Below, one piece after another: positions 1-64,000 of a stretch of DNA of 64,000 nt. Each line of letters begins with the position of its first letter. The stretch's first letter is position 1. The notes under the pieces are model-generated. The model worked only from the letters and a program-made list of their open reading frames with translations, made no database searches and was not told where the DNA came from. This DNA comes from Candidatus Eiseniibacteriota bacterium (GTDB lineage Bacteria > Orphanbacterota > Orphanbacteria > Orphanbacterales > Orphanbacteraceae), in NCBI GenBank assembly GCA_029262235.1, contig JAJCZU010000002.1:434001-498000 (forward strand), in the 5' to 3' direction. The position numbers and the translations under genes are program-made.

Positions 1-1159
1 CCGGCAGATCCGCGTGCAGTTTCGTGGCCGGACTCCCGTAGTACTCGCCCCAGCCGTTGATCTTCGCGAACGACGAGCCGCCGTTCGTCGAGCGCCAGCA
101 TTCGACTCCGCCGAAGTACACCATGTTCTCGTTCACGATCGAAGACTCGAGCGTCTCCCAGAAATCGTTGATGTCGCTCTTGTAAGTCCATGTGCTCCCG
201 GCGTTCGCCGATCGATAGAGTTTCCACTGGCTGCCGACCCGTGCCGCCGCGTAGAGAGCCGGCGCGCCCGCTTCCGAACCCGCGAGAACGATGCCGCTTT
301 CCGACGCGGCGGGAATCATGCCGAGCGTATCCCAGCTCGCTCCCTGATCGAACGTGCGCAGCGTCTGCAATCCTTTCTGCACGTAGAGCACGCCGCCGCC
401 GGCGCGGTCTGTCCAGATGTCTCCGTTCGCGCTCGTAAGGCGCAGGATGAGTCCGTAGGACCGGCCGCCGTCGCTCGAAAAGAATACTTTCCCCGACGTT
501 CCGGACTGGCGTAGCGCGAAATAAACATGGCCCGGGTTTGCCGGATCGCTGACGACCCGCGTGCACTCGGTGAGCGTGGCCGGGATGCCGGCCGGCACGT
601 TCCAGGTGTTTCCCCGATCTTCCGTGTAGTGGACGAGGCCGCCGTCCGTGATGGCCGTGATCACTTCACCGCCCGATTCCGAAACGGCCACTCCGTGCAC
701 CCCTCCGTAGAGGTTGTCGCCGAGCGGGCGCCATCCGTTTCCATGAGGATCGGCTTTCCAGAGGCCGCCCAGGGAGGACCCTCCCACGAGGCTGTCGCCC
801 CCGTCGGAAAGCGCCGCGCAATGCATGCGCCCCGCCAGATTCCGGCTGCCGATCTCGGCCCACTGCGCCATCGAAAGCTTGCCGGCCGCCCGATTGCGCT
901 CAGCCTGCCTTGCCGCGCCGTTCGCTTTCTCGATCGCGCGCCAGTCATCATGCTCGGCGGTCCGGTGCATCGACTCGATCCACGCTTTGCGGGACTCCTT
1001 GTGACGGCGCTCCGCATCGGCGTCGAGCACGTGCTCCGTGGGTGCCGGGTGGAGGTGGTCAGGCGAGGGGGCCGGATCGAGGATGTGGCCGAAGATCAGA
1101 AACGCCCCGCCAGAGAGCAGCAGCGCGCTCCATCCGGCGAAATACGGAATACGGGGCAT
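1..1159 (-). CDS. BNR/Asp-box repeat exported protein, 3' end beyond window
   Basis: The frame is open to the left edge, so only the first 386 residues are present. It starts at ATG 1159-1157 behind a GGAGG site at about 1172-1176. The N-terminus has a short hydrophobic segment (PYFAGWSALLLSGGAFLIF) that could be a signal anchor. From about residue 130 the protein repeats the Asp-box pattern of beta-propellers (YTEDRGNTW, FSSDGGRSY, TFDQGASW, RSANAGSTW, RSTNGGSSF), as in BNR/sortilin-like surface proteins. Proteins of this build in FCB bacteria usually end in a sorting domain, but that end lies outside the window. The ligand or enzymatic role cannot be told. The propeller call is firm; the surface location is inferred. 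Confidence 0.85.
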   Translation of the reverse strand, partial: MPRIPYFAGWSALLLSGGAFLIFGHILDPAPSPDHLHPAPTEHVLDADAERRHKESRKAWIESMHRTAEHDDWRAIEKANGAARQAERNRAAGKLSMAQWAEIGSRNLAGRMHCAALSDGGDSLVGGSSLGGLWKADPHGNGWRPLGDNLYGGVHGVAVSESGGEVITAITDGGLVHYTEDRGNTWNVPAGIPATLTECTRVVSDPANPGHVYFALRQSGTSGKVFFSSDGGRSYGLILRLTSANGDIWTDRAGGGVLYVQKGLQTLRTFDQGASWDTLGMIPAASESGIVLAGSEAGAPALYAAARVGSQWKLYRSANAGSTWTYKSDINDFWETLESSIVNENMVYFGGVECWRSTNGGSSFAKINGWGEYYGSPATKLHADLP

Positions 1160-1214
1160 GGGCACTCGCAACCTCCGGTCGGCGGAAAAAGAGACGGATT
1201 CAGACGCTCCTGCG

Positions 1215-1244
1215 ATTCTATCAGGGGACGGAATGCCCTCGCAA
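1215..1244 (-). promoter_or_regulatory. Sigma-70 type promoter for the BNR-repeat gene
   Basis: On the minus strand TTGCGA (1244-1239), an 18-base spacer and TAGAAT (1220-1215), with TGA directly before the -10 (extended -10). Transcription would start near 1208, giving a leader of about 50 bases that carries the GGAGG site. Confidence 0.45.
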
Positions 1245-1300
1245 GGAGGGGGGCGCCCGGGAACTCCGTGAAATCGGGGCTTTTTCTTTGTGTTCCGTAT

Positions 1301-1329
1301 CTGGCAGTGCGCGAAAAACCTGCTACTAT
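1301..1329 (+). promoter_or_regulatory. Sigma-70 type promoter for korAB
   Basis: CTGGCA (1301-1306), 17 bases, TACTAT (1324-1329), preceded by TGC as an extended -10. The korA start is 58 bases downstream of the -10. Confidence 0.45.
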
Positions 1330-1386
1330 TGAGAGCACAGTGCGAACATTCACTGCGCGCGGCGACGGTCGTGCGAGAGGGAGATC

Positions 1387-3243
1387 ATGAGCGACACGAA
1401 GGTAAAGCGTCCGGATCGCACCGTCGAAGAGATCGAAAGCGTCGTCATTCGGTTTGCCGGAGACTCGGGCGACGGGATGCAGCTCACGGGGACGCAGTTC
1501 TCGAATACAGCGGCGTTCGTCGGGAACGACATCAGCACGCTGCCCGACTTTCCCGCCGAAATCCGCGCCCCCGCCGGATCGCTGCCAGGCGTCAGCGCCT
1601 TTCAGCTGAACTTCAGCTCGGTGGATATTCTGACGCCCGGCGACGAGCCCGATGTGCTTGTGGCGATGAATCCGGCGGCGCTCAAGACGAACCTGTCCGA
1701 CCTGAAGCGCAACGGCCGTCTCATTATCAATACCGACGCGTTCACGCCGATGAATCTGCGCAAGGCGGGCTACGAAACGAACCCGCTCGAAGACGGCACG
1801 ATCAAAGATTATCAGGTCATCGAAATTCCGATCACGTCGAGCAACGCGCAGGCGCTGAAGGAAGTCGATCTTCCGAAGAAGGCGATCGACCGTTCCAAAA
1901 ACTTCTGGGCGCTCGGTCTCCTGTTCTGGCTTTATGATCGTCCGCTCGAACCCACGATCAAATGGGTGACGGACAAGTTCGGCAAAAACGAAGTGCTCGT
2001 CGAAGCGAACGTAACCGCTCTCAAGGCGGGCTTCGCATACGCGGACGCGAGCGAGCTCTTTACGGCGCACTATCGTGTAGAGCGAGCCGTGATCGAACCC
2101 GGCACGTACCGTAAGATCACGGGGAACGAAGCCATCGTTCTCGGCGCGGTCGCTGCCTCGATCCTCGCGAAGAAACAGCTCGTCTATGCGAGCTACCCGA
2201 TCACTCCCGCCAGCGACATTCTGCACATGCTGTCGCATTACCGTCATATGGACATTCGCACGGTGCAGGCGGAAGACGAAATCGCCGCGATGGGCGCCGT
2301 GCTCGGTGCGTCGTTCGCCGGTGCGCTCGCGATGACGGGAACGAGCGGTCCCGGGCTCGCGCTCAAAGCAGAAGCGATGAGCCTTGCACTCATGACGGAA
2401 CTCCCGTGCGTGGTCGTCGACATTCAGCGCGCCGGTCCGAGCACGGGCATGCCGACGAAGACGGAACAGGGCGACCTGCTGCAGGCGATGTTCGGCCGGA
2501 ACAGCGATTCGCCGGTGGCGATCGTGGCGCCTGCGACTCCGTCCGACTGCTTCGAAATGACGATCGACGCGTTTCGCCTGGCGGTGCGAGGAATGGTGCC
2601 CACGATTCTGCTTTCGGACGGGTATCTCGGGAACGGCGCGGAGCCGTGGAAGCTTCCGAACGTCGAGGATCTCGAGCCGATTGTCATCAAGCATCCGACC
2701 GAGCCGAACAACGGCGGCTATCTGCCGTACCTTCGTGACAAGGAAACGCTGGCGCGCCCGTGGGCGATTCCCGGCACGCCGGATCTGGAACACCGGATCG
2801 GGGGGCTCGAGAAAGCCGACAAAACGGGGAACGTCAGTTACGACCCCGAGAACCACCAGCGCATGACAGACCTTCGTCACGAAAAGGTGCAGCGCCTGCA
2901 GCAGATCATTCCTCTCCAGGAAGTCGAAGGCGAGGAGACCGGAGATCTTCTCGTAATCGGGTGGGGAGGGACTTACGGCGCCATTCGGACCGCGGTCCGG
3001 CGCGCCCGGCGCGACGGCAGGAAAGTCTCTCACGCGCACCTCCGCTACCTGAACCCGTTCCCCGCGAACGTGAAGGAAGTTCTGAGCGGTTTTAAGCGCG
3101 TGCTGATCCCCGAACTGAACAACGGGCAGCTTTTGATGCTGATCCGGGCGGAATTTCTGGTCGACGCCGTCGGCTACAACAAAGTCTACGGCCAACCGTT
3201 CAAAGTGTCGGAACTCGTCGCGAAAATCGACGAACTCTGCTAG
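1387..3243 (+). CDS. korA: 2-oxoacid:ferredoxin oxidoreductase, fused gamma-alpha subunit (KorA type)
   Basis: The 618-residue protein joins the gamma domain (about residues 18-190, starting VVIRFAGDSGDGMQL) to the alpha/pyrimidine domain (from about 230). The alpha domain has the YPITPAS motif, which in this family contacts the keto-acid/CoA site, and the acidic AEDEIAAMGA stretch. With the beta subunit 8 bases downstream it should oxidatively decarboxylate a 2-oxoacid, most likely 2-oxoglutarate, to the acyl-CoA while reducing ferredoxin. The two-subunit layout matches known KorAB enzymes rather than four-subunit Por/Vor enzymes. The start has GAGGGAGATC in front. Substrate choice (2-oxoglutarate versus another oxoacid) is inferred from the architecture. 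A long antisense open frame over this gene is a high-GC shadow. Confidence 0.93.
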   Translation: MSDTKVKRPDRTVEEIESVVIRFAGDSGDGMQLTGTQFSNTAAFVGNDISTLPDFPAEIRAPAGSLPGVSAFQLNFSSVDILTPGDEPDVLVAMNPAALKTNLSDLKRNGRLIINTDAFTPMNLRKAGYETNPLEDGTIKDYQVIEIPITSSNAQALKEVDLPKKAIDRSKNFWALGLLFWLYDRPLEPTIKWVTDKFGKNEVLVEANVTALKAGFAYADASELFTAHYRVERAVIEPGTYRKITGNEAIVLGAVAASILAKKQLVYASYPITPASDILHMLSHYRHMDIRTVQAEDEIAAMGAVLGASFAGALAMTGTSGPGLALKAEAMSLALMTELPCVVVDIQRAGPSTGMPTKTEQGDLLQAMFGRNSDSPVAIVAPATPSDCFEMTIDAFRLAVRGMVPTILLSDGYLGNGAEPWKLPNVEDLEPIVIKHPTEPNNGGYLPYLRDKETLARPWAIPGTPDLEHRIGGLEKADKTGNVSYDPENHQRMTDLRHEKVQRLQQIIPLQEVEGEETGDLLVIGWGGTYGAIRTAVRRARRDGRKVSHAHLRYLNPFPANVKEVLSGFKRVLIPELNNGQLLMLIRAEFLVDAVGYNKVYGQPFKVSELVAKIDELC

Positions 3244-3251
3244 GAGCCCTG

Positions 3252-4274
3252 ATGTCCGATTTGAAAAGTGCAACGCCGGTTCTGACCAAGAAGGATTTCA
3301 CTTCCGACCAGGAGGTGCGCTGGTGTCCGGGATGCGGAGACTACGCGATTCTGGCCCAGGTGCAGAAGGTGGTGCCCACGCTCGGAATCCCGAAAGAGAA
3401 ATTCGTGTTCGTATCGGGGATCGGCTGTTCGAGCCGCTTCCCCTACTACATGAACACATACGGGTTTCACACCATCCACGGGCGCGCGCCGACTGTCGCC
3501 ACCGGGATCAAAGTGGCGAATCCGGACCTTTCCGTCTGGCTCGTAACGGGCGACGGCGACGCTCTCAGTATCGGGGGCAACCACCTGATTCACGCGCTTC
3601 GCCGCAATATCGATATCAAGATTCTGCTGTTCAATAACCGCATTTACGGTCTTACGAAAGGCCAGTACTCGCCTACGTCGGAGCAGGGAAAGCGCACGAA
3701 GTCGACGCCGATGGGTTCCGTGGACTACCCGCTCCATCCGGTGTCGACGGCGCTTGCGGCGGAGGCCACATTCGTCGCCCGCACGATCGATACGGACACG
3801 AAGCACCTGACCGCGACGCTCGAGCGTGCGGCGGCGCACAAAGGGTCCGCGTTCGTCGAGATCTTCCAGAACTGCAATATCTTTAATGATAAAGCGTTCG
3901 AATACTTCAAGGGCAAGGATGTGAAGGCGGACCGTATGGTCGAGATCGAGCACGGTCGTCCCCTGCGCTTCGGATCGGAGAACGAAAAGGGCATCCGGTG
4001 GAACGGAAAGTCTCTCGAAGTCGTGACGGTCGGAGACGGGGCGGAAGAGTCGGACCTGCTCGTTCACGATGAGCAGGCTTCGCTTCACGCGCCGTTCCTG
4101 CTGGGACGGATGGACTACCCCGCGTTTCCGATCGCGATCGGAGTGTTTCGCGCGATCGAACGCGCCACATACGAGAATCTCGTGGACCAGCAGGTGGAAA
4201 CGGCAAAGGCGAGCAGGGAGCCCGATACGCTCCGATCGCTTCTGTATTCCGCCGACAGCTGGGAAGTCGAGTAG
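3252..4274 (+). CDS. korB: 2-oxoacid:ferredoxin oxidoreductase beta subunit (KorB type)
   Basis: The 340-residue thiamine diphosphate subunit partners with the gene just upstream. The N-terminal VRWCPGCGDYAIL supplies the cysteine pair used in this family for the 4Fe-4S cluster, with further cysteines in GIGCSSRF and QNCNIF. The ThDP/Mg motif runs from GDGDALSIGGNH to LLFNN (about residues 97-133). RIYGLTKGQYSPTS follows, typical of KorB. It reads as a co-transcribed second gene of a two-gene unit and supplies low-potential ferredoxin from central carbon flow. No separate ferredoxin gene is next to it. Confidence 0.93.
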   Translation: MSDLKSATPVLTKKDFTSDQEVRWCPGCGDYAILAQVQKVVPTLGIPKEKFVFVSGIGCSSRFPYYMNTYGFHTIHGRAPTVATGIKVANPDLSVWLVTGDGDALSIGGNHLIHALRRNIDIKILLFNNRIYGLTKGQYSPTSEQGKRTKSTPMGSVDYPLHPVSTALAAEATFVARTIDTDTKHLTATLERAAAHKGSAFVEIFQNCNIFNDKAFEYFKGKDVKADRMVEIEHGRPLRFGSENEKGIRWNGKSLEVVTVGDGAEESDLLVHDEQASLHAPFLLGRMDYPAFPIAIGVFRAIERATYENLVDQQVETAKASREPDTLRSLLYSADSWEVE

Positions 4275-4290
4275 AGCCGGGTACGCTCCC

Positions 4291-4310
4291 GCCCGGGTAC
4301 GATCCCGGGC
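4291..4310. terminator. Hairpin between convergent genes
   Basis: Perfect 7-base inverted repeat GCCCGGG / CCCGGGC with a 6-base loop, in the 45-base gap between korB and the convergent lipoprotein gene. There is no T tract on either side, so it would be a weak or factor-assisted terminator. Confidence 0.4.
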
Positions 4311-4319
4311 GATACCTGC

Positions 4320-4952
4320 CTAGGTCGTGTCGCGTTCGGCGAGCAGCTCCGCAATGACCGCCCTGATCTCGTCATAGGACGATTGCAGTTCCGGCATGCT
4401 CGGGTCGTTTCTGTACTCGCCCACGCGCACGTAGCGGATCGTCCTGTCCAGGCCCACTACCATCGTCACGAAGGTCGAACTCCTCTCCCTGTCACGCAGC
4501 CAGTATTTCTGCAGATCGAACCAGCGGTCGTCGAGAACGATCGACCACTTGTAGCGGTATCTCCGCGCGAGCCGGGCAATGTTCGACGGGGGCATCGTTA
4601 CTGGCTGCGGAAGCGGGTGGTAGAAGCTGATGATATCGATGGCCTCTCCGAACTCCCGGTCCAGCGAGCGGAGGCCGTAGCCCGTATTCCTGCTCACGTC
4701 GTCCTCACTCCAGAACTGAACGACGATCACCCTCTTACCGACACGCCCGAAGGGGAGCCGGTCTGTCACCCAGTTATTGACTTCCCACTGGGGCAGGGGC
4801 TCGCCGATCAGGTCGCCGCCTTCCCTGGCGGACCAGTCGATCCCGTCCACGACGCGTTTCTGCGCGGATTGACGGTCGGAGCCGCACGACAGCCAGGTCA
4901 GGGCGAGCAGGCCGCAGAAGAGCAGGGCGGCGTTATTTCGAAAGAGCGTCAC
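4320..4952 (-). CDS. Thioredoxin-fold lipoprotein without CXXC
   Basis: 210 residues, GTG start with AGGGA in front. The N-terminus is a hydrophobic signal ending LTWLSCG, a plausible though not textbook lipobox (Cys about 23). The following part looks like the AhpC/TlpA thioredoxin-like fold: GEPLPQWEVNNW, then VIVVQFWSEDD, where reducing family members have a WCxxC. Both cysteines are missing, so it is not a disulfide oxidoreductase of the usual kind. The later part (FVTMVVGLDRTIRYVRVG) fits the end of the fold. It is convergent with korB and not in an operon. Function unknown; a scaffolding or binding role is possible. Confidence 0.65.
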   Translation of the reverse strand: MTLFRNNAALLFCGLLALTWLSCGSDRQSAQKRVVDGIDWSAREGGDLIGEPLPQWEVNNWVTDRLPFGRVGKRVIVVQFWSEDDVSRNTGYGLRSLDREFGEAIDIISFYHPLPQPVTMPPSNIARLARRYRYKWSIVLDDRWFDLQKYWLRDRERSSTFVTMVVGLDRTIRYVRVGEYRNDPSMPELQSSYDEIRAVIAELLAERDTT

Positions 4953-5080
4953 GATTTCCCTCCATTTCCAGTCCCGGCATGGTACCAGAGCGGCCCCCCG
5001 AAGGCCGATCGCAATCTATTTTGAAACCTGGCTGCTCCGGGTTCGTATGAGAAGGAAGCAAGGTGATATCCAGGAGAGGA

Positions 5081-5641
5081 ATGAAAACCATGAGAGCCAG
5101 ATTGATCGCACTGTTTTTCGGGCTTCTGTTCGCCACCGGCTCCGCTCAGGCGGCGGATACGCGCTGGATCCACATCTTCGTGCAGGACGGTCCCGATGAA
5201 GAGGTGCGCCTGAACGTGCCGATCAGTCTCGTGCGCGCGATTTTGCCCCTCATCGACGAAGACGAGATCAGCAACGGCAAGATCGTAATCGATGATCACG
5301 ACGTCCCGATCGAAGTGCTGCGCCAGGTCTGGGACGAAGTGCGCGACATCGAAGAAGGGGAGTTCGTGAAGGTCGACACTCCCGACGAAGACGTCCGCAT
5401 CAGCAAGAAGGGTTCGGAACTGCTGATCACCGTTCTCGACTCGAAAGACAGGAGCGAGGTTACGGTGCGGCTGCACGAGTCGATCATCGCCGCGCTTCTC
5501 TCGTCGGAGAATGAGAACGAGCTCGATCTCCTTGCGGCAATCGAAGCGCTCGACGAAAAGATGCGCGGTGATCTCGTCAACGTCCAGGATGAGGAAACGC
5601 TGGTGCGGATCTGGGTCGACGATACGAACGAAGGGAACTGA
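5081..5641 (+). CDS. Exported protein of unknown function, tandem paralogue 1
   Basis: About 186 residues with a signal peptide (RLIALFFGLLFATGSAQA). ATG 5081 is chosen for the signal peptide and the AGGAGAGG just before it; GTG 5063 and ATG 5090 are alternatives. After the signal comes a block, HIFVQDGPDEEVRLNVPISLVRAILPLI, that recurs in diverged form in the next gene. Two acidic lobes follow (DEDVRISKKGSELLITVLD and ETLVRIWVDD), so the core may be a repeat of short beta units. The repeated pattern of a short beta strand, glycine/acidic turn and LNVPxxLV helix recalls the C-terminal part of YvlB/SHOCT-like proteins, but that link is weak. Likely periplasmic and co-transcribed with the next gene (2-base gap). 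Confidence 0.75.
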   Translation: MKTMRARLIALFFGLLFATGSAQAADTRWIHIFVQDGPDEEVRLNVPISLVRAILPLIDEDEISNGKIVIDDHDVPIEVLRQVWDEVRDIEEGEFVKVDTPDEDVRISKKGSELLITVLDSKDRSEVTVRLHESIIAALLSSENENELDLLAAIEALDEKMRGDLVNVQDEETLVRIWVDDTNEGN

Positions 5642-5643
5642 AA

Positions 5644-6111
5644 ATGAAACGAAGCACACGAATCGCGCTGGTCGTTCTTGTCGGGTTTCTTCTGGTCGTG
5701 GGAGTTGCGGCGGGAGCCCTTGCTCATTCGCTGCGTGATCAGGGGATGGTGATCGTGCGGGTGGAAGGGGATGGAGATCGGATCTCGCTCAACATCCCGG
5801 GGGCCCTGGTGGCGACCGCACTGAACTTCGCGCCCGGCGCCCTGTGGGATGAAATCGACGATCAGATTCCCAGGGATGAGATTCGCCCCTACATGAAGAT
5901 TGCACGAACGGCGCTGAACGAGCTGGCGGCGCTTCCCGACGTGGTACTCGTGACAGTACGCGACGAGGACGAGTCGGTTCGCGTCGAAAAGCGGAACGGC
6001 GCGATGATCGTCATGGTCAACAGTGACGACGAACGCGTCTTCGTTTCCGTGCCGATGGGGATGGTGCAGACAATCGTGAGCGCGTTCGACCGCAAAGTAC
6101 TCGCGATCTGA
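5644..6111 (+). CDS. Exported protein of unknown function, tandem paralogue 2
   Basis: 155 residues with an N-terminal membrane-anchor or signal segment (IALVVLVGFLLVVGVAAGALA). MVIVRVEGDGDRISLNIPGALVATAL matches the opening block of the preceding protein position for position in pattern, followed by a VLVTVRDEDESVRVEKRNGAM lobe that corresponds to its VKVDTPDEDVRISKKGSEL lobe. The pair therefore looks like a tandem duplication. It starts 2 bases after the first gene's stop. No catalytic motif is visible. Its neighbours are unrelated, so the role is open. Confidence 0.75.
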   Translation: MKRSTRIALVVLVGFLLVVGVAAGALAHSLRDQGMVIVRVEGDGDRISLNIPGALVATALNFAPGALWDEIDDQIPRDEIRPYMKIARTALNELAALPDVVLVTVRDEDESVRVEKRNGAMIVMVNSDDERVFVSVPMGMVQTIVSAFDRKVLAI

Positions 6112-6122
6112 AAAACGCAGGC

Positions 6123-6165
6123 GGCGGCCCGGGCGGGGGAAACGATTACTCCCAGCCGGGCCGCC
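6123..6165. terminator. Long GC-rich hairpin between convergent genes
   Basis: A perfect 10-base inverted repeat, GGCGGCCCGG (6123-6132) and CCGGGCCGCC (6156-6165). The right arm lies inside the 3' end of the glycosyltransferase gene on the other strand, whose TAA sits in the loop. It can serve both convergent transcripts; no T run follows. Confidence 0.45.
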
Positions 6166-7087
6166 GTTCGCTTCCTCCCCGCAGGTAGCCCATGAACGAG
6201 CCCGCGCCGTGCGCGAAGCGGGCGACCAGAAGAAACGGCGCCATCGGTACGATCTCCCACTCACCCGCCTTGAGCCAGCAATACAATATATAGAGCGCAA
6301 TCAGCGGGGCTGCCGGGATGGCCAGCAAAGCGGGCACGACCGGGTAGCGGTAGAGTCCGGCCACGCGTGCGGCGCCGGTCTTCGACTTGCTGTAAACGGC
6401 GCTGTATCCCCATCGGTAGTTTCGTTTGAACACGTTCAGAATGCCGGGCCGATTCTCGTGGTCCACGCGCGCGGCCGGTTCGAAAAAAATGCGCCCGCCC
6501 GCGCGCAGCACTTCACCCTGCCAGATGAGTTCCTCGTGCGCATATGCCGCGGGATGCTTCTCTTCGAACATCGACGTATCGAGAAACAGATCCCGCCGCA
6601 CGAACAGGTTGGCGGGGGAGTGATTCGGCACGAGCCCGGGCGGCCGACCGGGATGCGTATGATACGAGCTGACGATGTAGTCGAGCCTCGCGGACCACGA
6701 AAGGCCCGGCGGCATGCCGAGCGATCCGCCTACGACTTCGTATCCTTCGTCACCACGCCGCGCGAGCTCCGCGAGCCATCGGTCGCTCGGCATGCAGTCC
6801 GCGTCGATAAACGCCAGCCACTCGCCGCGCGCTTCCTTCGCGCCGTGGTTGCGGGCGACCGCGGGATTCCCCGGGCTGTCCGCGAGGCGAAGGACACGGG
6901 CGCCGGCGCTCGTGGCGATCTCGTCGGTACCGTCCGTCGACCCGTCATCGACCACGATGATCTCGAGTGCGTCCGGTTTTCCCTGCGCGCGAACGGCGTG
7001 CACGAGCGCGGCGATATCCGCGGCACCGTTCCGAACCGGAATGATGACAGTGATGCGGGGAGTTTCAGTCTGCATCGGAGTCGGCAC
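6146..7087 (-). CDS. Family 2 glycosyltransferase
   Basis: 313 residues. The GT-A nucleotide-binding opening is clear: ITVIIPVRNGAADIAAL, then IIVVDDGSTDGTDEI and the DxD-like AFIDADCMPS (metal/UDP-sugar site). The C-terminal third has a hydrophobic pair (about residues 255-300) that may tether the enzyme to the membrane. The gene starts inside the end of the upstream GT4 gene (GTG 7087, or ATG 7075), so the two are translationally coupled. It should transfer a sugar to a lipid- or glycan-linked acceptor in the cytoplasm; the acceptor and sugar are unknown. Confidence 0.85.
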   Translation of the reverse strand: MPTPMQTETPRITVIIPVRNGAADIAALVHAVRAQGKPDALEIIVVDDGSTDGTDEIATSAGARVLRLADSPGNPAVARNHGAKEARGEWLAFIDADCMPSDRWLAELARRGDEGYEVVGGSLGMPPGLSWSARLDYIVSSYHTHPGRPPGLVPNHSPANLFVRRDLFLDTSMFEEKHPAAYAHEELIWQGEVLRAGGRIFFEPAARVDHENRPGILNVFKRNYRWGYSAVYSKSKTGAARVAGLYRYPVVPALLAIPAAPLIALYILYCWLKAGEWEIVPMAPFLLVARFAHGAGSFMGYLRGGSERRPGWE

Positions 7088-8330
7088 GGAGCGAGAAGAG
7101 TTGCGTGTACGATTCGCTCAATCGAAAAACGAAGTGGGTCCAGCCCAGGTGCTCCAGGGAGTACTGCCTGGCCCTGCCCGCAAGGGCCTTCGCCTTTGCG
7201 GGGTCCTGCAGCAGCCCGATGATGCCGTCCGCGAGAGCCTCGTCGTTCGGTTCGACGAGAACGGCGCGCGTTTCATCGAGCATGATGCGATGCGCGGGGG
7301 AGTCCGTGGCCACGATCGGCCTTTCCGCCGCCATGTATTCGAATACCTTGAGCGGCGCGTTGCCGACCTGATCGCGCGGCGAAACGAGAATGTCCGCGAC
7401 ACTCATATAGTGTGGCATTTCGTGACGCGGACGGCGCGGAACCCACGTCATCCCCGTCTCGTCCGACGACGGAGGGAAGGGCGAGCCATGACTCGACAGG
7501 CCCCCGACCAGTACGAGGCGTGCCTCCGGTACGACGGCGCGAATCTTGCGGAACGCACGGATCAACCGTCCGACGCCCTGGTACGGGGCGAAGTTTCCCG
7601 TGTAAACGATCGCACGCTCGTCGTCACCGATGCCGAGCTTCTTTCGAAGATCCCTGCGGGAACTGTCGTCCACTTCCGGTGCGAGCCCGGGGAAGATCCA
7701 TTCGAACACGGGGGCCGTGCGATTGGCCCTGCGCACCCTCTGGGCGAGCCCGGCGCTGCAGAAGACCGCATCGGAGCGACGCAGAAGCCAGTCCTGCATC
7801 CTGTCGAGGCACCATTGCACGGGCGGAATGCGAAAAACGAAATCGCGCCGCATCTGCTCCGGCATGTCCGACTGCATGTCGTAGAGGAGCGGGATCTTCC
7901 CCCGCCAGAGAATCGCGGGCAACGTCGCTTCTTCCACCGCGTGGATCGCATCGTACCGAACCTCACGCAGCAGTTTGCGAAGATGGTTCGAAATCGCGAT
8001 ATCGAGAGCGACCTTCTTCCAGGAGAATCCGATCGGCACGTGATGAATCGGCAGGATCGAACGAATGCGTCGAATCGTGAGTCCCGGAACTTTGATGTCA
8101 TCCCCTTCGGGATACGTAAGCACGTCGACCCTGGCCCCGAGGGAGAGCAGCGCATCCGTAACGAGCCGGACCGCGATCGGCGTTCCCCTGTCCTGATAGA
8201 AAGGCTGGGGCGCAATGACGAGAATGTGCCGTCCGTCGAGGCGCGTTGCTTCGAAGCGCCCTGGGGCGACACCTTCTAGAGGGGTGGAATGCGTCTGGAT
8301 GTTACCGCTCGCTTGTAAGGATTCCCGCAC
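7065..8330 (-). CDS. Family 4 glycosyltransferase
   Basis: 421 residues, GTG start with about 30 residues before the first Rossmann strand (RHILVIAPQPFYQDRGTP). The C-terminal GT-B domain holds AIVYTGNFAPYQGVGRLI, LVLVGG, and the sugar-nucleotide site SPRDQVGNAPLKVFEYMAAERPIVATDS with the EX7E-type acidic pair. This is a GT4-type retaining glycosyltransferase. It overlaps the downstream GT2 gene, so both likely act on the same glycan. Upstream is a small unrelated gene on the same strand. Confidence 0.87.
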   Translation of the reverse strand: MRESLQASGNIQTHSTPLEGVAPGRFEATRLDGRHILVIAPQPFYQDRGTPIAVRLVTDALLSLGARVDVLTYPEGDDIKVPGLTIRRIRSILPIHHVPIGFSWKKVALDIAISNHLRKLLREVRYDAIHAVEEATLPAILWRGKIPLLYDMQSDMPEQMRRDFVFRIPPVQWCLDRMQDWLLRRSDAVFCSAGLAQRVRRANRTAPVFEWIFPGLAPEVDDSSRRDLRKKLGIGDDERAIVYTGNFAPYQGVGRLIRAFRKIRAVVPEARLVLVGGLSSHGSPFPPSSDETGMTWVPRRPRHEMPHYMSVADILVSPRDQVGNAPLKVFEYMAAERPIVATDSPAHRIMLDETRAVLVEPNDEALADGIIGLLQDPAKAKALAGRARQYSLEHLGWTHFVFRLSESYTQLFSLRADSDAD

Positions 8331-8397
8331 GTCAGAAAAGCATCATCAGACTAGACGGAATCCGGCGCTGGACCAAACATTTTCGGGCATGCGCCCG

Positions 8398-8658
8398 TCA
8401 GGAGTTGCGGTCGCGTCCCGCGGGTGGGAGGGGGTCGAGTAGCTCCAGAAGTTCTCCGGAACTTGCCAGCGCCATACGCAGCTCGCGATGAAAGTCGCCC
8501 ATGCGTCCCTGAAGGCGTTGCATGCGACGAACCAGCTTCGGATCGAGCGATCCGGCTGCCGCGCTCTCCTGCATCATGTTCATGAGATCGAGGATTCCCT
8601 CTTCCATGCACACTAGGCGCGTGAATTCATCTCGCAGTCTTACTTCGAAGCTTTCCAC
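8398..8658 (-). CDS. Small helical protein of unknown function
   Basis: 86 residues from GTG 8658, with GGAG nine bases in front. The sequence is almost all charged helix: MESFEVRLRDEFTRLVCMEEGILDLMNMM, then KLVRRMQRLQGRMGDFHRELRMAL. No signal peptide or membrane segment. The good ribosome site supports it as a real gene. It could be a small chaperone or adaptor (the shape recalls FliT-like proteins), but nothing confirms that. Upstream, GATAAT occurs near the expected -10 without a clear -35. Confidence 0.6.
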   Translation of the reverse strand: MESFEVRLRDEFTRLVCMEEGILDLMNMMQESAAAGSLDPKLVRRMQRLQGRMGDFHRELRMALASSGELLELLDPLPPAGRDRNS

Positions 8659-8899
8659 GAATCAAATCTCCTCATCCGAATTATCGACGGGACCGCGGAA
8701 TCCCTTCAGTCCGGGGGAGGCGAATGTTGTGGCATGTCCTCACCCCATCTTCTAGGATGTGTAGCGATTTTTCACACTTAGCCGAAAAGCACCGTGCGGG
8801 GCTCGGGGACCGTCGTCTGCGTCTCGGGCGCAAGAGCCTGCGGCGTATCGGGTTCTGACGAGAGAGCACACGGGGAGCGGCCGGGGTACGAACCTTGCG

Positions 8900-10276
8900 A
8901 TGAGACAGTGGATGGATATGAACAAGCTCACAGCCACGATCCTGTTCGTTCTCGCGGGCTTCGGCCTGTCGCTGACCGGCCCGGCGCATGCGGAAGCGCC
9001 CGCGGTCTGGGTGGTCGAGCAGGTTCTGGTGGAAGGCAACGGGAGAACCGACCGCGATGTTGTCCTGCGCATCGCAGGCGTGCGCGAAGGGGACACGCTC
9101 GATCCGGGCGACGCCGGCATTCCCGCGGCGCGGCTCGCGTCATCCGCGCTGTTTCACGAGACGGACGTCCGTTTTCGCAAGGGGACGGAGCGCGGCCTCG
9201 TCGTCATGGAAATCAAGCTCGTCGAGCGGGGCGTCGGATTTCAGGTCGGCGCCGGGGTGCAGGATCTCGGAGGCTGGTACCTGCTTCCCGCAGAGATCAA
9301 TCTCGACAATCGTCTCGGACGTGGCGAGAAGCTGCGGATCCGCCTCCGTGTGGGGCATCGCTATGGTGGCGCGGAACTCGTCTTTCGCGAGGCCATCGGG
9401 CAGGAGGCAGTGTGGGACTGGGGATTCACGGTCTCCGGGATCATCACCGATCGCGTCTACTACGATCGTGATGTTCCGTTCACGCACGAAGTACGTCGCG
9501 CCACGTACGAGGTGCAGGTCGGGCGGGCCCTCTCCGAGCGCTGGCGCATCGAGGCGGGCGCGGGACTGCAGGAAGTCAACGCGGACTCGTCCGCCGAAGC
9601 GCGGGAAGATGCGCCGCTCGAAGGGTGGGAGTCCGGCGACCCGCTGGTGTTCGACTCTCTCCCCGGGGACATCGCGAAGGGTGTCGGTCGCGAAGCGCGC
9701 GGCGTCTTCCGCCTGGATCTGGTTCTCGACGCACGGAGCCCTGCCGGGCGTGCCGGCACACCGGAGAACGGTGTCTGGGGGCGCGTGCGAGCCGAAGCGT
9801 GGGCGGGCGAAAGCCGAAGCTACGCCGCGCTGAGCGGGGACCTGCGCCTCTACCATCACCTCGTTTCCTCGCTCATGGGCGGGCTGCACCTTCGCGGCGG
9901 CTGGATCGGCGACGAGGCGCCTTTTTACGATCGCCACTACACCGGCGGGCTCTACTCGGCGCGCGGTTTCGAAGGACAGTCGCTTTCTCCTTCCGGCGGC
10001 GACACGAAATTCTGGACGGCATCGCTCGAAGTCCGCGCCCCCCTGATCGGCGGCGGACGATCGCCCCGGCTCTCGGGAATCGCGTTTCTGGATGTCGCCG
10101 ACGGCTGGACGACCGACGCGCCGCGGTTCGATGACGCGCATGTTTCGGCCGGCTACGGAATCCGCGTTCGTGTGCCGTGGGTCGATATCATGGGACTTGA
10201 TGTCGGTATTCCTCTTACGAAAAACCGCGCAGACGAATCGTTCCGTGCCCATGCTTCTCTCGGGTGGACATTTTGA
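8900..10276 (+). CDS. Omp85/BamA-like outer-membrane barrel with one POTRA
   Basis: 458 residues with a signal peptide (start ATG 8900; ATG 8918 would begin directly at the signal). Residues about 35-110 read as a single POTRA domain (VWVVEQVLVEGNGRTDRDVVLRIAG, FHETDVRFRKG). The remainder is a 16-stranded-type barrel with the Omp85 lid-loop signature GGLYSARGFEGQ and a terminal phenylalanine (LGWTF). BamA normally has five POTRAs, so this is a small relative such as TamA-like or FhaC-like proteins, not the main assembly factor. It opens an operon with a DUF4390-like protein and an NtrYX pair, which recurs at 42.7-48 kb. Confidence 0.8.
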   Translation: MRQWMDMNKLTATILFVLAGFGLSLTGPAHAEAPAVWVVEQVLVEGNGRTDRDVVLRIAGVREGDTLDPGDAGIPAARLASSALFHETDVRFRKGTERGLVVMEIKLVERGVGFQVGAGVQDLGGWYLLPAEINLDNRLGRGEKLRIRLRVGHRYGGAELVFREAIGQEAVWDWGFTVSGIITDRVYYDRDVPFTHEVRRATYEVQVGRALSERWRIEAGAGLQEVNADSSAEAREDAPLEGWESGDPLVFDSLPGDIAKGVGREARGVFRLDLVLDARSPAGRAGTPENGVWGRVRAEAWAGESRSYAALSGDLRLYHHLVSSLMGGLHLRGGWIGDEAPFYDRHYTGGLYSARGFEGQSLSPSGGDTKFWTASLEVRAPLIGGGRSPRLSGIAFLDVADGWTTDAPRFDDAHVSAGYGIRVRVPWVDIMGLDVGIPLTKNRADESFRAHASLGWTF

Positions 10277-10932
10277 GGCGCCCGCGTTTCGCTCCGGCGC
10301 TGTTCGTGCTCCTGCTGGTTACCGGGAGCACGCTGGCTGACGAGACACCTGATCCCGCGGTCCAGGTGGCGCGCAGCGGAGACCGTGTGGTGGCGCGTTT
10401 CGGCTTCGCGCGGGTGCCTTCCGAAACGACCTGGCAGTCGATTCTCGGGGGCATTCCGGCCGCGATCGATATCACGGCCCGCGTGCGGAGCGGGCGGCGG
10501 GGTGACATCGTGATGCGGGAGGAGCGCTACCGCATCGCGTACGACCTGTGGGAAGAGCGATTCGACGTGGCGTGGAGCCAGGACCGCTCCCGGTCGTTCG
10601 AGACCGCGCAGGACCTGCGTCATTTCTTCGCGCGCATCGCAGAGTGGGACCTGCTCCCCCTTCGCGATCTGAAGCCCTCGGTTCCGTATCGCGTCGAAGT
10701 GGCGATGATCGAGCATCGTATCGCGCCCGAGAAGGATGAGGAGTGGGGAAGGCGCATCGCGGGGGACCCCGTTACGCAGAACAGAGACCGCGAGCAGACG
10801 AGCGAAGTATCGTTCAGCCTGCAGGGCCTGATTCGTTTTTTCTACGGCGATGTCGCGAACGAGGGACGCCCCCGTGTGGTTGCCACCACGTTTACGAAAG
10901 AGGAACTGACCGTTGTCACGGATTCGCCATAA
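10264..10932 (+). CDS. DUF4390-like exported protein
   Basis: 222 residues, GTG start overlapping the Omp85 gene by 13 bases (TTG 10273 is an alternative). A signal peptide (FAPALFVLLLVTGSTLA) is followed by a beta-rich domain with the pattern GGIPAAIDITARVRSG and YDLWEERFDVAW, the recognisable core of DUF4390 proteins. In proteobacteria DUF4390 is found next to NtrY, and the same holds here: the kinase starts inside this gene. A diverged second copy lies at 42.7-43.4 kb and shares the GIP and W/QER patterns. The role is unknown; a periplasmic input to the kinase is an inference. Confidence 0.72.
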   Translation: MDILRRPRFAPALFVLLLVTGSTLADETPDPAVQVARSGDRVVARFGFARVPSETTWQSILGGIPAAIDITARVRSGRRGDIVMREERYRIAYDLWEERFDVAWSQDRSRSFETAQDLRHFFARIAEWDLLPLRDLKPSVPYRVEVAMIEHRIAPEKDEEWGRRIAGDPVTQNRDREQTSEVSFSLQGLIRFFYGDVANEGRPRVVATTFTKEELTVVTDSP

Positions 10933-12328
10933 AATCGTGGCGCTTGCGCTCGTGCTGACGCTGCTTCCCGCGGTGCCGCTCTCGATCCTGACGGCGAAGC
11001 TGCTCGATCGGAGTGCGCGGCTCCAGACGGATCCCGCGCTGGTCGACGCGCTCGACGCGGGAATCGAGGAGACGCGGGACGCGCTGGCGCGTGAAAAAGC
11101 AGCGCTGCTGACGCGTATCGAACACGGGGAGCGGGGCGCCGGCGACAGAACGTGGTCATGGAGCGCGGGCGCGGCGATTCCTGATGACGTGCCGCCGGAC
11201 GTCCGCACATGGGCTGCGCGCGGCGACGAAACGGGGGTTCCCGAACGTGTCGGCGCGCTTCTGGCCGTGAAGATGCCGGCGACGCGCGACGGAACGCGTA
11301 CCGTGCATGCGGCGCCGCTTCCCCCGGAGCTCGTCCGGCGTGCCGAACGGATCGCGGAGGGCCGCGCGTTCCTGAACGTGCTGCAGACGGAACGCGGGCG
11401 TGTCCGGCGCGGCTTCTTTCTGCCGTTCATCCTCGCCTACGCGACGCTCGCGATCCTCGCCATCGTGACGGGCAGCGTACTTGCCGGGCGTCTGGCGCGA
11501 CCGCTCGAAGTGCTCGCCGAAAGCGCCGAGAGAACTTCGCTCGGAAGCACGGATACCGAAGTCGCGCGTACGGACCGGGGGGAAGTAGGAGAGTTGCAGA
11601 CCGCGTTCAACCGCATGATTCGCAGGCTCGCGGCGCAGAAGGACGAACTGTCCCGGCTCGAGCGCCTGGCCGCCTGGCGCGAAATCGCACAGTCCCTCGC
11701 ACACGAGATCAAAAACCCGCTGACCCCGATTCAGCTTGCCGTGCAGGAGCTGCGGGACCGCTACCCGGGAAACGACGATCGCTACGGAGCACTGCTTTCG
11801 GATTGTGGTGAAATCGTCGACGAGGAAGTGGCGGCGCTGCGCCGGCTCGTTCGGGAGTTTTCAGAATTCGCGCGCCTGCCCGAGCCGGTCAGAAAGCAGG
11901 GCGATCCAGCCGAGTTGCTCCGCGAACTCGGAAAGCTTTATGGCGAAAGAGTTACGGTTGCCGCGCAGGATGAACGTCTCGCATGGTTCGATCGCGAAGA
12001 GATGAAGCGGGCGCTGATCAATCTCGTGGACAACGGTCTGGCGGCCTGCGAATCGGCGGGGTGCGATCCGGTCGTCAATCTGCGAGCCGCAGAAGAGCGG
12101 GGAATGCTCGTCATCACGGTCGAGGATCACGGCACGGGCCTTTCCGACGACAAGCGCGCCAAGATCTTCGAGCCGCACTTCACGACGAAGACCGACGGCA
12201 TGGGACTCGGCCTTCCGATCGTGCAGGGCATCGTATACGGGCACGGAGGAACGATCGAAGTGGAATCGGAGGAGGGTGTGGGAACTACGTTCCGCCTGCT
12301 CCTCCCGACAGGAGAGGAAACGGGATGA
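10913..12328 (+). CDS. NtrY-like membrane sensor histidine kinase
   Basis: 471 residues from TTG 10913 with GAGG in front. A transmembrane helix near residues 7-27, a short periplasmic region, a second helix near 170-190, HAMP, then HisKA with LAHEIKNPLTPIQLAV (phospho-acceptor His about 264) and HATPase (NLVDNGLAA, EDHGTGLSDD, GMGLGLPIVQGI). The HEIKNPLTPI form is the NtrY/NtrB hallmark. Its partner is the sigma-54 activator that begins in its own stop codon (ATGA overlap). The signal sensed is unknown; the flanking barrel and DUF4390 protein make an envelope cue likely. Confidence 0.9.
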   Translation: MSRIRHKIVALALVLTLLPAVPLSILTAKLLDRSARLQTDPALVDALDAGIEETRDALAREKAALLTRIEHGERGAGDRTWSWSAGAAIPDDVPPDVRTWAARGDETGVPERVGALLAVKMPATRDGTRTVHAAPLPPELVRRAERIAEGRAFLNVLQTERGRVRRGFFLPFILAYATLAILAIVTGSVLAGRLARPLEVLAESAERTSLGSTDTEVARTDRGEVGELQTAFNRMIRRLAAQKDELSRLERLAAWREIAQSLAHEIKNPLTPIQLAVQELRDRYPGNDDRYGALLSDCGEIVDEEVAALRRLVREFSEFARLPEPVRKQGDPAELLRELGKLYGERVTVAAQDERLAWFDREEMKRALINLVDNGLAACESAGCDPVVNLRAAEERGMLVITVEDHGTGLSDDKRAKIFEPHFTTKTDGMGLGLPIVQGIVYGHGGTIEVESEEGVGTTFRLLLPTGEETG

Positions 12329-13737
12329 AGCGCATTCTGGTTGTCGACGACGAGAAGAACATTCGAAAAACCGTCTCCATGATTCTGAATGCGGAGGGGT
12401 GGGATGCGGCCGAAGCCGCTTCGGGCGAGGAGGCCGTGCAGGTCGCGACCGGCGACTCGTTCCCGGTGGTGCTGCTCGACGTGCGTCTGCCGGGCATGGA
12501 CGGCCTGCAGACGCTCGAAAAGCTCCGCGAACAGAACCCGGACGTTGCCGTCATCATGATGTCGGGGCATGCCAGTGTTGCCGTGGCGGTCGAGGCGACG
12601 CGCAAGGGCGCGTACGACTTTCTCGAGAAGCCGCTTACGAAGGAGAAAGTACTGGTTGCTGTGCGGAACGCGGCACGATTTCGGGTTCTCGATCGCGAAG
12701 TCGGCGAGTTGCGACGGCGCGAGTCGGGACGCCGCACGATGATCGGCGACTCCTCTGCGATGCGGAAGATTCGCGAGACGATCGAACAGGTCGCGCCGAC
12801 GACAGCCCGCGTTCTGATCCTCGGCGAGTCGGGAACCGGCAAAGAACTCGTGGCGCGCGCGATTCACGAAGCGAGCGAGTGCGCATCGGGGCCGTTTGTC
12901 AAAGTGAACTGCGCGGCGATTCCGGAAGAGCTGATCGAAGGGGAACTGTTCGGCGCGGAGAAGGGCGCCTATACCGGAGCCGTCTCCGCCCGCGACGGCA
13001 AGTTCATGCAAGCCGACGGGGGCACGCTCTTTCTCGATGAAGTGGGCGACATGAGCCTGCGCGCCCAGGCGAAGGTGCTGCGCGCGCTCCAGGAGGGCGA
13101 GGTCGAGCGCGTGGGCGGCACGCGTACGATTCCGGTCACCGTGCGCGTTCTCGCCGCCACGAACAAGGATCTCGAAGCCGAAGTCAAGGCCGGTACGTTC
13201 CGCGAGGATCTCTTCTTTCGCCTGAACGTCGTTCCGCTTCATGTCGCCCCGCTCCGGGAGAGGCGCGACGACATTCCCGCGCTGATCGGCCACCTGGCGG
13301 AGACGTATCGTCTCGAGAACAATCGCGCGCCCGTCACGTTCGAAGAAAGCGCTGTCACGAAGCTGGTCGGCCACGCCTGGCCCGGCAATATTCGGGAGCT
13401 CGCGAACGTCGTCGAGCGTCTCGTGATTCTGACGCGCGGGGATCGAATTGGACTGGACGCGCTCGCCAACGCGGGCCTCGGCGGGGCGACCGGGGAGCCG
13501 GGTGCGGGCGGATCGGCGCGCGGCGCGCGCCCATTCGACCCGATGGAACTCGTGCGAACCGAAGGCGGTCTCGCCAACGCGCGCCGTGCATTCGAAACCG
13601 ACTGCATCCGTCATGCGCTGCGCGATGCGGGCGGCAATGTATCCGAAGCGGCGCGCGGCCTTCAGATCGATCGCACGAATCTGCACAAGAAGATCCAGAG
13701 TTACGGAATCGAACCGGCGGAAGAAGGGAAGGCGTGA
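12325..13737 (+). CDS. NtrX-like sigma-54 dependent response regulator (copy A)
   Basis: 470 residues. Receiver domain with phospho-acceptor Asp52 ([11 protein letters not shown]) and Lys in FLEKP; AAA+ domain with Walker A GESGTGKE (about 167-174), sigma-54 contact loop GAYTGA (about 214-219, a Tyr form of GAFTGA), Walker [12 protein letters not shown], and an Fis-type helix-turn-helix at the end ([20 protein letters not shown]). It is fully equipped to activate sigma-54 promoters. ATG 12325 overlaps the kinase stop, so the two are translationally coupled. Two candidate targets with sigma-54 promoters lie elsewhere in the window. Confidence 0.92.
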
Positions 13738-14360
13738 TGCGTATCCTGCCCGCATTCGCGTGTGCCGCGACCTGGGGAGCGGCCGCTCTGTTTCTGTTTC
13801 TGCCGGGCGGAGCCGAAGCAAGTCGATGGTCGCTCGGCCTTCGTGCCGAGGCGGTGAGCTTCGAACACGATCGCGTCGGCGATCTGGTACTGGAACCGGC
13901 GGGCGGCGTCCGGCTTCATGTCGGCTTCGATCTCGCGCCGCAGGTCCCGCTTCGTCTCGCGCTTCACGGTTCGCGACACGCAGCGGGAGCATCCGGCGCC
14001 GAGTACCAGTTCGGCGGAGTTCAGCTCGAGCTCGCGTACCGGTTCCGGGCGGGGTCGCGGGTGCAGCCGTTCCTGATGGCCGCCATCGGGGGAAACGCCG
14101 TGATCGACGAGATCGACGAAGAGCGCAAGACCGCTACGAACGGTCCGTCGAGCTCGATCGGCGCGGGACTCGTTCTGCCGCTGGATCGGGACGGCGAACA
14201 CTTTGCGCTCGAGTTCGGCGCGGCGTGGAGTCCTTTGAACTGGAACGAAGTTGTCGTACGGGAAGCCGACGGGGAGGGCGGCACGACCGAAACCACGGTG
14301 CCCATCGAGGACTCCGGAAGCAGTGTGCGCGGGTTCGCGGGCTTCCTGATCCACTTCTGA
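13737..14360 (+). CDS. Small outer-membrane beta-barrel protein
   Basis: About 207 residues. ATG 13737 overlaps the NtrX stop by one base (TGATG); GTG 13734 is the alternative. A signal peptide ends near GGAEA, followed by alternating hydrophobic strands and turns (VQPFLMAAIGGNAVIDEI, FALEFGAAWSPLNW) and a C-terminal FLIHF, as in OmpA/OmpW-sized eight-stranded barrels. It closes the Omp85-DUF4390-NtrYX operon. No counterpart is present in the second copy of that gene set. Function unknown. Confidence 0.65.
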   Translation: MRILPAFACAATWGAAALFLFLPGGAEASRWSLGLRAEAVSFEHDRVGDLVLEPAGGVRLHVGFDLAPQVPLRLALHGSRHAAGASGAEYQFGGVQLELAYRFRAGSRVQPFLMAAIGGNAVIDEIDEERKTATNGPSSSIGAGLVLPLDRDGEHFALEFGAAWSPLNWNEVVVREADGEGGTTETTVPIEDSGSSVRGFAGFLIHF

Positions 14361-14389
14361 CGATCGCGGATCATCCCCCGGCGCAAAAG

Positions 14390-14398
14390 TGCTACACT
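14390..14398 (+). promoter_or_regulatory. Possible extended -10 element before isocitrate dehydrogenase
   Basis: TGCTACACT (TG-N-TACACT) 60 bases before the start. No -35 hexamer at 16-18 bases. The same TGCTAC pattern occurs in the korAB promoter. Confidence 0.3.
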
Positions 14399-14457
14399 TC
14401 CTGCTTCCCTCGGAGCAGCCTCCGGGGCAGCCGGGCATGACAAGCAAGGAGTGAGCG

Positions 14458-15465
14458 GTGAGTAAAAGAACGATTACGGTCCTTCCGGGTGACGGGATCG
14501 GTCCCGCCATCGTGGAGTCGACGATCCGCGTTCTCGACGCACTCGACTCCGGTTTCGAATACGAGTTCATGGACGCGGGACTTGCCGCGATGGAAAAGGG
14601 GATGGAGCTCCTTCCCGAAGAAACGCTCGCCTCGATCGAGCGAAACCAGATCGCTCTCAAGGGCCCGATCACGACGCCCATCGGTGAGGGCTTCACGTCG
14701 ATTAACGTTGCCCTCCGCAAGAAATTCGATCTCTACGCGAATGTTCGACCGGCGAAATCGATCCCCGGCACCCTGTCGCGCTACGAGAACGTGGATATCG
14801 TCACGATTCGCGAGAATACCGAGGGGATGTACAGCGGGCTCGGGCAGAAGGTGGAAGAGTGCGGAACGCGCGCCGAAGCGGTGTCCGTGGTAACGAAGCT
14901 CGGATCGGACCGCGTGCTTCATTTCGCTTACGAACTCGCCGTGCGCGAGGGGCGAAAGCACGTAACGGTCGTGCACAAAGCGAATATCATGAAGTCCACC
15001 TCGGGACTTTTTCTGCGTCTTGCGCGCGAGATCGCACACGAGTATCCGCAGATCGATTCGGCCGAGATGATCGTGGACAACGCGAGCATGCAGCTCGTGA
15101 TGAATCCAGACCAGTTCGACGTGATCGTAACGACGAACCTGTTCGGCGACATTCTGTCGGACCTCTGCGCGGGACTGATCGGCGGTCTCGGGCTTGCGCC
15201 GGGCGCGAACATCGGCATGGACGCGGCGATCTTCGAGGCCGTGCACGGAAGCGCCCCTGACATTGCGGGCAGGAACATCGCGAATCCGACGGCTCTCATG
15301 CTGGCGGGGGCGATGATGCTCGATCATCTGGAGATGCAGGACAAGGCGAACCGGATGCGGGAAGCGATCTTCGACGCGATCTCGAACGGCAATGTGAAAA
15401 CGGGAGACCTCGGCGGCAGCGCGAGCACGACGGAATTTACGGACGCGGTCCTCTCGCGTCTCTAG
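14458..15465 (+). CDS. NAD-type isocitrate dehydrogenase
   Basis: 335 residues, GTG start behind AAGGAG (14446-14451). It belongs to the isocitrate/isopropylmalate dehydrogenase family: LPGDGIGPAIVES at the start, then TTPIGEGFTSINVALRKKFDLYANVRP in the middle, whose S-N-R arrangement is the isocitrate-type substrate loop, IRENTEGMYSG, VHKANIMK (catalytic Lys) and the EAVHGSAPDIAG cofactor region. Short length and absence of the long clasp insert fit the NAD-dependent IDH3/homoisocitrate side of the family. It would feed 2-oxoglutarate to the KorAB-type enzyme at 1.4 kb. Its stop codon overlaps the convergent esterase stop within CTAG. Confidence 0.88.
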   Translation: MSKRTITVLPGDGIGPAIVESTIRVLDALDSGFEYEFMDAGLAAMEKGMELLPEETLASIERNQIALKGPITTPIGEGFTSINVALRKKFDLYANVRPAKSIPGTLSRYENVDIVTIRENTEGMYSGLGQKVEECGTRAEAVSVVTKLGSDRVLHFAYELAVREGRKHVTVVHKANIMKSTSGLFLRLAREIAHEYPQIDSAEMIVDNASMQLVMNPDQFDVIVTTNLFGDILSDLCAGLIGGLGLAPGANIGMDAAIFEAVHGSAPDIAGRNIANPTALMLAGAMMLDHLEMQDKANRMREAIFDAISNGNVKTGDLGGSASTTEFTDAVLSRL

Positions 15466-16205
15466 TCGCCGCTCTTTTTCTTCGTGAATTCATTCAGATA
15501 CTGCGGCAGCATGTGCCGCCATGTCGGCCAGTCGTGATGCCAGTCCGCGCCCCACGAATCCACCCGATTCGGAATCTGCTGCGAGCCGAGAATATGAGCG
15601 GCGCGCCACGACTCTCCGATATCTTCCGCGCGGCCCTCTCCTGATGCGAACAGCGCGAATCGAGTGCGCAGCTTCTCGAGTTTCTCCCCTTCGAGATTCG
15701 GGACGAAGTGAATCGGCGACGCTTCGTAGTAGTCTTCGGTGAGTTTTGCCTCGATCACTTTGGCGAGGTCGAACGTTCCCGACATGCAGATCGCGTGCGA
15801 AAAGAATTCCGGGTAGCGGCACAGGACCGAGAGCGCGTTGTATGCTCCGATCGACGCGCCGGCTGCGATCGTCTCGATCTCCTCGTTCTGACAATCCTGC
15901 CGGATCGCGGGCACGATTTCACGCGCCACGAACTCATGGAACATGTTCTGCACATGCGCCCGGTGTTCGAGCGACCCTTCTTTGGTCATCCATGTGCGGC
16001 CGGCGACGCTGTCACACGAGTAGATTTTCACGCGCCCCTGCTCGAGCAGTTCCGAGAGCACGGTGATGATATGAAACCGTTCGATCTCCTCCGCGTCTCC
16101 GCCTGCCGTCGGGAAAAGGAGTACGGGCGTTCCCAGTTCGCCCCAGCGTACGACCTGCACGTCCTGGCGCAGGCGTTCCGAGAACCACTCGACTCGCTTT
16201 TTCAT
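15462..16205 (-). CDS. Alpha/beta-hydrolase esterase (COG4947-like)
   Basis: 247 residues from ATG 16205, sharing ATGA with the upstream ATP-grasp gene. The fold is read from TPVLLFPTAGGDAEEIERF (oxyanion region), the nucleophile elbow GASIG (Ser about 118), the region SPIHFVPNL, and the final His in WHHDWPTW. No signal peptide, so cytoplasmic. It looks like the small esterase/lipase-superfamily proteins of COG4947. It is the last gene of a five-gene minus-strand operon and the second hydrolase in it, which implies two distinct ester or amide substrates in the same pathway. Substrate unknown. Confidence 0.82.
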   Translation of the reverse strand: MKKRVEWFSERLRQDVQVVRWGELGTPVLLFPTAGGDAEEIERFHIITVLSELLEQGRVKIYSCDSVAGRTWMTKEGSLEHRAHVQNMFHEFVAREIVPAIRQDCQNEEIETIAAGASIGAYNALSVLCRYPEFFSHAICMSGTFDLAKVIEAKLTEDYYEASPIHFVPNLEGEKLEKLRTRFALFASGEGRAEDIGESWRAAHILGSQQIPNRVDSWGADWHHDWPTWRHMLPQYLNEFTKKKSGD

Positions 16206-17443
16206 TTCTGAGCCGCTCCTTCTTCCGAACGCCACTTCTGAATGCGCTCCCAGAACAGGTCCGTAAATTCCTCTACTTCGTGCTCCGGATACATCGCCTC
16301 CACTTTGGCCCGCACCGCGTTTTTCGCATCCTCGGATCCGAAGAACTCGTGCGTCACTTCGTCGAGGTGAGACAGATGCTTTTCGCAGAACGCTTCGAAC
16401 TTCTCCGTCTCGAAACGCTTGTGTGCGATCTCGACATAGCCGGCAAGGCGCTCGTGAAACGTGTCGTATTTCTTGTGCACCGCGAAGAACGGCTTCCAGT
16501 CGAGGTTCGGGCGCATCTTTTTCTTCGTGGCGGCGCAGTAAACGGACCAGCGGATGTTTGCGGAGATCAGCCACGGAAAATGGTAGTGCAGCGATGTCAC
16601 CTGCGAGTCGGGACACGGATTCGCGAAGTCGATCGGATGCCAGATCCCGTCGCGCTCGAGGGACTCGCACGAATTGAAGTCCCAGCCGAAGAACGCGTTG
16701 ATGACCAGCGTCATGTCGCGCAGGATCTCGCGGTCGGCTTCTGACAGATCGTCTTCCATCGTGTAACGGTTGTGCAGCGGTGCTTTCGGATCGTATGTCA
16801 CGAAACGCACCTGCGGGCCGAGGCCCACGCATCGCACGAACTTGTCGTACGGTTCGATCGACGCCTGCGCGTTCATGACACGCTTTCCGGACTCGTCGTA
16901 CGCCTTCTGGAATTCGTCGTCATTTTCGATACGCGTGACACCGACCCACCCGCCGCCGCTGTACGGTTTCATATAAAGCGGGTAGCCGAGCGACTTGCCG
17001 ATGTCGGGCAGGCTGAACATGCGGGCGTACCGCGTCAGCGTGGACTCGAGGTCGGGGGAGGGTTCGTACTCCTTCGGCGGAATCATCCAGGTTTCCGGAA
17101 CCGGAAAGCCGAGCTCCGTCATCGCGCTGTACGACGTGTGCTTTTCCATCGACTGGATCGACCACGGATTGTTGAACACGTAGATGCCGTCCATGATGAT
17201 CGCTTTTTTGATCCATTCGCGGCTCACGTGATACCAGTGCGTCAGCCGGTCGATCACGAGGTCGTACTTCGGAACGGACTTGATCGGGAACGGCTCGATC
17301 GTGACGCGCTCCACGTGGAAATCGATCTGATCGCGCCCCGTGTCCACATTGAGCTTCAGACGATCCATGATCGCCTCGTAGCAGATCGGCCAGCAGATGT
17401 CGGCCGCGAGGGAGAGCCCGATTTTTCGCGTGATCTTTGCCAT
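16202..17443 (-). CDS. ATP-grasp ligase, RimK/glutathione-synthetase-like type
   Basis: 413 residues. The ATP-grasp core shows YPLYMKPYSGGGWVGV (ATP-binding Lys and glycine loop), a middle segment with GPQVRFVTYDP, and the metal site GIWHPIDFANP, with the acidic residue and Asn intact. It differs from the three other ATP-grasp proteins of this locus, both in the N-terminal domain (starts KITRKIGLSLAADICWPICYEAIM) and in the metal motif. It likely forms an amide bond between a carboxylate and an amine after acyl-phosphate activation. It lies 9 bases after one esterase gene and overlaps the next by 4. Substrates unknown. Confidence 0.82.
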   Translation of the reverse strand: MAKITRKIGLSLAADICWPICYEAIMDRLKLNVDTGRDQIDFHVERVTIEPFPIKSVPKYDLVIDRLTHWYHVSREWIKKAIIMDGIYVFNNPWSIQSMEKHTSYSAMTELGFPVPETWMIPPKEYEPSPDLESTLTRYARMFSLPDIGKSLGYPLYMKPYSGGGWVGVTRIENDDEFQKAYDESGKRVMNAQASIEPYDKFVRCVGLGPQVRFVTYDPKAPLHNRYTMEDDLSEADREILRDMTLVINAFFGWDFNSCESLERDGIWHPIDFANPCPDSQVTSLHYHFPWLISANIRWSVYCAATKKKMRPNLDWKPFFAVHKKYDTFHERLAGYVEIAHKRFETEKFEAFCEKHLSHLDEVTHEFFGSEDAKNAVRAKVEAMYPEHEVEEFTDLFWERIQKWRSEEGAAQK

Positions 17444-17452
17444 TTATAAATC

Positions 17453-18616
17453 CTACTCGTAGACCATCCAGAGGGGGCCCGGGAAAAGAAAGGAAAGGCC
17501 GTCGCGCATCCGGTCGCGCCAGTTTTCCCAGTTATGACCGTCTCGTGATTCGACATACCGGACATCCATGCCGGTAGACTGCAACAGGGGAACCATGCTG
17601 CGGTTCTCGTAGATGAGCGATTCGTACATGCCGCAGCTGACGAACACTTTTTCCGCAATGGCGACCGGCTTCGCCCGGTACCTGTTTACGAATTCGACAA
17701 CCGGCTCGAATGCCGGTCCGCGCTGCTGCTCCCCGATGTCGGTGAATGCGAACGACCCCGACTGCAGAAGCAGCCGGCCGAACAGGTCGGGGTAGCGAAG
17801 CGCAGTCGAAAACGACGCGATCGCGCCGAAGCTCGCGCCCATGAGTCCGCGTCCCTCGGCCGTGCCGATCAAGGGGTAGCGCGACTCGAGGCGGGGGAGA
17901 AGTTCCTCCGCCAGGAATTCGTCGTGCGCGGGCATGGCGGCGTACTCGTTCAGCCGGTCGCGAGGATGTGTGAACGCCACGATCATTTCCGACACTTCCA
18001 GCCGATGAATCAGGTTGTCGAGAACCGTCTTCATGTTCGAAAAGTGCGTGTAGTCCCCGCCGTCCAGGACGATCAGAAGCGGGTAGCGTCGTGTGCGTCG
18101 AAAGCGCGCCGGCTTATAAAGCGAAACAGCATAATCGTGGCGAAGCGCGCGGCTTCGGAATCGCAGTTCCTCGATCGTTCCTTCGCGCGCCTCCGGGTCG
18201 TGTTCGGTCCAGTCCGGGCGTTCGTATCCGTAGCTCTGCAGCACGCTGTTGGCGCCGAACGGGTCGAGTGCCCGGTGCGGGTTCAACGGATCTTCGATCC
18301 ATCGTCCCTGTTCGCCGAGCTGCAGTTCGAACTTGTATTCCATCCGGGACTCGTCCGGAAGATCCAGCGTCAGATACCAGAGATCCGAATTCGCAACGCG
18401 GCGCAACGGCTGTGTCGACGGCAGGCCGAAGACGAAGTGACGCAGGGTCACGCCGTCGGCTTCTCCGTGGAATACGTAGGTCACCGAGCCCGGTTCAACG
18501 ATCGGAAACGTGTTCTCTTCGATGAACGCGTCAATCGCGGCCGCGTCCGGCGCTCCCTTTTCAATCCAGTGCTGCAGTGTCTCTCGTGCTGTCATCGTAT
18601 CCGTCACTGGTGTCAT
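17453..18616 (-). CDS. Enterochelin-esterase-like hydrolase with N-terminal E-set domain
   Basis: 387 residues. An N-terminal immunoglobulin-like/E-set domain (about 40-135: VTYVFHGEADGVTLRHFVFG, MEYKFELQLGEQGRWIEDPLNPH) precedes an alpha/beta-hydrolase domain with LIVLDGGDY, the nucleophile elbow GASFG (Ser about 262) and DGHNWENWRD with the catalytic His. This is the Fes/COG2382 layout, in which the E-set domain helps bind a trilactone or glycan-like ester. There is no signal peptide and no siderophore gene nearby. ATG overlaps the upstream S51-like gene by four bases. The true substrate is unknown. Confidence 0.83.
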   Translation of the reverse strand: MTPVTDTMTARETLQHWIEKGAPDAAAIDAFIEENTFPIVEPGSVTYVFHGEADGVTLRHFVFGLPSTQPLRRVANSDLWYLTLDLPDESRMEYKFELQLGEQGRWIEDPLNPHRALDPFGANSVLQSYGYERPDWTEHDPEAREGTIEELRFRSRALRHDYAVSLYKPARFRRTRRYPLLIVLDGGDYTHFSNMKTVLDNLIHRLEVSEMIVAFTHPRDRLNEYAAMPAHDEFLAEELLPRLESRYPLIGTAEGRGLMGASFGAIASFSTALRYPDLFGRLLLQSGSFAFTDIGEQQRGPAFEPVVEFVNRYRAKPVAIAEKVFVSCGMYESLIYENRSMVPLLQSTGMDVRYVESRDGHNWENWRDRMRDGLSFLFPGPLWMVYE

Positions 18617-19539
18617 ACGCCTGCTGTTTCGACGGCGCCCGCCGTAGTGAATGCGCGGTAAGTACGGTTCTTCAACAGGACGCCTCCGTCAAGATCCACG
18701 CGGTCTCCTTCGTCCATGGGAATGCATCGAAGCGGCGCGAACCGGTTCGTAAGGCGCGCGATGCGTTCGCGTGAGGCGAGGTTCAACCGGCGTTTGGAAT
18801 GAGGCAGCGGCAGTACTCCGCGCGCCAGGCCGAGACCGTTCTCGAGTATTTCTGCGTTGCCCGCACCCTGTGGCGGGTTGTCGTGAAAAAGAACGATCGT
18901 TTCGGAGATCGCCATCGCTCCGGCCGACCATGCGATGATCGTCTTTCCCGCGAGAAGTTCGGCCATGCCGAAGAGACGAAGCCGGTTCAGCAGCACGGCA
19001 ACATGTCCGCCCGCGATCGCAACGAACGAAGCGTCGTCGACCATCTTGCGGAGCTGCTTCCGATGCTTGCGTATGTGATCGTGTTCGAGCGGGTTGTGCT
19101 GTTTTTCGAAACGCGCGTTCCCCTCTTCCACCCGCGCGGCGTGCTCCTGGTCGAGTGTGCGGAGAGCCTTCATCGCATCCGCATGCGCCTCTTCCCATCG
19201 GGGGCCACGCTCGGGCCGGCGTTCGAGCGCAGTCACGCCTTCGATGGCGGCATCGAGTCGAAGCCGGTAATAGGCCTGGAGTTCGCGCAGTTCGTTCTGT
19301 CGTTCGCGATACGCGTCGGCGAACGAAGGATCATGGCGCAGCACTTCTTCGGCCCGTTTGTAGAGATCGAGATTGTGCGTAGGGCGATCGAGATGTTCGT
19401 GGAGCTCGACGACGGCGTCTTCGTGCTCCTGCCAGCCGGCCGTAATCACGGCGCCGCTTCCGTGCGGTTCGAGTCCGCGCGCGACTTCGCCGACGAACGG
19501 CTGCAGTCGCTGGGGGCCGAGCAAAGCAATGCGGCTCAT
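18613..19539 (-). CDS. S51/cyanophycinase-like (class I amidotransferase fold) protein
   Basis: 308 residues. The C-terminal half has the S51 peptidase pattern: FVAIAGGHVAVLLNRL (GG turn, 177-178), AWSAGAMA (nucleophile Ser about 205) and GLGLARGVLPLPHSKRRL (His about 247), matching the position of the catalytic His in cyanophycinase and dipeptidase E. Between the first strands and the nucleophile there is a roughly 100-residue charged helical stretch (about 60-160) that family members normally lack. No signal peptide, so cytoplasmic. It overlaps ATP-grasp and esterase genes on both sides by ATGA. A peptidase or isopeptidase acting on the product of the ATP-grasp enzymes is a reasonable inference. 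Confidence 0.75.
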   Translation of the reverse strand: MSRIALLGPQRLQPFVGEVARGLEPHGSGAVITAGWQEHEDAVVELHEHLDRPTHNLDLYKRAEEVLRHDPSFADAYRERQNELRELQAYYRLRLDAAIEGVTALERRPERGPRWEEAHADAMKALRTLDQEHAARVEEGNARFEKQHNPLEHDHIRKHRKQLRKMVDDASFVAIAGGHVAVLLNRLRLFGMAELLAGKTIIAWSAGAMAISETIVLFHDNPPQGAGNAEILENGLGLARGVLPLPHSKRRLNLASRERIARLTNRFAPLRCIPMDEGDRVDLDGGVLLKNRTYRAFTTAGAVETAGV

Positions 19540-20759
19540 TCTGCGCGCACCTGCACCGTTTCCCCAACTTCATTCAGGATGCGGTGGAGTTCGTCGTAAT
19601 CGGGATGGCGCATACGGATCCAGGCGTTCGCCATATAGCCGGCTTCGACTCCCTGGGTCGGGGTGCCGACGGACGGGAGGTGAAAGTCGATGATGTTTTC
19701 ACGATAGCGCTGATGGATCTGCTCGATGTTTTCGTAACCCGAGATGGAACCGTCGCGATCGGGGCGAAGCGCGATGATGCCCGCCGAGAAGCGGCGGGAA
19801 GGTTTCTTGTGGATGCGGCCGTGCGTGATGGCTTCCGCCCATTCGCGATAGATGTCGAAGTCGTTCGCGGCGCTGTAGAGGTCCCACGCGCCGACGCCCG
19901 GCGGCCGGCAGCCGATCTCCGCGAACCGGAGTCCCTTCGGGCCGTAGAACCATTCCATATGAGTGGCTGACGTTTCGATTTCCAGAACCTCGATGACACG
20001 CTTTCCCATCTCGCGCACTTCGGCGTAGTCGGGGGCGCTGTCGATCCGGTTCGTCGCGATGAACTGCGGCGAGATCCAGCGGGTGCGCATCGCTTCTAGC
20101 ACGTTCGGATAGTAATGCGAGGCGAAATCGTGCGCGACCTGTCCGTTGATCGTGATCGTGTCGTAAAACCCTTCGTGCCCTTCGATGAATTCCTCGATCG
20201 CGACCGATCGGCCCCGGTCGAGCCCGGTCGCATTGATGACGCGCTCGAGATCATCGTCGCTGTCGACACGGTATGTGTCGGCCGCGCCGGCGCCGTCCCG
20301 CGGTTTCACGATCAGCGGGTAGCCCGTGGCGGCGGCGAAATCGCGCGCTTCGGCTGCATCTTTTGCGCCGAGCGAGGCCGCTGTCGGAACGCCGGCTTCG
20401 CGCAGCGCGTCCTTCATCGCCGGTTTGTCGCGGCAAAGGAACGCCGTCTTGACGGAGGTGCCCGGAATCCCGCACTGCTCGCGCACTCTGGCAACGGCCA
20501 TGATATGCGCCTCGACAGTCGCTTCGATCCTGTGGACCTCGACTTTGCTCTGAATGAACTGCACCGTCTTCAGGAGCCAGTCCTCGCGCACGACCGACCC
20601 GATCTGCTCGTAATGGCTCATGTACTGTTTGACGGACGAGGGGAGGCCGTTCGTCGGCGTTTCGCCGATGCCGATCACGTTCGCGCCCGCTTCGGCGAGC
20701 GCGCGCGGGAACTTCTGCTGGTTCTGCGGGAACGACGGTTCTATGAAAATGACGTTCAA
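19536..20759 (-). CDS. ATP-grasp ligase, paralogue 1 of 3
   Basis: 407 residues from TTG 20759, behind GAGG and directly at the first strand (LNVIFIEPSFPQNQQ); a longer frame upstream would run over the promoter. Pre-ATP-grasp N-terminal domain, then YPLIVKPRDGAGAADTYRV, AIEEFIEGHEGFYD and the metal motif FAEIGCRPPGV. It shares THMEWF, EIGxRxPG and ANDFDIYxxWAEAxxHGRI with the proteins at 20.8 and 22.1 kb, so these are paralogues. The Asn usually in the metal motif (ExNxR) is Gly here. First gene of the five-gene minus-strand operon. Likely an amide-forming ligase with unknown substrate. Confidence 0.83.
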   Translation of the reverse strand: MNVIFIEPSFPQNQQKFPRALAEAGANVIGIGETPTNGLPSSVKQYMSHYEQIGSVVREDWLLKTVQFIQSKVEVHRIEATVEAHIMAVARVREQCGIPGTSVKTAFLCRDKPAMKDALREAGVPTAASLGAKDAAEARDFAAATGYPLIVKPRDGAGAADTYRVDSDDDLERVINATGLDRGRSVAIEEFIEGHEGFYDTITINGQVAHDFASHYYPNVLEAMRTRWISPQFIATNRIDSAPDYAEVREMGKRVIEVLEIETSATHMEWFYGPKGLRFAEIGCRPPGVGAWDLYSAANDFDIYREWAEAITHGRIHKKPSRRFSAGIIALRPDRDGSISGYENIEQIHQRYRENIIDFHLPSVGTPTQGVEAGYMANAWIRMRHPDYDELHRILNEVGETVQVRAE

Positions 20760-20793
20760 GGGCGACCTCGCGGGGTACGGGTGGACTCGCGGA

Positions 20794-20822
20794 ATCTTAC
20801 CACAGGTTGCCGGACGTCCCAA
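20794..20822 (-). promoter_or_regulatory. Promoter of the minus-strand ATP-grasp operon
   Basis: TTGGGA (20822-20817), 17 bases, TAAGAT (20799-20794) on the minus strand. Transcription would begin near 20787, about 28 bases before TTG 20759. Its -35 region is interleaved with that of the plus-strand promoter. Confidence 0.55.
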
Positions 20823-20835
20823 GCTAGGATAGACT
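20807..20835 (+). promoter_or_regulatory. Promoter of the plus-strand ATP-grasp operon
   Basis: TTGCCG (20807-20812), 17 bases, TAGACT (20830-20835). The ATG at 20842 is where transcription should begin, and no ribosome site lies between, so the message may be leaderless. Confidence 0.55.
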
Positions 20836-20841
20836 GCTCGC

Positions 20842-22062
20842 ATGCGTACTGTTGCGTTTGTAGCGCCCTACTTCCTCGACACCACGATCCGCTTCGTCAA
20901 AGCGGCGGGGTCTCTCGAGGGGGTCCGCCTTTTCGTGCTGTCCAAAGACAGCGAGAAGAAACTCCCCCCCGATGTCCTGCGCGTCGTGGACGGCGTGATT
21001 CCGGTATCGGACCCGTTCGACGCGCGTTCGATTCTGGCCGGTGTTCTGCGCGTTCAGAAAATCGCCGGGCGTGTGGATCGATTGATCGGGGCTATGGAGG
21101 AACTGCAGGTTCCTCTGGCGAAAGTCCGCCAGGAACTCGGGCTCCCGGGACTCGCGGTCGAGACGGCGAAGAACTTCCGTGACAAAGGTCGCATGAAGAC
21201 GATTCTTCAGGAGGCCGGCCTGCCGTGTGCGCGGCACGGGCGGGCGTCTTCCCGCGAGGATGCGATTGCCCGGGCCGAGGAGATCGGCTTTCCACTCGTT
21301 GCGAAACCGCCGGCCGGCTCCGGCGCGCGCAGCACGTATCGCATCGAAACGCGTGACGCGCTCGAAGGCTATCTCGACCGACATCCGCCGTCGTCGCGCC
21401 AGGAGGTGCTCTTCGAGGAGTTCGTCCGTGGCGACGAGCATTCCTTCGACTCCGTCTTCGTAGGGGGGAAACCGGTATGGTATTCGATCTCCCGTTACTA
21501 TCCGACGCCGCTCGAAGTACTCGAGAATCCATGGATCCAGTGGGTCGTTCTGCTTCCGCGCGTCGTAGATACGCCGGAGTTCGACGACATCCGTGACGCC
21601 GCGATTGCGGCTCTCAAGACGCTCGGCCTCGACACCGGTCTCACTCATATGGAATGGTTCCGGCGTGAGGACGGAAGTCTGGCCATCTCCGAAGTCGCCG
21701 CCCGTCCGCCCGGAGCGCAGTTTACGACGCTGATTTCCTACGCCCACGATTTCGATCTCTATCGCGCGTGGGCCCGGCTCGTGATCTTCGAGACGTTTGA
21801 AGCCCCCGCGCGGTCATTTGCCGCCGGCGCCGCCTACCTGCGCGGCCAGGGATCGGGAAGCGTCGTGCAGGTCGACGGTGTCGAGCGCGCGGCGAAGGAA
21901 CTCGGTTCTCTCGTGGTCGAGTCGAAACTCCCGGCCATCGGGCAACCGGCCGCCAGCAGCTACGAGGGCGAGGGGTACGTCATCCTGCGACACCCGGATA
22001 CGGCTGTTGTCGCCGAAGGATTGAAGCGTCTCGTCCAGATTCTTCGCATCGAACTCGGCTGA
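20842..22062 (+). CDS. ATP-grasp ligase, paralogue 2 of 3
   Basis: 406 residues. Opening strand TVAFVAPYFLDTTIRF, then FPLVAKPPAGSGARSTYRI (ATP-binding Lys), VLFEEFVRGDEHSFDSVF and the metal motif ISEVAARPPGAQF, with Ala where Asn is usual. LTHMEWFRREDG and AHDFDLYRAWARL match its two paralogues. No ribosome site precedes the ATG, and the promoter's -10 ends only six bases before it. First gene of the plus-strand arm, followed after 26 bases by another paralogue. Expected to activate a carboxylate and join it to an amine; substrate unknown. Confidence 0.83.
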   Translation: MRTVAFVAPYFLDTTIRFVKAAGSLEGVRLFVLSKDSEKKLPPDVLRVVDGVIPVSDPFDARSILAGVLRVQKIAGRVDRLIGAMEELQVPLAKVRQELGLPGLAVETAKNFRDKGRMKTILQEAGLPCARHGRASSREDAIARAEEIGFPLVAKPPAGSGARSTYRIETRDALEGYLDRHPPSSRQEVLFEEFVRGDEHSFDSVFVGGKPVWYSISRYYPTPLEVLENPWIQWVVLLPRVVDTPEFDDIRDAAIAALKTLGLDTGLTHMEWFRREDGSLAISEVAARPPGAQFTTLISYAHDFDLYRAWARLVIFETFEAPARSFAAGAAYLRGQGSGSVVQVDGVERAAKELGSLVVESKLPAIGQPAASSYEGEGYVILRHPDTAVVAEGLKRLVQILRIELG

Positions 22063-22088
22063 CCCAAGCGGCAGCGAAGGAGACTCTC

Positions 22089-23306
22089 GTGAACGTGCTG
22101 ATGATTTCGCCCGGCTACCCGCCCGAAATGGGGCTCTTCACGCGCGGACTCGCGGAAGTGGGCGCACGCGTGATCGGTCTCGGGGACCAGCCCGAAGGGA
22201 ATCTGGACCCGGATGTGAAGCGACACCTTTCGGCCTATATTCATGTCGGCAGTTTCCAGCGTACGGATGAAATCGTGCAGCAGGTGGCGACGTTTCATCG
22301 AAACGTGCGCATCGATCGGGTGGAATCGCTCTGGGAACCGCAGATGATTCTCGCCGCGCGGATTCGCGAAGCCCTCGGGCTTCCGGGCATGACGGTGGAA
22401 GAGACGATTCCGTTTCGCGACAAAGAGATCATGAAGCAGGTGCTCGACAAGGCCGGCGTACGCACGCCGCATCACAAACGATGCACGAGTGTCGATCAGA
22501 TTTACGCCGCGGCCGAAGAAATCGGCTATCCGCTTATCGTGAAACCGATCGCGGGCGCAGGTTCCGCCGACACGTATCGCGTGGAGAATCGCGAAGAACT
22601 CGAACAGACGGCGAAGCTCGTGCGCCACGTCGACCAGGTCAGCGTCGAAGAGTTCATCGACGCCGAGGAGTATACGTTCGATACCGTATGCGCGGGCGGC
22701 GAGATTCTATTTCACAATCTCTGCTGGTATCGTCCGCGGCCGCTGGAGTCGCGTCTTGCGGAATGGATTTCGCAGCAGACGATCGCACTCCGCAATGTCG
22801 ACGCGCCGGAACTGGAGCCCGGGGTCAGGATGGGACTCGACGTCATGAAGGCCATGAACTTTCGCACCGGCTTCACGCATATGGAATGGTACAAGACCGC
22901 GAGCGGCGAGGCCGTGTTCGGCGAGATCGGCGCACGCTCCCCCGGGGGGCGTACGGTCGACCTCATGAACTACGCGAACGATTTCGATATCTTTACGGGA
23001 TGGGCCGAGGCCGTTTGCCACGGCCGCATTTCGCAGAAGATCGAGCGCAAATACAACGCGGCTTCGATCTTCAAACGCGCGCAGGGCGAGGGGCGCATTC
23101 AGCGCATCGAAGGCCTGTCGAAACTGCTGTCCGAATACGGCGAACACATTGTCGTGGTCGACCTGCTTCCGCTCGGCGCCGCGCGCAGAAACTGGAAGCA
23201 GACGTTGATCTCGGACGGCATGGTCATCGTCCGCCATCCCGATCTCGACGCGACCGTGGAGCTTGCCAATCGCGTCGCGGTTGACCTGCAGATCTATGCC
23301 GGCTGA
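22089..23306 (+). CDS. ATP-grasp ligase, paralogue 3 of 3
   Basis: 405 residues, GTG start behind AAGGAG. NVLMISPGYPPEMGLFTRGL, YPLIVKPIAGAGSADTYRV, VSVEEFIDAEEYTFDTV, THMEWYKTASGEAVFGEIGARSPGG and YANDFDIFTGWAEAVCHGRI follow the same order as paralogue 1, to which it is closer than to paralogue 2. The metal motif has Gly in place of Asn. It overlaps glgB by 11 bases, so ligase and branching enzyme are made from one message. Three similar ligases with different partners would allow stepwise addition of different units. Confidence 0.83.
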   Translation: MNVLMISPGYPPEMGLFTRGLAEVGARVIGLGDQPEGNLDPDVKRHLSAYIHVGSFQRTDEIVQQVATFHRNVRIDRVESLWEPQMILAARIREALGLPGMTVEETIPFRDKEIMKQVLDKAGVRTPHHKRCTSVDQIYAAAEEIGYPLIVKPIAGAGSADTYRVENREELEQTAKLVRHVDQVSVEEFIDAEEYTFDTVCAGGEILFHNLCWYRPRPLESRLAEWISQQTIALRNVDAPELEPGVRMGLDVMKAMNFRTGFTHMEWYKTASGEAVFGEIGARSPGGRTVDLMNYANDFDIFTGWAEAVCHGRISQKIERKYNAASIFKRAQGEGRIQRIEGLSKLLSEYGEHIVVVDLLPLGAARRNWKQTLISDGMVIVRHPDLDATVELANRVAVDLQIYAG

Positions 23307-25515
23307 AGGCGCAAAAGAACGCCCCGCGTTCGAGAACCTGCTCGAAGGTCGTCTTCGCGACCCGTTCCACTATCTCGGTCCGCATCCCGTTCTCGTCGAC
23401 TCCGTCGATCACATTCTCGTGCGCACGTTCCAGCCGCGCGCCGCGAAAGTGGCGCTCGTTCGCGGCAAGAAGCGTGAGCCCATGAAGCGTGTCGACGAAC
23501 GCGGCCTTTACGAGGTTGTCGTTCCGAAGCAGGCGAAACCGCTCTCCTACAAGTTCGCACTCATCGATAGAAACGACGCCGAAACCATCGTTCACGATCC
23601 CTACCGTTTCGATCCGGTCCTCACGGACTTCGATCTTCATTTGTTCGGGGAAGGGACGCATCGTGAGCTGTACCGCAAGTTCGGGGCCCACCATACCCGG
23701 CAGAAGAATGTCGCGGGCGTTTCGTTTGCGGTCTGGGCGCCGAATGCAACAGGCGTCAGCGTGGTCGGAAGCTTCAATCGCTGGGACGGACGCACGCACC
23801 CGATGAGACGACGGACCCACGGAGTCTGGGAGCTCTTCCTTCCCGCGATCGAAGCCGGAACGCTTTACAAATTCAGAATGCAGACTCACTACCGGGGAAT
23901 GATCGCCGACAAAGCGGATCCGTTCGGCCGTGCGATGGAAGTCAGGCCCGACACGGCTTCGATCGTGACGAAGAAGCAGGGGTACGCATGGAAGGATCGG
24001 TCGTGGATCAGCGCACGTGCGAAAGCGCAGGGCCTGGATCGTCCGATGTCGGTCTATGAAGTGCATCTCGGCTCCTGGCGTCGCAAGGGCGAAGAAGGCA
24101 CGTGGCTTACCTACGAGGAGATGGCGAACACGCTGATCCCCTACGTAAAGAAGCTCGGCTTTACGCATCTCCAGCTGCTCCCCATCTCCGAACATCCGTT
24201 CGACGGGTCGTGGGGATACCAGACCGTGGGGTACTTCGCGCCGACTTCGCGCTTCGGCGACCCGGACGACCTGCGCCGTTTCATCGACCGGGCGCACGCG
24301 GAGGGAATCGGGGTTCTTCTCGACTGGGTGCCCGCGCATTTTCCGAAGGACGGACACGGTCTCGGGTTCTTCGACGGCACGCATCTTTACGAACACGCCG
24401 ACCCGCGCAAGGGCTATCACCCCGACTGGAACACACTGATCTACAATTACGGTCGCCGGGAAGTGGCGGAGTTTCTGATCGCGAGCGCGCTCTACTGGCT
24501 CGACGAGTTTCACATCGACGGACTGCGCGTGGACGCGGTCGCTTCGATGCTCTACCTCGACTATTCGCGGGGCGAGGGGGAGTGGGTGCCGAACGAAGAC
24601 GGCGGGCGCGAAAACCGGGAAGCGGTCGCGTTTCTGCGCGAGTTCAACGAGGTCGTGCACGAGGCGTTTCCCGGCACGCTCACGTTTGCCGAAGAGTCGA
24701 CGGCGTGGCCCTATGTGACGAAACCGGTCTCTGAAGACGGACTCGGATTCGACTACAAATGGAACATGGGCTGGATGAACGACACGCTTTCCTACATGAA
24801 GACCGACCCGCTCTATCGAAGCCATGACGCGCGCAAGATCACGTTCTCTCTCGTGTACGCGTTCAGCGAGCGCTATCTGCTTCCGCTCTCGCACGATGAA
24901 GTCGTGCACGGCAAATGCTCTCTCCTCATGAAGATGCCGGGCGACTCGGCGCAGAGGCACGCGAACCTCAGGCTGCTGTACGCGCATCTGTTCGGACATC
25001 CCGGCAAGAAGCTGATGTTCATGGGGGGCGAGATCGCGCAGCGACGGGAGTGGGACCATGACGGCGCGCTCGAATGGGAACGCCTCGACGATCCGGAGAG
25101 CGCGGGGATTCATGCCTACGTGCGCGACCTGAATCGGATCTACGCGAAGGAAGAGGCGCTTCACGGGAACGATTTCGACCCGAGCGGTTTCGCGTGGATC
25201 GAACTCGAGTCCGAAGACCGCACGGTGTTCGTGTACGAACGCATCGCAAAAAACGGTGCGTCGCGTATCATCGTGGCACTTAACTTCACGCCCGTGCCGC
25301 GCCCCGCATTTCGAATCGGCGTTTCTGAGCCGGGCTCGTATACTCTCGCGATCTCGAGCGATCACAAGAAGTACGGAGGCACGCATGCCGGCATTTTCCG
25401 AACGCGGGAGTCCGAGGAGATCGCGTGGCACAATCGCGCGCATTCCATTGCCGTCGATCTGCCTCCGCTCACCGCGATTTTCATGAAGCGCGCCCCCGCG
25501 AAAGCCGATTCTTGA
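23296..25515 (+). CDS. glgB: 1,4-alpha-glucan branching enzyme
   Basis: 739 residues, close to the usual length for GlgB. Two N-terminal E-set/CBM48 units (about 10-110 and 140-230, with VSFAVWAPNATGVSVVGSFNRWDG), then a GH13 barrel with HLQLLPISEHPFDGSWGYQ, the catalytic Asp in GLRVDAVASMLY (about 413), the Glu in TFAEESTAW (about 466) and LSHDEVVHGK. It makes alpha-1,6 branches in glycogen. ATG 23296 lies inside the end of the upstream ATP-grasp gene. No glycogen synthase or phosphorylase gene is nearby, so its place in this locus is unusual. Confidence 0.95.
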   Translation: MPAEGAKERPAFENLLEGRLRDPFHYLGPHPVLVDSVDHILVRTFQPRAAKVALVRGKKREPMKRVDERGLYEVVVPKQAKPLSYKFALIDRNDAETIVHDPYRFDPVLTDFDLHLFGEGTHRELYRKFGAHHTRQKNVAGVSFAVWAPNATGVSVVGSFNRWDGRTHPMRRRTHGVWELFLPAIEAGTLYKFRMQTHYRGMIADKADPFGRAMEVRPDTASIVTKKQGYAWKDRSWISARAKAQGLDRPMSVYEVHLGSWRRKGEEGTWLTYEEMANTLIPYVKKLGFTHLQLLPISEHPFDGSWGYQTVGYFAPTSRFGDPDDLRRFIDRAHAEGIGVLLDWVPAHFPKDGHGLGFFDGTHLYEHADPRKGYHPDWNTLIYNYGRREVAEFLIASALYWLDEFHIDGLRVDAVASMLYLDYSRGEGEWVPNEDGGRENREAVAFLREFNEVVHEAFPGTLTFAEESTAWPYVTKPVSEDGLGFDYKWNMGWMNDTLSYMKTDPLYRSHDARKITFSLVYAFSERYLLPLSHDEVVHGKCSLLMKMPGDSAQRHANLRLLYAHLFGHPGKKLMFMGGEIAQRREWDHDGALEWERLDDPESAGIHAYVRDLNRIYAKEEALHGNDFDPSGFAWIELESEDRTVFVYERIAKNGASRIIVALNFTPVPRPAFRIGVSEPGSYTLAISSDHKKYGGTHAGIFRTRESEEIAWHNRAHSIAVDLPPLTAIFMKRAPAKADS

Positions 25516-26312
25516 GCGCCGGCGAGGCCGGGTACCGGAAGCTCCTCGCCGACATCGAGCGCGTCGGTACTCCGCGCGGACGGCGCACGTTCGGCCGGTA
25601 CGCGATCGAAGGAATCCGGCTGGCGGAACGTGCGGTACGCGCGGGCATCAGGCCGAGTCATGCGCTCGTTTCCACTTCGTTCGACGACGAGCGGTCGAAC
25701 CGCGTGCAATCTCTGCTCCGGGAGCTGCGCGAAGGCGGCACACTGATTGAAGTCGCCCCTGACGACGTGCTCCTCACTCTCTCCGAAGGGCGTAAAGACG
25801 GGAACATCGTCACGCTCGTTACGCTCCCCGCATCGCGCACACTTCACTCGCTGATCGAAGCCGCTCCGGTACTGCTCGTCGCGTGCGATGTGGAGGATCC
25901 CGGCAACATCGGCGCGATGGCACGCACCTCTCTCGCGGCCGGCGCGCCGTTCCTGACTGTCGGTCGAAGCGACCTCTATCATCCGCGTGCCGTACGCATC
26001 GGACGCGGCAGCCATTTCCGCATCGTGCACCGTCACTACGAGAGCTACGACGACTTCGCGAAGGAGTGCGCACAGGAAAACGTGACCCTTTACGCCAGCG
26101 TTTCGAGCGGAGGACTGACGCCGCGCGACCTCGCGGAGCGGCTGCGCCGTCCGGCCGCGCTCCTGATGGGGCAGGAAGCGTTCGGCCTCTCGCGCGAGGC
26201 AATCGAGGCGAGCGAGGAGCGCGTCACGATTCCGATGGCGACACCGATGGACTCTCTTTCCGTGAGCGCCGCGTCCGCTATTCTTCTCTACGAGTTCCTG
26301 CAGCGCACATGA
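25512..26312 (+). CDS. SpoU/TrmH-family RNA 2'-O-methyltransferase
   Basis: 266 residues from TTG 25512, overlapping the glgB stop (TTGA). An N-terminal RNA-binding substrate domain (YAIEGIRLAERAVRAG) leads to the SPOUT knot: DVEDPGNIGAMARTSLAAG, LLMGQEAFGLS and IPMATPMDSLSVSAASAILL, the three family motifs. It would methylate a ribose in tRNA or 23S rRNA using S-adenosylmethionine; which nucleotide cannot be told. It is probably a passenger at the operon end, though its overlap with glgB is tight. The downstream gene is convergent. Confidence 0.88.
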   Translation: MSAGEAGYRKLLADIERVGTPRGRRTFGRYAIEGIRLAERAVRAGIRPSHALVSTSFDDERSNRVQSLLRELREGGTLIEVAPDDVLLTLSEGRKDGNIVTLVTLPASRTLHSLIEAAPVLLVACDVEDPGNIGAMARTSLAAGAPFLTVGRSDLYHPRAVRIGRGSHFRIVHRHYESYDDFAKECAQENVTLYASVSSGGLTPRDLAERLRRPAALLMGQEAFGLSREAIEASEERVTIPMATPMDSLSVSAASAILLYEFLQRT

Positions 26313-26313
26313 A

Positions 26314-26339
26314 AGAGCCGGAGCTTGCGCCCCGGCTCT
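26314..26339. terminator. Hairpin at the end of the ATP-grasp/glgB arm
   Basis: AGAGCCGG (26314-26321) pairs with CCGGCTCT (26332-26339), starting one base after the methyltransferase stop. No T run follows. Confidence 0.4.
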
Positions 26340-26382
26340 CGTATCGACTCCCGTTTGCCCGGCGCTTCGACGCGCCCGCGAT

Positions 26383-27222
26383 CTACTGTTCCGTTCCGCT
26401 GATTACGACCGGGCAGTCCGCGTCTTCCTGGTACTTGTCCCAGCACGCTTTCTCACCGTCGTTGTAGTCCGCGGCTTCAATGCTTCCCGTACCGTCCCCG
26501 TTCCAGATGATGAAGAGATCTTCGTCGCCGGCGTTGCTCGTGTACGAAACTTCGTGACGCTCGCCCTGGCGTTCGTAGCTCAGTTCCGCGCCCGGGTTTT
26601 CGTCGAGATCGGTGAACGTGAGTTCTTCACGATTCCCTTCGGACAGCCAGTCGATGCGTGCCACGACCGGATCTCCCGCACGATGGAAGTCATGGAAGCG
26701 CCAGAAGCCGGAGTCGCCGTCGTTCGCGCTTTCCCCTTCGAACCAGAGTTCGTTCGCAAAGTCTTCCGCCGTGTTCGAAACGCGCAGCTCCCAGGTCACA
26801 TGGTCGTTCTCGGGCGTGCCCTTGAGGCGGATCTCGGCCTCTTCGCTGCCGTCAACCCACGTATAGACCCAGATGTAGGATCCGTCGTCCTGCGGGCTCG
26901 GCACCGTGTGCAGCGCGAGCGAGAACGCGAGCACCGGCGGCGTCAGTACGAATTCAGTGATCACTCCGATCACGGCAAGGCGTACACGGGCGTTGAAGAA
27001 ATTCCAGCGGGCGGCTTCCGCCTTTTCGCTTCCGATATCGTCGAGCTGGAAGAAGTCGAATGCAAAGTCGAGCTTCTCCGCCGGCGGCAGCACGGGGGCT
27101 TCGGCCTGCTGGTTGTTGTTGCCCGGGTCCGAAGGCGCGGTCGTCTGGTTACACCCGGATCCGGCTGTGATCAGATTGGCGGTCAGGAGCATCGAGGCGA
27201 TCCATTTGATTCTGCGGTTCAT
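26383..27222 (-). CDS. Lipoprotein of unknown function under sigma-54 control
   Basis: 279 residues, ATG behind AAAAGGAGA. Signal peptide ending AGSGC (lipid-modified Cys about 24), then a disordered linker (NQTTAPSDPGNNNQQ). The mature part is acidic and beta-rich with many aromatic residues (WVYTWVDGSEEAEIRLKG, VTWELRVSN, GFWRFHDFHRAGDP, DEDLFIIWNGDGTGSIEA), which looks like a compact beta-sandwich or lipocalin-like fold, but no family is recognised. The last residues include a Cys pair (KACWDKYQEDADCP). The gene stands alone with its own sigma-54 promoter and upstream palindromes, so it is likely produced under a specific stress or nutrient cue. Confidence 0.72.
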   Translation of the reverse strand: MNRRIKWIASMLLTANLITAGSGCNQTTAPSDPGNNNQQAEAPVLPPAEKLDFAFDFFQLDDIGSEKAEAARWNFFNARVRLAVIGVITEFVLTPPVLAFSLALHTVPSPQDDGSYIWVYTWVDGSEEAEIRLKGTPENDHVTWELRVSNTAEDFANELWFEGESANDGDSGFWRFHDFHRAGDPVVARIDWLSEGNREELTFTDLDENPGAELSYERQGERHEVSYTSNAGDEDLFIIWNGDGTGSIEAADYNDGEKACWDKYQEDADCPVVISGTEQ

Positions 27223-27283
27223 CGGAATCTCCTTTTCTTGTCCCCGGGGGGACGGGTTTTCTCGGTCGTTGAACCTGGGTAGT

Positions 27284-27298
27284 GCATACCGCGTGCCA
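27284..27298 (-). promoter_or_regulatory. Sigma-54 promoter of the lipoprotein gene
   Basis: On the minus strand TGGCAC (27298-27293), GCGGT, ATGC (27287-27284), followed by A. It matches TGGCAC-N5-TTGC with a single change, and the invariant GG and GC are in register. The start would fall near 27272, leaving a 50-base leader with the AGGAG site. Confidence 0.7.
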
Positions 27299-27359
27299 CA
27301 GCGTCCCGAACGGATAGAAGTCTTATAAGGTGTTGTTATGAAACAGCTAATAAAGCCAT

Positions 27360-27422
27360 CTCACAGCGAGGTGAGGCTCTGTTTTCCTGTGGCGATGGTT
27401 CACGGGTGCTGTGAAGATTCAC
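27360..27422 (-). promoter_or_regulatory. Palindromes upstream of the sigma-54 promoter, possible activator sites
   Basis: CTCAC-N6-GTGAG (27360-27375) and TTCAC-N7-GTGAA-N2-TTCAC (27399-27422). They begin 62 and 101 bases upstream of the -24 element, the usual range for enhancer sites of NtrC-family activators. Which activator binds is unknown. Confidence 0.4.
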
Positions 27423-27495
27423 GAATGGGGGATTTCGAAAGCGGGGGAGAGGTCCGATATAGTAGGAAGAGTTCCGTCATGATCCGAGGAACCCG

Positions 27496-27501
27496 TATAC
27501 T
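27496..27501 (+). promoter_or_regulatory. Possible -10 box of the ACP operon
   Basis: TATACT, five of six matches to TATAAT, 27 bases before ATG 27528. No convincing -35. TATAGT at 27458-27463 is an alternative. Confidence 0.35.
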
Positions 27502-27527
27502 GGCGGCGCCCTGAATGAGGAGCGAGT

Positions 27528-27761
27528 ATGAGTCCTGCCGACATCGTCATGGAGACCGTGCGCGAGGTACTGAAGGAGAACGGCCACGACCCCGTTCCGC
27601 TGACCCCGGCCACGAACCTGCTGCAACAGACGCCTCTCGATTCCATGGGGCTTGCCGTCGTCGTTCTCCGTCTCGAGGAGAAGACGGGAAAGGACCCGTT
27701 CGCCGCCGGATTCCGCCTCTTCCAAACCGTCGAGGAACTTGCCGCCCTTTATGAACCCTGA
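27528..27761 (+). CDS. Acyl carrier protein
   Basis: 77 residues, ATG behind GAGGAG. The pantetheine attachment motif is LDSMGLAVVVLRLEE (Ser about 38), with Met replacing the more usual Leu after Ser. The four-helix length is right for a stand-alone carrier protein. It is the first gene of a seven-gene overlapping unit whose next gene is an adenylating enzyme, so this is a dedicated carrier rather than the housekeeping fatty-acid ACP. The cargo is unknown. No phosphopantetheinyl transferase is in the window. Confidence 0.88.
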   Translation: MSPADIVMETVREVLKENGHDPVPLTPATNLLQQTPLDSMGLAVVVLRLEEKTGKDPFAAGFRLFQTVEELAALYEP

Positions 27762-29025
27762 TTGGATCATCAACGGACGCCGGTACGCCGAAGACGACCT
27801 GGCTGCGATCGCGGCCGGTATTGACGGCCTGCAGCAGGCCGCCCGCATTCTGGTCCGATCTCCCGACCCGGTGCTCTACTACGCCGTTCTGGCTCATTCC
27901 GAATGCAAAGACGCTTTTCTGTTCGCGCTGCCGCATTCCATGCCTGCATCCGCCGTGCAGGACATCGTGCGATCGGCCGATGTGGATCTGGTAATCGAAG
28001 GGAATGCGGACGCGCCCCGCGTCTCGAAACCGGAGACGGCCGGGCGCACAGAGTCCGCTGCACCGGATCGCGGCGGAATCTGCATTTTCACGACCGGCAC
28101 GACCGGGGGTCCGAAGGGCGTGGTCCATTCCTGGAACACGATCGCGGCCTCTTCGCGCCATGTGCCCGGCGTTCTCGGGGGCGCGGTCTGGTGGCTCGCC
28201 TATCAAATGACTTCGTATGCCGGCCTTCAGGTCTACTTCAGCGCGCGCCGGAGCGGCGGTACGCTCGTCGCCCTGACGAACCGGGATCCCGCTGCGGTGG
28301 CCGGCGCGATCGTGAGCGCGGGCGTGACCATCATTTCCGCGACGCCGACTTACTGGCGCTGGCTCGCCCAGGGCTGGCCGTCCGCCATCGAGAAACCGGC
28401 GCTGCTGCGTGCGACGCTTGGCGGGGAGGTCGTGACGCAGGAAACGCTCGATCTCGTACGCGAAACGTTCCGGCCGCAGGGAATCACGCACATCTACGCC
28501 TCGTCGGAAGCGGGCACCGCTATTGTCGTTTCAGACGGACTCGCCGGATTCCCGAAGGCGCTCGCGGAAGAAGGGCGGGGGGGAGCGGCCGAATGCAAGG
28601 TGGAGGGTGGAGAGCTGTTCGTCCGGTCGACGACGCAGATGGCGCGCTACTGGAACGGGGAGGAGCTTCGTGACGGCTGGATCCCCACGGGCGATCTCGT
28701 CGAGGAGCGGGATGACCGGTACTTTTTCTGCGGCCGGGCCGACGGCCGCATCAACGCGGGGGGCGCGAAAGTGAATCCGGAACGCGTGGAGGAAGCGCTC
28801 GAGCGCCTGCCCATGATTCGCGTCGCGCTCGTCTACGCGAAGGCGAGTCCGATCGTAGGCGATCTGCTTGCCGCGGACGTCGAATGGGCGGGCCCCGCGG
28901 CCTTCGACGCAGGACAAGTAAGAGCGGGGCTTACGAAAATGCTCGCACCGCATGAGATTCCCCCCTACATTCGGGTTGTCGATCGCATACCGATGTCCGA
29001 AAACGGAAAGAAAGTTCGTGTCTAA
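27751..29025 (+). CDS. AMP-dependent acyl/aryl-ACP ligase
   Basis: 424 residues from ATG 27751, overlapping the ACP gene by 11 bases. ANL-family motifs: P-loop IFTTGTTGGPKGVVHSW, ASSEAGTAI (A5-like), GWIPTGDLVE (A7), RINAGGAKVNPERVEEAL (A8) and SENGKKVRV with the A10 Lys. At 424 residues it is shorter than acyl-CoA synthetases (about 550), mostly in the N-terminal part. It should adenylate a carboxylic acid and load it on the adjacent ACP. No ketosynthase is present, so the acid is probably not extended here. Confidence 0.85.
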   Translation: MNPDWIINGRRYAEDDLAAIAAGIDGLQQAARILVRSPDPVLYYAVLAHSECKDAFLFALPHSMPASAVQDIVRSADVDLVIEGNADAPRVSKPETAGRTESAAPDRGGICIFTTGTTGGPKGVVHSWNTIAASSRHVPGVLGGAVWWLAYQMTSYAGLQVYFSARRSGGTLVALTNRDPAAVAGAIVSAGVTIISATPTYWRWLAQGWPSAIEKPALLRATLGGEVVTQETLDLVRETFRPQGITHIYASSEAGTAIVVSDGLAGFPKALAEEGRGGAAECKVEGGELFVRSTTQMARYWNGEELRDGWIPTGDLVEERDDRYFFCGRADGRINAGGAKVNPERVEEALERLPMIRVALVYAKASPIVGDLLAADVEWAGPAAFDAGQVRAGLTKMLAPHEIPPYIRVVDRIPMSENGKKVRV

Positions 29026-29740
29026 ACAGATTCTTCTTTCGGGAGGCGCGCGCGGTCTCGGCGCAGCCATGGCCGAGGCACTCCTGGTTGACGGCTATAC
29101 CGTGAGCACGTTCAGCAGAAACCGTACGCTCGAGGTCGATCGTCTCGCTTCGATCGCGGGGGATCGTTTCCACTACCGCACTCTCGATCTTGCTTCGGAC
29201 GATCTCGATGCATTCGTGGAGGACGCGGTGCGCGACAACGGTCCGATCTACGGCGTGATCAATAACGCCGCGGTCGTGCAGGAGGGCATTCTCGCCACGC
29301 TGCCCGAGGTCGAGATCGAGTCGATGGTCGCCGTGAATCTGACGGGCGCGATTCGCCTCGCCCGTCTGGCGCTGCGGACGATGATTCAGAACGAGGGCGG
29401 CCGAATCCTGAACATTTCGTCGATCATCGGAACGCGTGGATACAACGGGCTTGCGGTTTACTCCGCCACGAAAGCCGGCCTCGACGGGTTCACGCGCAGT
29501 CTCGCCCGGGAAGTGGGGCGCAAGGGGATCACCGTAAACGCGATCGCGCCCGGTTACTTCGAAACGGATCTTTCGTCGACGCTTACGGAAGTCCAGAAGA
29601 TGCAGATCGTTCGGCGGACGCCGCTTCGCCGCCTGGCCACGCCGGAAGATATCGTTCCTCTCGTTCGCTTCCTGCTTTCGAGCGATGCGAGCTTCATTAC
29701 AGGCCAGACCATTCTCGTCGACGGCGGCATCTCCAGCTGA
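29018..29740 (+). CDS. Short-chain dehydrogenase, 3-oxoacyl-ACP-reductase-like
   Basis: 240 residues from GTG 29018, overlapping the ligase by 8 bases. Classical SDR: LSGGARGLGAAMAEAL (nucleotide loop, with SGGARGLG instead of TGGxxGIG), INNAAVV, ILNISSIIG, YSATKAGLDGF (Tyr and Lys) and TGQTILVDGGI at the C-terminus, typical of FabG. The likely reaction is NADPH-dependent reduction of a keto group, possibly on the ACP-bound acid. It could instead reduce a sugar nucleotide. Next gene follows after 7 bases. Confidence 0.87.
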   Translation: MSKQILLSGGARGLGAAMAEALLVDGYTVSTFSRNRTLEVDRLASIAGDRFHYRTLDLASDDLDAFVEDAVRDNGPIYGVINNAAVVQEGILATLPEVEIESMVAVNLTGAIRLARLALRTMIQNEGGRILNISSIIGTRGYNGLAVYSATKAGLDGFTRSLAREVGRKGITVNAIAPGYFETDLSSTLTEVQKMQIVRRTPLRRLATPEDIVPLVRFLLSSDASFITGQTILVDGGISS

Positions 29741-29747
29741 GGAACGT

Positions 29748-30518
29748 ATGAGCGAGTTGCAAGAAAGTCAGTTCATCCGCGAGAAGCTGCACAGCGGCGG
29801 CGGGTCTGCATTCGCACGCTATCGGGAGCTTCTCGTCGGAGACGGCTCGATCTTCGCGCTGCTGAAACTCGAGATCATCACGGGGCTGCTGGGCTGGATC
29901 CCGGGGGCGCCGGGGCTCGTTCTTCGCAAGCTGTTCTATCCGTCGCTGTTCGCGAAAACAGGTGGCGGGATCGTGTTCGGGCGCCAGCTCGTGATCCGAA
30001 ACCCCCAGAACATCACGCTCGGACGCGGCGTTACGATCGATGACTACGCGCTCCTCGACGGGAGAGGCGCAGGCCCCGGCGGCTTCGTCGTGGGCGACCG
30101 GGTCTTTATCGGCCGTTACGCCATCCTGCATTCGAAGGTAGGCGAAGTCACCGTAGGAGACGACGTGAACATCGGTACGGGGACGGTGGTCGTTGCGCAG
30201 GGGGGCGTAAAAATCGGAAACGCCACGCAGATCGCGGGCAACTGCAAGTTAGCAGGCGGTCTCTTTCAGTTCGATGCGGGCGCGCCGAAGGATCGCCCGT
30301 TCACCCGGTACACGAAGGGACCGGTCGTCATCGAGGATCGCTGCTTCCTGGGAGGCGGCGTGCACGTCACCGACGGAATCACGATCGGACGCTGTTCGAT
30401 GATCGGCACGGGCAGCGTCGTGATGTCCGATGTCCCGGCGTTTTCCATTCACATGCCGCGGCCCGGCATGATCATGGGGACCACCGTTCCAGAAGACGCC
30501 CGTGAAGATCTGCATTGA
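29748..30518 (+). CDS. Left-handed beta-helix (hexapeptide) acyltransferase
   Basis: 256 residues from ATG 29748. After about 65 residues with a hydrophobic segment (LLKLEIITGLLGWIPGAPGLVL), hexapeptide repeats build the beta-helix: IVFGRQLVIRNPQNITLGRGVTI, FVVGDRVFIGRYAIL, VTVGDDVNIGTGTVV and GPVVIEDRCFLGGGVHV, ending IGTGSVVMSDVP. This resembles WbbJ/maltose acetyltransferase-type enzymes that O-acylate sugars. With the ACP and ligase upstream it may use acyl-ACP as donor to decorate a glycan. It overlaps the next gene by 17 bases. Confidence 0.85.
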   Translation: MSELQESQFIREKLHSGGGSAFARYRELLVGDGSIFALLKLEIITGLLGWIPGAPGLVLRKLFYPSLFAKTGGGIVFGRQLVIRNPQNITLGRGVTIDDYALLDGRGAGPGGFVVGDRVFIGRYAILHSKVGEVTVGDDVNIGTGTVVVAQGGVKIGNATQIAGNCKLAGGLFQFDAGAPKDRPFTRYTKGPVVIEDRCFLGGGVHVTDGITIGRCSMIGTGSVVMSDVPAFSIHMPRPGMIMGTTVPEDAREDLH

Positions 30519-31608
30519 CGCACGGAGCCCGGGCCGCGCCGGGATCCTGACGTACTCCCGCTGCCTTCTCCAGGGACTATCGGCGCTGGACTGCGACCAC
30601 GAGTTCATCGTGCTCACGGCGCCCGGCGATGAGCCGTGGAACCTGCCCGGCATTCGCGAAATCCGTATCCCGTCCCGCAATCCCGCACACTGGATGCTCT
30701 GGAGCAACACGGTCCTTCCGCGCCTTCTCGCGCGAGAGGGAGTCACCGTTTACCATTCCCTGAAGCACATCACGAACCTCCGCGGCCGTTTCAAGAAGGT
30801 GGTCACGTTTCACAGCGCGCGGTTTCTCATCTATCCGAAACATTACAAGTGGTACGACTACGCGTACTGGCGCACGATGTGTCCACTGGCCGCGCGTTCT
30901 TACGACGCCGTGATTACGGTTTCCGATGCGGAGACGAAGCACTACTCGGGAGGCTTCGGCATTCCGGCGTCGCGGTTTCATTCGATTCATCTCGCCTGCG
31001 ACCAACGGTTCGCACCGGTAGCGGATGCGTCGGAACGCGCTGCCGTTCGCGCGCGGTTTGCACTGCCCGAAAAGTTTCTTCTTTATGTGGGAAGAATCAA
31101 TCCCGTCAAGAATCTTGAAACCCTGGTGCGCGCTTTCGCGCTCTCGTGCGGGGAAGACGGGATCGAACAGGACCTTGTGATCGTGGGGCACGAGTCGTGG
31201 CATTCGTCTGCCGTGAAAAAGGTCGTCAAGGAGGCGGGTATCGCGAGCCGTGTTCACTTCGTGGGCCCGATCTACGACGAACTGCCCGCGGTCTACTCGC
31301 TCGCGGATCTGTTCGTGTTCCCTTCCTATTATGAGGCGTTTCCAGCCGTGCCGCTCGAGGCGATGACCTGCGGGGCGCCAGTCCTCTGCTCCCGCGCCGG
31401 GGGCCTGCCGGAAGGCGTGGGGAATGCGGCCGTCATGGTGGCCCCGACAGACGGCGACGGCTTTCGCAGGGAGCTCACGAAGCTGGCGAAAAGCGCGGAG
31501 CTTCGCGAAGAGCTCCGGCGCAAAGGGTTCGAGCGCGTGAAACGTTTCTCGTGGGAGTCCACGGCCCGGCAGACGGTCGCGCTCTACGAGGAGGTCGCAC
31601 GCCGGTGA
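30502..31608 (+). CDS. Family 4 glycosyltransferase
   Basis: 368 residues, GTG start inside the acyltransferase gene. GT-B fold: MKICIDARSPGRAGILTYSRCL at the N-terminus, then LLYVGRINPVKNLETLVRAF, LVIVGHESW, VHFVGPIYDELPAVYSLADLFVFPSYYEAFPAVPLEAMTCGAPVLCS with the EX7E signature. It matches WcaI/mannosyltransferase-like GT4 enzymes. It probably adds a sugar to a lipid-linked intermediate that the next gene's flippase exports. GTGA overlap with the flippase gene. Confidence 0.9.
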   Translation: MKICIDARSPGRAGILTYSRCLLQGLSALDCDHEFIVLTAPGDEPWNLPGIREIRIPSRNPAHWMLWSNTVLPRLLAREGVTVYHSLKHITNLRGRFKKVVTFHSARFLIYPKHYKWYDYAYWRTMCPLAARSYDAVITVSDAETKHYSGGFGIPASRFHSIHLACDQRFAPVADASERAAVRARFALPEKFLLYVGRINPVKNLETLVRAFALSCGEDGIEQDLVIVGHESWHSSAVKKVVKEAGIASRVHFVGPIYDELPAVYSLADLFVFPSYYEAFPAVPLEAMTCGAPVLCSRAGGLPEGVGNAAVMVAPTDGDGFRRELTKLAKSAELREELRRKGFERVKRFSWESTARQTVALYEEVARR

Positions 31609-33035
31609 AACGCGTCAGCATGGTGCGAAATATCCTGCTTTCGGGAATCGCGCGCGCCAGCGACGCCGTTCTGCTGCTGCTGCTCATTCTTGCCGCGCGC
31701 CAGCTCGGAGACGAACGGTACGGGCGTTTTGCATTCGGCCTTGCGTTCGTGGGACTCTTCGAAGTGGCGGCGGACTTCGGCCTTCGCGAACTCGTGATCC
31801 GCGAAGTAGGGCGCGACCGTTCGCAGGCGAAATGGTTTGTGGCCCACGCCATGACATGGAAAGTGGTGTATGCGTCGCTGATGACGCTGCTGGTCGGCGG
31901 TATCACCTGGTTCCTCCCGGTCTCGGACGAACAGAAAACGGTGATCTGGATCCTGCTCGCCGCCGCGATCTTCCGTTCCTTCCGATTTTTCTTTCGCAGC
32001 GTTCTTATCGCCCACGAAGCATTCGGAACGGAAACACGCACGCTCGCTGTCGAGCGGACGTTGCTCGTTCTAGTCTGCGGCGGCGTACTGCTTGCCGGCT
32101 ACGGCCTTGTGCCGTTTGCGCTCTCATTTGCCGCCGCGAGCTTCGCGAACACGGTTCTGTTTCTGTTCGTGACACAGAGAAGTACGGGCACGCTCGGTTT
32201 CGCGCGCGAGCAGCAGGCGCTTCGCACCTTGTTTCAAAGTTCGGTCCCTTTCTGGCTCACCGCGGCGGCCATGGGACTGTATTTCAAGCTGGACTCGATC
32301 ATGCTTTCGTTCATGAGGGGCGACGCGGAGGTCGGCTGGTACAACGCGGCCTACCGCATCATCGAGGGCACTGTCGTCATTCCGTCAACGCTCTACTACG
32401 CACTCTTCCCGCGACTCTCCGCTCTCTTTTCAGAAGATCCCGCAGCGCTGCGTTCCGTTACCGAACGCGGACTGAAAGCCGTGATCGGCGCGGGGTTTCT
32501 GCTGGCAGGAATGGGAACGCTTCTCGCGACCCCCTTGATGATCGTCATTTACGGCGCGGACTACGCACCTTCCATCATCTCGTTTCGCATTCTCTCCTCG
32601 AGCCTCCCGTTCTTCTTTGGCTGGACCTTCATGATTGCGGTTTTGAATGCGATTCATCGCGCCACCCTGCCTTTTCTGGGATTGCTGATCGGCTCGCTCC
32701 TGAACGTGGGGCTGAACTTCTGGCTGATCCCGCGTTACGGATATGTGGGCGCCAGCATCGCGACCGCGCTCGCGGAAATCTTCCTGTTCGCATTTCTATG
32801 GCGGGCGCTTGGTGCGGCAGGCTATCGGTCTTCTCTCGCGGCATGCCTGCTGAAGCCGGCACTCGCGGCCTCTGTGGCCCTGGCGGCCGTCTTCTCGCTG
32901 CCGGTGGTTCCTTCTTTGCGCGCGTTGCTGTTCGGGCTACTCTTCGCGGGAATGCTGGCGGCCCTTCGCTTCGCCGACAGGGAGGAACGCGCCTGGATCG
33001 CAGAACGCATCCGTAGAATCGGGAGGAGCAGATGA
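31605..33035 (+). CDS. Polysaccharide flippase (Wzx/MATE-like)
   Basis: 476 residues, GTG 31605, with about 12-14 predicted hydrophobic helices. The opening NILLSGIARASDAVLLLLLILAARQLG, followed by YGRFAFGLAFVGLFEVAADFGL and VIREVGRD, is the usual start of the oligosaccharide-flippase family (PST/MVF). It should move a lipid-linked oligosaccharide across the inner membrane. Its place between a glycosyltransferase and a secreted-type deacetylase fits surface-glycan assembly. No Wzy polymerase is recognisable in the window. Confidence 0.9.
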   Translation: MKRVSMVRNILLSGIARASDAVLLLLLILAARQLGDERYGRFAFGLAFVGLFEVAADFGLRELVIREVGRDRSQAKWFVAHAMTWKVVYASLMTLLVGGITWFLPVSDEQKTVIWILLAAAIFRSFRFFFRSVLIAHEAFGTETRTLAVERTLLVLVCGGVLLAGYGLVPFALSFAAASFANTVLFLFVTQRSTGTLGFAREQQALRTLFQSSVPFWLTAAAMGLYFKLDSIMLSFMRGDAEVGWYNAAYRIIEGTVVIPSTLYYALFPRLSALFSEDPAALRSVTERGLKAVIGAGFLLAGMGTLLATPLMIVIYGADYAPSIISFRILSSSLPFFFGWTFMIAVLNAIHRATLPFLGLLIGSLLNVGLNFWLIPRYGYVGASIATALAEIFLFAFLWRALGAAGYRSSLAACLLKPALAASVALAAVFSLPVVPSLRALLFGLLFAGMLAALRFADREERAWIAERIRRIGRSR

Positions 33036-33811
33036 GCGGCGCGGTGCCCGTGCTTACGTATCATTCGATCGACGGCAGCGGGTCCATTCTATCGGCTTCG
33101 CCCGGCGTCTTCGCTTCGCATCTCCGCTACCTGACCGGGCGCGGCTATCGCTCCGTTTCGCTGCTGTCGGTCGTGCGCGCTCTCAAGTCAGGTGAGCCGC
33201 TCCCCTCCCGCAGTTTCGTAGTCACGTTCGATGACGCGTACCGGAACAACCTGCGCGAAGCGCTCCCGATTCTGAGGCAGTTCGAGTGCACCGCCACGAT
33301 CTTCGTTCCCGTGAACCACGTGGGCGGCACGAATGACTGGCCGGATCAGCACGAGTCGATTCCGCGCATTCCTATCATGACGTGGGACGAGATTCGCACG
33401 ATTCGCGCCGCCGGCGTGGATATCGGCGCCCACACGATGTCGCACCCGCGCCTGCCGCGCGTAACCGATTCGCGCGAACTCGAGCGCGAAATCATTACAA
33501 GTCGAGACACGATTCGTGAAGAGCTCGGGGAAGAAGTGCCGCTCTTTTCCTATCCGTACGGCGAGTACGACGAACGGGCGCGCACGGTGGTAGCCGGCGC
33601 GTTCGAGGGGGCGATTTCCAACTGGCCCGACCGCATTCGCCCCGGCTCGGATCCGTATGCGCTCGAGCGATTGAACGCGACGTCAGGACTGTTTCGCAGG
33701 CTGCCGCTGTCGGTTCTCGAGGCGGGCAGTTTTTCGGGATACGTGCAGGCAAAGAAATGGCTCGGTTTCGGCCGCTCACTCTGGGACGTCGGGCGTAGCC
33801 GGAACTGCTGA
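33032..33811 (+). CDS. Polysaccharide deacetylase (CE4)
   Basis: 259 residues, ATGA overlap with the flippase. NodB homology motifs: TFDDAY (Asp pair, residues about 68-70), HTMSHP (metal His pair) and SYPYGEYDE. It removes N-acetyl (or O-acetyl) groups from a glycan. No signal peptide is visible, so it may act in the cytoplasm on the lipid-linked intermediate, or be exported otherwise. Its last 36 bases are also the 3' end of the convergent GT39-like gene. Closes the ACP/glycan operon. Confidence 0.87.
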   Translation: MSGAVPVLTYHSIDGSGSILSASPGVFASHLRYLTGRGYRSVSLLSVVRALKSGEPLPSRSFVVTFDDAYRNNLREALPILRQFECTATIFVPVNHVGGTNDWPDQHESIPRIPIMTWDEIRTIRAAGVDIGAHTMSHPRLPRVTDSRELEREIITSRDTIREELGEEVPLFSYPYGEYDERARTVVAGAFEGAISNWPDRIRPGSDPYALERLNATSGLFRRLPLSVLEAGSFSGYVQAKKWLGFGRSLWDVGRSRNC

Positions 33812-35437
33812 CTGTCTCGCACCCCTCTGCACGATCTTCTCTTCCGGCGCCAGTTCCTTTACGTGACACAGAACGACGCCTTTCCGCGTGACCGCATAGA
33901 CGACGGGACTCGCAGGGTACTGATCGAACAGATCGGTGCGGCGGAGTCCGATGTAGTAGCGGTAATCTCCCTCGCCTCGCCCGTCCCGGTAATCTTCCCA
34001 GTAAAGGGGGCGCAGGTTCCAGTTCAGGAACGCCCGCGTGCCGGCCGGATTGCCGCCGAGTACGACACCGTCCCCGGAGTCGGCCACGCTGCTTACATGC
34101 TCGGCGCACGCGCGCATGCTGAGCCCCCAGTAGTCGAGTTCGAAGTCATCGGCCGCGCCGGCGATTCCTCCGATCGGTTCGTGAAAGTAGGTTGCCTCGT
34201 ACGGGTGGAGAGTGTGCATTTCCCTTGCGACCGAGAAACCGTAGAGGCCGAGCAGTGACCAGAGCACTACGCGCGCTTTCATGCCCGCCGGCCTGTGCAG
34301 GCTCACGATGCCGTAGGTCGCGAATGCGGCGAGCGCGGGCAGCATGAACAGAAACTGGCGCACGCCGTCGTAGACGGTCGCGTGCTTTACAAACGCATAC
34401 GCCGGCAGCGCGACGATCTGAAAAAGAAGCGCGACGACGAGACCACGGCGGAGCGGATCGAAGCTTCGCCAGCGCACGATCGCCGCGAGAATCCCGCCCA
34501 TGCCGAGCAGAAACCAGAGCACCGGCGTCGTTCGCCAGAGGTAGGTCACGACGTAGCGTCTCGGAAGTTCGTTCGCCGGATACACTTCCCCTTCGAACAG
34601 CACGGGTGCGTCGAAGGGATGATGGGAGAAGTAGGTCAGCGCGCTCTGGAGCCACGCGATCGGGTTGGAGTAGGAGGCGGGGTGGAGTGCGATCGTCGTC
34701 GCGAGCCAGGCCGCCCCCGTGATCGGGAGGCCGATCGACAGAAGGCGCGCCGTGTTTCGGATACGCCGGTCTCGATCAGGGCTCATCACGAACAGCAGGA
34801 CCGGCAGCAGGGCCAGACACGCTGCAAGGCCGAGACGGGTGGCTGATCCGAATCCGACGAGCACGCCGAACAGCGCGAAACTCGTGAGGCGGGCGGGCAA
34901 TCGCTCGGCTGCGAGGATGCGGCGCACAAGCAGGGGGGCCGCGAGGGCAGCCAGAGTGAACGCCGCGGCGAAGGGGATGTCCTTCGCGTTGTAGAACGAA
35001 TGTCCCCAGTACCGCGGCATCAGCAGGAGCACCGCGCCGGCAAGTGCGCCGAACGGGGGGCCCGCGAGGGAGTGCCCGATCGCGCAGACGAGCGCGATCG
35101 TCAGCAGTGACGTCAGCAGGGTCAGCACATGGCGGACGACGGTCCGGCGATACGGAGAGCGCCGCTCCTCTTCCGGATCGATTACATGAACGCGACTCGT
35201 AACTCGAAAGGCGGCCTCACCGATCAGGTTGAAGAGCTGACCGTAATGGCCGCTCGATTCGGAAACGCCGGAGCCCTCGGTGATCGAGTCGACCAGCTCG
35301 CGGACCTCGCGTATGTGATTCGCCTCGTCCCATGAGATGCCGTAGTCCGGGAGTGTCCCGAAGCCGAGTACCGCGGCAAGAGTGAGCAGAAGAGCTGCCG
35401 GGATCCAGCGGAGACCGCGTTTCTTCGTTTCGCTCAA
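33776..35437 (-). CDS. GT39-like membrane glycosyltransferase
   Basis: 553 residues from TTG 35437, which has GGAGA seven bases in front (a longer frame to TTG 35476 lacks one). About 10-12 transmembrane helices; after the first helix comes DYGISWDEANHIREV, the acidic pair of ArnT/PMT-type (GT39) enzymes, which use polyprenyl-phosphate sugars on the outer face of the membrane. MPRYWGHSFYNAKDIPFAA also fits that family. The C-terminal soluble part (about 450-553) should be periplasmic. It may glycosylate a lipid or protein. It ends inside the 3' end of the convergent deacetylase gene. Confidence 0.75.
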   Translation of the reverse strand: MSETKKRGLRWIPAALLLTLAAVLGFGTLPDYGISWDEANHIREVRELVDSITEGSGVSESSGHYGQLFNLIGEAAFRVTSRVHVIDPEEERRSPYRRTVVRHVLTLLTSLLTIALVCAIGHSLAGPPFGALAGAVLLLMPRYWGHSFYNAKDIPFAAAFTLAALAAPLLVRRILAAERLPARLTSFALFGVLVGFGSATRLGLAACLALLPVLLFVMSPDRDRRIRNTARLLSIGLPITGAAWLATTIALHPASYSNPIAWLQSALTYFSHHPFDAPVLFEGEVYPANELPRRYVVTYLWRTTPVLWFLLGMGGILAAIVRWRSFDPLRRGLVVALLFQIVALPAYAFVKHATVYDGVRQFLFMLPALAAFATYGIVSLHRPAGMKARVVLWSLLGLYGFSVAREMHTLHPYEATYFHEPIGGIAGAADDFELDYWGLSMRACAEHVSSVADSGDGVVLGGNPAGTRAFLNWNLRPLYWEDYRDGRGEGDYRYYIGLRRTDLFDQYPASPVVYAVTRKGVVLCHVKELAPEEKIVQRGARQSAVPATPDVPE

Positions 35438-35481
35438 AGTCTCGTCTCCGGCCGGAAATCCACGCCCGCGACACAAGTCGC

Positions 35482-35510
35482 TTGACAGGGGAACGCTGAG
35501 TGACTAGATT
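35482..35510 (+). promoter_or_regulatory. Promoter of the initiator tRNA gene
   Basis: Perfect TTGACA (35482-35487), 17 bases, TAGATT (35505-35510). The tRNA begins 17 bases after the -10, giving a leader of about 10 bases. Confidence 0.8.
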
Positions 35511-35526
35511 CTACTTCTTACTTTGG

Positions 35527-35603
<77 letters not shown>

Positions 35604-35617
35604 TTTCGAGAGTGTAA

Positions 35618-35650
35618 GGCTCCGGTGAGTAATCACCGGAGCCTTTTTTT
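35618..35650 (+). terminator. Intrinsic terminator after the tRNA
   Basis: GGCTCCGGTG pairs perfectly with CACCGGAGCC across a 6-base loop, followed by seven T (35644-35650). The stop codon of the convergent hybrid kinase lies in the T run, so the hairpin also follows that gene, there without a T run. Confidence 0.92.
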
Positions 35651-38336
35651 ATCGCCCGAGCCTGTTTCCGGTCGGCAAAGTGCGATTACCGCCCCGCAGG
35701 CCGCGAATGGTTGCCGCCACCTCGGTCTGCAGGTGCCGCGGCCCGATGGGCTTTGTCGTCGTGCTTGCAAAGGGGGCAAGGGGGGAATCGGGCGACCAGC
35801 CGACCGGCGCCAGAATCAGCACCCGCGGCCCGCTCGATTGCCCGGTACCGATCTGTTTCGCAAGCTGATCCCCGCTCATCATCGGCATCTGAAGATCCGT
35901 GACAACGATGTCGTAGGGGCGGCCCTGCGCCGCGGCTTCACGTATGCGCATGAGCGCCGGTGGCCCCGCCGGCGCCACGTCGACATCATGACCGCCCGCC
36001 GCGAGCGTCTTCCTGAGCAGGTCGAGAGCGCCGGGGTGGTCGTCGACAGCCAGAATCCGGCCGGGTGGCGATGATGGGGCGGCCGGAATGCCGGCCTCCA
36101 CGCCGAAACGCGCCGTAAATGTAAACGTCGATCCCGCTCCCTCACGGCTCTCCGCCTGGATTTCGCCCTGCATTCCTTCAACAAGCTGGCGACAGATCGC
36201 GAGGCCGAGCCCGGTCCCGCCGTACTTGCGCGACGTGGAAGTGTCCGCCTGTGAAAATGCCTCGAAGAGGTGCCCCATGCTCTGCTCGTGAATGCCGATC
36301 CCCGTGTCCGCGACGGCGAACCGGAGCACGCATTCGCCGGCGTCGCTGCTCTCCTGCGTCACGCGCAGGATCACTTCTCCCTGTTCCGTGAACTTGATGG
36401 CGTTCCCCACGAGATTGCGAATCACCTGGGCGAGCCGGCCCGGATCGCCGATCAGCTTCGCCGGGGTTTCGCATGCGATGTCCAGTAGAAGCTCGATCCC
36501 CTTGTGGTCCGACTCGATCTGGAACGGACGCAGGACCGTTTCGATCTCGCTTTCGAAGTCGAACGGAATCGATTCAAACGTAAGCTTTCCGGCGGAAAGC
36601 TTCGAGAAATCGAGCAGGTCGTTGATGAGGTAAAGGAGCGATCGGGCGCAGCGGCCCGCCGTGTCTACACAGTCGAGCTGCCCGTCGTCGAGAGTCGTTT
36701 CCTTCAGTATGTCCATCATGCCGATGACGCCGGTGAGCGGCGTGCGGAGTTCGTGTCCGATGTTGGCGACGAAAGCGGATTTGACGCTGCTCGCTTTTTC
36801 CGCTTCCTCGCGTGCCCGCTTCAGTTCGAACTGTGCGAACTTGTGGTTCGAGATATCCTGCGCAACGAGCAGATAGTTCATCGTGCCGGTCTCTTCGCCG
36901 ACGGGAACGGGAGTCAATGCCACCTGCACAGGGTAGATCTCGCCGTTCTTTCTCTGCCCGGCGACTTCGCCTTCCCACGATTTCCCCGCTCGGATCTCCG
37001 CCCAGATTTCAGCGCTCTTGCGAAAACGAGGATGCAGAATCTCCGGGACGCTGCCGCGCAGTTCGCGGCGCGTGTACTGGGACAGCTTCGAGTAGGATTC
37101 GTTGTTCCATGTGACGTGCCCGTCTTCGTCCGTAATCAGAATGGGCGTCGCCGCGCTTTCGAGCGCGGTCGCCTGCAGCCGGATCTGCGCGTCGTTTGCC
37201 TGCAGCACGCCTTCGATCCGGCCTGAAATGAGAAAGAAAATCGTGCCGAGCGCGGACGCCAGGACGATGCAAAGGACCGTGACGAACCAGATCGACTGGT
37301 TCAGGCTCGATCGATACTCGCTGAAGTCCATGAGGACCGCGATCCATCCCACGCGATGCCCGGCGGCATCGTCGATCGCCAGAAAGCGCCCTTCGAAATA
37401 CGAGTGCTTCTCATGAATCGGAATGATCGTGGCCGCGGTAGGTTCGTGTTGGTTGAGATAGGAACTCACCGCTTCCGGGACGAACGGCAGCGTCTGGTCG
37501 CTCACCACCACGGTCGCATGCTGATCCCATGCCGGCGTGCGCCCGAAACCGCGCATGCCTTCTTCCCACGAAGCCCTGTGCAGTCTGTTCTTTTCGATCA
37601 GCAGAAACAGGTCGGTTCCGAGTTCGTCGCGCATCCGTGCCTGGACGGGATCGATGTCCTTCCCGAGCTCCAGATACCCGATGAGGTCTTCCTCGATATA
37701 CCAGGGAACCAGAACGCGCAGCGAAAAGAGGCCGCGATTCGGATCGAGTTCGAGGCCCGAAAACGGCTCGCCCGATCGCGCGCACTGCAGCAGGGAGTAG
37801 CGGTCGATCGTATCGCCGTGAAGCTCGGGCCGGTGGGCGCGAAGAACGCATTCCCTGTCCGGCGTGATCAGCAGAAACTGCGTAATGCCGAACTCCGCGC
37901 GGAGCCGTTGCAGGAGCGGCGCAGTTTCCGTGATCAGCGCCTTGCGGTTTCGCGCCTGAAACGCGTCGCCGAGGGCCCGGTTGCGTGACAGGGCTTCGAG
38001 CGTCGCCTGCATGAGCTCGGAGTCATGGCGGAGCTCGTCCTGGAAAACGCCGCTCAGCTCGGAAATGCTCCCCTCGACCTTCTTGCGGAACTGCTGTTTC
38101 TGCGCGTGGATCACGCCGGCTATCAGCACGGCGAGCAGCACGGAAAGCCCCACGAGCAATGGCGCAAGAAGGCGTACCCGCAATCCTTGTCGCATGCGCT
38201 GTTCGGCCGGAGCGGCCGCGGAAACGTCCATCGAGGTCCCGTTCTGCCTGCTTCGTACCGCAGGCGATTTCCAGGCTTTGAACCCGCCGGGCGCAGGATT
38301 CTGCGCAAGACCGGGGTCCCTCGGATGATCGGTCAT
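35649..38336 (-). CDS. Hybrid sensor histidine kinase with PAS and receiver domains
   Basis: 895 residues. Transmembrane helix near residues 55-75, a large periplasmic sensor (about 75-350) of double-Cache type (ITQFLLITPDRECVLRAHRP, GLFSLRVLVPWYIEEDLIGYLELG), second helix near 345-370, PAS (ESAATPILITDEDGHVTWNNES), HisKA with NIGHELRTPLTGVIGMMD, HATPase, and a C-terminal receiver (VDDHPGAL, VVTDLQMPMMSG, TKP). No output domain, so a phosphorelay with a partner elsewhere is expected. Start ATG 38336; ATG 38231 is an alternative. It follows ftsB by 43 bases on the same strand and may be read from the eno promoter. Confidence 0.92.
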   Translation of the reverse strand: MTDHPRDPGLAQNPAPGGFKAWKSPAVRSRQNGTSMDVSAAAPAEQRMRQGLRVRLLAPLLVGLSVLLAVLIAGVIHAQKQQFRKKVEGSISELSGVFQDELRHDSELMQATLEALSRNRALGDAFQARNRKALITETAPLLQRLRAEFGITQFLLITPDRECVLRAHRPELHGDTIDRYSLLQCARSGEPFSGLELDPNRGLFSLRVLVPWYIEEDLIGYLELGKDIDPVQARMRDELGTDLFLLIEKNRLHRASWEEGMRGFGRTPAWDQHATVVVSDQTLPFVPEAVSSYLNQHEPTAATIIPIHEKHSYFEGRFLAIDDAAGHRVGWIAVLMDFSEYRSSLNQSIWFVTVLCIVLASALGTIFFLISGRIEGVLQANDAQIRLQATALESAATPILITDEDGHVTWNNESYSKLSQYTRRELRGSVPEILHPRFRKSAEIWAEIRAGKSWEGEVAGQRKNGEIYPVQVALTPVPVGEETGTMNYLLVAQDISNHKFAQFELKRAREEAEKASSVKSAFVANIGHELRTPLTGVIGMMDILKETTLDDGQLDCVDTAGRCARSLLYLINDLLDFSKLSAGKLTFESIPFDFESEIETVLRPFQIESDHKGIELLLDIACETPAKLIGDPGRLAQVIRNLVGNAIKFTEQGEVILRVTQESSDAGECVLRFAVADTGIGIHEQSMGHLFEAFSQADTSTSRKYGGTGLGLAICRQLVEGMQGEIQAESREGAGSTFTFTARFGVEAGIPAAPSSPPGRILAVDDHPGALDLLRKTLAAGGHDVDVAPAGPPALMRIREAAAQGRPYDIVVTDLQMPMMSGDQLAKQIGTGQSSGPRVLILAPVGWSPDSPLAPFASTTTKPIGPRHLQTEVAATIRGLRGGNRTLPTGNRLGR

Positions 38337-38379
38337 TCGGATGAATTGCTGAAGAAAGAGCGGGGCTGGAGGCAGGCGC

Positions 38380-38778
38380 CTATTCTGCGGTGGCCGCTCC
38401 GGGTTCCGCGCCGCTCAGGATGGCGTCCCGCTCGGATTCCGGAACGGGGACGAAGAGATACTGCCGCTCGCCGGGACGAAGCATCAGATACTCCTCGCGC
38501 GCGAGGCGTTCAATGTAAACGGGATCGTTCTCGAGCCTGCCCGCGATCGTCTGCAGGGAGTCGATGGTCGTCTGTGTCGCAAGCAGAGAGGACGTGAGTT
38601 CCTGTCTCTCGGAACGCAGTTTCTGCAGAGCGATCACGCTGTGGTCGCCCAGAAGAAACGTGTGCAGCACCCAGAGGCCCGCACCGAGAAGCGTGAACTG
38701 CGCGAGCTGTCTGCGGGCGAGATGCGAGCGCAGGTCGAAGCGGAGGTAGCGAAGTCGAAGGGGGGTTCGCTTGCTCAT
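38380..38778 (-). CDS. FtsB/DivIC-like septum formation initiator
   Basis: 132 residues from ATG 38778, one base after the enolase stop. One transmembrane helix (LAQFTLLGAGLWVLHTFLLG, about 22-42), then a coiled coil (VIALQKLRSERQELTSSLLATQTTI) and the family's short conserved end (DPVYIERLAREEYLMLRPGE). The eno-ftsB order is widely conserved, including in E. coli. It should bridge FtsQ and FtsL in the divisome. The C-terminal tail (YLFVPVPESERD...) is usual for this family. Confidence 0.88.
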   Translation of the reverse strand: MSKRTPLRLRYLRFDLRSHLARRQLAQFTLLGAGLWVLHTFLLGDHSVIALQKLRSERQELTSSLLATQTTIDSLQTIAGRLENDPVYIERLAREEYLMLRPGERQYLFVPVPESERDAILSGAEPGAATAE

Positions 38779-38779
38779 C

Positions 38780-40872
<2,093 letters not shown>

Positions 40873-40889
40873 AACAAAGGAGGTCCGGC

Positions 40890-41519
40890 GTGAAGCGAAA
40901 CGACGCGAACCGATTGAACGACAACAAGATCCAGGAACGGCTGGACCGCGAGTGGAACGGTTCCGTGCCGGGCCAGGGGCGGACAGAGGCCGGTGGCGGC
41001 GCAGATGAGAAGGTCGAGTCCTATCGACGCCTCTATGCCCTCCTGCACGATCTTGGAACGCCGCCTGTTCCCGCGGGCCTCGAGAACGCCGTCATGCGAC
41101 GCGTGATCGCGGCGGCCGGCGCGGCGCCCGTGCGTGTTCCGCTCTGGGTTCCGTTCGGTGTGGCTGCGGCCCTCGTCATTTCGACGGCGCTTTCGGTCTC
41201 TCTTTTCCGCGGGCTCGGTGTTCTGACCGGTCCCATTGCCGAAGCCGCGGTGGAAGGGCGCACCTCGCTGCTGCTTCTTCCGATCACGGTTCTGTCTGAA
41301 GTTCTCGGCGCCGCCGGCAAGGCGAGCGAATGGTTTTTGAATACGCTGGGGCAATGGAGTCATGCGGCTCATGCGCTTCTCGGAGTCTGCGAAACGGAGC
41401 CGGTTCGACTCTTTCTCGCGGCAACGCTGGTTTTCAACGCGCTGATTATTTTCTTCTGGGGCACCGGCCGCCGGTTCCTTCAGGCCAGGAAAGGGACATT
41501 CCATGGATTTATCGGTTAA
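40890..41519 (+). CDS. Probable membrane anti-sigma factor
   Basis: 209 residues, GTG behind AAAGGAGG. The N-terminal soluble part (NKIQERLDREWNG, VESYRRLYALLHDLGTPPVP) lacks the zinc-binding HC2 motif of many anti-sigma factors. Two hydrophobic segments follow: about 87-110 (PLWVPFGVAAALVISTALSVSLF) and 175-195 (FLAATLVFNALIIFFWG). Its position right after the ECF gene and the short cytoplasmic N-terminus argue for an anti-sigma factor, but sequence alone does not prove it. It overlaps the next gene by 17 bases. Confidence 0.6.
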   Translation: MKRNDANRLNDNKIQERLDREWNGSVPGQGRTEAGGGADEKVESYRRLYALLHDLGTPPVPAGLENAVMRRVIAAAGAAPVRVPLWVPFGVAAALVISTALSVSLFRGLGVLTGPIAEAAVEGRTSLLLLPITVLSEVLGAAGKASEWFLNTLGQWSHAAHALLGVCETEPVRLFLAATLVFNALIIFFWGTGRRFLQARKGTFHGFIG

Positions 41520-42687
41520 CACACCCCGGACCGGTCTCCTGCCCAGGACCTGGATGACGGGCATGCTGTCGCTTCTCCTGTTCGCCGGGTTCGCCACTGC
41601 AGTAAGCGCGGCCGACGGCCGTGATCTCGATTCGCTGCAGCGCGTCGTCGATTCGCTGCGCGAAATTGCGGAAGAACGAATGTACGAGAACGATGACGCG
41701 GAGTACGACACGCTGCTTCAGATCGAGCAGAAGTATGGTGGCGGCGCGATCAAGATCACGCATTCGCCCGACGACATCGTGCAGATGGGCGGCGACGTGA
41801 CCGTCGACGCTACGACCTCCGTGAGTGGCGATGCTGTGGCGCTCGGCGGCAACATGACCGTGCACGGCATCGTCAAGGGCGACGCGGTCGCGATCGGCGG
41901 CAGCCTGTATCTCGAACCCGGCTCGCGCGTCGAAGGGGATGCGGTTTCGATCGGGGGGCGCGTCCGGAAATCCGAAACCGCCTCGGTCGGGGGAGAGATC
42001 GTTTCGATCGGCCCCGGCATGGGAGCAATGCTCCCCTGGATCAAGGACACGGAGCGAAGCATGTCCCAGAGGATCGGAGGCGTGATCCGTTCGAGCTTCA
42101 TCGGCTACCTGCTCATATTCTTCCTGATTCTGATTTTCGTCGATCTCTTCGGCGGAGCGACGGACCGCGCCTGCACTTACGTGGCGAGTGACGTGGTCAA
42201 GGCGGGGCTGGCGGGCTTTCTTACGCTGCTGTTGACGCCGGTCATCATCGGTGTGCTCGCGGTTACGGTGATCGGTCTGCCCGTGATTCCGCTCTATCTG
42301 CTGGCCCTCGTCGTCGTGTTCTTCTGGGGCATGGTCGTGGTCTCGCTCGAGGCCGGCCGCGTCTGGGGGACGAGAGTGCTTCCGAGCGTTTCGCACGGGC
42401 GCTGGCTCGCGCTGCTCGGCGCGGTTCTGCTGACGCTTCCGAAGTATGCGGGCAAGCTGCTAGCCGCAATCGGGGGCCCGCTTCACATCGTGGGATGGTC
42501 GCTCAGCGTCGTCGGTTCCGTCATCCTGTTCGTCGCGATCTGTGTCGGAATCGGGAGCCTGGTGATGTCGAGGCTGGGACGCCGTTCGATGGACTGGAAT
42601 GATCTCGACAGCGGCGCAATCGATCCCGTGGACCCCGTCGATCCCGACGAGCCGGGAGACAGAAGCGGGGTTCCCGCAACCAGTTGA
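41503..42687 (+). CDS. Beta-helix (bactofilin-like repeat) integral membrane protein
   Basis: 394 residues. Signal or anchor segment, then a repeat of about 15-19 residues around GDAVALGGNMTVHGIVKGDAVAIGGSLYLEPGSRVEGDAVSIGG (about 95-160), the pattern of a polymer-forming beta-helix as in bactofilins. The C-terminal half has five hydrophobic helices (YLLIFFLILIFVDLF, FLTLLLTPVIIGVLAV, LALVVVFFWGMVVV and two more). The combined form is familiar in genes of ECF operons but unnamed. It ends in a DPVDPVDPDEP tail. It likely belongs to the sigma factor's regulatory or target unit. Confidence 0.7.
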   Translation: MDLSVNTPRTGLLPRTWMTGMLSLLLFAGFATAVSAADGRDLDSLQRVVDSLREIAEERMYENDDAEYDTLLQIEQKYGGGAIKITHSPDDIVQMGGDVTVDATTSVSGDAVALGGNMTVHGIVKGDAVAIGGSLYLEPGSRVEGDAVSIGGRVRKSETASVGGEIVSIGPGMGAMLPWIKDTERSMSQRIGGVIRSSFIGYLLIFFLILIFVDLFGGATDRACTYVASDVVKAGLAGFLTLLLTPVIIGVLAVTVIGLPVIPLYLLALVVVFFWGMVVVSLEAGRVWGTRVLPSVSHGRWLALLGAVLLTLPKYAGKLLAAIGGPLHIVGWSLSVVGSVILFVAICVGIGSLVMSRLGRRSMDWNDLDSGAIDPVDPVDPDEPGDRSGVPATS

Positions 42688-43365
42688 TCACTCCAGGGCC
42701 CCGGGGAGGAACCGGATGCTTTCCGCTTCCCAGGTTTCATCCCCGAGGCCCGCGAGCGATGCCACGAACCCGAACAGCTTTTCGGGAACGTCGAGCACCC
42801 CGTTCCCGTTTTCTTCTCCCGCATCCGAACCCGCGTCGTCTCCCGGAATCTTCCCGTCGAGAAAGTCTTCGATCTCCTGAATCTGCTGCAGATTGACGGA
42901 CGAGAGTCGTGCGCGGACCGCCACATAGTGGCGTGACGACCCGCGAAGTCCCGTGAGCGGCGCGAGTGGAACGCCGGTGCGCGCGAGCAGGCGCCGCATC
43001 ATTTCATCCTGATTCGACACGAATTCGCGGCGCCCGTCCTGCTGGATGACGTATCTCTCCTGCACCACATCGAACCGAACGCTCGCGGCGAACGTCACGG
43101 ACGCTTCCACTTTGTCGAACCATCCCGACCGCGCGCGGAACAGCGAGACTTCGTAGGTGACCGTCGTCGGAATGCCGCGGTGGATCGTGTCGAGTTTCTT
43201 GAAGTCGAGGGCGTCGTGCAGCGCGAAGTCGACGACGAGCCAGCCGTCGCGCGGCCGGAAGTCGTCGAACGTGATGCTCGCTTCCGCGCGCACGACCGCC
43301 GGAAGCGCAAGCATCAGAAATACGAGCCATGCTTTCACTCGCCATCTGTTCCGCGAAAGGGGCAA
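42688..43365 (-). CDS. DUF4390-like exported protein (copy B)
   Basis: 225 residues, TTG start; the codon after the Omp85 stop is only 20 bases away. Signal peptide (AWLVFLMLALPAVVRA), then IHRGIPTTVTYEVSLFRARSG and VRFDVVQERYVIQQDGRREF, the same pattern as the copy at 10.3 kb (GGIPAAIDITARVRSG and YDLWEERFDV). Its long C-terminal extension is acidic and poorly conserved. Convergent with the ECF operon with zero bases between the stops. Last gene of the minus-strand rlmN-NtrYX-Omp85-DUF4390 operon. Confidence 0.72.
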   Translation of the reverse strand: MPLSRNRWRVKAWLVFLMLALPAVVRAEASITFDDFRPRDGWLVVDFALHDALDFKKLDTIHRGIPTTVTYEVSLFRARSGWFDKVEASVTFAASVRFDVVQERYVIQQDGRREFVSNQDEMMRRLLARTGVPLAPLTGLRGSSRHYVAVRARLSSVNLQQIQEIEDFLDGKIPGDDAGSDAGEENGNGVLDVPEKLFGFVASLAGLGDETWEAESIRFLPGALE

Positions 43366-43385
43366 ACGGGACTCGCTTTCTCGAC

Positions 43386-44831
43386 TTAGAACATGCGTTG
43401 AATGCGTAGCGTAACCAGGAGATCCGCGTCGCTCTGATCCGCTCTGCGGGCGAAGTCGACACGAACGGCCCCGTCGTCGACCTCGAGCCCGATTCCCATG
43501 TCCGACTCCACGTCGAACGTGGTGCGCGCCGGCGTGCCCCAGGCGTCTCCCAGATCCGTGAAGAACGCGATCGCCATTTCGTCCCAGAGCGGCACGAGGT
43601 ACTCGATGTTCGCCACGACGAAACGCGTGCCGGTGAGCTCTTTGAACCGGTGGCCGCGCAACGTGCCGACGCCGCCGATATAGAACTGACGATAGAGAGG
43701 GGCCACACCGTCGATCGCGCCGCCCATGACCCGAAGCCGCAGCGCGGACCAGCCGCCGAGCTGATAGATTTCGCGCAGTTCCGCCGTGCCGCGCGCGTAA
43801 TCGAAATCTCCTCCGAGCTCGTGCCCCGCATACTCGCCTTCGAGCCAGAGAGCGGTGCCCGATGTCGGACGCGCTTTTCGATTGCGGAAGTCGAGCGCGA
43901 CCGAACCTTCGACCTGCCGTCGCTCGCCTTCCACGCCGGCACTGTCGGCGAACAGGTTCGGGCGGAAGTCTTTGGCGTTCCCGAACAGCGACCAGTTCGC
44001 GTTGCGACCGGCGGGCGAAGACTCGACGTCCCGGTAACGAACGCTGACCTCATGGTCGTTGCTTCGGAGCGCGAGTCCTGTAGCGAAGCCGCGATCGAGT
44101 GTGTAGTCGCGGAAGTCTTCGTGCAGGAAGAGGGCTGCGGCAGAGTTCTCGTCTGCGGAGAGAGTCCAGGTGTCATGACTGACCGTGCGATCGTAGCCTG
44201 TCGCCGTAAGGAAGAGGCCGGCCGGACGGAAGAGAGGGATATCCGCGCGGGCCTTCCATGACCAGCGTTCCTGCGCGGGCGCATACCCCTGGGTCCACGA
44301 GAAGCCACCCGGATTGCGCCGCCCCTGTTCGATCGCGATCGTCAGATCCGTTCGCAGACCTTCGACCCGGTTGTACTCGAACCCGAGTGCGGTGGTGCGG
44401 TCATGCCTGGAATGCTTTTCGAACAGCTTGATTGCGCGCGAGTCGATTTGCAGGTCATAGACTGCGGTCTCGTGATATTCGAAAGAGACGTTCTCCTGCT
44501 CCTGCCAGTCCTCGTCGTCGCGCGTCTTGAAGAGGATTCGAAATTCGTAATCGCCGTCGTCGAGCTCGGCTCTTCGCGTCCATCGTTCGCCGTCGAAACG
44601 CATCGGCCATTCCACCGTTCGTCCGTCGAACCGGCCCGACACGACCGCCTCGTCCGCGCGATCGTACGCAAAATGAAAGACGACACGCCCTTCTTCGAAG
44701 CGGACCTCGACCTGTTTCGAGTGGTCGCCGGCATCGAGCGAATCATCAGCAGCAGGGTGAGCGAAGGCCGCGGTCGCGCACAGGCACAGCGCGGCGGACA
44801 CGAGGATCAGGGAAATCAATGGGAATCGCAC
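43386..44831 (-). CDS. Omp85-type barrel with an N-terminal E-set (AMPK/CBM48-like) domain
   Basis: 481 residues from GTG 44831, behind GGAGA. Signal peptide (LISLILVSAALCLCATAAFA), then residues about 35-125 with VVFHFAYDRADEAVVSGRFDG, WPMRFDGERWTRRAELDDGDYEFRILF: the isoamylase-type E-set or AMPK glycogen-binding form. The rest is an Omp85 barrel with the lid-loop form VGTLRGHRFKELTG and a terminal RIQRMF. There is no POTRA, unlike the barrel at 8.9 kb. It may take a ligand at the periplasmic side through the E-set domain. A UUCG-capped hairpin precedes the gene. Confidence 0.72.
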   Translation of the reverse strand: MRFPLISLILVSAALCLCATAAFAHPAADDSLDAGDHSKQVEVRFEEGRVVFHFAYDRADEAVVSGRFDGRTVEWPMRFDGERWTRRAELDDGDYEFRILFKTRDDEDWQEQENVSFEYHETAVYDLQIDSRAIKLFEKHSRHDRTTALGFEYNRVEGLRTDLTIAIEQGRRNPGGFSWTQGYAPAQERWSWKARADIPLFRPAGLFLTATGYDRTVSHDTWTLSADENSAAALFLHEDFRDYTLDRGFATGLALRSNDHEVSVRYRDVESSPAGRNANWSLFGNAKDFRPNLFADSAGVEGERRQVEGSVALDFRNRKARPTSGTALWLEGEYAGHELGGDFDYARGTAELREIYQLGGWSALRLRVMGGAIDGVAPLYRQFYIGGVGTLRGHRFKELTGTRFVVANIEYLVPLWDEMAIAFFTDLGDAWGTPARTTFDVESDMGIGLEVDDGAVRVDFARRADQSDADLLVTLRIQRMF

Positions 44832-44897
44832 GGGCACTCTCCTTCCAGTGGGGGAAACCGTCGGGACAGAGAAGAGCAATCTCCGTTCCGAATCCCC

Positions 44898-44911
44898 GCC
44901 TGCGAACAGGC
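44898..44911 (-). other. Hairpin with a TTCG loop upstream of the Omp85 gene
   Basis: On the minus strand GCCTG-TTCG-CAGGC, a stable UUCG tetraloop hairpin in the 157-base gap between the activator and the barrel gene. Possible transcript-processing or attenuation site. Confidence 0.35.
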
Positions 44912-44988
44912 CCGTTTCTGCTGGAATCGCACGGTTCGCCGGTGTCGATTCGACGCGCCCGCGTGTCGTTTCGACCATCCGCTTCCGC

Positions 44989-46422
44989 TCAATTCTTCTC
45001 TTTCGCCTGGATTCCGTAGCGCTTCATCTTGCGGTGCAGGTTCGCACGGTCCGTGTCCAGGGCGCGCGCCGTCTCCGCGACGTTCCCCCCGTGCTTTCGG
45101 AGCGTCGCTTCGATCAGCTCGATTTCGAAACCCTCAACCCGCTCGCGAAAGGAGCGAGCGCCCGTGTCCGGCGATCCCGGCGACTGCGGCGTCTGCGGTG
45201 TCTGCGGCGCGCCCTTCGTCTGCGGCGCCGTGGCGCCGCCGGTGTGTGCCGCTCCCGATCGCGCAGTCACGAGGACTTCATGCACTTCGCCTGCGCCGAT
45301 CGTGTCGCGCCGGCTCATGATCTGCAGGCGTTCCACGACATTCCGGAGCTCCCGGATGTTGCCCGGCCAGTCGTGACTCTCGAGCCGCGCGATCGCATCC
45401 GGAGAAAACGGCTTCGCGAGCCGCCCGCTCTCTTCCGAGAACCGTCGTTCGAAGTGAAGGACGAGCGCGGCGATGTCCTCAGTCCTGCTGCGAAGCGGCG
45501 GCACATCGATCGGAACGACGGCGATTCGATAGTAGAGGTCTTCACGAAAGCGGCCGGCCGCGATTTCGTCCGTCAGCACTTTGTTGGTGGCCGCGAGAAC
45601 GCGCACATCGAACGCGATCGTCTTTTTTCCGCCCACGCGTTCCAGTTCGTTCGTCTCGAGCACGCGCAGGAGTTTGGCCTGGGTTTCGAGCGACATGTCT
45701 CCGATTTCATCGAGCAGAAGCGTGCCCCGGTCGGCCTGTTCGATCTTCCCGATGCGCTGCTGCGAAGCCCCGGTGAAGGCCCCCTTCTCGTGGCCGAACA
45801 GTTCGCTCTCGATCAGATCTTTCGGAATGGCCGCGCAGTTGACTTTGATGAACGGTGCCCGCCCGCGCGGACTCTCCTCGTGGATGGCGCGCGCCACGAG
45901 TTCCTTCCCCGTGCCGTTCTCGCCCGTGATCAGGACGCGGGCGGGAGAGGGGGCGGCGTACGCGATCTCCTCGCGCAGCTTTCGCATGGCAGCGGAGTTC
46001 CCGATCATTTCGCGTGCGACGGAAGCCGCGCGACGAAGAGCCGCGTTCTCCCTTTCCAGCGCGCCTACGCGGAGAGCATTGCGAAGCGTAAGCAGCAGTC
46101 GTTCGGGGTCGAGCGGTTTCTCTAAAAAGTCGAACGCGCCCACGCGCGTGGCGCGCACCGCCATGTCGATCGTGGCATGTCCCGACATCACGATCGCGGC
46201 GGGGAAGTTGCCGGCGCCGAGCGACTCGAGGAACGAGACTCCGTCCATGCCGGGAAGCTGGACGTCGAGGAAGAACGCATCCGGCGCGTTTTCCTTCAGG
46301 ATCGCGGCGCCGTCTTCGGCCGAGCCGGCGACGTCCACGTCGTACCCCTCGTCCTCGAGAAGCCCCTGCAGCATCTTCCGTATGTTTTCTTCATCGTCGA
46401 TTACCAGGATTCGTCCGGGCAT
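44989..46422 (-). CDS. NtrX-like sigma-54 dependent response regulator (copy B)
   Basis: 477 residues from ATG 46422. Receiver with Asp53 (FLDVQLPGMDG), AAA+ with Walker A GENGTGKE, the canonical GAFTGA loop, LLLDEIGDMS, and a C-terminal Fis-type helix-turn-helix (NVAETARALDTDRANLHRKM). The linker before the DNA-binding domain has a Pro-Gln repeat (TPQTPQTPQ, about 402-411), encoded by three copies of a 9-base unit. It pairs with the NtrY-like kinase upstream (19-base gap). All residues needed for ATP hydrolysis are present. Confidence 0.92.
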   Translation of the reverse strand: MPGRILVIDDEENIRKMLQGLLEDEGYDVDVAGSAEDGAAILKENAPDAFFLDVQLPGMDGVSFLESLGAGNFPAAIVMSGHATIDMAVRATRVGAFDFLEKPLDPERLLLTLRNALRVGALERENAALRRAASVAREMIGNSAAMRKLREEIAYAAPSPARVLITGENGTGKELVARAIHEESPRGRAPFIKVNCAAIPKDLIESELFGHEKGAFTGASQQRIGKIEQADRGTLLLDEIGDMSLETQAKLLRVLETNELERVGGKKTIAFDVRVLAATNKVLTDEIAAGRFREDLYYRIAVVPIDVPPLRSRTEDIAALVLHFERRFSEESGRLAKPFSPDAIARLESHDWPGNIRELRNVVERLQIMSRRDTIGAGEVHEVLVTARSGAAHTGGATAPQTKGAPQTPQTPQSPGSPDTGARSFRERVEGFEIELIEATLRKHGGNVAETARALDTDRANLHRKMKRYGIQAKEKN

Positions 46423-46441
46423 GTTCTCTGTCCTTCGTGCG

Positions 46442-47992
46442 TCAGGCGAGCGGCAGTTCGATTCGAAAGACCGCGCCGAAGCCGTCTTCTTCCAATAGCG
46501 CGATGTCACCGTCGAGATCATGCACGATTCGTTCCACAAGGGGAAGTCCGAGGCCGGAGCCCGTCGATTTGGTTGTGAAGTATGGCGAGAAGATCTGCTT
46601 CCGCTGGTCGCCGTGCACGCCGGGCCCGCTGTCCGCGATGCGCAGGAACGCACGCTCACCGCGGGCGCGCCCTTCGCTGGCGCGCCCTGTCTCGACAGTG
46701 AATGTCCCCGTGCCGTTCATGGCCTCCCGCCCGTTCTTTACGAGGTTGCCGATCGCGCGCCGCAACAGGTCGCGGTCCCCCGACACCGCGGGCAGAGCGG
46801 CGTCCAGATCCCACTGCAGCGCAATGCTCGACCCCTCGAGATAGAGCGGGATGGTCGACCGCAGCAGTTCGTTGAGATCCAGCGCTTCGCGCCGGGGTTC
46901 GGGGAGCCGGGCGAACTGCGAAAACTCGTCGGCGAGCGCATTCAGGCTGTGCACTTCTTCCAGTATCGAAGCGAGCGATTCGCGGGCGGGCTCCCGGTCG
47001 TTTTCGGGAAGCGAGTCGACACGCTTCTGAATGCGATGGATCGCGAGCGTGATCGGGGTGAGCGGATTTTTGATTTCGTGCGCGATGCGCCGTGCCGCCG
47101 TCGCCCATGTCGCCACGCGTTCGGCGCGCGCGAGTCGGTCGCGGCTCTCGTGCAGCGTGCGTGTCATATCGTTGAAGTTCGCAATGAGAACGCCGAGCTC
47201 GTCCCCGGCCACTTCGCGAAGGCGCACGTCGAAGTCGCCCATCCGCACGCGCTTCGTCGCCGCAACGAGATTCTGAATCGGGCGCGACAGCGATCGGCTC
47301 AGCGCGCGGGAAACGAACACGGCGAGAAGCCCCGCGAGGAGAACGATCCCGATCGTCTGAATCAGCAGGCGGCCCTTTTCGTACTGCTTGAACACGCCGA
47401 GTTGCCGGTAGAATTCGTAGCCCCGCACGATTCGCTCGTAGCGGCCGCGAAACGTCTCGGGAATCGGGAAACGCACGGCCGCGATCCATCGCCCGCCGCC
47501 GGGGATCGTTCGCACATAAAGAGTGCGGTCCTCGTCGAACGCCGCGCGCTCCAGATTGCCCGCGATGAGTGTGGGGAGAGGGGGCAGCTCCCCGTTATCC
47601 GTCTGGTAGGAGAGTACGGTCTCCGTTTCCGGGCTCGGCCCGGCATCTTCCCGCTGGATCAGGACGAAATCGGGCTGGATCACGCCGCGGGCGCGCGACT
47701 CGCTGGTCAGCACCGCCATCGCTTCGTCCGGCACGCGGTGCGGGTTCTCGCCTGCCCATTCGAAAAATGCGTCCATCACCGCGGCATTCGCCGCCTCGCG
47801 CTCGGCCACCGCGTCGCGCAGAATTTCGACCGAGGCCTCGAGCGACTGTGCCACGCCCGGATTCTCCCAGCGCTCGATCGTCTGTCCGAGGCGTCGCATC
47901 TGGGAAGTCATGAGAACGAGGGAGGGAACGAGCGCCAGCAATAGAAAGAGGATCAGCAGTTTCCGGTCGAAGGGGAGTCGGCGCCAGAACAA
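46442..47992 (-). CDS. NtrY-like membrane sensor histidine kinase (copy B)
   Basis: 516 residues, TTG 47992, starting 3 bases after the rlmN stop. Transmembrane helix about 11-30, a periplasmic region to about 205, second helix about 210-228, HAMP, then HisKA with RIAHEIKNPLTPITLAI (His about 305) and HATPase (GNLVKNGREAMNG, DSGPGVHGDQR, GSGLGLPLVERIV). It is closest in layout to the kinase at 10.9 kb, and again is next to an Omp85-DUF4390 pair. It should phosphorylate the regulator that follows. Confidence 0.9.
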   Translation of the reverse strand: MFWRRLPFDRKLLILFLLLALVPSLVLMTSQMRRLGQTIERWENPGVAQSLEASVEILRDAVAEREAANAAVMDAFFEWAGENPHRVPDEAMAVLTSESRARGVIQPDFVLIQREDAGPSPETETVLSYQTDNGELPPLPTLIAGNLERAAFDEDRTLYVRTIPGGGRWIAAVRFPIPETFRGRYERIVRGYEFYRQLGVFKQYEKGRLLIQTIGIVLLAGLLAVFVSRALSRSLSRPIQNLVAATKRVRMGDFDVRLREVAGDELGVLIANFNDMTRTLHESRDRLARAERVATWATAARRIAHEIKNPLTPITLAIHRIQKRVDSLPENDREPARESLASILEEVHSLNALADEFSQFARLPEPRREALDLNELLRSTIPLYLEGSSIALQWDLDAALPAVSGDRDLLRRAIGNLVKNGREAMNGTGTFTVETGRASEGRARGERAFLRIADSGPGVHGDQRKQIFSPYFTTKSTGSGLGLPLVERIVHDLDGDIALLEEDGFGAVFRIELPLA

Positions 47993-47995
47993 CCG

Positions 47996-49027
47996 TTACT
48001 TCCTCGTCTCGTTCTGATAGCGGATTTGAAGCTGCCCGCACGCGGCGTCGATTTCGCGTCCGGCGCTGCGCCGCACGGTGACCGTAAGCTCGCGCGACAG
48101 CGCCTTGGCGAAGGCGCTCACGCGCGCTTCGGGCGGCGCCTCGAACGGGGTGCCTTCGACCGGATTGAACGGGATCAGGTTCACCTGGCACCGGATCGGC
48201 GCGAGCCGCTTGATGAGAAGCGCGGCATCACGATCCGAATCGTTGTAGCCCTTGAGAAGGGGGTATTCGAACGTGACGCGATCGCCGTTCGCCTGTGCGT
48301 AGTCGCGCGCCGCCTGCAGCAGCTCCGTTAGCGGGAACTTGTCGTTGATCGGCATGAGGCGTGAGCGCATCGTGTCGTCGGCCGACGTCAGGGAGATTGC
48401 GAGGCGCACGCCGAGATACTCGCCCGAAAGACGTTGGATGAGCGGCACGAGTCCCACGGTCGAAACCGTAATCCGTTTCGGCGCGATCGCGAATCCGTCG
48501 GGATGCGTGAGCACGCGGATACTCTTCACGACGTTGCGATAATTCGCGAGCGGCTCTCCCATTCCCATATAGACGATGCGTTTCGGCTTCGTTTCCATCG
48601 CGAGAATCTGTCCGACGATTTCGCCCGCCTGCAGCGACCGCTTGAACCCCCCGCGCGCCGTGGCGCAGAACTTGCAGTCATACCGGCAGCCGGCCTGCGA
48701 GGAAACGCACGCCGTAACACCGTCGGCCTGCGCGATCCGGACGCTTTCGATCGATGTCCCGTCCTCCATGCGATAGAGCAGCTTCTGCGACTGGTCCTCG
48801 CCCGCTCGGCTCGTCGTCATGTTTTCGGGAAAGAAGATGGCGAGGTCGTCGGGAAGCGAGGCGCGGAGATCCGCAGGAAGGTTCGTCATCTCTTCGAACG
48901 AACGGGCGCCGTGCTTGTGCACCCATTGGAAAATCTGGTCGGCCCTGTACCGCGGGAGTCCGCGCTTCGTTACAATCGATTCGATTTCGTCGGGCAGCAG
49001 CCCCAGGATGTTCGGTTTTCGCAGCAT
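47996..49027 (-). CDS. rlmN: 23S rRNA/tRNA adenine-C2 methyltransferase RlmN
   Basis: 343 residues from ATG 49027 (ATG 49057 lies upstream of the likely transcript start). Radical-SAM motif CRYDCKFCATA (C-x3-C-x2-C), GMGEPLANYRNVVKSIRVL, ISLTSADDTMRSRLMPIN, and the conserved C-terminal Cys in DAACGQL that carries the methyl intermediate. It methylates A2503 of 23S rRNA and A37 in some tRNAs. It opens the minus-strand operon with the kinase, regulator, barrel and DUF4390 gene; the kinase follows 3 bases later. Confidence 0.95.
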   Translation of the reverse strand: MLRKPNILGLLPDEIESIVTKRGLPRYRADQIFQWVHKHGARSFEEMTNLPADLRASLPDDLAIFFPENMTTSRAGEDQSQKLLYRMEDGTSIESVRIAQADGVTACVSSQAGCRYDCKFCATARGGFKRSLQAGEIVGQILAMETKPKRIVYMGMGEPLANYRNVVKSIRVLTHPDGFAIAPKRITVSTVGLVPLIQRLSGEYLGVRLAISLTSADDTMRSRLMPINDKFPLTELLQAARDYAQANGDRVTFEYPLLKGYNDSDRDAALLIKRLAPIRCQVNLIPFNPVEGTPFEAPPEARVSAFAKALSRELTVTVRRSAGREIDAACGQLQIRYQNETRK

Positions 49028-49055
49028 GCAGATCCGGCCTTTCGTGCTTTGCTGC

Positions 49056-49061
49056 ATTGTA
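49056..49061 (-). promoter_or_regulatory. -10 box of the rlmN operon
   Basis: TACAAT on the minus strand (five of six), about 30 bases before the ATG. The -35 is not evident. Confidence 0.4.
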
Positions 49062-49093
49062 CCCGATGCTTTCGATTCGGTCTGTTAAGGCTG

Positions 49094-49133
49094 TTGCTTT
49101 TCCTGAAAGTGTTCTATAAATGAGACAGATAGA
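49094..49133 (+). promoter_or_regulatory. Promoter and possible operator of the ArsR-type gene
   Basis: TTGCTT (49094-49099) and TATAAA (49115-49120), 15 bases apart, shorter than usual. The -10 sits inside the inverted repeat TCTAT-N11-ATAGA (49113-49133), which would suit an autorepressor. Confidence 0.35.
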
Positions 49134-49155
49134 CCCTGATCAAGGAGAGGGAGAT

Positions 49156-49551
49156 TTGGGGAACGAATCCATGACGCGTTTCGAAACGCCGGATGATTCC
49201 GAACGAAGCCAGGAGCTGGCCGATCTCTTCTGGGCGCTGGGCGATCCGTTTCGACTTTCGATCGTCGAGTTCCTGCGAACCGCACCTCGCACCGTAACGG
49301 AGATCACCGAGCACGTGCACGCGCCGCAGCCGAACGTGTCGCGGCATCTGAAAGCGCTTCGCGAGCGCGGTGTTCTCGCAACGTCCCGCGAGGGCAAGTG
49401 GGTGCACTATTCGCTGCGGCCGGAGGCGCTGTCACGCATGGCGCGCTGGGTCGGACAGGGGGGATCCGAATGGCGGACACCGCTGGCGGGTCGGAACGCG
49501 GCCGGGGAGCAGGCGCCCCGCGACGAAAAGGCGATTCTCTTCATCGACTGA
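49156..49551 (+). CDS. ArsR-family winged-helix regulator without metal-binding cysteines
   Basis: 131 residues from TTG 49156, which has AAGGAG eight bases in front; a longer frame starting at 49120 would precede the transcript start. ArsR core: ELADLFWALGDPFRLSIVEFL, VTEITEHVHAPQPNVSRHLKALRERGVL, REGKWVHYSL. There is no cysteine at all, so it is not a thiol-based metal sensor. Its gene is followed 20 bases later by an orphan sigma-54 activator, so it may repress that activator. The effector is unknown. Confidence 0.85.
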   Translation: MGNESMTRFETPDDSERSQELADLFWALGDPFRLSIVEFLRTAPRTVTEITEHVHAPQPNVSRHLKALRERGVLATSREGKWVHYSLRPEALSRMARWVGQGGSEWRTPLAGRNAAGEQAPRDEKAILFID

Positions 49552-49571
49552 TCCGAACACTGAGGAAACCT

Positions 49572-50942
49572 GTGGATCACATTCTCGTTGTCGACGACGA
49601 AAAAGGAATCCAGACTTCGCTCAAGGGAATTCTGGAATACGAAGACTATCAAGTGAGCCTCGCTTCGAACGGCGAGGAGGCGCTCGAGAGCATTCGAAAC
49701 GGCGACCCGAATCTCGTACTGCTCGACATCAAGATGCCGGGCATGGACGGACTCGAGGTGCTTGCCGAAGCGATGCGCATCCGGCGCGATCTCGTCATCA
49801 TCATGATTTCGGGACACGGAACCGTTCAGACCGCGGTTGACGCGACGAAGCTGGGCGCTTTCGACTTTCTCGAAAAGCCGCTCGACCGCGACCGCCTGCT
49901 GCTTACAGTGCGAAACGGTCTCGAGCAGCGCCGGCTGACTGTCGAGAATCTGCACTTCCGCGAAAGCATGGACGAACGCTATCGCATCGTCGGCAACAGC
50001 TCCGTAATCCGCAAGATCATGAAGACGATCGAGAAGGTCGGTCCCTCGTCGGGGCGTGTGCTGATCACGGGGGAGAACGGTACCGGCAAGGAGCTCGTGG
50101 CGCGCGCCCTGCACAACGCTTCGCCGCGCGTGAAGCGCCCGTTCGTGGAGGTGAACTGCGCCGCGATCCCGGAAGAGTTGATCGAGAGCGAACTCTTCGG
50201 GCACGAGAAGGGATCGTTCACGGGGGCGACCTCGCTTCGCATCGGGAAGTTCGAACTCGCGAACGGCGGGACGCTCTTCCTCGACGAAATCGGCGACATG
50301 TCGCTTTCCGCGCAGTCGAAAGTGCTGCGTGCGCTCGAACTGGGCGAGGTGGCGCGGGTCGGCGGAAGTCGCACGATCCGGGTCGACGTGCGCGTGGTGG
50401 CCGCGACAAATAAAGATGTAAGCGCGGAGGTGCAGGCGGGCCGGTTCCGCGAGGATCTCTTCTACCGTTTGAACGTCGTGCCGATCACGGTGCCGCCGCT
50501 CCGGGACCGGCGCGAGGACATTGCGATCCTCGCCCGCTACTTCATGGAGCGCTACTGTCACGAGAGCAGCTCGAAGATGCGGACGTTTTCCGATGACGCG
50601 CTCGAAATTCTTCGCCGCCATGACTGGCCCGGCAACGTGCGCGAACTCAGAAACACGATCGAGCGTGTGGCGATTTTGAGCGACTCCGAGATCGTGGCGC
50701 CCGTGGATCTGCCCGATTTCGGGGGCGACGGCGGGCGCAATCCGGGAACCGCATTCACCGATTCCAGCGCGACGTTTCAGGAATTCAAGGAGCGGGCGGA
50801 GGAGGCGTTCCTTCGCAAGAAGCTCGAGGAGAACCAGTGGAGCATTGCGAAGACCGCGCGCGAACTCGATATGCAGCGATCCAACATGTACAAGAAAATC
50901 GAGAAATACGGCCTGAAGCGTCCCGGTGCCGAGGAAGAGTGA
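49572..50942 (+). CDS. Orphan sigma-54 dependent response regulator (copy C)
   Basis: 456 residues, GTG 49572 behind TGAGGA. Receiver with Asp52 (LLDIKMPGMDG), AAA+ with GENGTGKE, a GSFTGA loop (Ser in the second position of GAFTGA), TLFLDEIGDMS, and a Fis-type helix-turn-helix (SIAKTARELDMQRSNMYKKI). No kinase gene is next to it. It lies downstream of the ArsR-type gene, and upstream of a palindrome and a sigma-54 promoter for a lipoprotein, which makes it the natural candidate to control that gene. Confidence 0.9.
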   Translation: MDHILVVDDEKGIQTSLKGILEYEDYQVSLASNGEEALESIRNGDPNLVLLDIKMPGMDGLEVLAEAMRIRRDLVIIMISGHGTVQTAVDATKLGAFDFLEKPLDRDRLLLTVRNGLEQRRLTVENLHFRESMDERYRIVGNSSVIRKIMKTIEKVGPSSGRVLITGENGTGKELVARALHNASPRVKRPFVEVNCAAIPEELIESELFGHEKGSFTGATSLRIGKFELANGGTLFLDEIGDMSLSAQSKVLRALELGEVARVGGSRTIRVDVRVVAATNKDVSAEVQAGRFREDLFYRLNVVPITVPPLRDRREDIAILARYFMERYCHESSSKMRTFSDDALEILRRHDWPGNVRELRNTIERVAILSDSEIVAPVDLPDFGGDGGRNPGTAFTDSSATFQEFKERAEEAFLRKKLEENQWSIAKTARELDMQRSNMYKKIEKYGLKRPGAEEE

Positions 50943-50977
50943 CGCGGAGAGACGCAATCTGACACACCCCGCATCCG

Positions 50978-50998
50978 CGCGTGCCGGCATGGCACGCG
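50978..50998. promoter_or_regulatory. Perfect palindrome, possible activator site
   Basis: CGCGTGCC-GGCAT-GGCACGCG, 8-base arms around a 5-base spacer. It is centred about 98 bases upstream of the sigma-54 -24 element and 46 bases after the activator gene. As a terminator it lacks a T run; as an enhancer site it is well placed. Confidence 0.5.
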
Positions 50999-51061
50999 TG
51001 AACCCGCCGGGAACCGAATCCCGTAATCCGTTGTAAAAGCTACAATTGATAGACCTGGTTC

Positions 51062-51081
51062 GAAACGGCATGAGCCGCTTC
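51062..51081. promoter_or_regulatory. Imperfect palindrome next to the sigma-54 promoter
   Basis: GAAACGGC-ATGA-GCCGCTTC, seven of eight arm pairs, ending four bases before the -24 element. A second activator or repressor site is possible. Confidence 0.3.
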
Positions 51082-51085
51082 ACGA

Positions 51086-51100
51086 TGGCACGGCCCTTGC
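51086..51100 (+). promoter_or_regulatory. Sigma-54 promoter of the FN3 lipoprotein gene
   Basis: TGGCAC (51086-51091), GGCCC, TTGC (51097-51100): an exact match to the TGGCAC-N5-TTGC consensus with GG and GC in register. The start would fall near 51112, with a 36-base leader to the ATG at 51148. Confidence 0.85.
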
Positions 51101-51147
51101 CCTTATCAGGGGAAAGGGTGCCCGATGGGCAGGAAGGGAGTAGTCCC

Positions 51148-52047
51148 ATGAAACAGTTGTTATGGATACCGGCCGTGCTCGCGCTGAGCTTCGCGGGGTA
51201 CGGATGCGACGATCACCATCACGATTCCGATTATCACGATGGAGTGACGGGTGTCGACTTCGATCGCGCGCCGATTCCGGCCGGACTCTACTCGGTGACG
51301 GGAGACGGTGCCGTGGAACTTCACTGGGCTCCGATCCGGGGCGCCGGCGTGCTCGGCTATAACGTCTATCGGTCTTCGGATTACGACGGACCGTACGACT
51401 GGATCGGCAAACGCGTCGGCGATGCGAACGTCACGTACCTCGATCGGAACGTCGCGAACGGCGTGACCTATTTCTACGCGGTCGACTCCTACACGCAGGA
51501 CGAGACGAGCGATCTTTCGTACGAAGAGATCGCGGACACGCCGCGGCCCGAAGGCACGCGCCTCCGTATCTATGGAGTCGACGATCGGCCGAACGAGTCG
51601 GGGATCGATTTCGGCGAAGTGCTCGACGGTTCGTACGACCCGCGGGACGAACTGGTCGTGCCATGGAATGCGCAGTACGCCAGCTACTATGTCATGGAAC
51701 TCGATGGCCTGCTCCGGCTCGTGCCGACGGAAGTGTTCGTTGACGGCGAGTCGTTCTGGAACGATCTGCAGGACTTCGGCTACACCGACGAACTCGACGA
51801 TGTGAATTTTGCGCCGGCCGAGGGATGGTCCCTGGACCCGGTAGGCGTCGAGCTGATCCTGGGGCACAGCTACATTCTGTGGACCTGGGATGACTACTAC
51901 GCGAAGCTCCGTGTGGTCGAGCTTACAGACACGTATGTTGTTGTAGATTGGGCACTTCAGACATCCGATGATGAAATCGAGCGGTATCAGCTCAAAAATC
52001 GGGCGGGAAGTGAAAGAAAGTGGAACCGTCATGCGACACACGGGTAG
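51148..52047 (+). CDS. FN3-domain lipoprotein with a His/Asp-rich N-terminus
   Basis: 299 residues from ATG 51148. Signal peptide ending FAGYGC (lipidated Cys about 18), then DDHHHDSDYHDG, a cluster that could bind a metal. Residues about 40-130 form a fibronectin type III domain (GAVELHWAPIRGAGVLGYNVYRSS, ANGVTYFYAVDSYTQDETSD). The second half (about 135-290) has no recognised fold but is beta-rich and ends VDWALQTSDDEIERYQLKNR. The gene is behind an exact sigma-54 promoter and is followed by a structured RNA stretch. Surface or periplasmic binding role likely. Confidence 0.78.
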   Translation: MKQLLWIPAVLALSFAGYGCDDHHHDSDYHDGVTGVDFDRAPIPAGLYSVTGDGAVELHWAPIRGAGVLGYNVYRSSDYDGPYDWIGKRVGDANVTYLDRNVANGVTYFYAVDSYTQDETSDLSYEEIADTPRPEGTRLRIYGVDDRPNESGIDFGEVLDGSYDPRDELVVPWNAQYASYYVMELDGLLRLVPTEVFVDGESFWNDLQDFGYTDELDDVNFAPAEGWSLDPVGVELILGHSYILWTWDDYYAKLRVVELTDTYVVVDWALQTSDDEIERYQLKNRAGSERKWNRHATHG

Positions 52048-52058
52048 AAAACAGTGAA

Positions 52059-52235
52059 CCTCCGACGGGGAGGCCCGTTCCTCCATCGAGGGCGCCCCGT
52101 ACTAAAAGCAAGCATAATCGCGCTCTGCCCTCCTGCAGAGACTTGGTGAGCCCTTGGGTTGGGGCTTACGAGGGCGCCGGTGACCTGAAGCGGAAAAGGG
52201 GCCGCTTCAACGTTATCCGGCGCCCGTTCTTTTTT
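52059..52235 (+). ncRNA. Structured RNA element ending in a terminator-like hairpin
   Basis: Five stems in 177 bases: CCTCC/GGAGG (52059-52073), CTCTGC/GCAGAG (52123-52140), GTGAGCCC/GGGCTTAC (52146-52169), then GGGCGCCGG/CCGGCGCCC (52172-52180 with 52217-52225) enclosing TGAAGCGG/CCGCTTCA (52186-52209), followed by six T (52230-52235). The sequence CGAGGGCGCC occurs twice (52087-52096, 52169-52178), and the first copy could compete for the terminator's 3' arm. It may be an independent small RNA, a 3' end of the lipoprotein message, or a leader of the next gene. I recognise no known class. Confidence 0.5.
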
Positions 52236-52314
52236 CCTCCGAATCGCTCCCACGCCTTGACGCTCTTCCGTTCCGTTCCTACCATCCGTGGATCTGTTTC
52301 GTGGGAGGAACCGC

Positions 52315-55300
52315 TTGTCATTTCGTTCGTTCGCCGCACAGTCGCTCTTCATCATCATTGCCATTCTATTCGTATGTCCCGACCGCGCGACCGCCGGGTC
52401 CGAAGTGCCGGCGACGAGATCTGTTCCCTTCCGCCCCTTCGTCCTGGCTGAACCAGCCAATGGGTCTCAGGGGCTTCAGGGAACGACCTCGCCGCGGTCT
52501 TTCGGAGCCGTGCGCTCGGAGGGCGCCGGCGTATCCGATCGATTCCCAGCCAGGCCCTTTGGAGATGCCGGTGCGACGGCCGGTTCCCGTAGCCCCGAGC
52601 CCCATTGGCCGTCGAGCCAGCGCGAGGGGCGGAGGGAATCCGGATCAAGCGCCGGAGCTTTCGCAGCTGCCGACACGCTCCGCGTGATCGCGCTCCTGGT
52701 CGAGTTTCCAGCCGACGACGTCGGCTCGACAACGGGGGACGGGACGTTCTCGTCCGTGATCGACGCGAACGTGCTGATCTTCGGCGCGGAGTTCCCGAGC
52801 TTCGATACGCTCGGCAATCTGGTCGATGTGGACACGTTCGACGTGCCGCACGACGCCCGCTATTTCCGCGAACAGTTCGCCTACGTCACGCAGTACTACC
52901 GCGAAGTCTCATACGGGCTGCAGGAAGTTTCGTTCGACTTGCTCGACTCGGTGTTTGTCGCCGCCAATCCCATGGCTTACTACGGACTCGACGACAGCCT
53001 CGGAACGAGGCAGCCGCGGCTCCTCGATGAAGTGATCACGATGGCCGACGGTGCGATAGACTTCTCGCTATACGACGCCGTCTACATCGTGCATGCAGGG
53101 GTAGGGCAGGAGACCGACGTCTTCGGCGACTCGCAGGGCGATCTCTGGACGACGTACTACAGTCGATTCGATCTTGCCGACGCTCTTGCGGATTCGGGCA
53201 TGGCGGATTCCTATCGCGGAATTCCGACCGGCGATCTTGACGCGTTCGGCGACACTTTTCATGTCAATGAAATCGCGCTCATTCCCGAGAGCGAGACGCA
53301 GGACGGGTTTGCGCAGTGGCTGCTGGGCGTCGCCTGCCACATGACCGGCCGCGTACTGGGCGCGCCTTCGCTCTTCGACCCCACGCCGCCCTCGTTCCCG
53401 AACTCGCAGGGGATCGGCAACTTCGGCATCATGGGAACGGGCCTCTGGAACTCGGGCGGCATTCTGCCTTCGCCGCCGTGCGCGTGGACGAAGATGCATC
53501 TGGGCTGGCTCGAACCGCTGATCGTGCGCCGCGACACCACGCTGTCACTTTCGATGATTGAAATCGCGAGCGACAGTCTGCCCATCCTCGTCAAGGTTCC
53601 GATCACCGAATCCGAGTACTACCTGCTTTCGAACCGCTGGCCCGACCAGAACGGAGACGGCCGCTTCACATTTACGGATGTCGACGGCGACAACGTGCTC
53701 GGCATCTTCGAAGACTCTTATGTCGGCGCCGAGTTCGACTGGTCGATCCCCGAGGAGGGGAGTACCAACGGCGCCGGGCTCTTCATCTGGCACATCGACG
53801 AAGACGTCATTCGTCAATTCGGCGACTTCAAAGACATCAATCGTGTGAACGCCGAAGCCGAGCGCAAGGGCGTCGACCTCGAAGAGGCCGACGGGATCCA
53901 GGACCTCGACACCCGCGCGCGTGAACTGAACAACTTCGGCAGCGAGTTCGACAGCTGGACGCTTTCGAATCCGGCCCTTGGCGGCGTGGCGATCTTCGGT
54001 CCGCACACGATTCCCGATACGCGCACGAACTTCGACGCCGCGACCGGCATCGAGATCGAAGTGCTCAGCGAGTCCGGACCCGTGATCGAAGTCGCGATCC
54101 GCTTCAATCGTGGCGCGGCTGCCTGGGTGCGCGAAGCGCCGGGCGAGCGGACACGATTGGTCGGGCCGGTGACGTTCGGCGCGACGGAAGACGAGTTCCT
54201 TTACGCGGTCTACGACTCAACGACGGATTCGACGTGGGTGTATCGGGTGGATGCGGATGGGGCGAATCGTGATGGTTGGCCGATCATGCTGCCTGGTGCC
54301 GCTTCATCCTCCCCGATTCACAGTGAATACAAGAGTACCGCAACCGTTATTGTCCCCCTTTTCGGTCGCGTCGAAATCTTCCAACCAAGCGGGTCACATG
54401 CTGCAGATATGGTTCTGGCTGATAGTGGGAGCGTCTTCCTTTCCTCGCGCTCCATCGATACCCGGTTTCCGCATCTGACTCAGGCTGCCATTCCGATCTC
54501 CGATTCCACGCTTCTGGGAATTGGTCTCGGACGGCCGGAGCCCAGCTTTGTACCAGGATCTGCGATCGGACCGCCAATCTCACTCGATCCGCCTCTACTC
54601 GCAACTACGAGGGGAGTTTTCGAGTTTGCGTCGTTTGAAAGGGCACGATCCCTTCTCGCCCTCGAAGAAATCGTTTTTCCGCCTCAGGTCACAACGTCTG
54701 GATCAGAGGAAGCAGCAGTATTGGTAGTTACTGGTCCTGCTTCGATTTATCTGATGTCAGAGAGCTACCAGAATGTACTTTCTCTCTCGGCCGATATCAC
54801 CGGCGCGCCCGCGCTCGGCCAGCTCGACAACGACAGCGACGCGGAAATCGTATGCGGTACCGCCGACGGATTCGTTCATGCCTATAACGCTTCGGGCGCG
54901 CCGCTCGCGAATTTCCCCGTACGACTTCGCAATGAAACGCTGCCGCACCCGAACGACATACCGATCGGGACGCCCGTGATCGCGAACTTCGACTCGGACC
55001 CCGAGAACGAAATCGCGGTCGTGACCGAGTCGGGCGGACTCTATGTAATAGAAAGGAACGGGCACATTGCCGACGGCTATCCGATCGCGACTGCCGGGCG
55101 CGCGCCCTTCGGGCCGCTGGCAACGGAACACGGGCTGCTGATCGCAACGGAGTCGGGCGCGCTCGAGCTGATTCCGTTCGTGGCAACAGACGGTGAGCTG
55201 GAAGGGACCTGGTCGGGGTATCAGAATTCGCGCGTCGCGCTCGGCTCGCTGCCGGGCGTCGGTCTCATGCCTGTGGCCACCACGCGCTCCTTCACGCTGA

Positions 55301-55581
55301 ACGAAGCGAAAACATTCGTCTATCCGAACCCGGTGCGCGGTTCGGACGCCAAGATCTACTTCGAAGTCGGCGGCGACACCGAAATCGACGTCACGATTTA
55401 CGACGCGGCGGGCGCTCTCGTCGCCACGCTCCCGCCGATGCATGTGACGAACGAAACGGCCGAGATCGTCTGGAACTGCGGGGACGAAGTGAGCGGCCTC
55501 TATGCCGCGCGCGTGAATGCGCGCAATCGTGATACGGGCGAAACGAAAACGAAACTGATCCCGTTCGCGATACTGCGATAG
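52315..55581 (+). CDS. Large secreted protein with inactive-looking M6 peptidase domain and C-terminal sorting domain
   Basis: 1088 residues from TTG 52315, behind GGGAGG. Signal peptide, a Pro/Ser-rich region to about 115, then an M6/immune-inhibitor-A-like domain (LRVIALLVEFPADD, DARYFREQFAYVTQYYREVSYG, IGNFGIMGTGLWN). At the expected HExxH site it reads HMTGR (342-346), followed by VLGAPSLFD, so the catalytic Glu and the second zinc His are gone. Beta-propeller/VCBS-like repeats follow (about 600-960), and the last 90 residues (FVYPNPVRGSD, GLYAARV, TKLIPFAIL) resemble FlgD-like or type IX sorting domains. Secreted to the surface; role likely binding. Confidence 0.8.
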   Translation: MSFRSFAAQSLFIIIAILFVCPDRATAGSEVPATRSVPFRPFVLAEPANGSQGLQGTTSPRSFGAVRSEGAGVSDRFPARPFGDAGATAGSRSPEPHWPSSQREGRRESGSSAGAFAAADTLRVIALLVEFPADDVGSTTGDGTFSSVIDANVLIFGAEFPSFDTLGNLVDVDTFDVPHDARYFREQFAYVTQYYREVSYGLQEVSFDLLDSVFVAANPMAYYGLDDSLGTRQPRLLDEVITMADGAIDFSLYDAVYIVHAGVGQETDVFGDSQGDLWTTYYSRFDLADALADSGMADSYRGIPTGDLDAFGDTFHVNEIALIPESETQDGFAQWLLGVACHMTGRVLGAPSLFDPTPPSFPNSQGIGNFGIMGTGLWNSGGILPSPPCAWTKMHLGWLEPLIVRRDTTLSLSMIEIASDSLPILVKVPITESEYYLLSNRWPDQNGDGRFTFTDVDGDNVLGIFEDSYVGAEFDWSIPEEGSTNGAGLFIWHIDEDVIRQFGDFKDINRVNAEAERKGVDLEEADGIQDLDTRARELNNFGSEFDSWTLSNPALGGVAIFGPHTIPDTRTNFDAATGIEIEVLSESGPVIEVAIRFNRGAAAWVREAPGERTRLVGPVTFGATEDEFLYAVYDSTTDSTWVYRVDADGANRDGWPIMLPGAASSSPIHSEYKSTATVIVPLFGRVEIFQPSGSHAADMVLADSGSVFLSSRSIDTRFPHLTQAAIPISDSTLLGIGLGRPEPSFVPGSAIGPPISLDPPLLATTRGVFEFASFERARSLLALEEIVFPPQVTTSGSEEAAVLVVTGPASIYLMSESYQNVLSLSADITGAPALGQLDNDSDAEIVCGTADGFVHAYNASGAPLANFPVRLRNETLPHPNDIPIGTPVIANFDSDPENEIAVVTESGGLYVIERNGHIADGYPIATAGRAPFGPLATEHGLLIATESGALELIPFVATDGELEGTWSGYQNSRVALGSLPGVGLMPVATTRSFTLNEAKTFVYPNPVRGSDAKIYFEVGGDTEIDVTIYDAAGALVATLPPMHVTNETAEIVWNCGDEVSGLYAARVNARNRDTGETKTKLIPFAILR

Positions 55582-55649
55582 AGGGGGCGTTGCCGGTGGC
55601 CGAACTTAAGGGTATGATGAACGGGTGCCGTCCGTTTGCCGGGAGAACC

Positions 55650-56588
55650 ATGACAAAGCGTCTCATAGTATCAATCGCATTCCTGATCGCGACCCTCGCC
55701 CCGCTCAGTGCGCACGCGCAGCGCCTCGGTCTTCGCTCGCTGCTCGTCGATCCCGGCGTCACGGCGTCGGGGATGGGGAACGCCTACACGGCGGTTGCCG
55801 AGGACCCGAGTGCGATCTACTGGAACGTCGCCGGCCTCGCGCAGGGAACGGCGCAGCACGAACTCCTCGTCGCGCACACGGAATGGTTTCTGGACGTACG
55901 GCAGGAATTCGCGGTCGGCGTCTATCGTTTCGGCTCGCACACGGTCGCAGCCGGGATCTCGGGTTTCTATCTGGGTGGCATCGAACGGCGGGAAGATTTT
56001 CCGAGCGACGAACCGTTCGGCGATTTTGCCGTCTACGATCTCGTCGTCCCGCTCGCGTACGCGCGGGCTGTCGGCGACTTTCACGTCGGACTGGCCGCCA
56101 AACCGTGGTATTCGAAGATCGATCGCGAAACGGCGCACGGCATCGGCCTCGATCTCGGGGCCATGTACCACGTCCCCGCGCTTCCGGGCGCACGCCTCGG
56201 ACTCGCCATTTCGAATCTCAGTTCGAGCAGCGACTTCTCCGGCAATCAGCCGTTCTATTTAAGTGAAGAGTTCCGGCTCCCGCTCGACATCCGAACCGGC
56301 GGCTCCTATCGCTACCACTTCGACGGGCTGGAGAGCGAAATGTCCCTGCTCGTCTCGGCGCAGGCGCGCTTCATCGAAGAGCAGGACACGCGCGGTGATT
56401 TCGGCATGGAGGTCACGTGGACGGAACTGCTTGCGGTACGTTTCGGCTACAAGGCGGGGTACGATCTGGAGACGTGGTCGATCGGGGCGACGCTTCGCAG
56501 AGGGGCTCTCGCGTTTCAGTACGCGGGGATGCCGTTCGACAACGATTTCGGCAACAGCCAGCGGCTCGCTCTCAGCTATCTCCGTTAA
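55650..56588 (+). CDS. PorV/PorQ-family outer-membrane barrel
   Basis: 312 residues from ATG 55650, with GGGAG in front. Signal peptide ending SAHA, then the family opening DPGVTASGMGNAYTAVAEDPSAIYWNVAGLAQG, which is diagnostic for PorV/PorQ/UPF0164 barrels related to FadL. It should sit in the outer membrane. PorV is a shuttle for type IX cargo; the presence of a secreted protein with a sorting domain just upstream suggests that role. Convergent overlap of 17 bases with lpxH. Confidence 0.85.
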   Translation: MTKRLIVSIAFLIATLAPLSAHAQRLGLRSLLVDPGVTASGMGNAYTAVAEDPSAIYWNVAGLAQGTAQHELLVAHTEWFLDVRQEFAVGVYRFGSHTVAAGISGFYLGGIERREDFPSDEPFGDFAVYDLVVPLAYARAVGDFHVGLAAKPWYSKIDRETAHGIGLDLGAMYHVPALPGARLGLAISNLSSSSDFSGNQPFYLSEEFRLPLDIRTGGSYRYHFDGLESEMSLLVSAQARFIEEQDTRGDFGMEVTWTELLAVRFGYKAGYDLETWSIGATLRRGALAFQYAGMPFDNDFGNSQRLALSYLR

Positions 56589-57366
56589 TCCCGGCCGCCG
56601 GCACGCCTTCGAAGTGCCGAAGCGCGAACTCCCCGCCCTTCAATTCGAGATACGTGAACGCCTGAATCCAGTCCCCGAGCATCAGGCACTCTCCGGTTTC
56701 GTACCGCAGATGGTCGGCGTAGTGAATGTGCCCCATCACGACCGCGTCGAACGGGCCGTCGAGCTTTTCCCGAATCGCGCGCTCCAGGGTGGCGTTCAGC
56801 ACGAACTTCTTCGCGGTCGAGTAGCCGCGGCTCGTATTCGACGCCCAGCGCGCGAACGGAATCGCGAGATCCGGGTGTATCCAGTGGTAGAGTCCGATGG
56901 CGTACTTGTTCCGCACCATCTTGCGCAGGAACCGGTAGCCGGTGTCATGCCCGGCGGTCAGGTCGTCGCCGTGGCTCAGGAAGATGCGGCGGCCCTGCAG
57001 CGTGAGATCCATCGACTCGTAGTGGGGTGTCATACCGCAGCGCTCGGCGAATTCGCGCCCGATCCAGAAATCGTGATTTCCGGCGACGAAGTGCACATCC
57101 ACGCCGGAGCGGGCCAGGGAGGCGATTTCAGCGAGCAGCACGGCATGAGTCTTCGGCACGACCTGCCGATATTCGAACCAGAAGTCGAAGAGGTCGCCTA
57201 CGATGTAGAGGGTGTCGACGCCGCGGGCGAAACGGAGAAAGTCGAGGAATCGCTGCAGGCGCTCTTCCTCCTGCTCCATGGGCGCTGCGCCGAAATGGGC
57301 ATCGGATACGAATAGAATTGTGGAATCATCATTCGCCTGAGAGGGCGCGGCTTTGCGGTGCGTCAT
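56572..57366 (-). CDS. lpxH: UDP-2,3-diacylglucosamine diphosphatase LpxH-like
   Basis: 264 residues from ATG 57366. The calcineurin-like metallophosphoesterase signature is complete: FVSDAHFG, GDLFDFWFEY, GNHDFW, SHGDD, and GHIHYAD. The GDLFDFWFEY form and NTSRGYSTAKKF lipid-binding region mark LpxH/COG2908, which removes UMP from UDP-diacylglucosamine in lipid A synthesis. It supports an LPS outer membrane. It has no operon partner here. LpxH2-type enzymes have the same motifs and cannot be ruled out. Confidence 0.88.
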   Translation of the reverse strand: MTHRKAAPSQANDDSTILFVSDAHFGAAPMEQEEERLQRFLDFLRFARGVDTLYIVGDLFDFWFEYRQVVPKTHAVLLAEIASLARSGVDVHFVAGNHDFWIGREFAERCGMTPHYESMDLTLQGRRIFLSHGDDLTAGHDTGYRFLRKMVRNKYAIGLYHWIHPDLAIPFARWASNTSRGYSTAKKFVLNATLERAIREKLDGPFDAVVMGHIHYADHLRYETGECLMLGDWIQAFTYLELKGGEFALRHFEGVPAAGINGDS

Positions 57367-57382
57367 CGGAGCATGGTAGCAT
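57353..57382 (+). promoter_or_regulatory. Possible promoter of the coiled-coil/HtrA genes
   Basis: TTGCGG (57353-57358), 18 bases, TAGCAT (57377-57382), 58 bases before the start. Confidence 0.35.
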
Positions 57383-57439
57383 CGGGGCGCGCAGCCGGGC
57401 AACGGGAACGGGCCGGACCGCCGGCGAAAGGGAATTACG

Positions 57440-57979
57440 ATGGAAGACAGAAGCGAACTGGAAACACTGGAGCCGGGCGACGGAGCCGAAGCGCTCCGCG
57501 TCGACGAGCAGACCGAGCAGCGCCCCGGGATGGACCCGGACGCGTCATCCGATACGCGGATCGAACCCCGCTTTCAGGAGTTTCGCGAGATTCCGGCGCC
57601 CCACGAGGACACGTTCTGGGGGAAGCTGAAGACGACTCTGCGCGACGGATATCACGTCGCCGCGAACAAGACCGACCTCTATACGCGCATAGGGCGCAAA
57701 CGCATTCAGATCGTAGGCCTCAAGAAGCGTCGCGAACGACTCTTGACGCAGTTCGGCGAAATGACATACCCGAATCTCACAAACGATCTCTGGGCCCAGA
57801 TGCCGGAAGACGCCGGCGTCAAACTGCTCGCCGAACAGATCGCGCAGGTGGACGAAGAAGTGAACGATCTCGAACGCGCGATTGCGCAGCTGCAGGAAGA
57901 GCAGTCGAAGGAGACCGATCCCGAAGTCGCGCAGGCGAAGCAGACCGAGTCCGAAGTCGTGCAGGCGGAGGACAAGTAG
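57440..57979 (+). CDS. Coiled-coil protein of unknown function
   Basis: 179 residues, AAAGGG in front of the ATG. Acidic N-terminal 60 residues, a basic middle (YTRIGRKRIQIVGLKKRRERLLTQFGEMTY), and a C-terminal coiled coil (KLLAEQIAQVDEEVNDLERAIAQLQEEQ). The tail repeats PEVAQAKQTE / SEVVQAED, from a 30-base near-duplication. No signal peptide. It is followed by the HtrA gene after 2 bases. Possibly a cytoplasmic scaffold; no family recognised. Confidence 0.7.
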   Translation: MEDRSELETLEPGDGAEALRVDEQTEQRPGMDPDASSDTRIEPRFQEFREIPAPHEDTFWGKLKTTLRDGYHVAANKTDLYTRIGRKRIQIVGLKKRRERLLTQFGEMTYPNLTNDLWAQMPEDAGVKLLAEQIAQVDEEVNDLERAIAQLQEEQSKETDPEVAQAKQTESEVVQAEDK

Positions 57980-57981
57980 GA

Positions 57982-59484
57982 ATGTTTCGTGTGGTCGTAC
58001 TTCTCGGCGTGCTTCTCGCAGGCGTTTCGTGCCAGTGGAGTCCGGCGGAGCACGAGACTGACAGCGCGCGCGTGAACCCCGCGCGCGTGCCGACCGCGCT
58101 GCAAACGCAGGCGCCCGCGCCGGCCGAAGGCCGATCGCAACCCGTCGTGTCGGGCAAGTTCGCGGCCTGGCCGGCGGCGACGTTCGACTCCCCGTTCGCC
58201 GCGGTGGCCGAGAAGGTGCAGCCGTCCGTCGTCAATGTGAACACCCGCAAGACATTCGAGCATCCGCCTGTGCGCCGCCGCGACAACTCGGCACCGTTCA
58301 ATCCGTTCGACGATTCCGACGCGTTCGAATATCCGTCGAGTGCGTCGGGATTCGTGTTCGACAGCCGCGGCTACGTGCTCACGAATCATCACGTGGTCGA
58401 GAATGCGGATGATATCCGCGTGCAGTTCATGGACGGGACGGAATACCAGGTGGAAGTGATCGGCGTCGATCCGAGCACGGACATCGCGGTGCTTCGCATT
58501 CTGGAAGCCGGAAGCTTTCCGGTCGCGGAGCTCGGTGACTCCGATTCCATGCGGGTCGGGGACTGGGCCATCGCCGTCGGGAACCCGTTCGGTTATCTCG
58601 GCGGCAGCGTGACGGTCGGCATCATCAGCGCGCTCGGTCGCGACGACCTCGACATCATGGGCGGAACGCCCGCGTATCAGAACTTCATTCAGACGGACGC
58701 TTCGATCAACTTCGGGAACTCGGGCGGCCCACTCTTCAATATCCGCGGCCAGGTGATCGGCATCAACACCGCCGTGAATCCTTCCGGCCAGGGACTCGGT
58801 TTCGCGATTCCGATGAACCTCGCGATGCGTATGGCGCGTTCCCTTATCGAGCACGGTCGTGTGGTGCGCGGCTATCTGGGCATTCTGCCGCAGGAACTGT
58901 CCGCCGACCTCGCGCTGGCAAAGGGGATGGACGGGGGCGAGGGGATTCTCGTCGGCCAGGTCATTGCCGATACGCCGGCCGAGCGGGCGGGGATCGAGCG
59001 CGGAGACATTATCCGGAGCTTCAACGGGGTCCCGGTGGCTCGCGTGAACGAATTCCGCATGGCCGTGGCCGACGCCGGCGTCGGAAACCCGTGCGCGGTC
59101 AGGATCTGGAGGGGCGGGAAGACGATCGAAAAGCAGGTCGTGCTGACCGAACGCCCCGACGCGGTGGTCGCCGAACGACCCGGGCGCCCCAGGGGGGAGT
59201 GGCTGGGCCTGCATGTGACGGATATCGCCGACGAGCCCGAAATCGCGCGAAACCTCGGTGTGGAGGGCGAAACGGGCGTTCTCGTGCTCGACGTCGACTC
59301 GGGGAGCAGCGCGGGACGGGCGGGGATTGAGGAGGGCGACGTGATCCTCGAGATGAATGATGCGCAAATTCAGAACAAAAGGGACTACGATCGAGCGCGC
59401 GGACTCATTTCAGACTCCGAGAAGCCGATCATTCTTCTAGTGAGACACCAGGGCTTCACGCGCTACGTCGCAATACGCCCGTAA
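57982..59484 (+). CDS. HtrA/DegP-like serine protease, lipoprotein form
   Basis: 500 residues from ATG 57982. Signal ending LAGVSC (lipidated Cys about 17), then a proline-rich linker. Trypsin-like domain with the triad His137 (LTNHHVVE), Asp167 (DPSTDIAVLRI) and Ser247 (NFGNSGGPLF); two PDZ domains follow (GYLGILPQELSADLA... AGIERGDIIRSFNG and GLHVTDIAD... AGIEEGDVILEMN). It degrades or refolds misfolded envelope proteins. A lipid anchor would tie it to a membrane, unlike soluble DegP. Co-transcribed with the coiled-coil gene. Confidence 0.93.
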   Translation: MFRVVVLLGVLLAGVSCQWSPAEHETDSARVNPARVPTALQTQAPAPAEGRSQPVVSGKFAAWPAATFDSPFAAVAEKVQPSVVNVNTRKTFEHPPVRRRDNSAPFNPFDDSDAFEYPSSASGFVFDSRGYVLTNHHVVENADDIRVQFMDGTEYQVEVIGVDPSTDIAVLRILEAGSFPVAELGDSDSMRVGDWAIAVGNPFGYLGGSVTVGIISALGRDDLDIMGGTPAYQNFIQTDASINFGNSGGPLFNIRGQVIGINTAVNPSGQGLGFAIPMNLAMRMARSLIEHGRVVRGYLGILPQELSADLALAKGMDGGEGILVGQVIADTPAERAGIERGDIIRSFNGVPVARVNEFRMAVADAGVGNPCAVRIWRGGKTIEKQVVLTERPDAVVAERPGRPRGEWLGLHVTDIADEPEIARNLGVEGETGVLVLDVDSGSSAGRAGIEEGDVILEMNDAQIQNKRDYDRARGLISDSEKPIILLVRHQGFTRYVAIRP

Positions 59485-59499
59485 TCTCAGCAAAAGCTC

Positions 59500-59528
59500 T
59501 TGACAGGGTCAGGGGGCTTGGCTACTTT
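59500..59528 (+). promoter_or_regulatory. Promoter of the M23 peptidase gene
   Basis: TTGACA (59500-59505), 17 bases, TACTTT (59523-59528), directly after the HtrA stop. Confidence 0.65.
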
Positions 59529-59553
59529 TGCCGAAGTTTGGAGTTCGTGTCCG

Positions 59554-60543
59554 ATGCAATCCAAGGAGCAGCCTTACTTGCTTAAGCGTATCACCCGGTC
59601 CCTGTTGACCGACCGCGTCACGATCATGGTCGTGCCCCGGGCGAATCAGGGTGTCCGTTCTTATCGTATTCCAGTCGGCGCCATCTACGGCGTCCTCGCC
59701 ATTTTTATGGGCAGTCTTTTCGCCTCCGGCCATTCGGTCCTGCGCGCCGCGGAACTCTCGCGGCAGAAGCAGGAAGTGGCCCGCCTCTCGGGTGAGAACG
59801 AAATGCTCAACGTCGAACTGGCCCAGGTCCAGACCCGTGTTGACGGCCTCAAGACCGAGCTGGCCCAGCTTACTGACTTCGAAGAGCAGATTCGCGTGGT
59901 CGCGGATCTCGACCCGACCGACGATGACGTCATGATGGTCGGGATCGGGGGGCCCGAAGTCGGCGCCCGGCGTGACCTGATCGCGTGGAACGAGTCCGCC
60001 GGAGAAGTGGTGGACGAGGCGCTCGCCTCACGGCGCAGCGTCGAAACCCTCACCCGCCAGGCCCGTCTCCTTCGCGAAAGCTTTGATGAAGTCCTTACCA
60101 ATTTAGAAGATCGCAAAGACGAGCTCAGTCGTACGCCCTCGATCCTTCCGGTCGAGAACGGCTGGCTCACCGACCGATACGGCTACAGAACGGATCCGTT
60201 TACCGGAAAGCGCAGCATGCATTACGGCCTCGACGTTTCCGCCCGCAAAGGGGAGCCGATTCTGGCCGCCGCGGACGGCAAGGTCATCTACGCCGGCAAG
60301 AAGGGCGCGTACGGCTACACAGTGGAAATCGACCACGGGAACGGTATCACCACGCGCTACAGTCATGCCTCGAAGCTCTTCGTAACGAAGGGCCAGAGCC
60401 TCAAGCGCGGCCAGGTGATCGCGGCCGTGGGATCGACCGGGCGCTCGACGTCATCGCACCTTCACTATGAAGTGCGGGACGACAACCGGTGCGTGGATCC
60501 TCTCCGGTTCATCATTCCGACCGAACTGGCGCGCCGTTCGTAG
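59554..60543 (+). CDS. M23 family metallopeptidase with N-terminal membrane anchor and coiled coil
   Basis: 329 residues from ATG 59554. Cytoplasmic tail, one transmembrane helix (YGVLAIFMGSLFASG), a periplasmic coiled coil (ELSRQKQEVARLSGENEMLNVELAQVQTRVDGLKTELAQL) and a C-terminal lysostaphin-type domain: YGYRTDPFTGKRSMHYGLDVSA, AADGKVIYAGKKGAYG and HLHYEVRDDN. The metal ligands (H in HYGLD, D, and HLH) are all there, so it should cleave peptidoglycan cross-links, unlike regulatory EnvC-type members. The form resembles Gram-negative MepM/NlpD-like enzymes used in growth or division. Confidence 0.9.
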   Translation: MQSKEQPYLLKRITRSLLTDRVTIMVVPRANQGVRSYRIPVGAIYGVLAIFMGSLFASGHSVLRAAELSRQKQEVARLSGENEMLNVELAQVQTRVDGLKTELAQLTDFEEQIRVVADLDPTDDDVMMVGIGGPEVGARRDLIAWNESAGEVVDEALASRRSVETLTRQARLLRESFDEVLTNLEDRKDELSRTPSILPVENGWLTDRYGYRTDPFTGKRSMHYGLDVSARKGEPILAAADGKVIYAGKKGAYGYTVEIDHGNGITTRYSHASKLFVTKGQSLKRGQVIAAVGSTGRSTSSHLHYEVRDDNRCVDPLRFIIPTELARRS

Positions 60544-60557
60544 GGGAGAGCCCCTTT
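60542..60557 (+). terminator. Short hairpin after the M23 gene
   Basis: AGGGG-AGAG-CCCCT followed by TT. Short stem and weak T run; it overlaps the stop codon. Confidence 0.3.
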
Positions 60558-60565
60558 CGGCCCGC

Positions 60566-60594
60566 TTGACACGGATTCTCCCCTTTGGCATTCT
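60566..60594 (+). promoter_or_regulatory. Promoter of the amidase gene
   Basis: TTGACA (60566-60571), 17 bases, CATTCT (60589-60594); ATG 60643 is 49 bases downstream. Confidence 0.6.
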
Positions 60595-60642
60595 GACGCC
60601 CGAACACGGGATCTGTTTCCCTTGAACAGGGTGGGTTGTGGG

Positions 60643-62019
60643 ATGTCTGGTGGCAACTTCAGGGAACGTGCTCTTCTCCTTCTGCTGACGCTCATTCTGG
60701 GCACGGCAACTTCCGCATACTCTGCAACCGAGCTCGAACGCATTCGCTTCTGGACGGCTCCCGATCACACCCGGATCGTGATCGATGTCAGCGGGCAATC
60801 GTCCTTCACCCATCGTGTTCTCGGCGACCCGCACCGGATCGCGATCGACGTCGATCGCGCGCGCTTCAAGACGGGGACGAGCAAGATCATCGTGAACGAC
60901 GGCGTCGTGGACGCGATCCGGATGAACGAACTGCGATCGGGTAAGGCCCAGGTCGTACTCGACGTGTGGAAACGTCCCCGCTATCAGATATTCGCTCTGG
61001 ATCCCGTCCAGGGAAAGCCGCACCGCATCGTCATCGACGTCTATCGGGATGACGGGCAGCGGGCGCCCCCTCCGCAGCCGAAACCGGCCGCGGTCGAGGA
61101 GAGCACGCAGCCCGCGACCACATCCGTGACCGAGGGCGGTCAGTCAGAGACAGCGCCCGCAGAGCCGGTCGCCGAGAGGCCGTTCGTGAAGAAGATCACG
61201 CGGGTCGTGATCGACGCGGGGCATGGCGGGGAGGACCCGGGGGCGAAGGGGCTATACGGGCTGCGCGAGAAGGAACTGACGCTCGACGTCGCGCGCCGGC
61301 TCGCGAGGAGGATCGACCGCCATCCGGATATGGAAGCGGTGCTGACGCGCGATGGCGACTACTTCCTGTCGCTCGGACAGCGGTCGGCGCTCGCGCGGAA
61401 AGAACGCGGCGACATCTTTATCTCCATTCATGCGAACGCGGCCCGCTCTCGCAGCGCCAGCGGATTCGAACTGTTCTTTCTCTCGCTCCGCGGGTCGTCG
61501 GACAAGATGGCGCGCGAACTGGCGGACAAGGAAAACGCGGCTGACCTGATCGGGGGGATCGAGCCGACAGAAGACGAAGTGCTTTCGATCGTCTTCGACT
61601 ATCTTCAGGAAGAGGGGATGCAGAAAAGCGCGGTTCTTGCCGAGTCGATCTACAAGCGTTTTCAGCGGGACGACTCGATCCGCCTCCGGAACGTGCGGCA
61701 GGCAGGGTTCGCCGTACTGAAGACGGTCGAGGTCCCGTCGGTTCTGGTCGAGCTCGGGTTCATCAGCAATCACGCCGAGGCGAAGCGTCTCAAATCCGAG
61801 GATTACCGGGACAAGCTGTCGCGCCTGCTCTTCGAAGCGATTGAGCAGTATTGTCAGCGTGTCGGCGGGAACGGAACGCGGTATCATGTCGTCAAGGATG
61901 GGGAGACCCCCTGGAGCATCGCCGAGCGCTACTCGCGCACGGTGAAGGATCTCATGCTGGCGAACAATCTTGCGCCCGACGCGGTTCTTCGCGTGGGGCA
62001 GAAACTGAGGGTCCCTTGA
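60643..62019 (+). CDS. N-acetylmuramoyl-L-alanine amidase with AMIN and LysM domains
   Basis: 458 residues from ATG 60643 (TTG 60622 lacks a ribosome site). Signal peptide, an AMIN domain (about 28-130: RIRFWTAPDHTRIVIDVSG), a linker, amidase_3 with zinc ligands in VIDAGHGGEDPGA, LREKELTLDVA and ISIHANA plus the catalytic Glu in VLVELGFISN, and a C-terminal LysM (YHVVKDGETPWSIAERYS). AmiC/AmiB layout with added LysM. It cleaves the bond between muramic acid and the stem peptide at the septum. The helix typically blocking the active site is present between the last motifs, suggesting need for an activator such as the neighbouring M23/EnvC-like protein. Confidence 0.92.
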   Translation: MSGGNFRERALLLLLTLILGTATSAYSATELERIRFWTAPDHTRIVIDVSGQSSFTHRVLGDPHRIAIDVDRARFKTGTSKIIVNDGVVDAIRMNELRSGKAQVVLDVWKRPRYQIFALDPVQGKPHRIVIDVYRDDGQRAPPPQPKPAAVEESTQPATTSVTEGGQSETAPAEPVAERPFVKKITRVVIDAGHGGEDPGAKGLYGLREKELTLDVARRLARRIDRHPDMEAVLTRDGDYFLSLGQRSALARKERGDIFISIHANAARSRSASGFELFFLSLRGSSDKMARELADKENAADLIGGIEPTEDEVLSIVFDYLQEEGMQKSAVLAESIYKRFQRDDSIRLRNVRQAGFAVLKTVEVPSVLVELGFISNHAEAKRLKSEDYRDKLSRLLFEAIEQYCQRVGGNGTRYHVVKDGETPWSIAERYSRTVKDLMLANNLAPDAVLRVGQKLRVP

Positions 62020-63095
62020 GCATCACGACGCCCGCAGGCCTGACGCGTTCCTGGAAGGACGGCGACACGTCCTGCTCCATCGCGCTCTGCTCGGGCGGCG
62101 AGATTCTCGGCCTCGATCAGTGCACGGACAGGTTCGTTCGCTTCGCCCGCGACAATGACTGGGAAGTCGTGCCGGTCGAAGCGAAGGGGCTCGACCGAAA
62201 CGCGCTGCGCGACGCGCTGGCGCAGGTCTCGCTTTTTGCCGTACAGCGCATGTTCGTTCTGCGCGGAATCCCGCCCACCGACGTCATGGAAGAGATCGTC
62301 GACATCGTAGTCGCCGCTCCCGACCTCGTACTCGTGATCCGTCACGACGGCAATGTCGACAAGCGACTGCGCTGGGTCAAGAAGCTGAAGAAGTCGGGAG
62401 CCGTCTTTTCTTTCGAAACGATCCAGGAACGCGATATGCCCGATCGGATTTCCGGTCTCGCGGAATCCATGAAGCTCAAAGTATCGTTTCCCGCGGTGCG
62501 GGCGCTCGCCGCCCGCGTCGGGACGGATCTTGCAGGCGCGAAGAACGAACTCGAAAAGCTTTCGCTCTATCTGCATCCCGCGCGCTCGATCTCACTCGAG
62601 GACGTGGAAGCCCTGGTGGGCCGTTCGCGCGAAACGATTCTCTATGAAATCACGGAAGGCATTCGCATGCGCGACGCGGAACGTGCGCTTTCCGACCTCG
62701 GAGATCTGCTGAAGCAGGGAACGGGAGCGGGGGGAATTCTCGCGCTCATTGCGCGGGAAGTGCGCTTCCTGATTCAGGCCCAGGATCTGCTCCGCAAGGA
62801 ACCGCGCGTGCAGAAGATGCTGCAGAACTATCAGCAGTTCGGGACGTTCCTGCGAACGGGCCTCGATCCCTCGTGGAAATCGCGCTACGGAGAGGGGCGC
62901 GAAAACGTGTTCCGTCAGCATCCGTACGTGCTTTTCCTGCGCATGCAGCAGGCGAAAGACTTCCCGTCTACCAAGCTGCGCCGCATTCTCGCGTCGCTCG
63001 GGCGCGCGGACCGGTCGATCAAGTGGGGCCTCGGCCGCGCCGAGACCGTGCTCTACGCAACGGTCGCCTCGGCTGCGGGAGGGAAGACCACATGA
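62016..63095 (+). CDS. holA: DNA polymerase III delta subunit
   Basis: 359 residues from TTG 62016, overlapping the amidase stop and with GAGG in front. The order of domains fits HolA: an N-terminal clamp-contact domain (SIALCSGGEILGLDQC; VSLFAVQRMFVLRGIP), a middle AAA-like lid (LVLVIRHDGNVDKRLRWVKKLKKSG, KLKVSFPAVRALAARVGTDLAGAKNELEKLSLY) and the C-terminal collar (RETILYEITEGIRMRDAERALSDLGDLL). It opens the sliding clamp during loading. Immediately followed by delta-prime. Delta subunits diverge strongly, but LEKLSLY and its environment are typical. Confidence 0.88.
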   Translation: MSITTPAGLTRSWKDGDTSCSIALCSGGEILGLDQCTDRFVRFARDNDWEVVPVEAKGLDRNALRDALAQVSLFAVQRMFVLRGIPPTDVMEEIVDIVVAAPDLVLVIRHDGNVDKRLRWVKKLKKSGAVFSFETIQERDMPDRISGLAESMKLKVSFPAVRALAARVGTDLAGAKNELEKLSLYLHPARSISLEDVEALVGRSRETILYEITEGIRMRDAERALSDLGDLLKQGTGAGGILALIAREVRFLIQAQDLLRKEPRVQKMLQNYQQFGTFLRTGLDPSWKSRYGEGRENVFRQHPYVLFLRMQQAKDFPSTKLRRILASLGRADRSIKWGLGRAETVLYATVASAAGGKTT

Positions 63096-64000
63096 ATCGC
63101 GAGGCGGCCGTACATTCCGTAAGGCGTCGCGTGGAACGGGGCACCATGCCCCATGCGATGCTGATCACGGGTACGCGGGGAATGGGCAAGCGCTTTCTCG
63201 CGGACGACATCGTGAAGGTCCTGCTCGGCGACGGGCCGGAAGTGCGCGAGCATCGCTCTCTCGATCTTCTGGTGCTGAAGCCCGTGGACGCTCCGAACTG
63301 GGTGGCGCTCGACGGGCCGGAGGGCCCCGGCCTTCTCTCCGCATACGACGAACTCGTCGAGGCCGGATTTCTGGTGGCGGGCGTGAAAGAGCTCGCCGGG
63401 CGGAAGCTCGCGCCGGTCTATCTCGACCCGCAGCAGCTCTACAGAAAGATGCAGGGGAAGGATCGCGTGGACCGCGCCACTTACGAAAAGAAGCTGGAGA
63501 AGTCCGGGATTTCGACCGAGGCGCGCGCGGCGCTTCACGCGATCGTCACGAAACCGATCTCGGACACCTGGTACAAGAGGACCGTGAGCATCGACCAGAT
63601 GCGCGGGGAAGGGAACGCGGCCATGGGAACGGAAGGCGTGCTTTCGTTCCTGTCGAAACGCCCGGCCGGCGGAAGGCACAAGGTCGTCGTGATCGAGGAA
63701 GCGGAGCGCATGACAGAGGACGCGCAGAACGCCCTTCTCAAAACGCTCGAAGAACCGCCCGCACAGTCGTTCCTGATTCTTACGGTCACCGATCGTTCCC
63801 GGCTTCTCGACACGATTCATTCCCGGTGCGAGGAGATTCGCCTGCAGCCGCTCGGCCGCGCGGAAACGGACGCCGCCATGCGCGAATACTTCGCGGACTG
63901 GGAATCGATGGACCGGGAAACGTTTCTCGATCATGCCGAAGGGGTGCCGGGCCGCGCCGCGCTGCTCGAACCCGATGCCTATCGTGAGGTGCGCCGCGAG
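63092..64000 (+). CDS. holB: DNA polymerase III delta-prime subunit, 3' end beyond window
   Basis: 303 codons to the window edge, ATGA overlap with holA. P-loop MLITGTRGMGKRFLADDI is degenerate (Arg after GK), as is normal for the non-hydrolysing delta-prime; VVVIEEAERMTEDAQNALLKTLEEPPAQSFLILTV and the sensor SRCEEIRLQPL are typical. The cysteine cluster (zinc) of many delta-prime proteins is absent: between the P-loop and SIDQMR there are about 130 residues with no such motif. It acts as the stator of the clamp loader. Order holA-holB directly adjacent is uncommon and compact. Confidence 0.88.
   Translation, partial: MNREAAVHSVRRRVERGTMPHAMLITGTRGMGKRFLADDIVKVLLGDGPEVREHRSLDLLVLKPVDAPNWVALDGPEGPGLLSAYDELVEAGFLVAGVKELAGRKLAPVYLDPQQLYRKMQGKDRVDRATYEKKLEKSGISTEARAALHAIVTKPISDTWYKRTVSIDQMRGEGNAAMGTEGVLSFLSKRPAGGRHKVVVIEEAERMTEDAQNALLKTLEEPPAQSFLILTVTDRSRLLDTIHSRCEEIRLQPLGRAETDAAMREYFADWESMDRETFLDHAEGVPGRAALLEPDAYREVRRE

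Follow-up and report, generated by a model that had tools for sequence, protein, structure and literature searches.

Omp85 proteins are the builders of outer membranes, and a central part in that work is ascribed to their periplasmic POTRA arms. The earlier note on this stretch of DNA had treated POTRA domains as the near-universal partner of the Omp85 barrel. Barrels without them are less exceptional than that, since Heinz and Lithgow (2014) distinguished ten Omp85 subfamilies that include the POTRA-less WD40, patatin-like, Metallo and noNterm classes (PMC4104836); the abstract of a later paper describes the superfamily to which PlpD belongs as characterised by one or more POTRA domains (PMC11116518). 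Like the protein described here, the POTRA-less classes carry a different N-terminal domain or none at all and are scattered in a manner resembling horizontal transfer. In the parts of the 2014 survey considered here, by contrast, no class is described with an E-set/CBM48 or a bactofilin-like domain, and linkage to NtrYX and DUF4390 goes unmentioned (PMC4104836).

The second system of relevance is the NtrYX family of two-component systems. Genetic evidence from Bordetella identifies the DUF4390 protein PlrP as a third component of this family, which restrains the phosphatase activity of the NtrY-type kinase, likely via its periplasmic domain (PMC13001219). PlrP and PlrSR, an NtrYX subset, share with our locus a DUF4390 gene adjacent to NtrY and NtrX genes, but the Bordetella cluster (rsmB-plrP-plrS-plrR-trkA-trkH) contains no Omp85 gene, and our NtrX carries a sigma-54 AAA domain (PMC13001219). 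The portions of this work considered here describe a periplasmic third component but no outer-membrane signal (PMC13001219). In R. sphaeroides, NtrYX controls envelope assembly genes (PMC7240162). Our search of the literature, mostly of papers outside subscription, returned no description of an E-set-Omp85 protein, no paper that joins Omp85 to a bactofilin or a glycogen-binding domain, and none on DUF5686; searches of PHROGs and plasmids were uninformative.

The window, that is the whole 64,000-nucleotide stretch analysed, encodes a protein that consists of a probable signal peptide, an E-set domain and an Omp85 barrel and has no POTRA (Table 1). The open reading frame lies exactly where the earlier note had placed it, and its architecture is solid. 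A POTRA hidden upstream was considered and rejected: the frame opens at an ATG at 44978, only ~11 nucleotides past the stop of the upstream NtrX gene, which leaves no space for such a domain.

Table 1. Features of the E-set-Omp85 locus, its paralogous operon and further E-set genes, in window positions.
Feature	Position	Strand	Remarks and basis
E-set-Omp85 gene	43386..44831	-	481 aa; GTG start at signal peptide, 44831
Probable signal peptide, residues 1-24 (...ATAAFA)	44760..44831	-	Read from sequence
AMPK1_CBM/CBM48-like E-set, residues ~40-129, all-beta in model	44445..44714	-	Pfam of orthologues, profiles, shuffles, AlphaFold
Omp85 barrel, residues ~144-481, 16 predicted strands	43389..44402	-	Pfam, AlphaFold, fold match
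Lid-loop (L6) motif GTLRGH, residues 389-394	43650..43667	-	Sequence
Inner-wall FxDxG motif (FTDLG), residues 424-428	43548..43562	-	Sequence
DUF4390 (PlrP-like) periplasmic protein gene	42688..43365	-	PF14334 4e-17; PMC13001219
NtrX-like sigma-54 response regulator	44989..46420	-	ORF listed to 46659; start placed near 46420 on the basis of the receiver domain
NtrY-like sensor histidine kinase (HAMP, HisKA, HATPase)	46442..47992	-	Domain scan
RlmN-like protein, conserved at cluster head	47996..49057	-	Named from sequence reading
Solenoid (polymer-forming-like) protein, hydrophobic C-terminal half	41503..42687	+	Repeat part matches N-domain of barrel relatives
Likely anti-sigma factor	40890..41519	+	Position and sequence; no Pfam match
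ECF sigma factor	40192..40872	+	Domain scan
Paralogous-cluster Omp85 with ordinary POTRA (internal control)	8900..10276	+	Pfam, profile search
Paralogous-cluster DUF4390 protein	10264..10932	+	PF14334 1.9e-10
Paralogous-cluster NtrY-like kinase	10913..12328	+	Domain scan
Paralogous-cluster NtrX-like regulator	12321..13737	+	Start approximate; ORF listed from 11983
GlgB branching enzyme with CBM48	23263..25515	+	
Esterase with possible N-terminal E-set	17453..18616	-	15.6 bits

The C-terminal part is a genuine Omp85 barrel, as proposed earlier. Pfam PF01103 matches it at E = 1e-19 (71.6 bits against a cut-off of 24), and the AlphaFold model built from a 42-row alignment (pLDDT 87.9, pTM 0.80) places 16 long strands after the E-set. 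The nearest solved folds to the whole model in a PDB fold search are BamA and TamA, which share with the window protein the 16-strand barrel, the lid-loop and the FxDxG motif but carry the POTRA domains that it lacks. It scores far under the NCBIfam equivalog cut-offs for both families (44 of 297 bits for BamA, 27 of 625 for TamA), and further Omp85 proteins are encoded in longer open frames elsewhere in the genome. Both the lid-loop arginine and FTDLG are present in the window protein, and neither motif is universal among its relatives: FxDxG is kept in most aligned rows and the lid-loop arginine in 6/7 orthologues. The RGH motif singled out in the earlier note is thus real in this protein (LRGH) but not conserved, being LRAH, MRAH or MPAY in relatives. 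The arginine, usually conserved in Omp85 proteins, is replaced by proline or threonine in three E-set barrels (MPAY in L013, LTAR in L118 and LPGY in L113; L labels denote our loci). Barrel relatives match both Omp85 and DUF5686 (PF18939; 8.4e-12 in L106, over the cut-off), whereas the window orthologues match the latter weakly (3/7, best 0.019). DUF5686 proteins generally carry a carboxypeptidase-regulatory-like N-domain and are not known to have an AMPK-type E-set.

Scanned alone against Pfam, the window protein gives no significant E-set match (CBM_26 at 0.017 only). Its orthologues, present in 7/7 genomes of the phylum searched, are more telling: AMPK1_CBM matches four of the seven (best 5.1e-7) and CBM_48 one (4.2e-6). 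In hhalign comparisons, the orthologue E-set profile aligns with the E-sets of independent E-set-Omp85 proteins at 98.2% probability (E = 5.8e-14) and with POTRAs of the type found in the window's paralogue at 0.8%. The same POTRA profile readily retrieves BamA structures, which validates the control. Among solved structures, the E-set profiles come closest to the glycogen-binding domain of AMPK beta (1z0n), with 0.00063 for A3, which is the orthologue E-set profile, and 1.5e-14 for A4. With an HMM built from the independent E-sets, the window protein reaches 15.7 bits, against 11.9 for the best of 2000 shuffles of the N-domain; the HMM also retrieves the CBM48 of the window's GlgB (38.7 bits) and a region of the esterase (15.6 bits). 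The 42-row AlphaFold model shows residues ~40-129 as a beta sandwich of eight strands and no helix, a fold possibly aided by the clear E-set proteins in that alignment; with the 7 orthologues only, the barrel is poor (pLDDT 56) and the E-set region is already all-beta. Because barrels dominate the PDB fold matches of the full-length model, the E-set is placed by profiles and not by a fold match. Thus the structure prediction that the earlier note had called for returned an all-beta domain instead of the beta-alpha-alpha-beta-beta order of a POTRA, and orthologue Pfam matches, profile comparison, shuffles and AlphaFold agree on its central proposal, an AMPK/CBM48-like E-set at the usual place of POTRA. 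Elsewhere in the genome, a ParA/MinD-like ATPase, named from its sequence, ends in an AMPK1_CBM E-set (L149, G000:C4:1178851-1179069; 52.2 bits), an unusual pairing.

Relatives gathered by one scan of genome contigs and one search of 386 genomes place this design in a wider family. Barrels with the first-strand motif YNRVxG occur in KSB1, Calditrichota, Ignavibacteria, Zixibacteria and others, and their N-terminal domains vary. An E-set alone precedes the barrel in the window phylum and in L104, L123, L155, L160, L161 and L074 (L074 and L156 are apparently one genome); a bactofilin-like solenoid alone in L106, L110 and others; a solenoid with one E-set in L118; and two solenoid blocks with three E-sets in L113, with L158 similar. 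Bare barrels without any N-domain are found in L053, L057, L096, L145 and L146. AMPK1_CBM and Omp85 both exceed their Pfam cut-offs within one open reading frame in L104, L113, L118, L123, L074, L155, L158, L160 and L161. The scanned proteins of this kind come from three further GTDB phyla besides that of the window, and at least four bacterial phyla share the E-set-Omp85 design. Phylum-wide searches gave matches across the E-set range, only partly backed by the Pfam scan, in 3/5 genomes of the L104 phylum (in a fourth the sequence breaks off ahead of the domain), 5/8 of the L113/L118 phylum and 6/58 sampled genomes of the L123 phylum. L113, L158 and L159 each run from a bactofilin-like solenoid through three tandem E-sets to a barrel, which exceeds the Pfam cut-off in L113 and L158 and is a weak DUF5686 match only in L159. 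Bactofilin PF04519 is over its cut-off in L113, and most other Bactofilin scores are under it. In a quick barrel tree the N-domain labels are strongly clustered, with open forks and long branches that make E-set gains and losses uncountable. Together, these architectures suggest that POTRA, E-set, solenoid or nothing are alternative periplasmic arms on such barrels.

The gene neighbourhood links the barrel to a signalling system. Throughout the phylum the genes run RlmN-NtrY-NtrX-Omp85-DUF4390 and, on contigs of sufficient length, face solenoid protein-anti-sigma-ECF sigma-enolase; the window locus holds the NtrY kinase, the NtrX regulator and the DUF4390 gene together, and its solenoid protein has no Pfam match of its own. 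E-set barrels of other phyla lie amid much the same genes (L127, L129, L130), and in L128 NtrY and NtrX accompany the E-set barrel on a contig that ends before any DUF4390 is visible. NtrX lies within 3.5 kb at 8/8 readable E-set loci (5/5 lineages), usually accompanied by NtrY and DUF4390/PlrP, compared with 4/10 bare and 1/25 solenoid-only loci. Between E-set and solenoid-only lineages the difference gives a Fisher p = 4e-5, a statistic that ignores relatedness and includes several solenoid loci with short flanks. We rejected the E-set as the defining feature of the locus. Another lineage has the same barrel without an N-domain in the same gene order (L145, L146; the anti-sigma gene is unscored there), which makes the E-set dispensable within the family. 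The window itself contains a second operon on the forward strand (8900-13737), in which a POTRA-Omp85 has its own DUF4390, NtrY-like and NtrX-like genes, that is the module with an ordinary arm.

These observations lead us to propose, tentatively, that the protein is an accessory POTRA-less Omp85 with an E-set arm, and that an NtrYX-PlrP envelope-control locus encodes it as its arm in the outer membrane. The barrel would occupy the outer membrane and its E-set the periplasm, where the E-set would mainly dock a partner protein, the first candidate being the DUF4390/PlrP-like product of the next gene. The state of outer-membrane assembly would then be relayed to the periplasmic part of NtrY and alter the phosphorylation of NtrX; the barrel may at the same time retain an accessory insertion activity. 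The architecture, the fusion of AMPK1_CBM and Omp85 in independent lineages and the NtrX linkage all favour this proposal, as do the gene order that recurs within the phylum and around the bare barrels, the paralogous operon, the role of PlrP as third component of NtrYX (PMC13001219) and the control of envelope genes by NtrYX (PMC7240162). Against it, we infer the contact of Omp85 with PlrP or NtrY from co-localisation, and the barrel could be a mere target gene of NtrX. The bare barrels of L145 and L146 show that the linkage can do without the E-set, L057 and L096 have NtrX while we found neither DUF4390 nor NtrY in their vicinity, and Pfam detects no PDC sensor domain in the window's NtrY. 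A bolder form of the proposal, which we regard as somewhat unlikely, is a new class of envelope sensor in which an outer-membrane Omp85 is coupled via E-set and PlrP-like protein to NtrYX, with POTRA, E-set, tandem E-sets and bactofilin-like solenoid exchangeable across phyla.

The best-surviving alternative, itself unlikely, is an accessory assembly factor: the barrel would insert a subset of outer-membrane proteins or lipids, the E-set would take substrate or chaperone by beta-augmentation as a POTRA does, and NtrYX would only regulate it. The retained Omp85 hallmarks (16 strands, FxDxG and the frequent lid-loop arginine), the fold matches to BamA and TamA and the POTRA at the same place in the paralogous Omp85 are in line with such a role. 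Yet the E-set barrels of L013, L113 and L118 lack the arginine, no conserved substrate gene lies nearby, and the genome has its further, longer-framed Omp85 proteins.

The E-set and the barrel of the earlier interpretation stood; its suggestion that the barrel recognises or exports a glycan found no support. We take Trp100 and Trp133 to be the binding platform of AMPK beta, a cytosolic eukaryotic kinase subunit. In our alignment these positions are occupied by Arg71 and Trp109 in the window protein, which hence keeps one of the two tryptophans. Both are kept in 3/7 orthologues (2/5 genera; L012, L014 and L015) and neither in L011 and L013; among distant relatives the first is present in 7/7 aligned E-sets and the second in most. 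An E-set that binds alpha-glucan or another periplasmic polysaccharide, with a barrel that exports or senses it, is improbable here. Tandem-E-set relatives with mostly intact tryptophans and AMPK1_CBM matches as strong as 1e-43 speak for it, as do GlgB in the same window and, in the genome, an amylase-like and apparently secreted ORF that contains four AMPK1_CBM domains in tandem (L148, G000:C4:519117-520619). But GlgB is 18 kb off, the conserved neighbourhood NtrY-NtrX-Omp85-DUF4390 consists of signalling genes and contains no gene for glycan synthesis or export, and the E-set is dispensable. Judged by these residues, glycan binding by the window protein is unsupported, and in other phyla, where E-sets mostly keep the tryptophans, it may occur; binding may be either ancestral and lost in the window protein, or never the point.

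Very doubtful is a trans-envelope tether, in which solenoid and E-set modules would fasten the outer membrane to a polymer of the periplasm or inner membrane, the solenoid in the window phylum residing in the neighbouring membrane protein. Solenoids are fused to the barrel in many relatives, together with E-sets in L113, L118 and L158, the Bactofilin match of L113 is significant and the solenoid gene is conserved beside the barrel; however, solenoid-only barrels mostly lie in other neighbourhoods, most Bactofilin scores are under the cut-off, and polymerisation is putative. Hardly credible, finally, is that the E-set call over-reads a low-complexity or unrelated N-domain, which the weak Pfam result for the window protein alone would allow and which the agreement of the four lines of evidence above largely refutes.

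Rather, we return to envelope control. Recurring in at least four phyla and always beside NtrX where the locus is readable, the E-set-Omp85 protein probably has a part in the way these bacteria build their outer membrane or keep watch over it. A recurrent E-set-armed family tied to an envelope-regulating two-component system means that the Omp85 barrel pairs with quite different periplasmic modules, and it makes the E-set-Omp85 protein a candidate outer-membrane input for NtrYX signalling.
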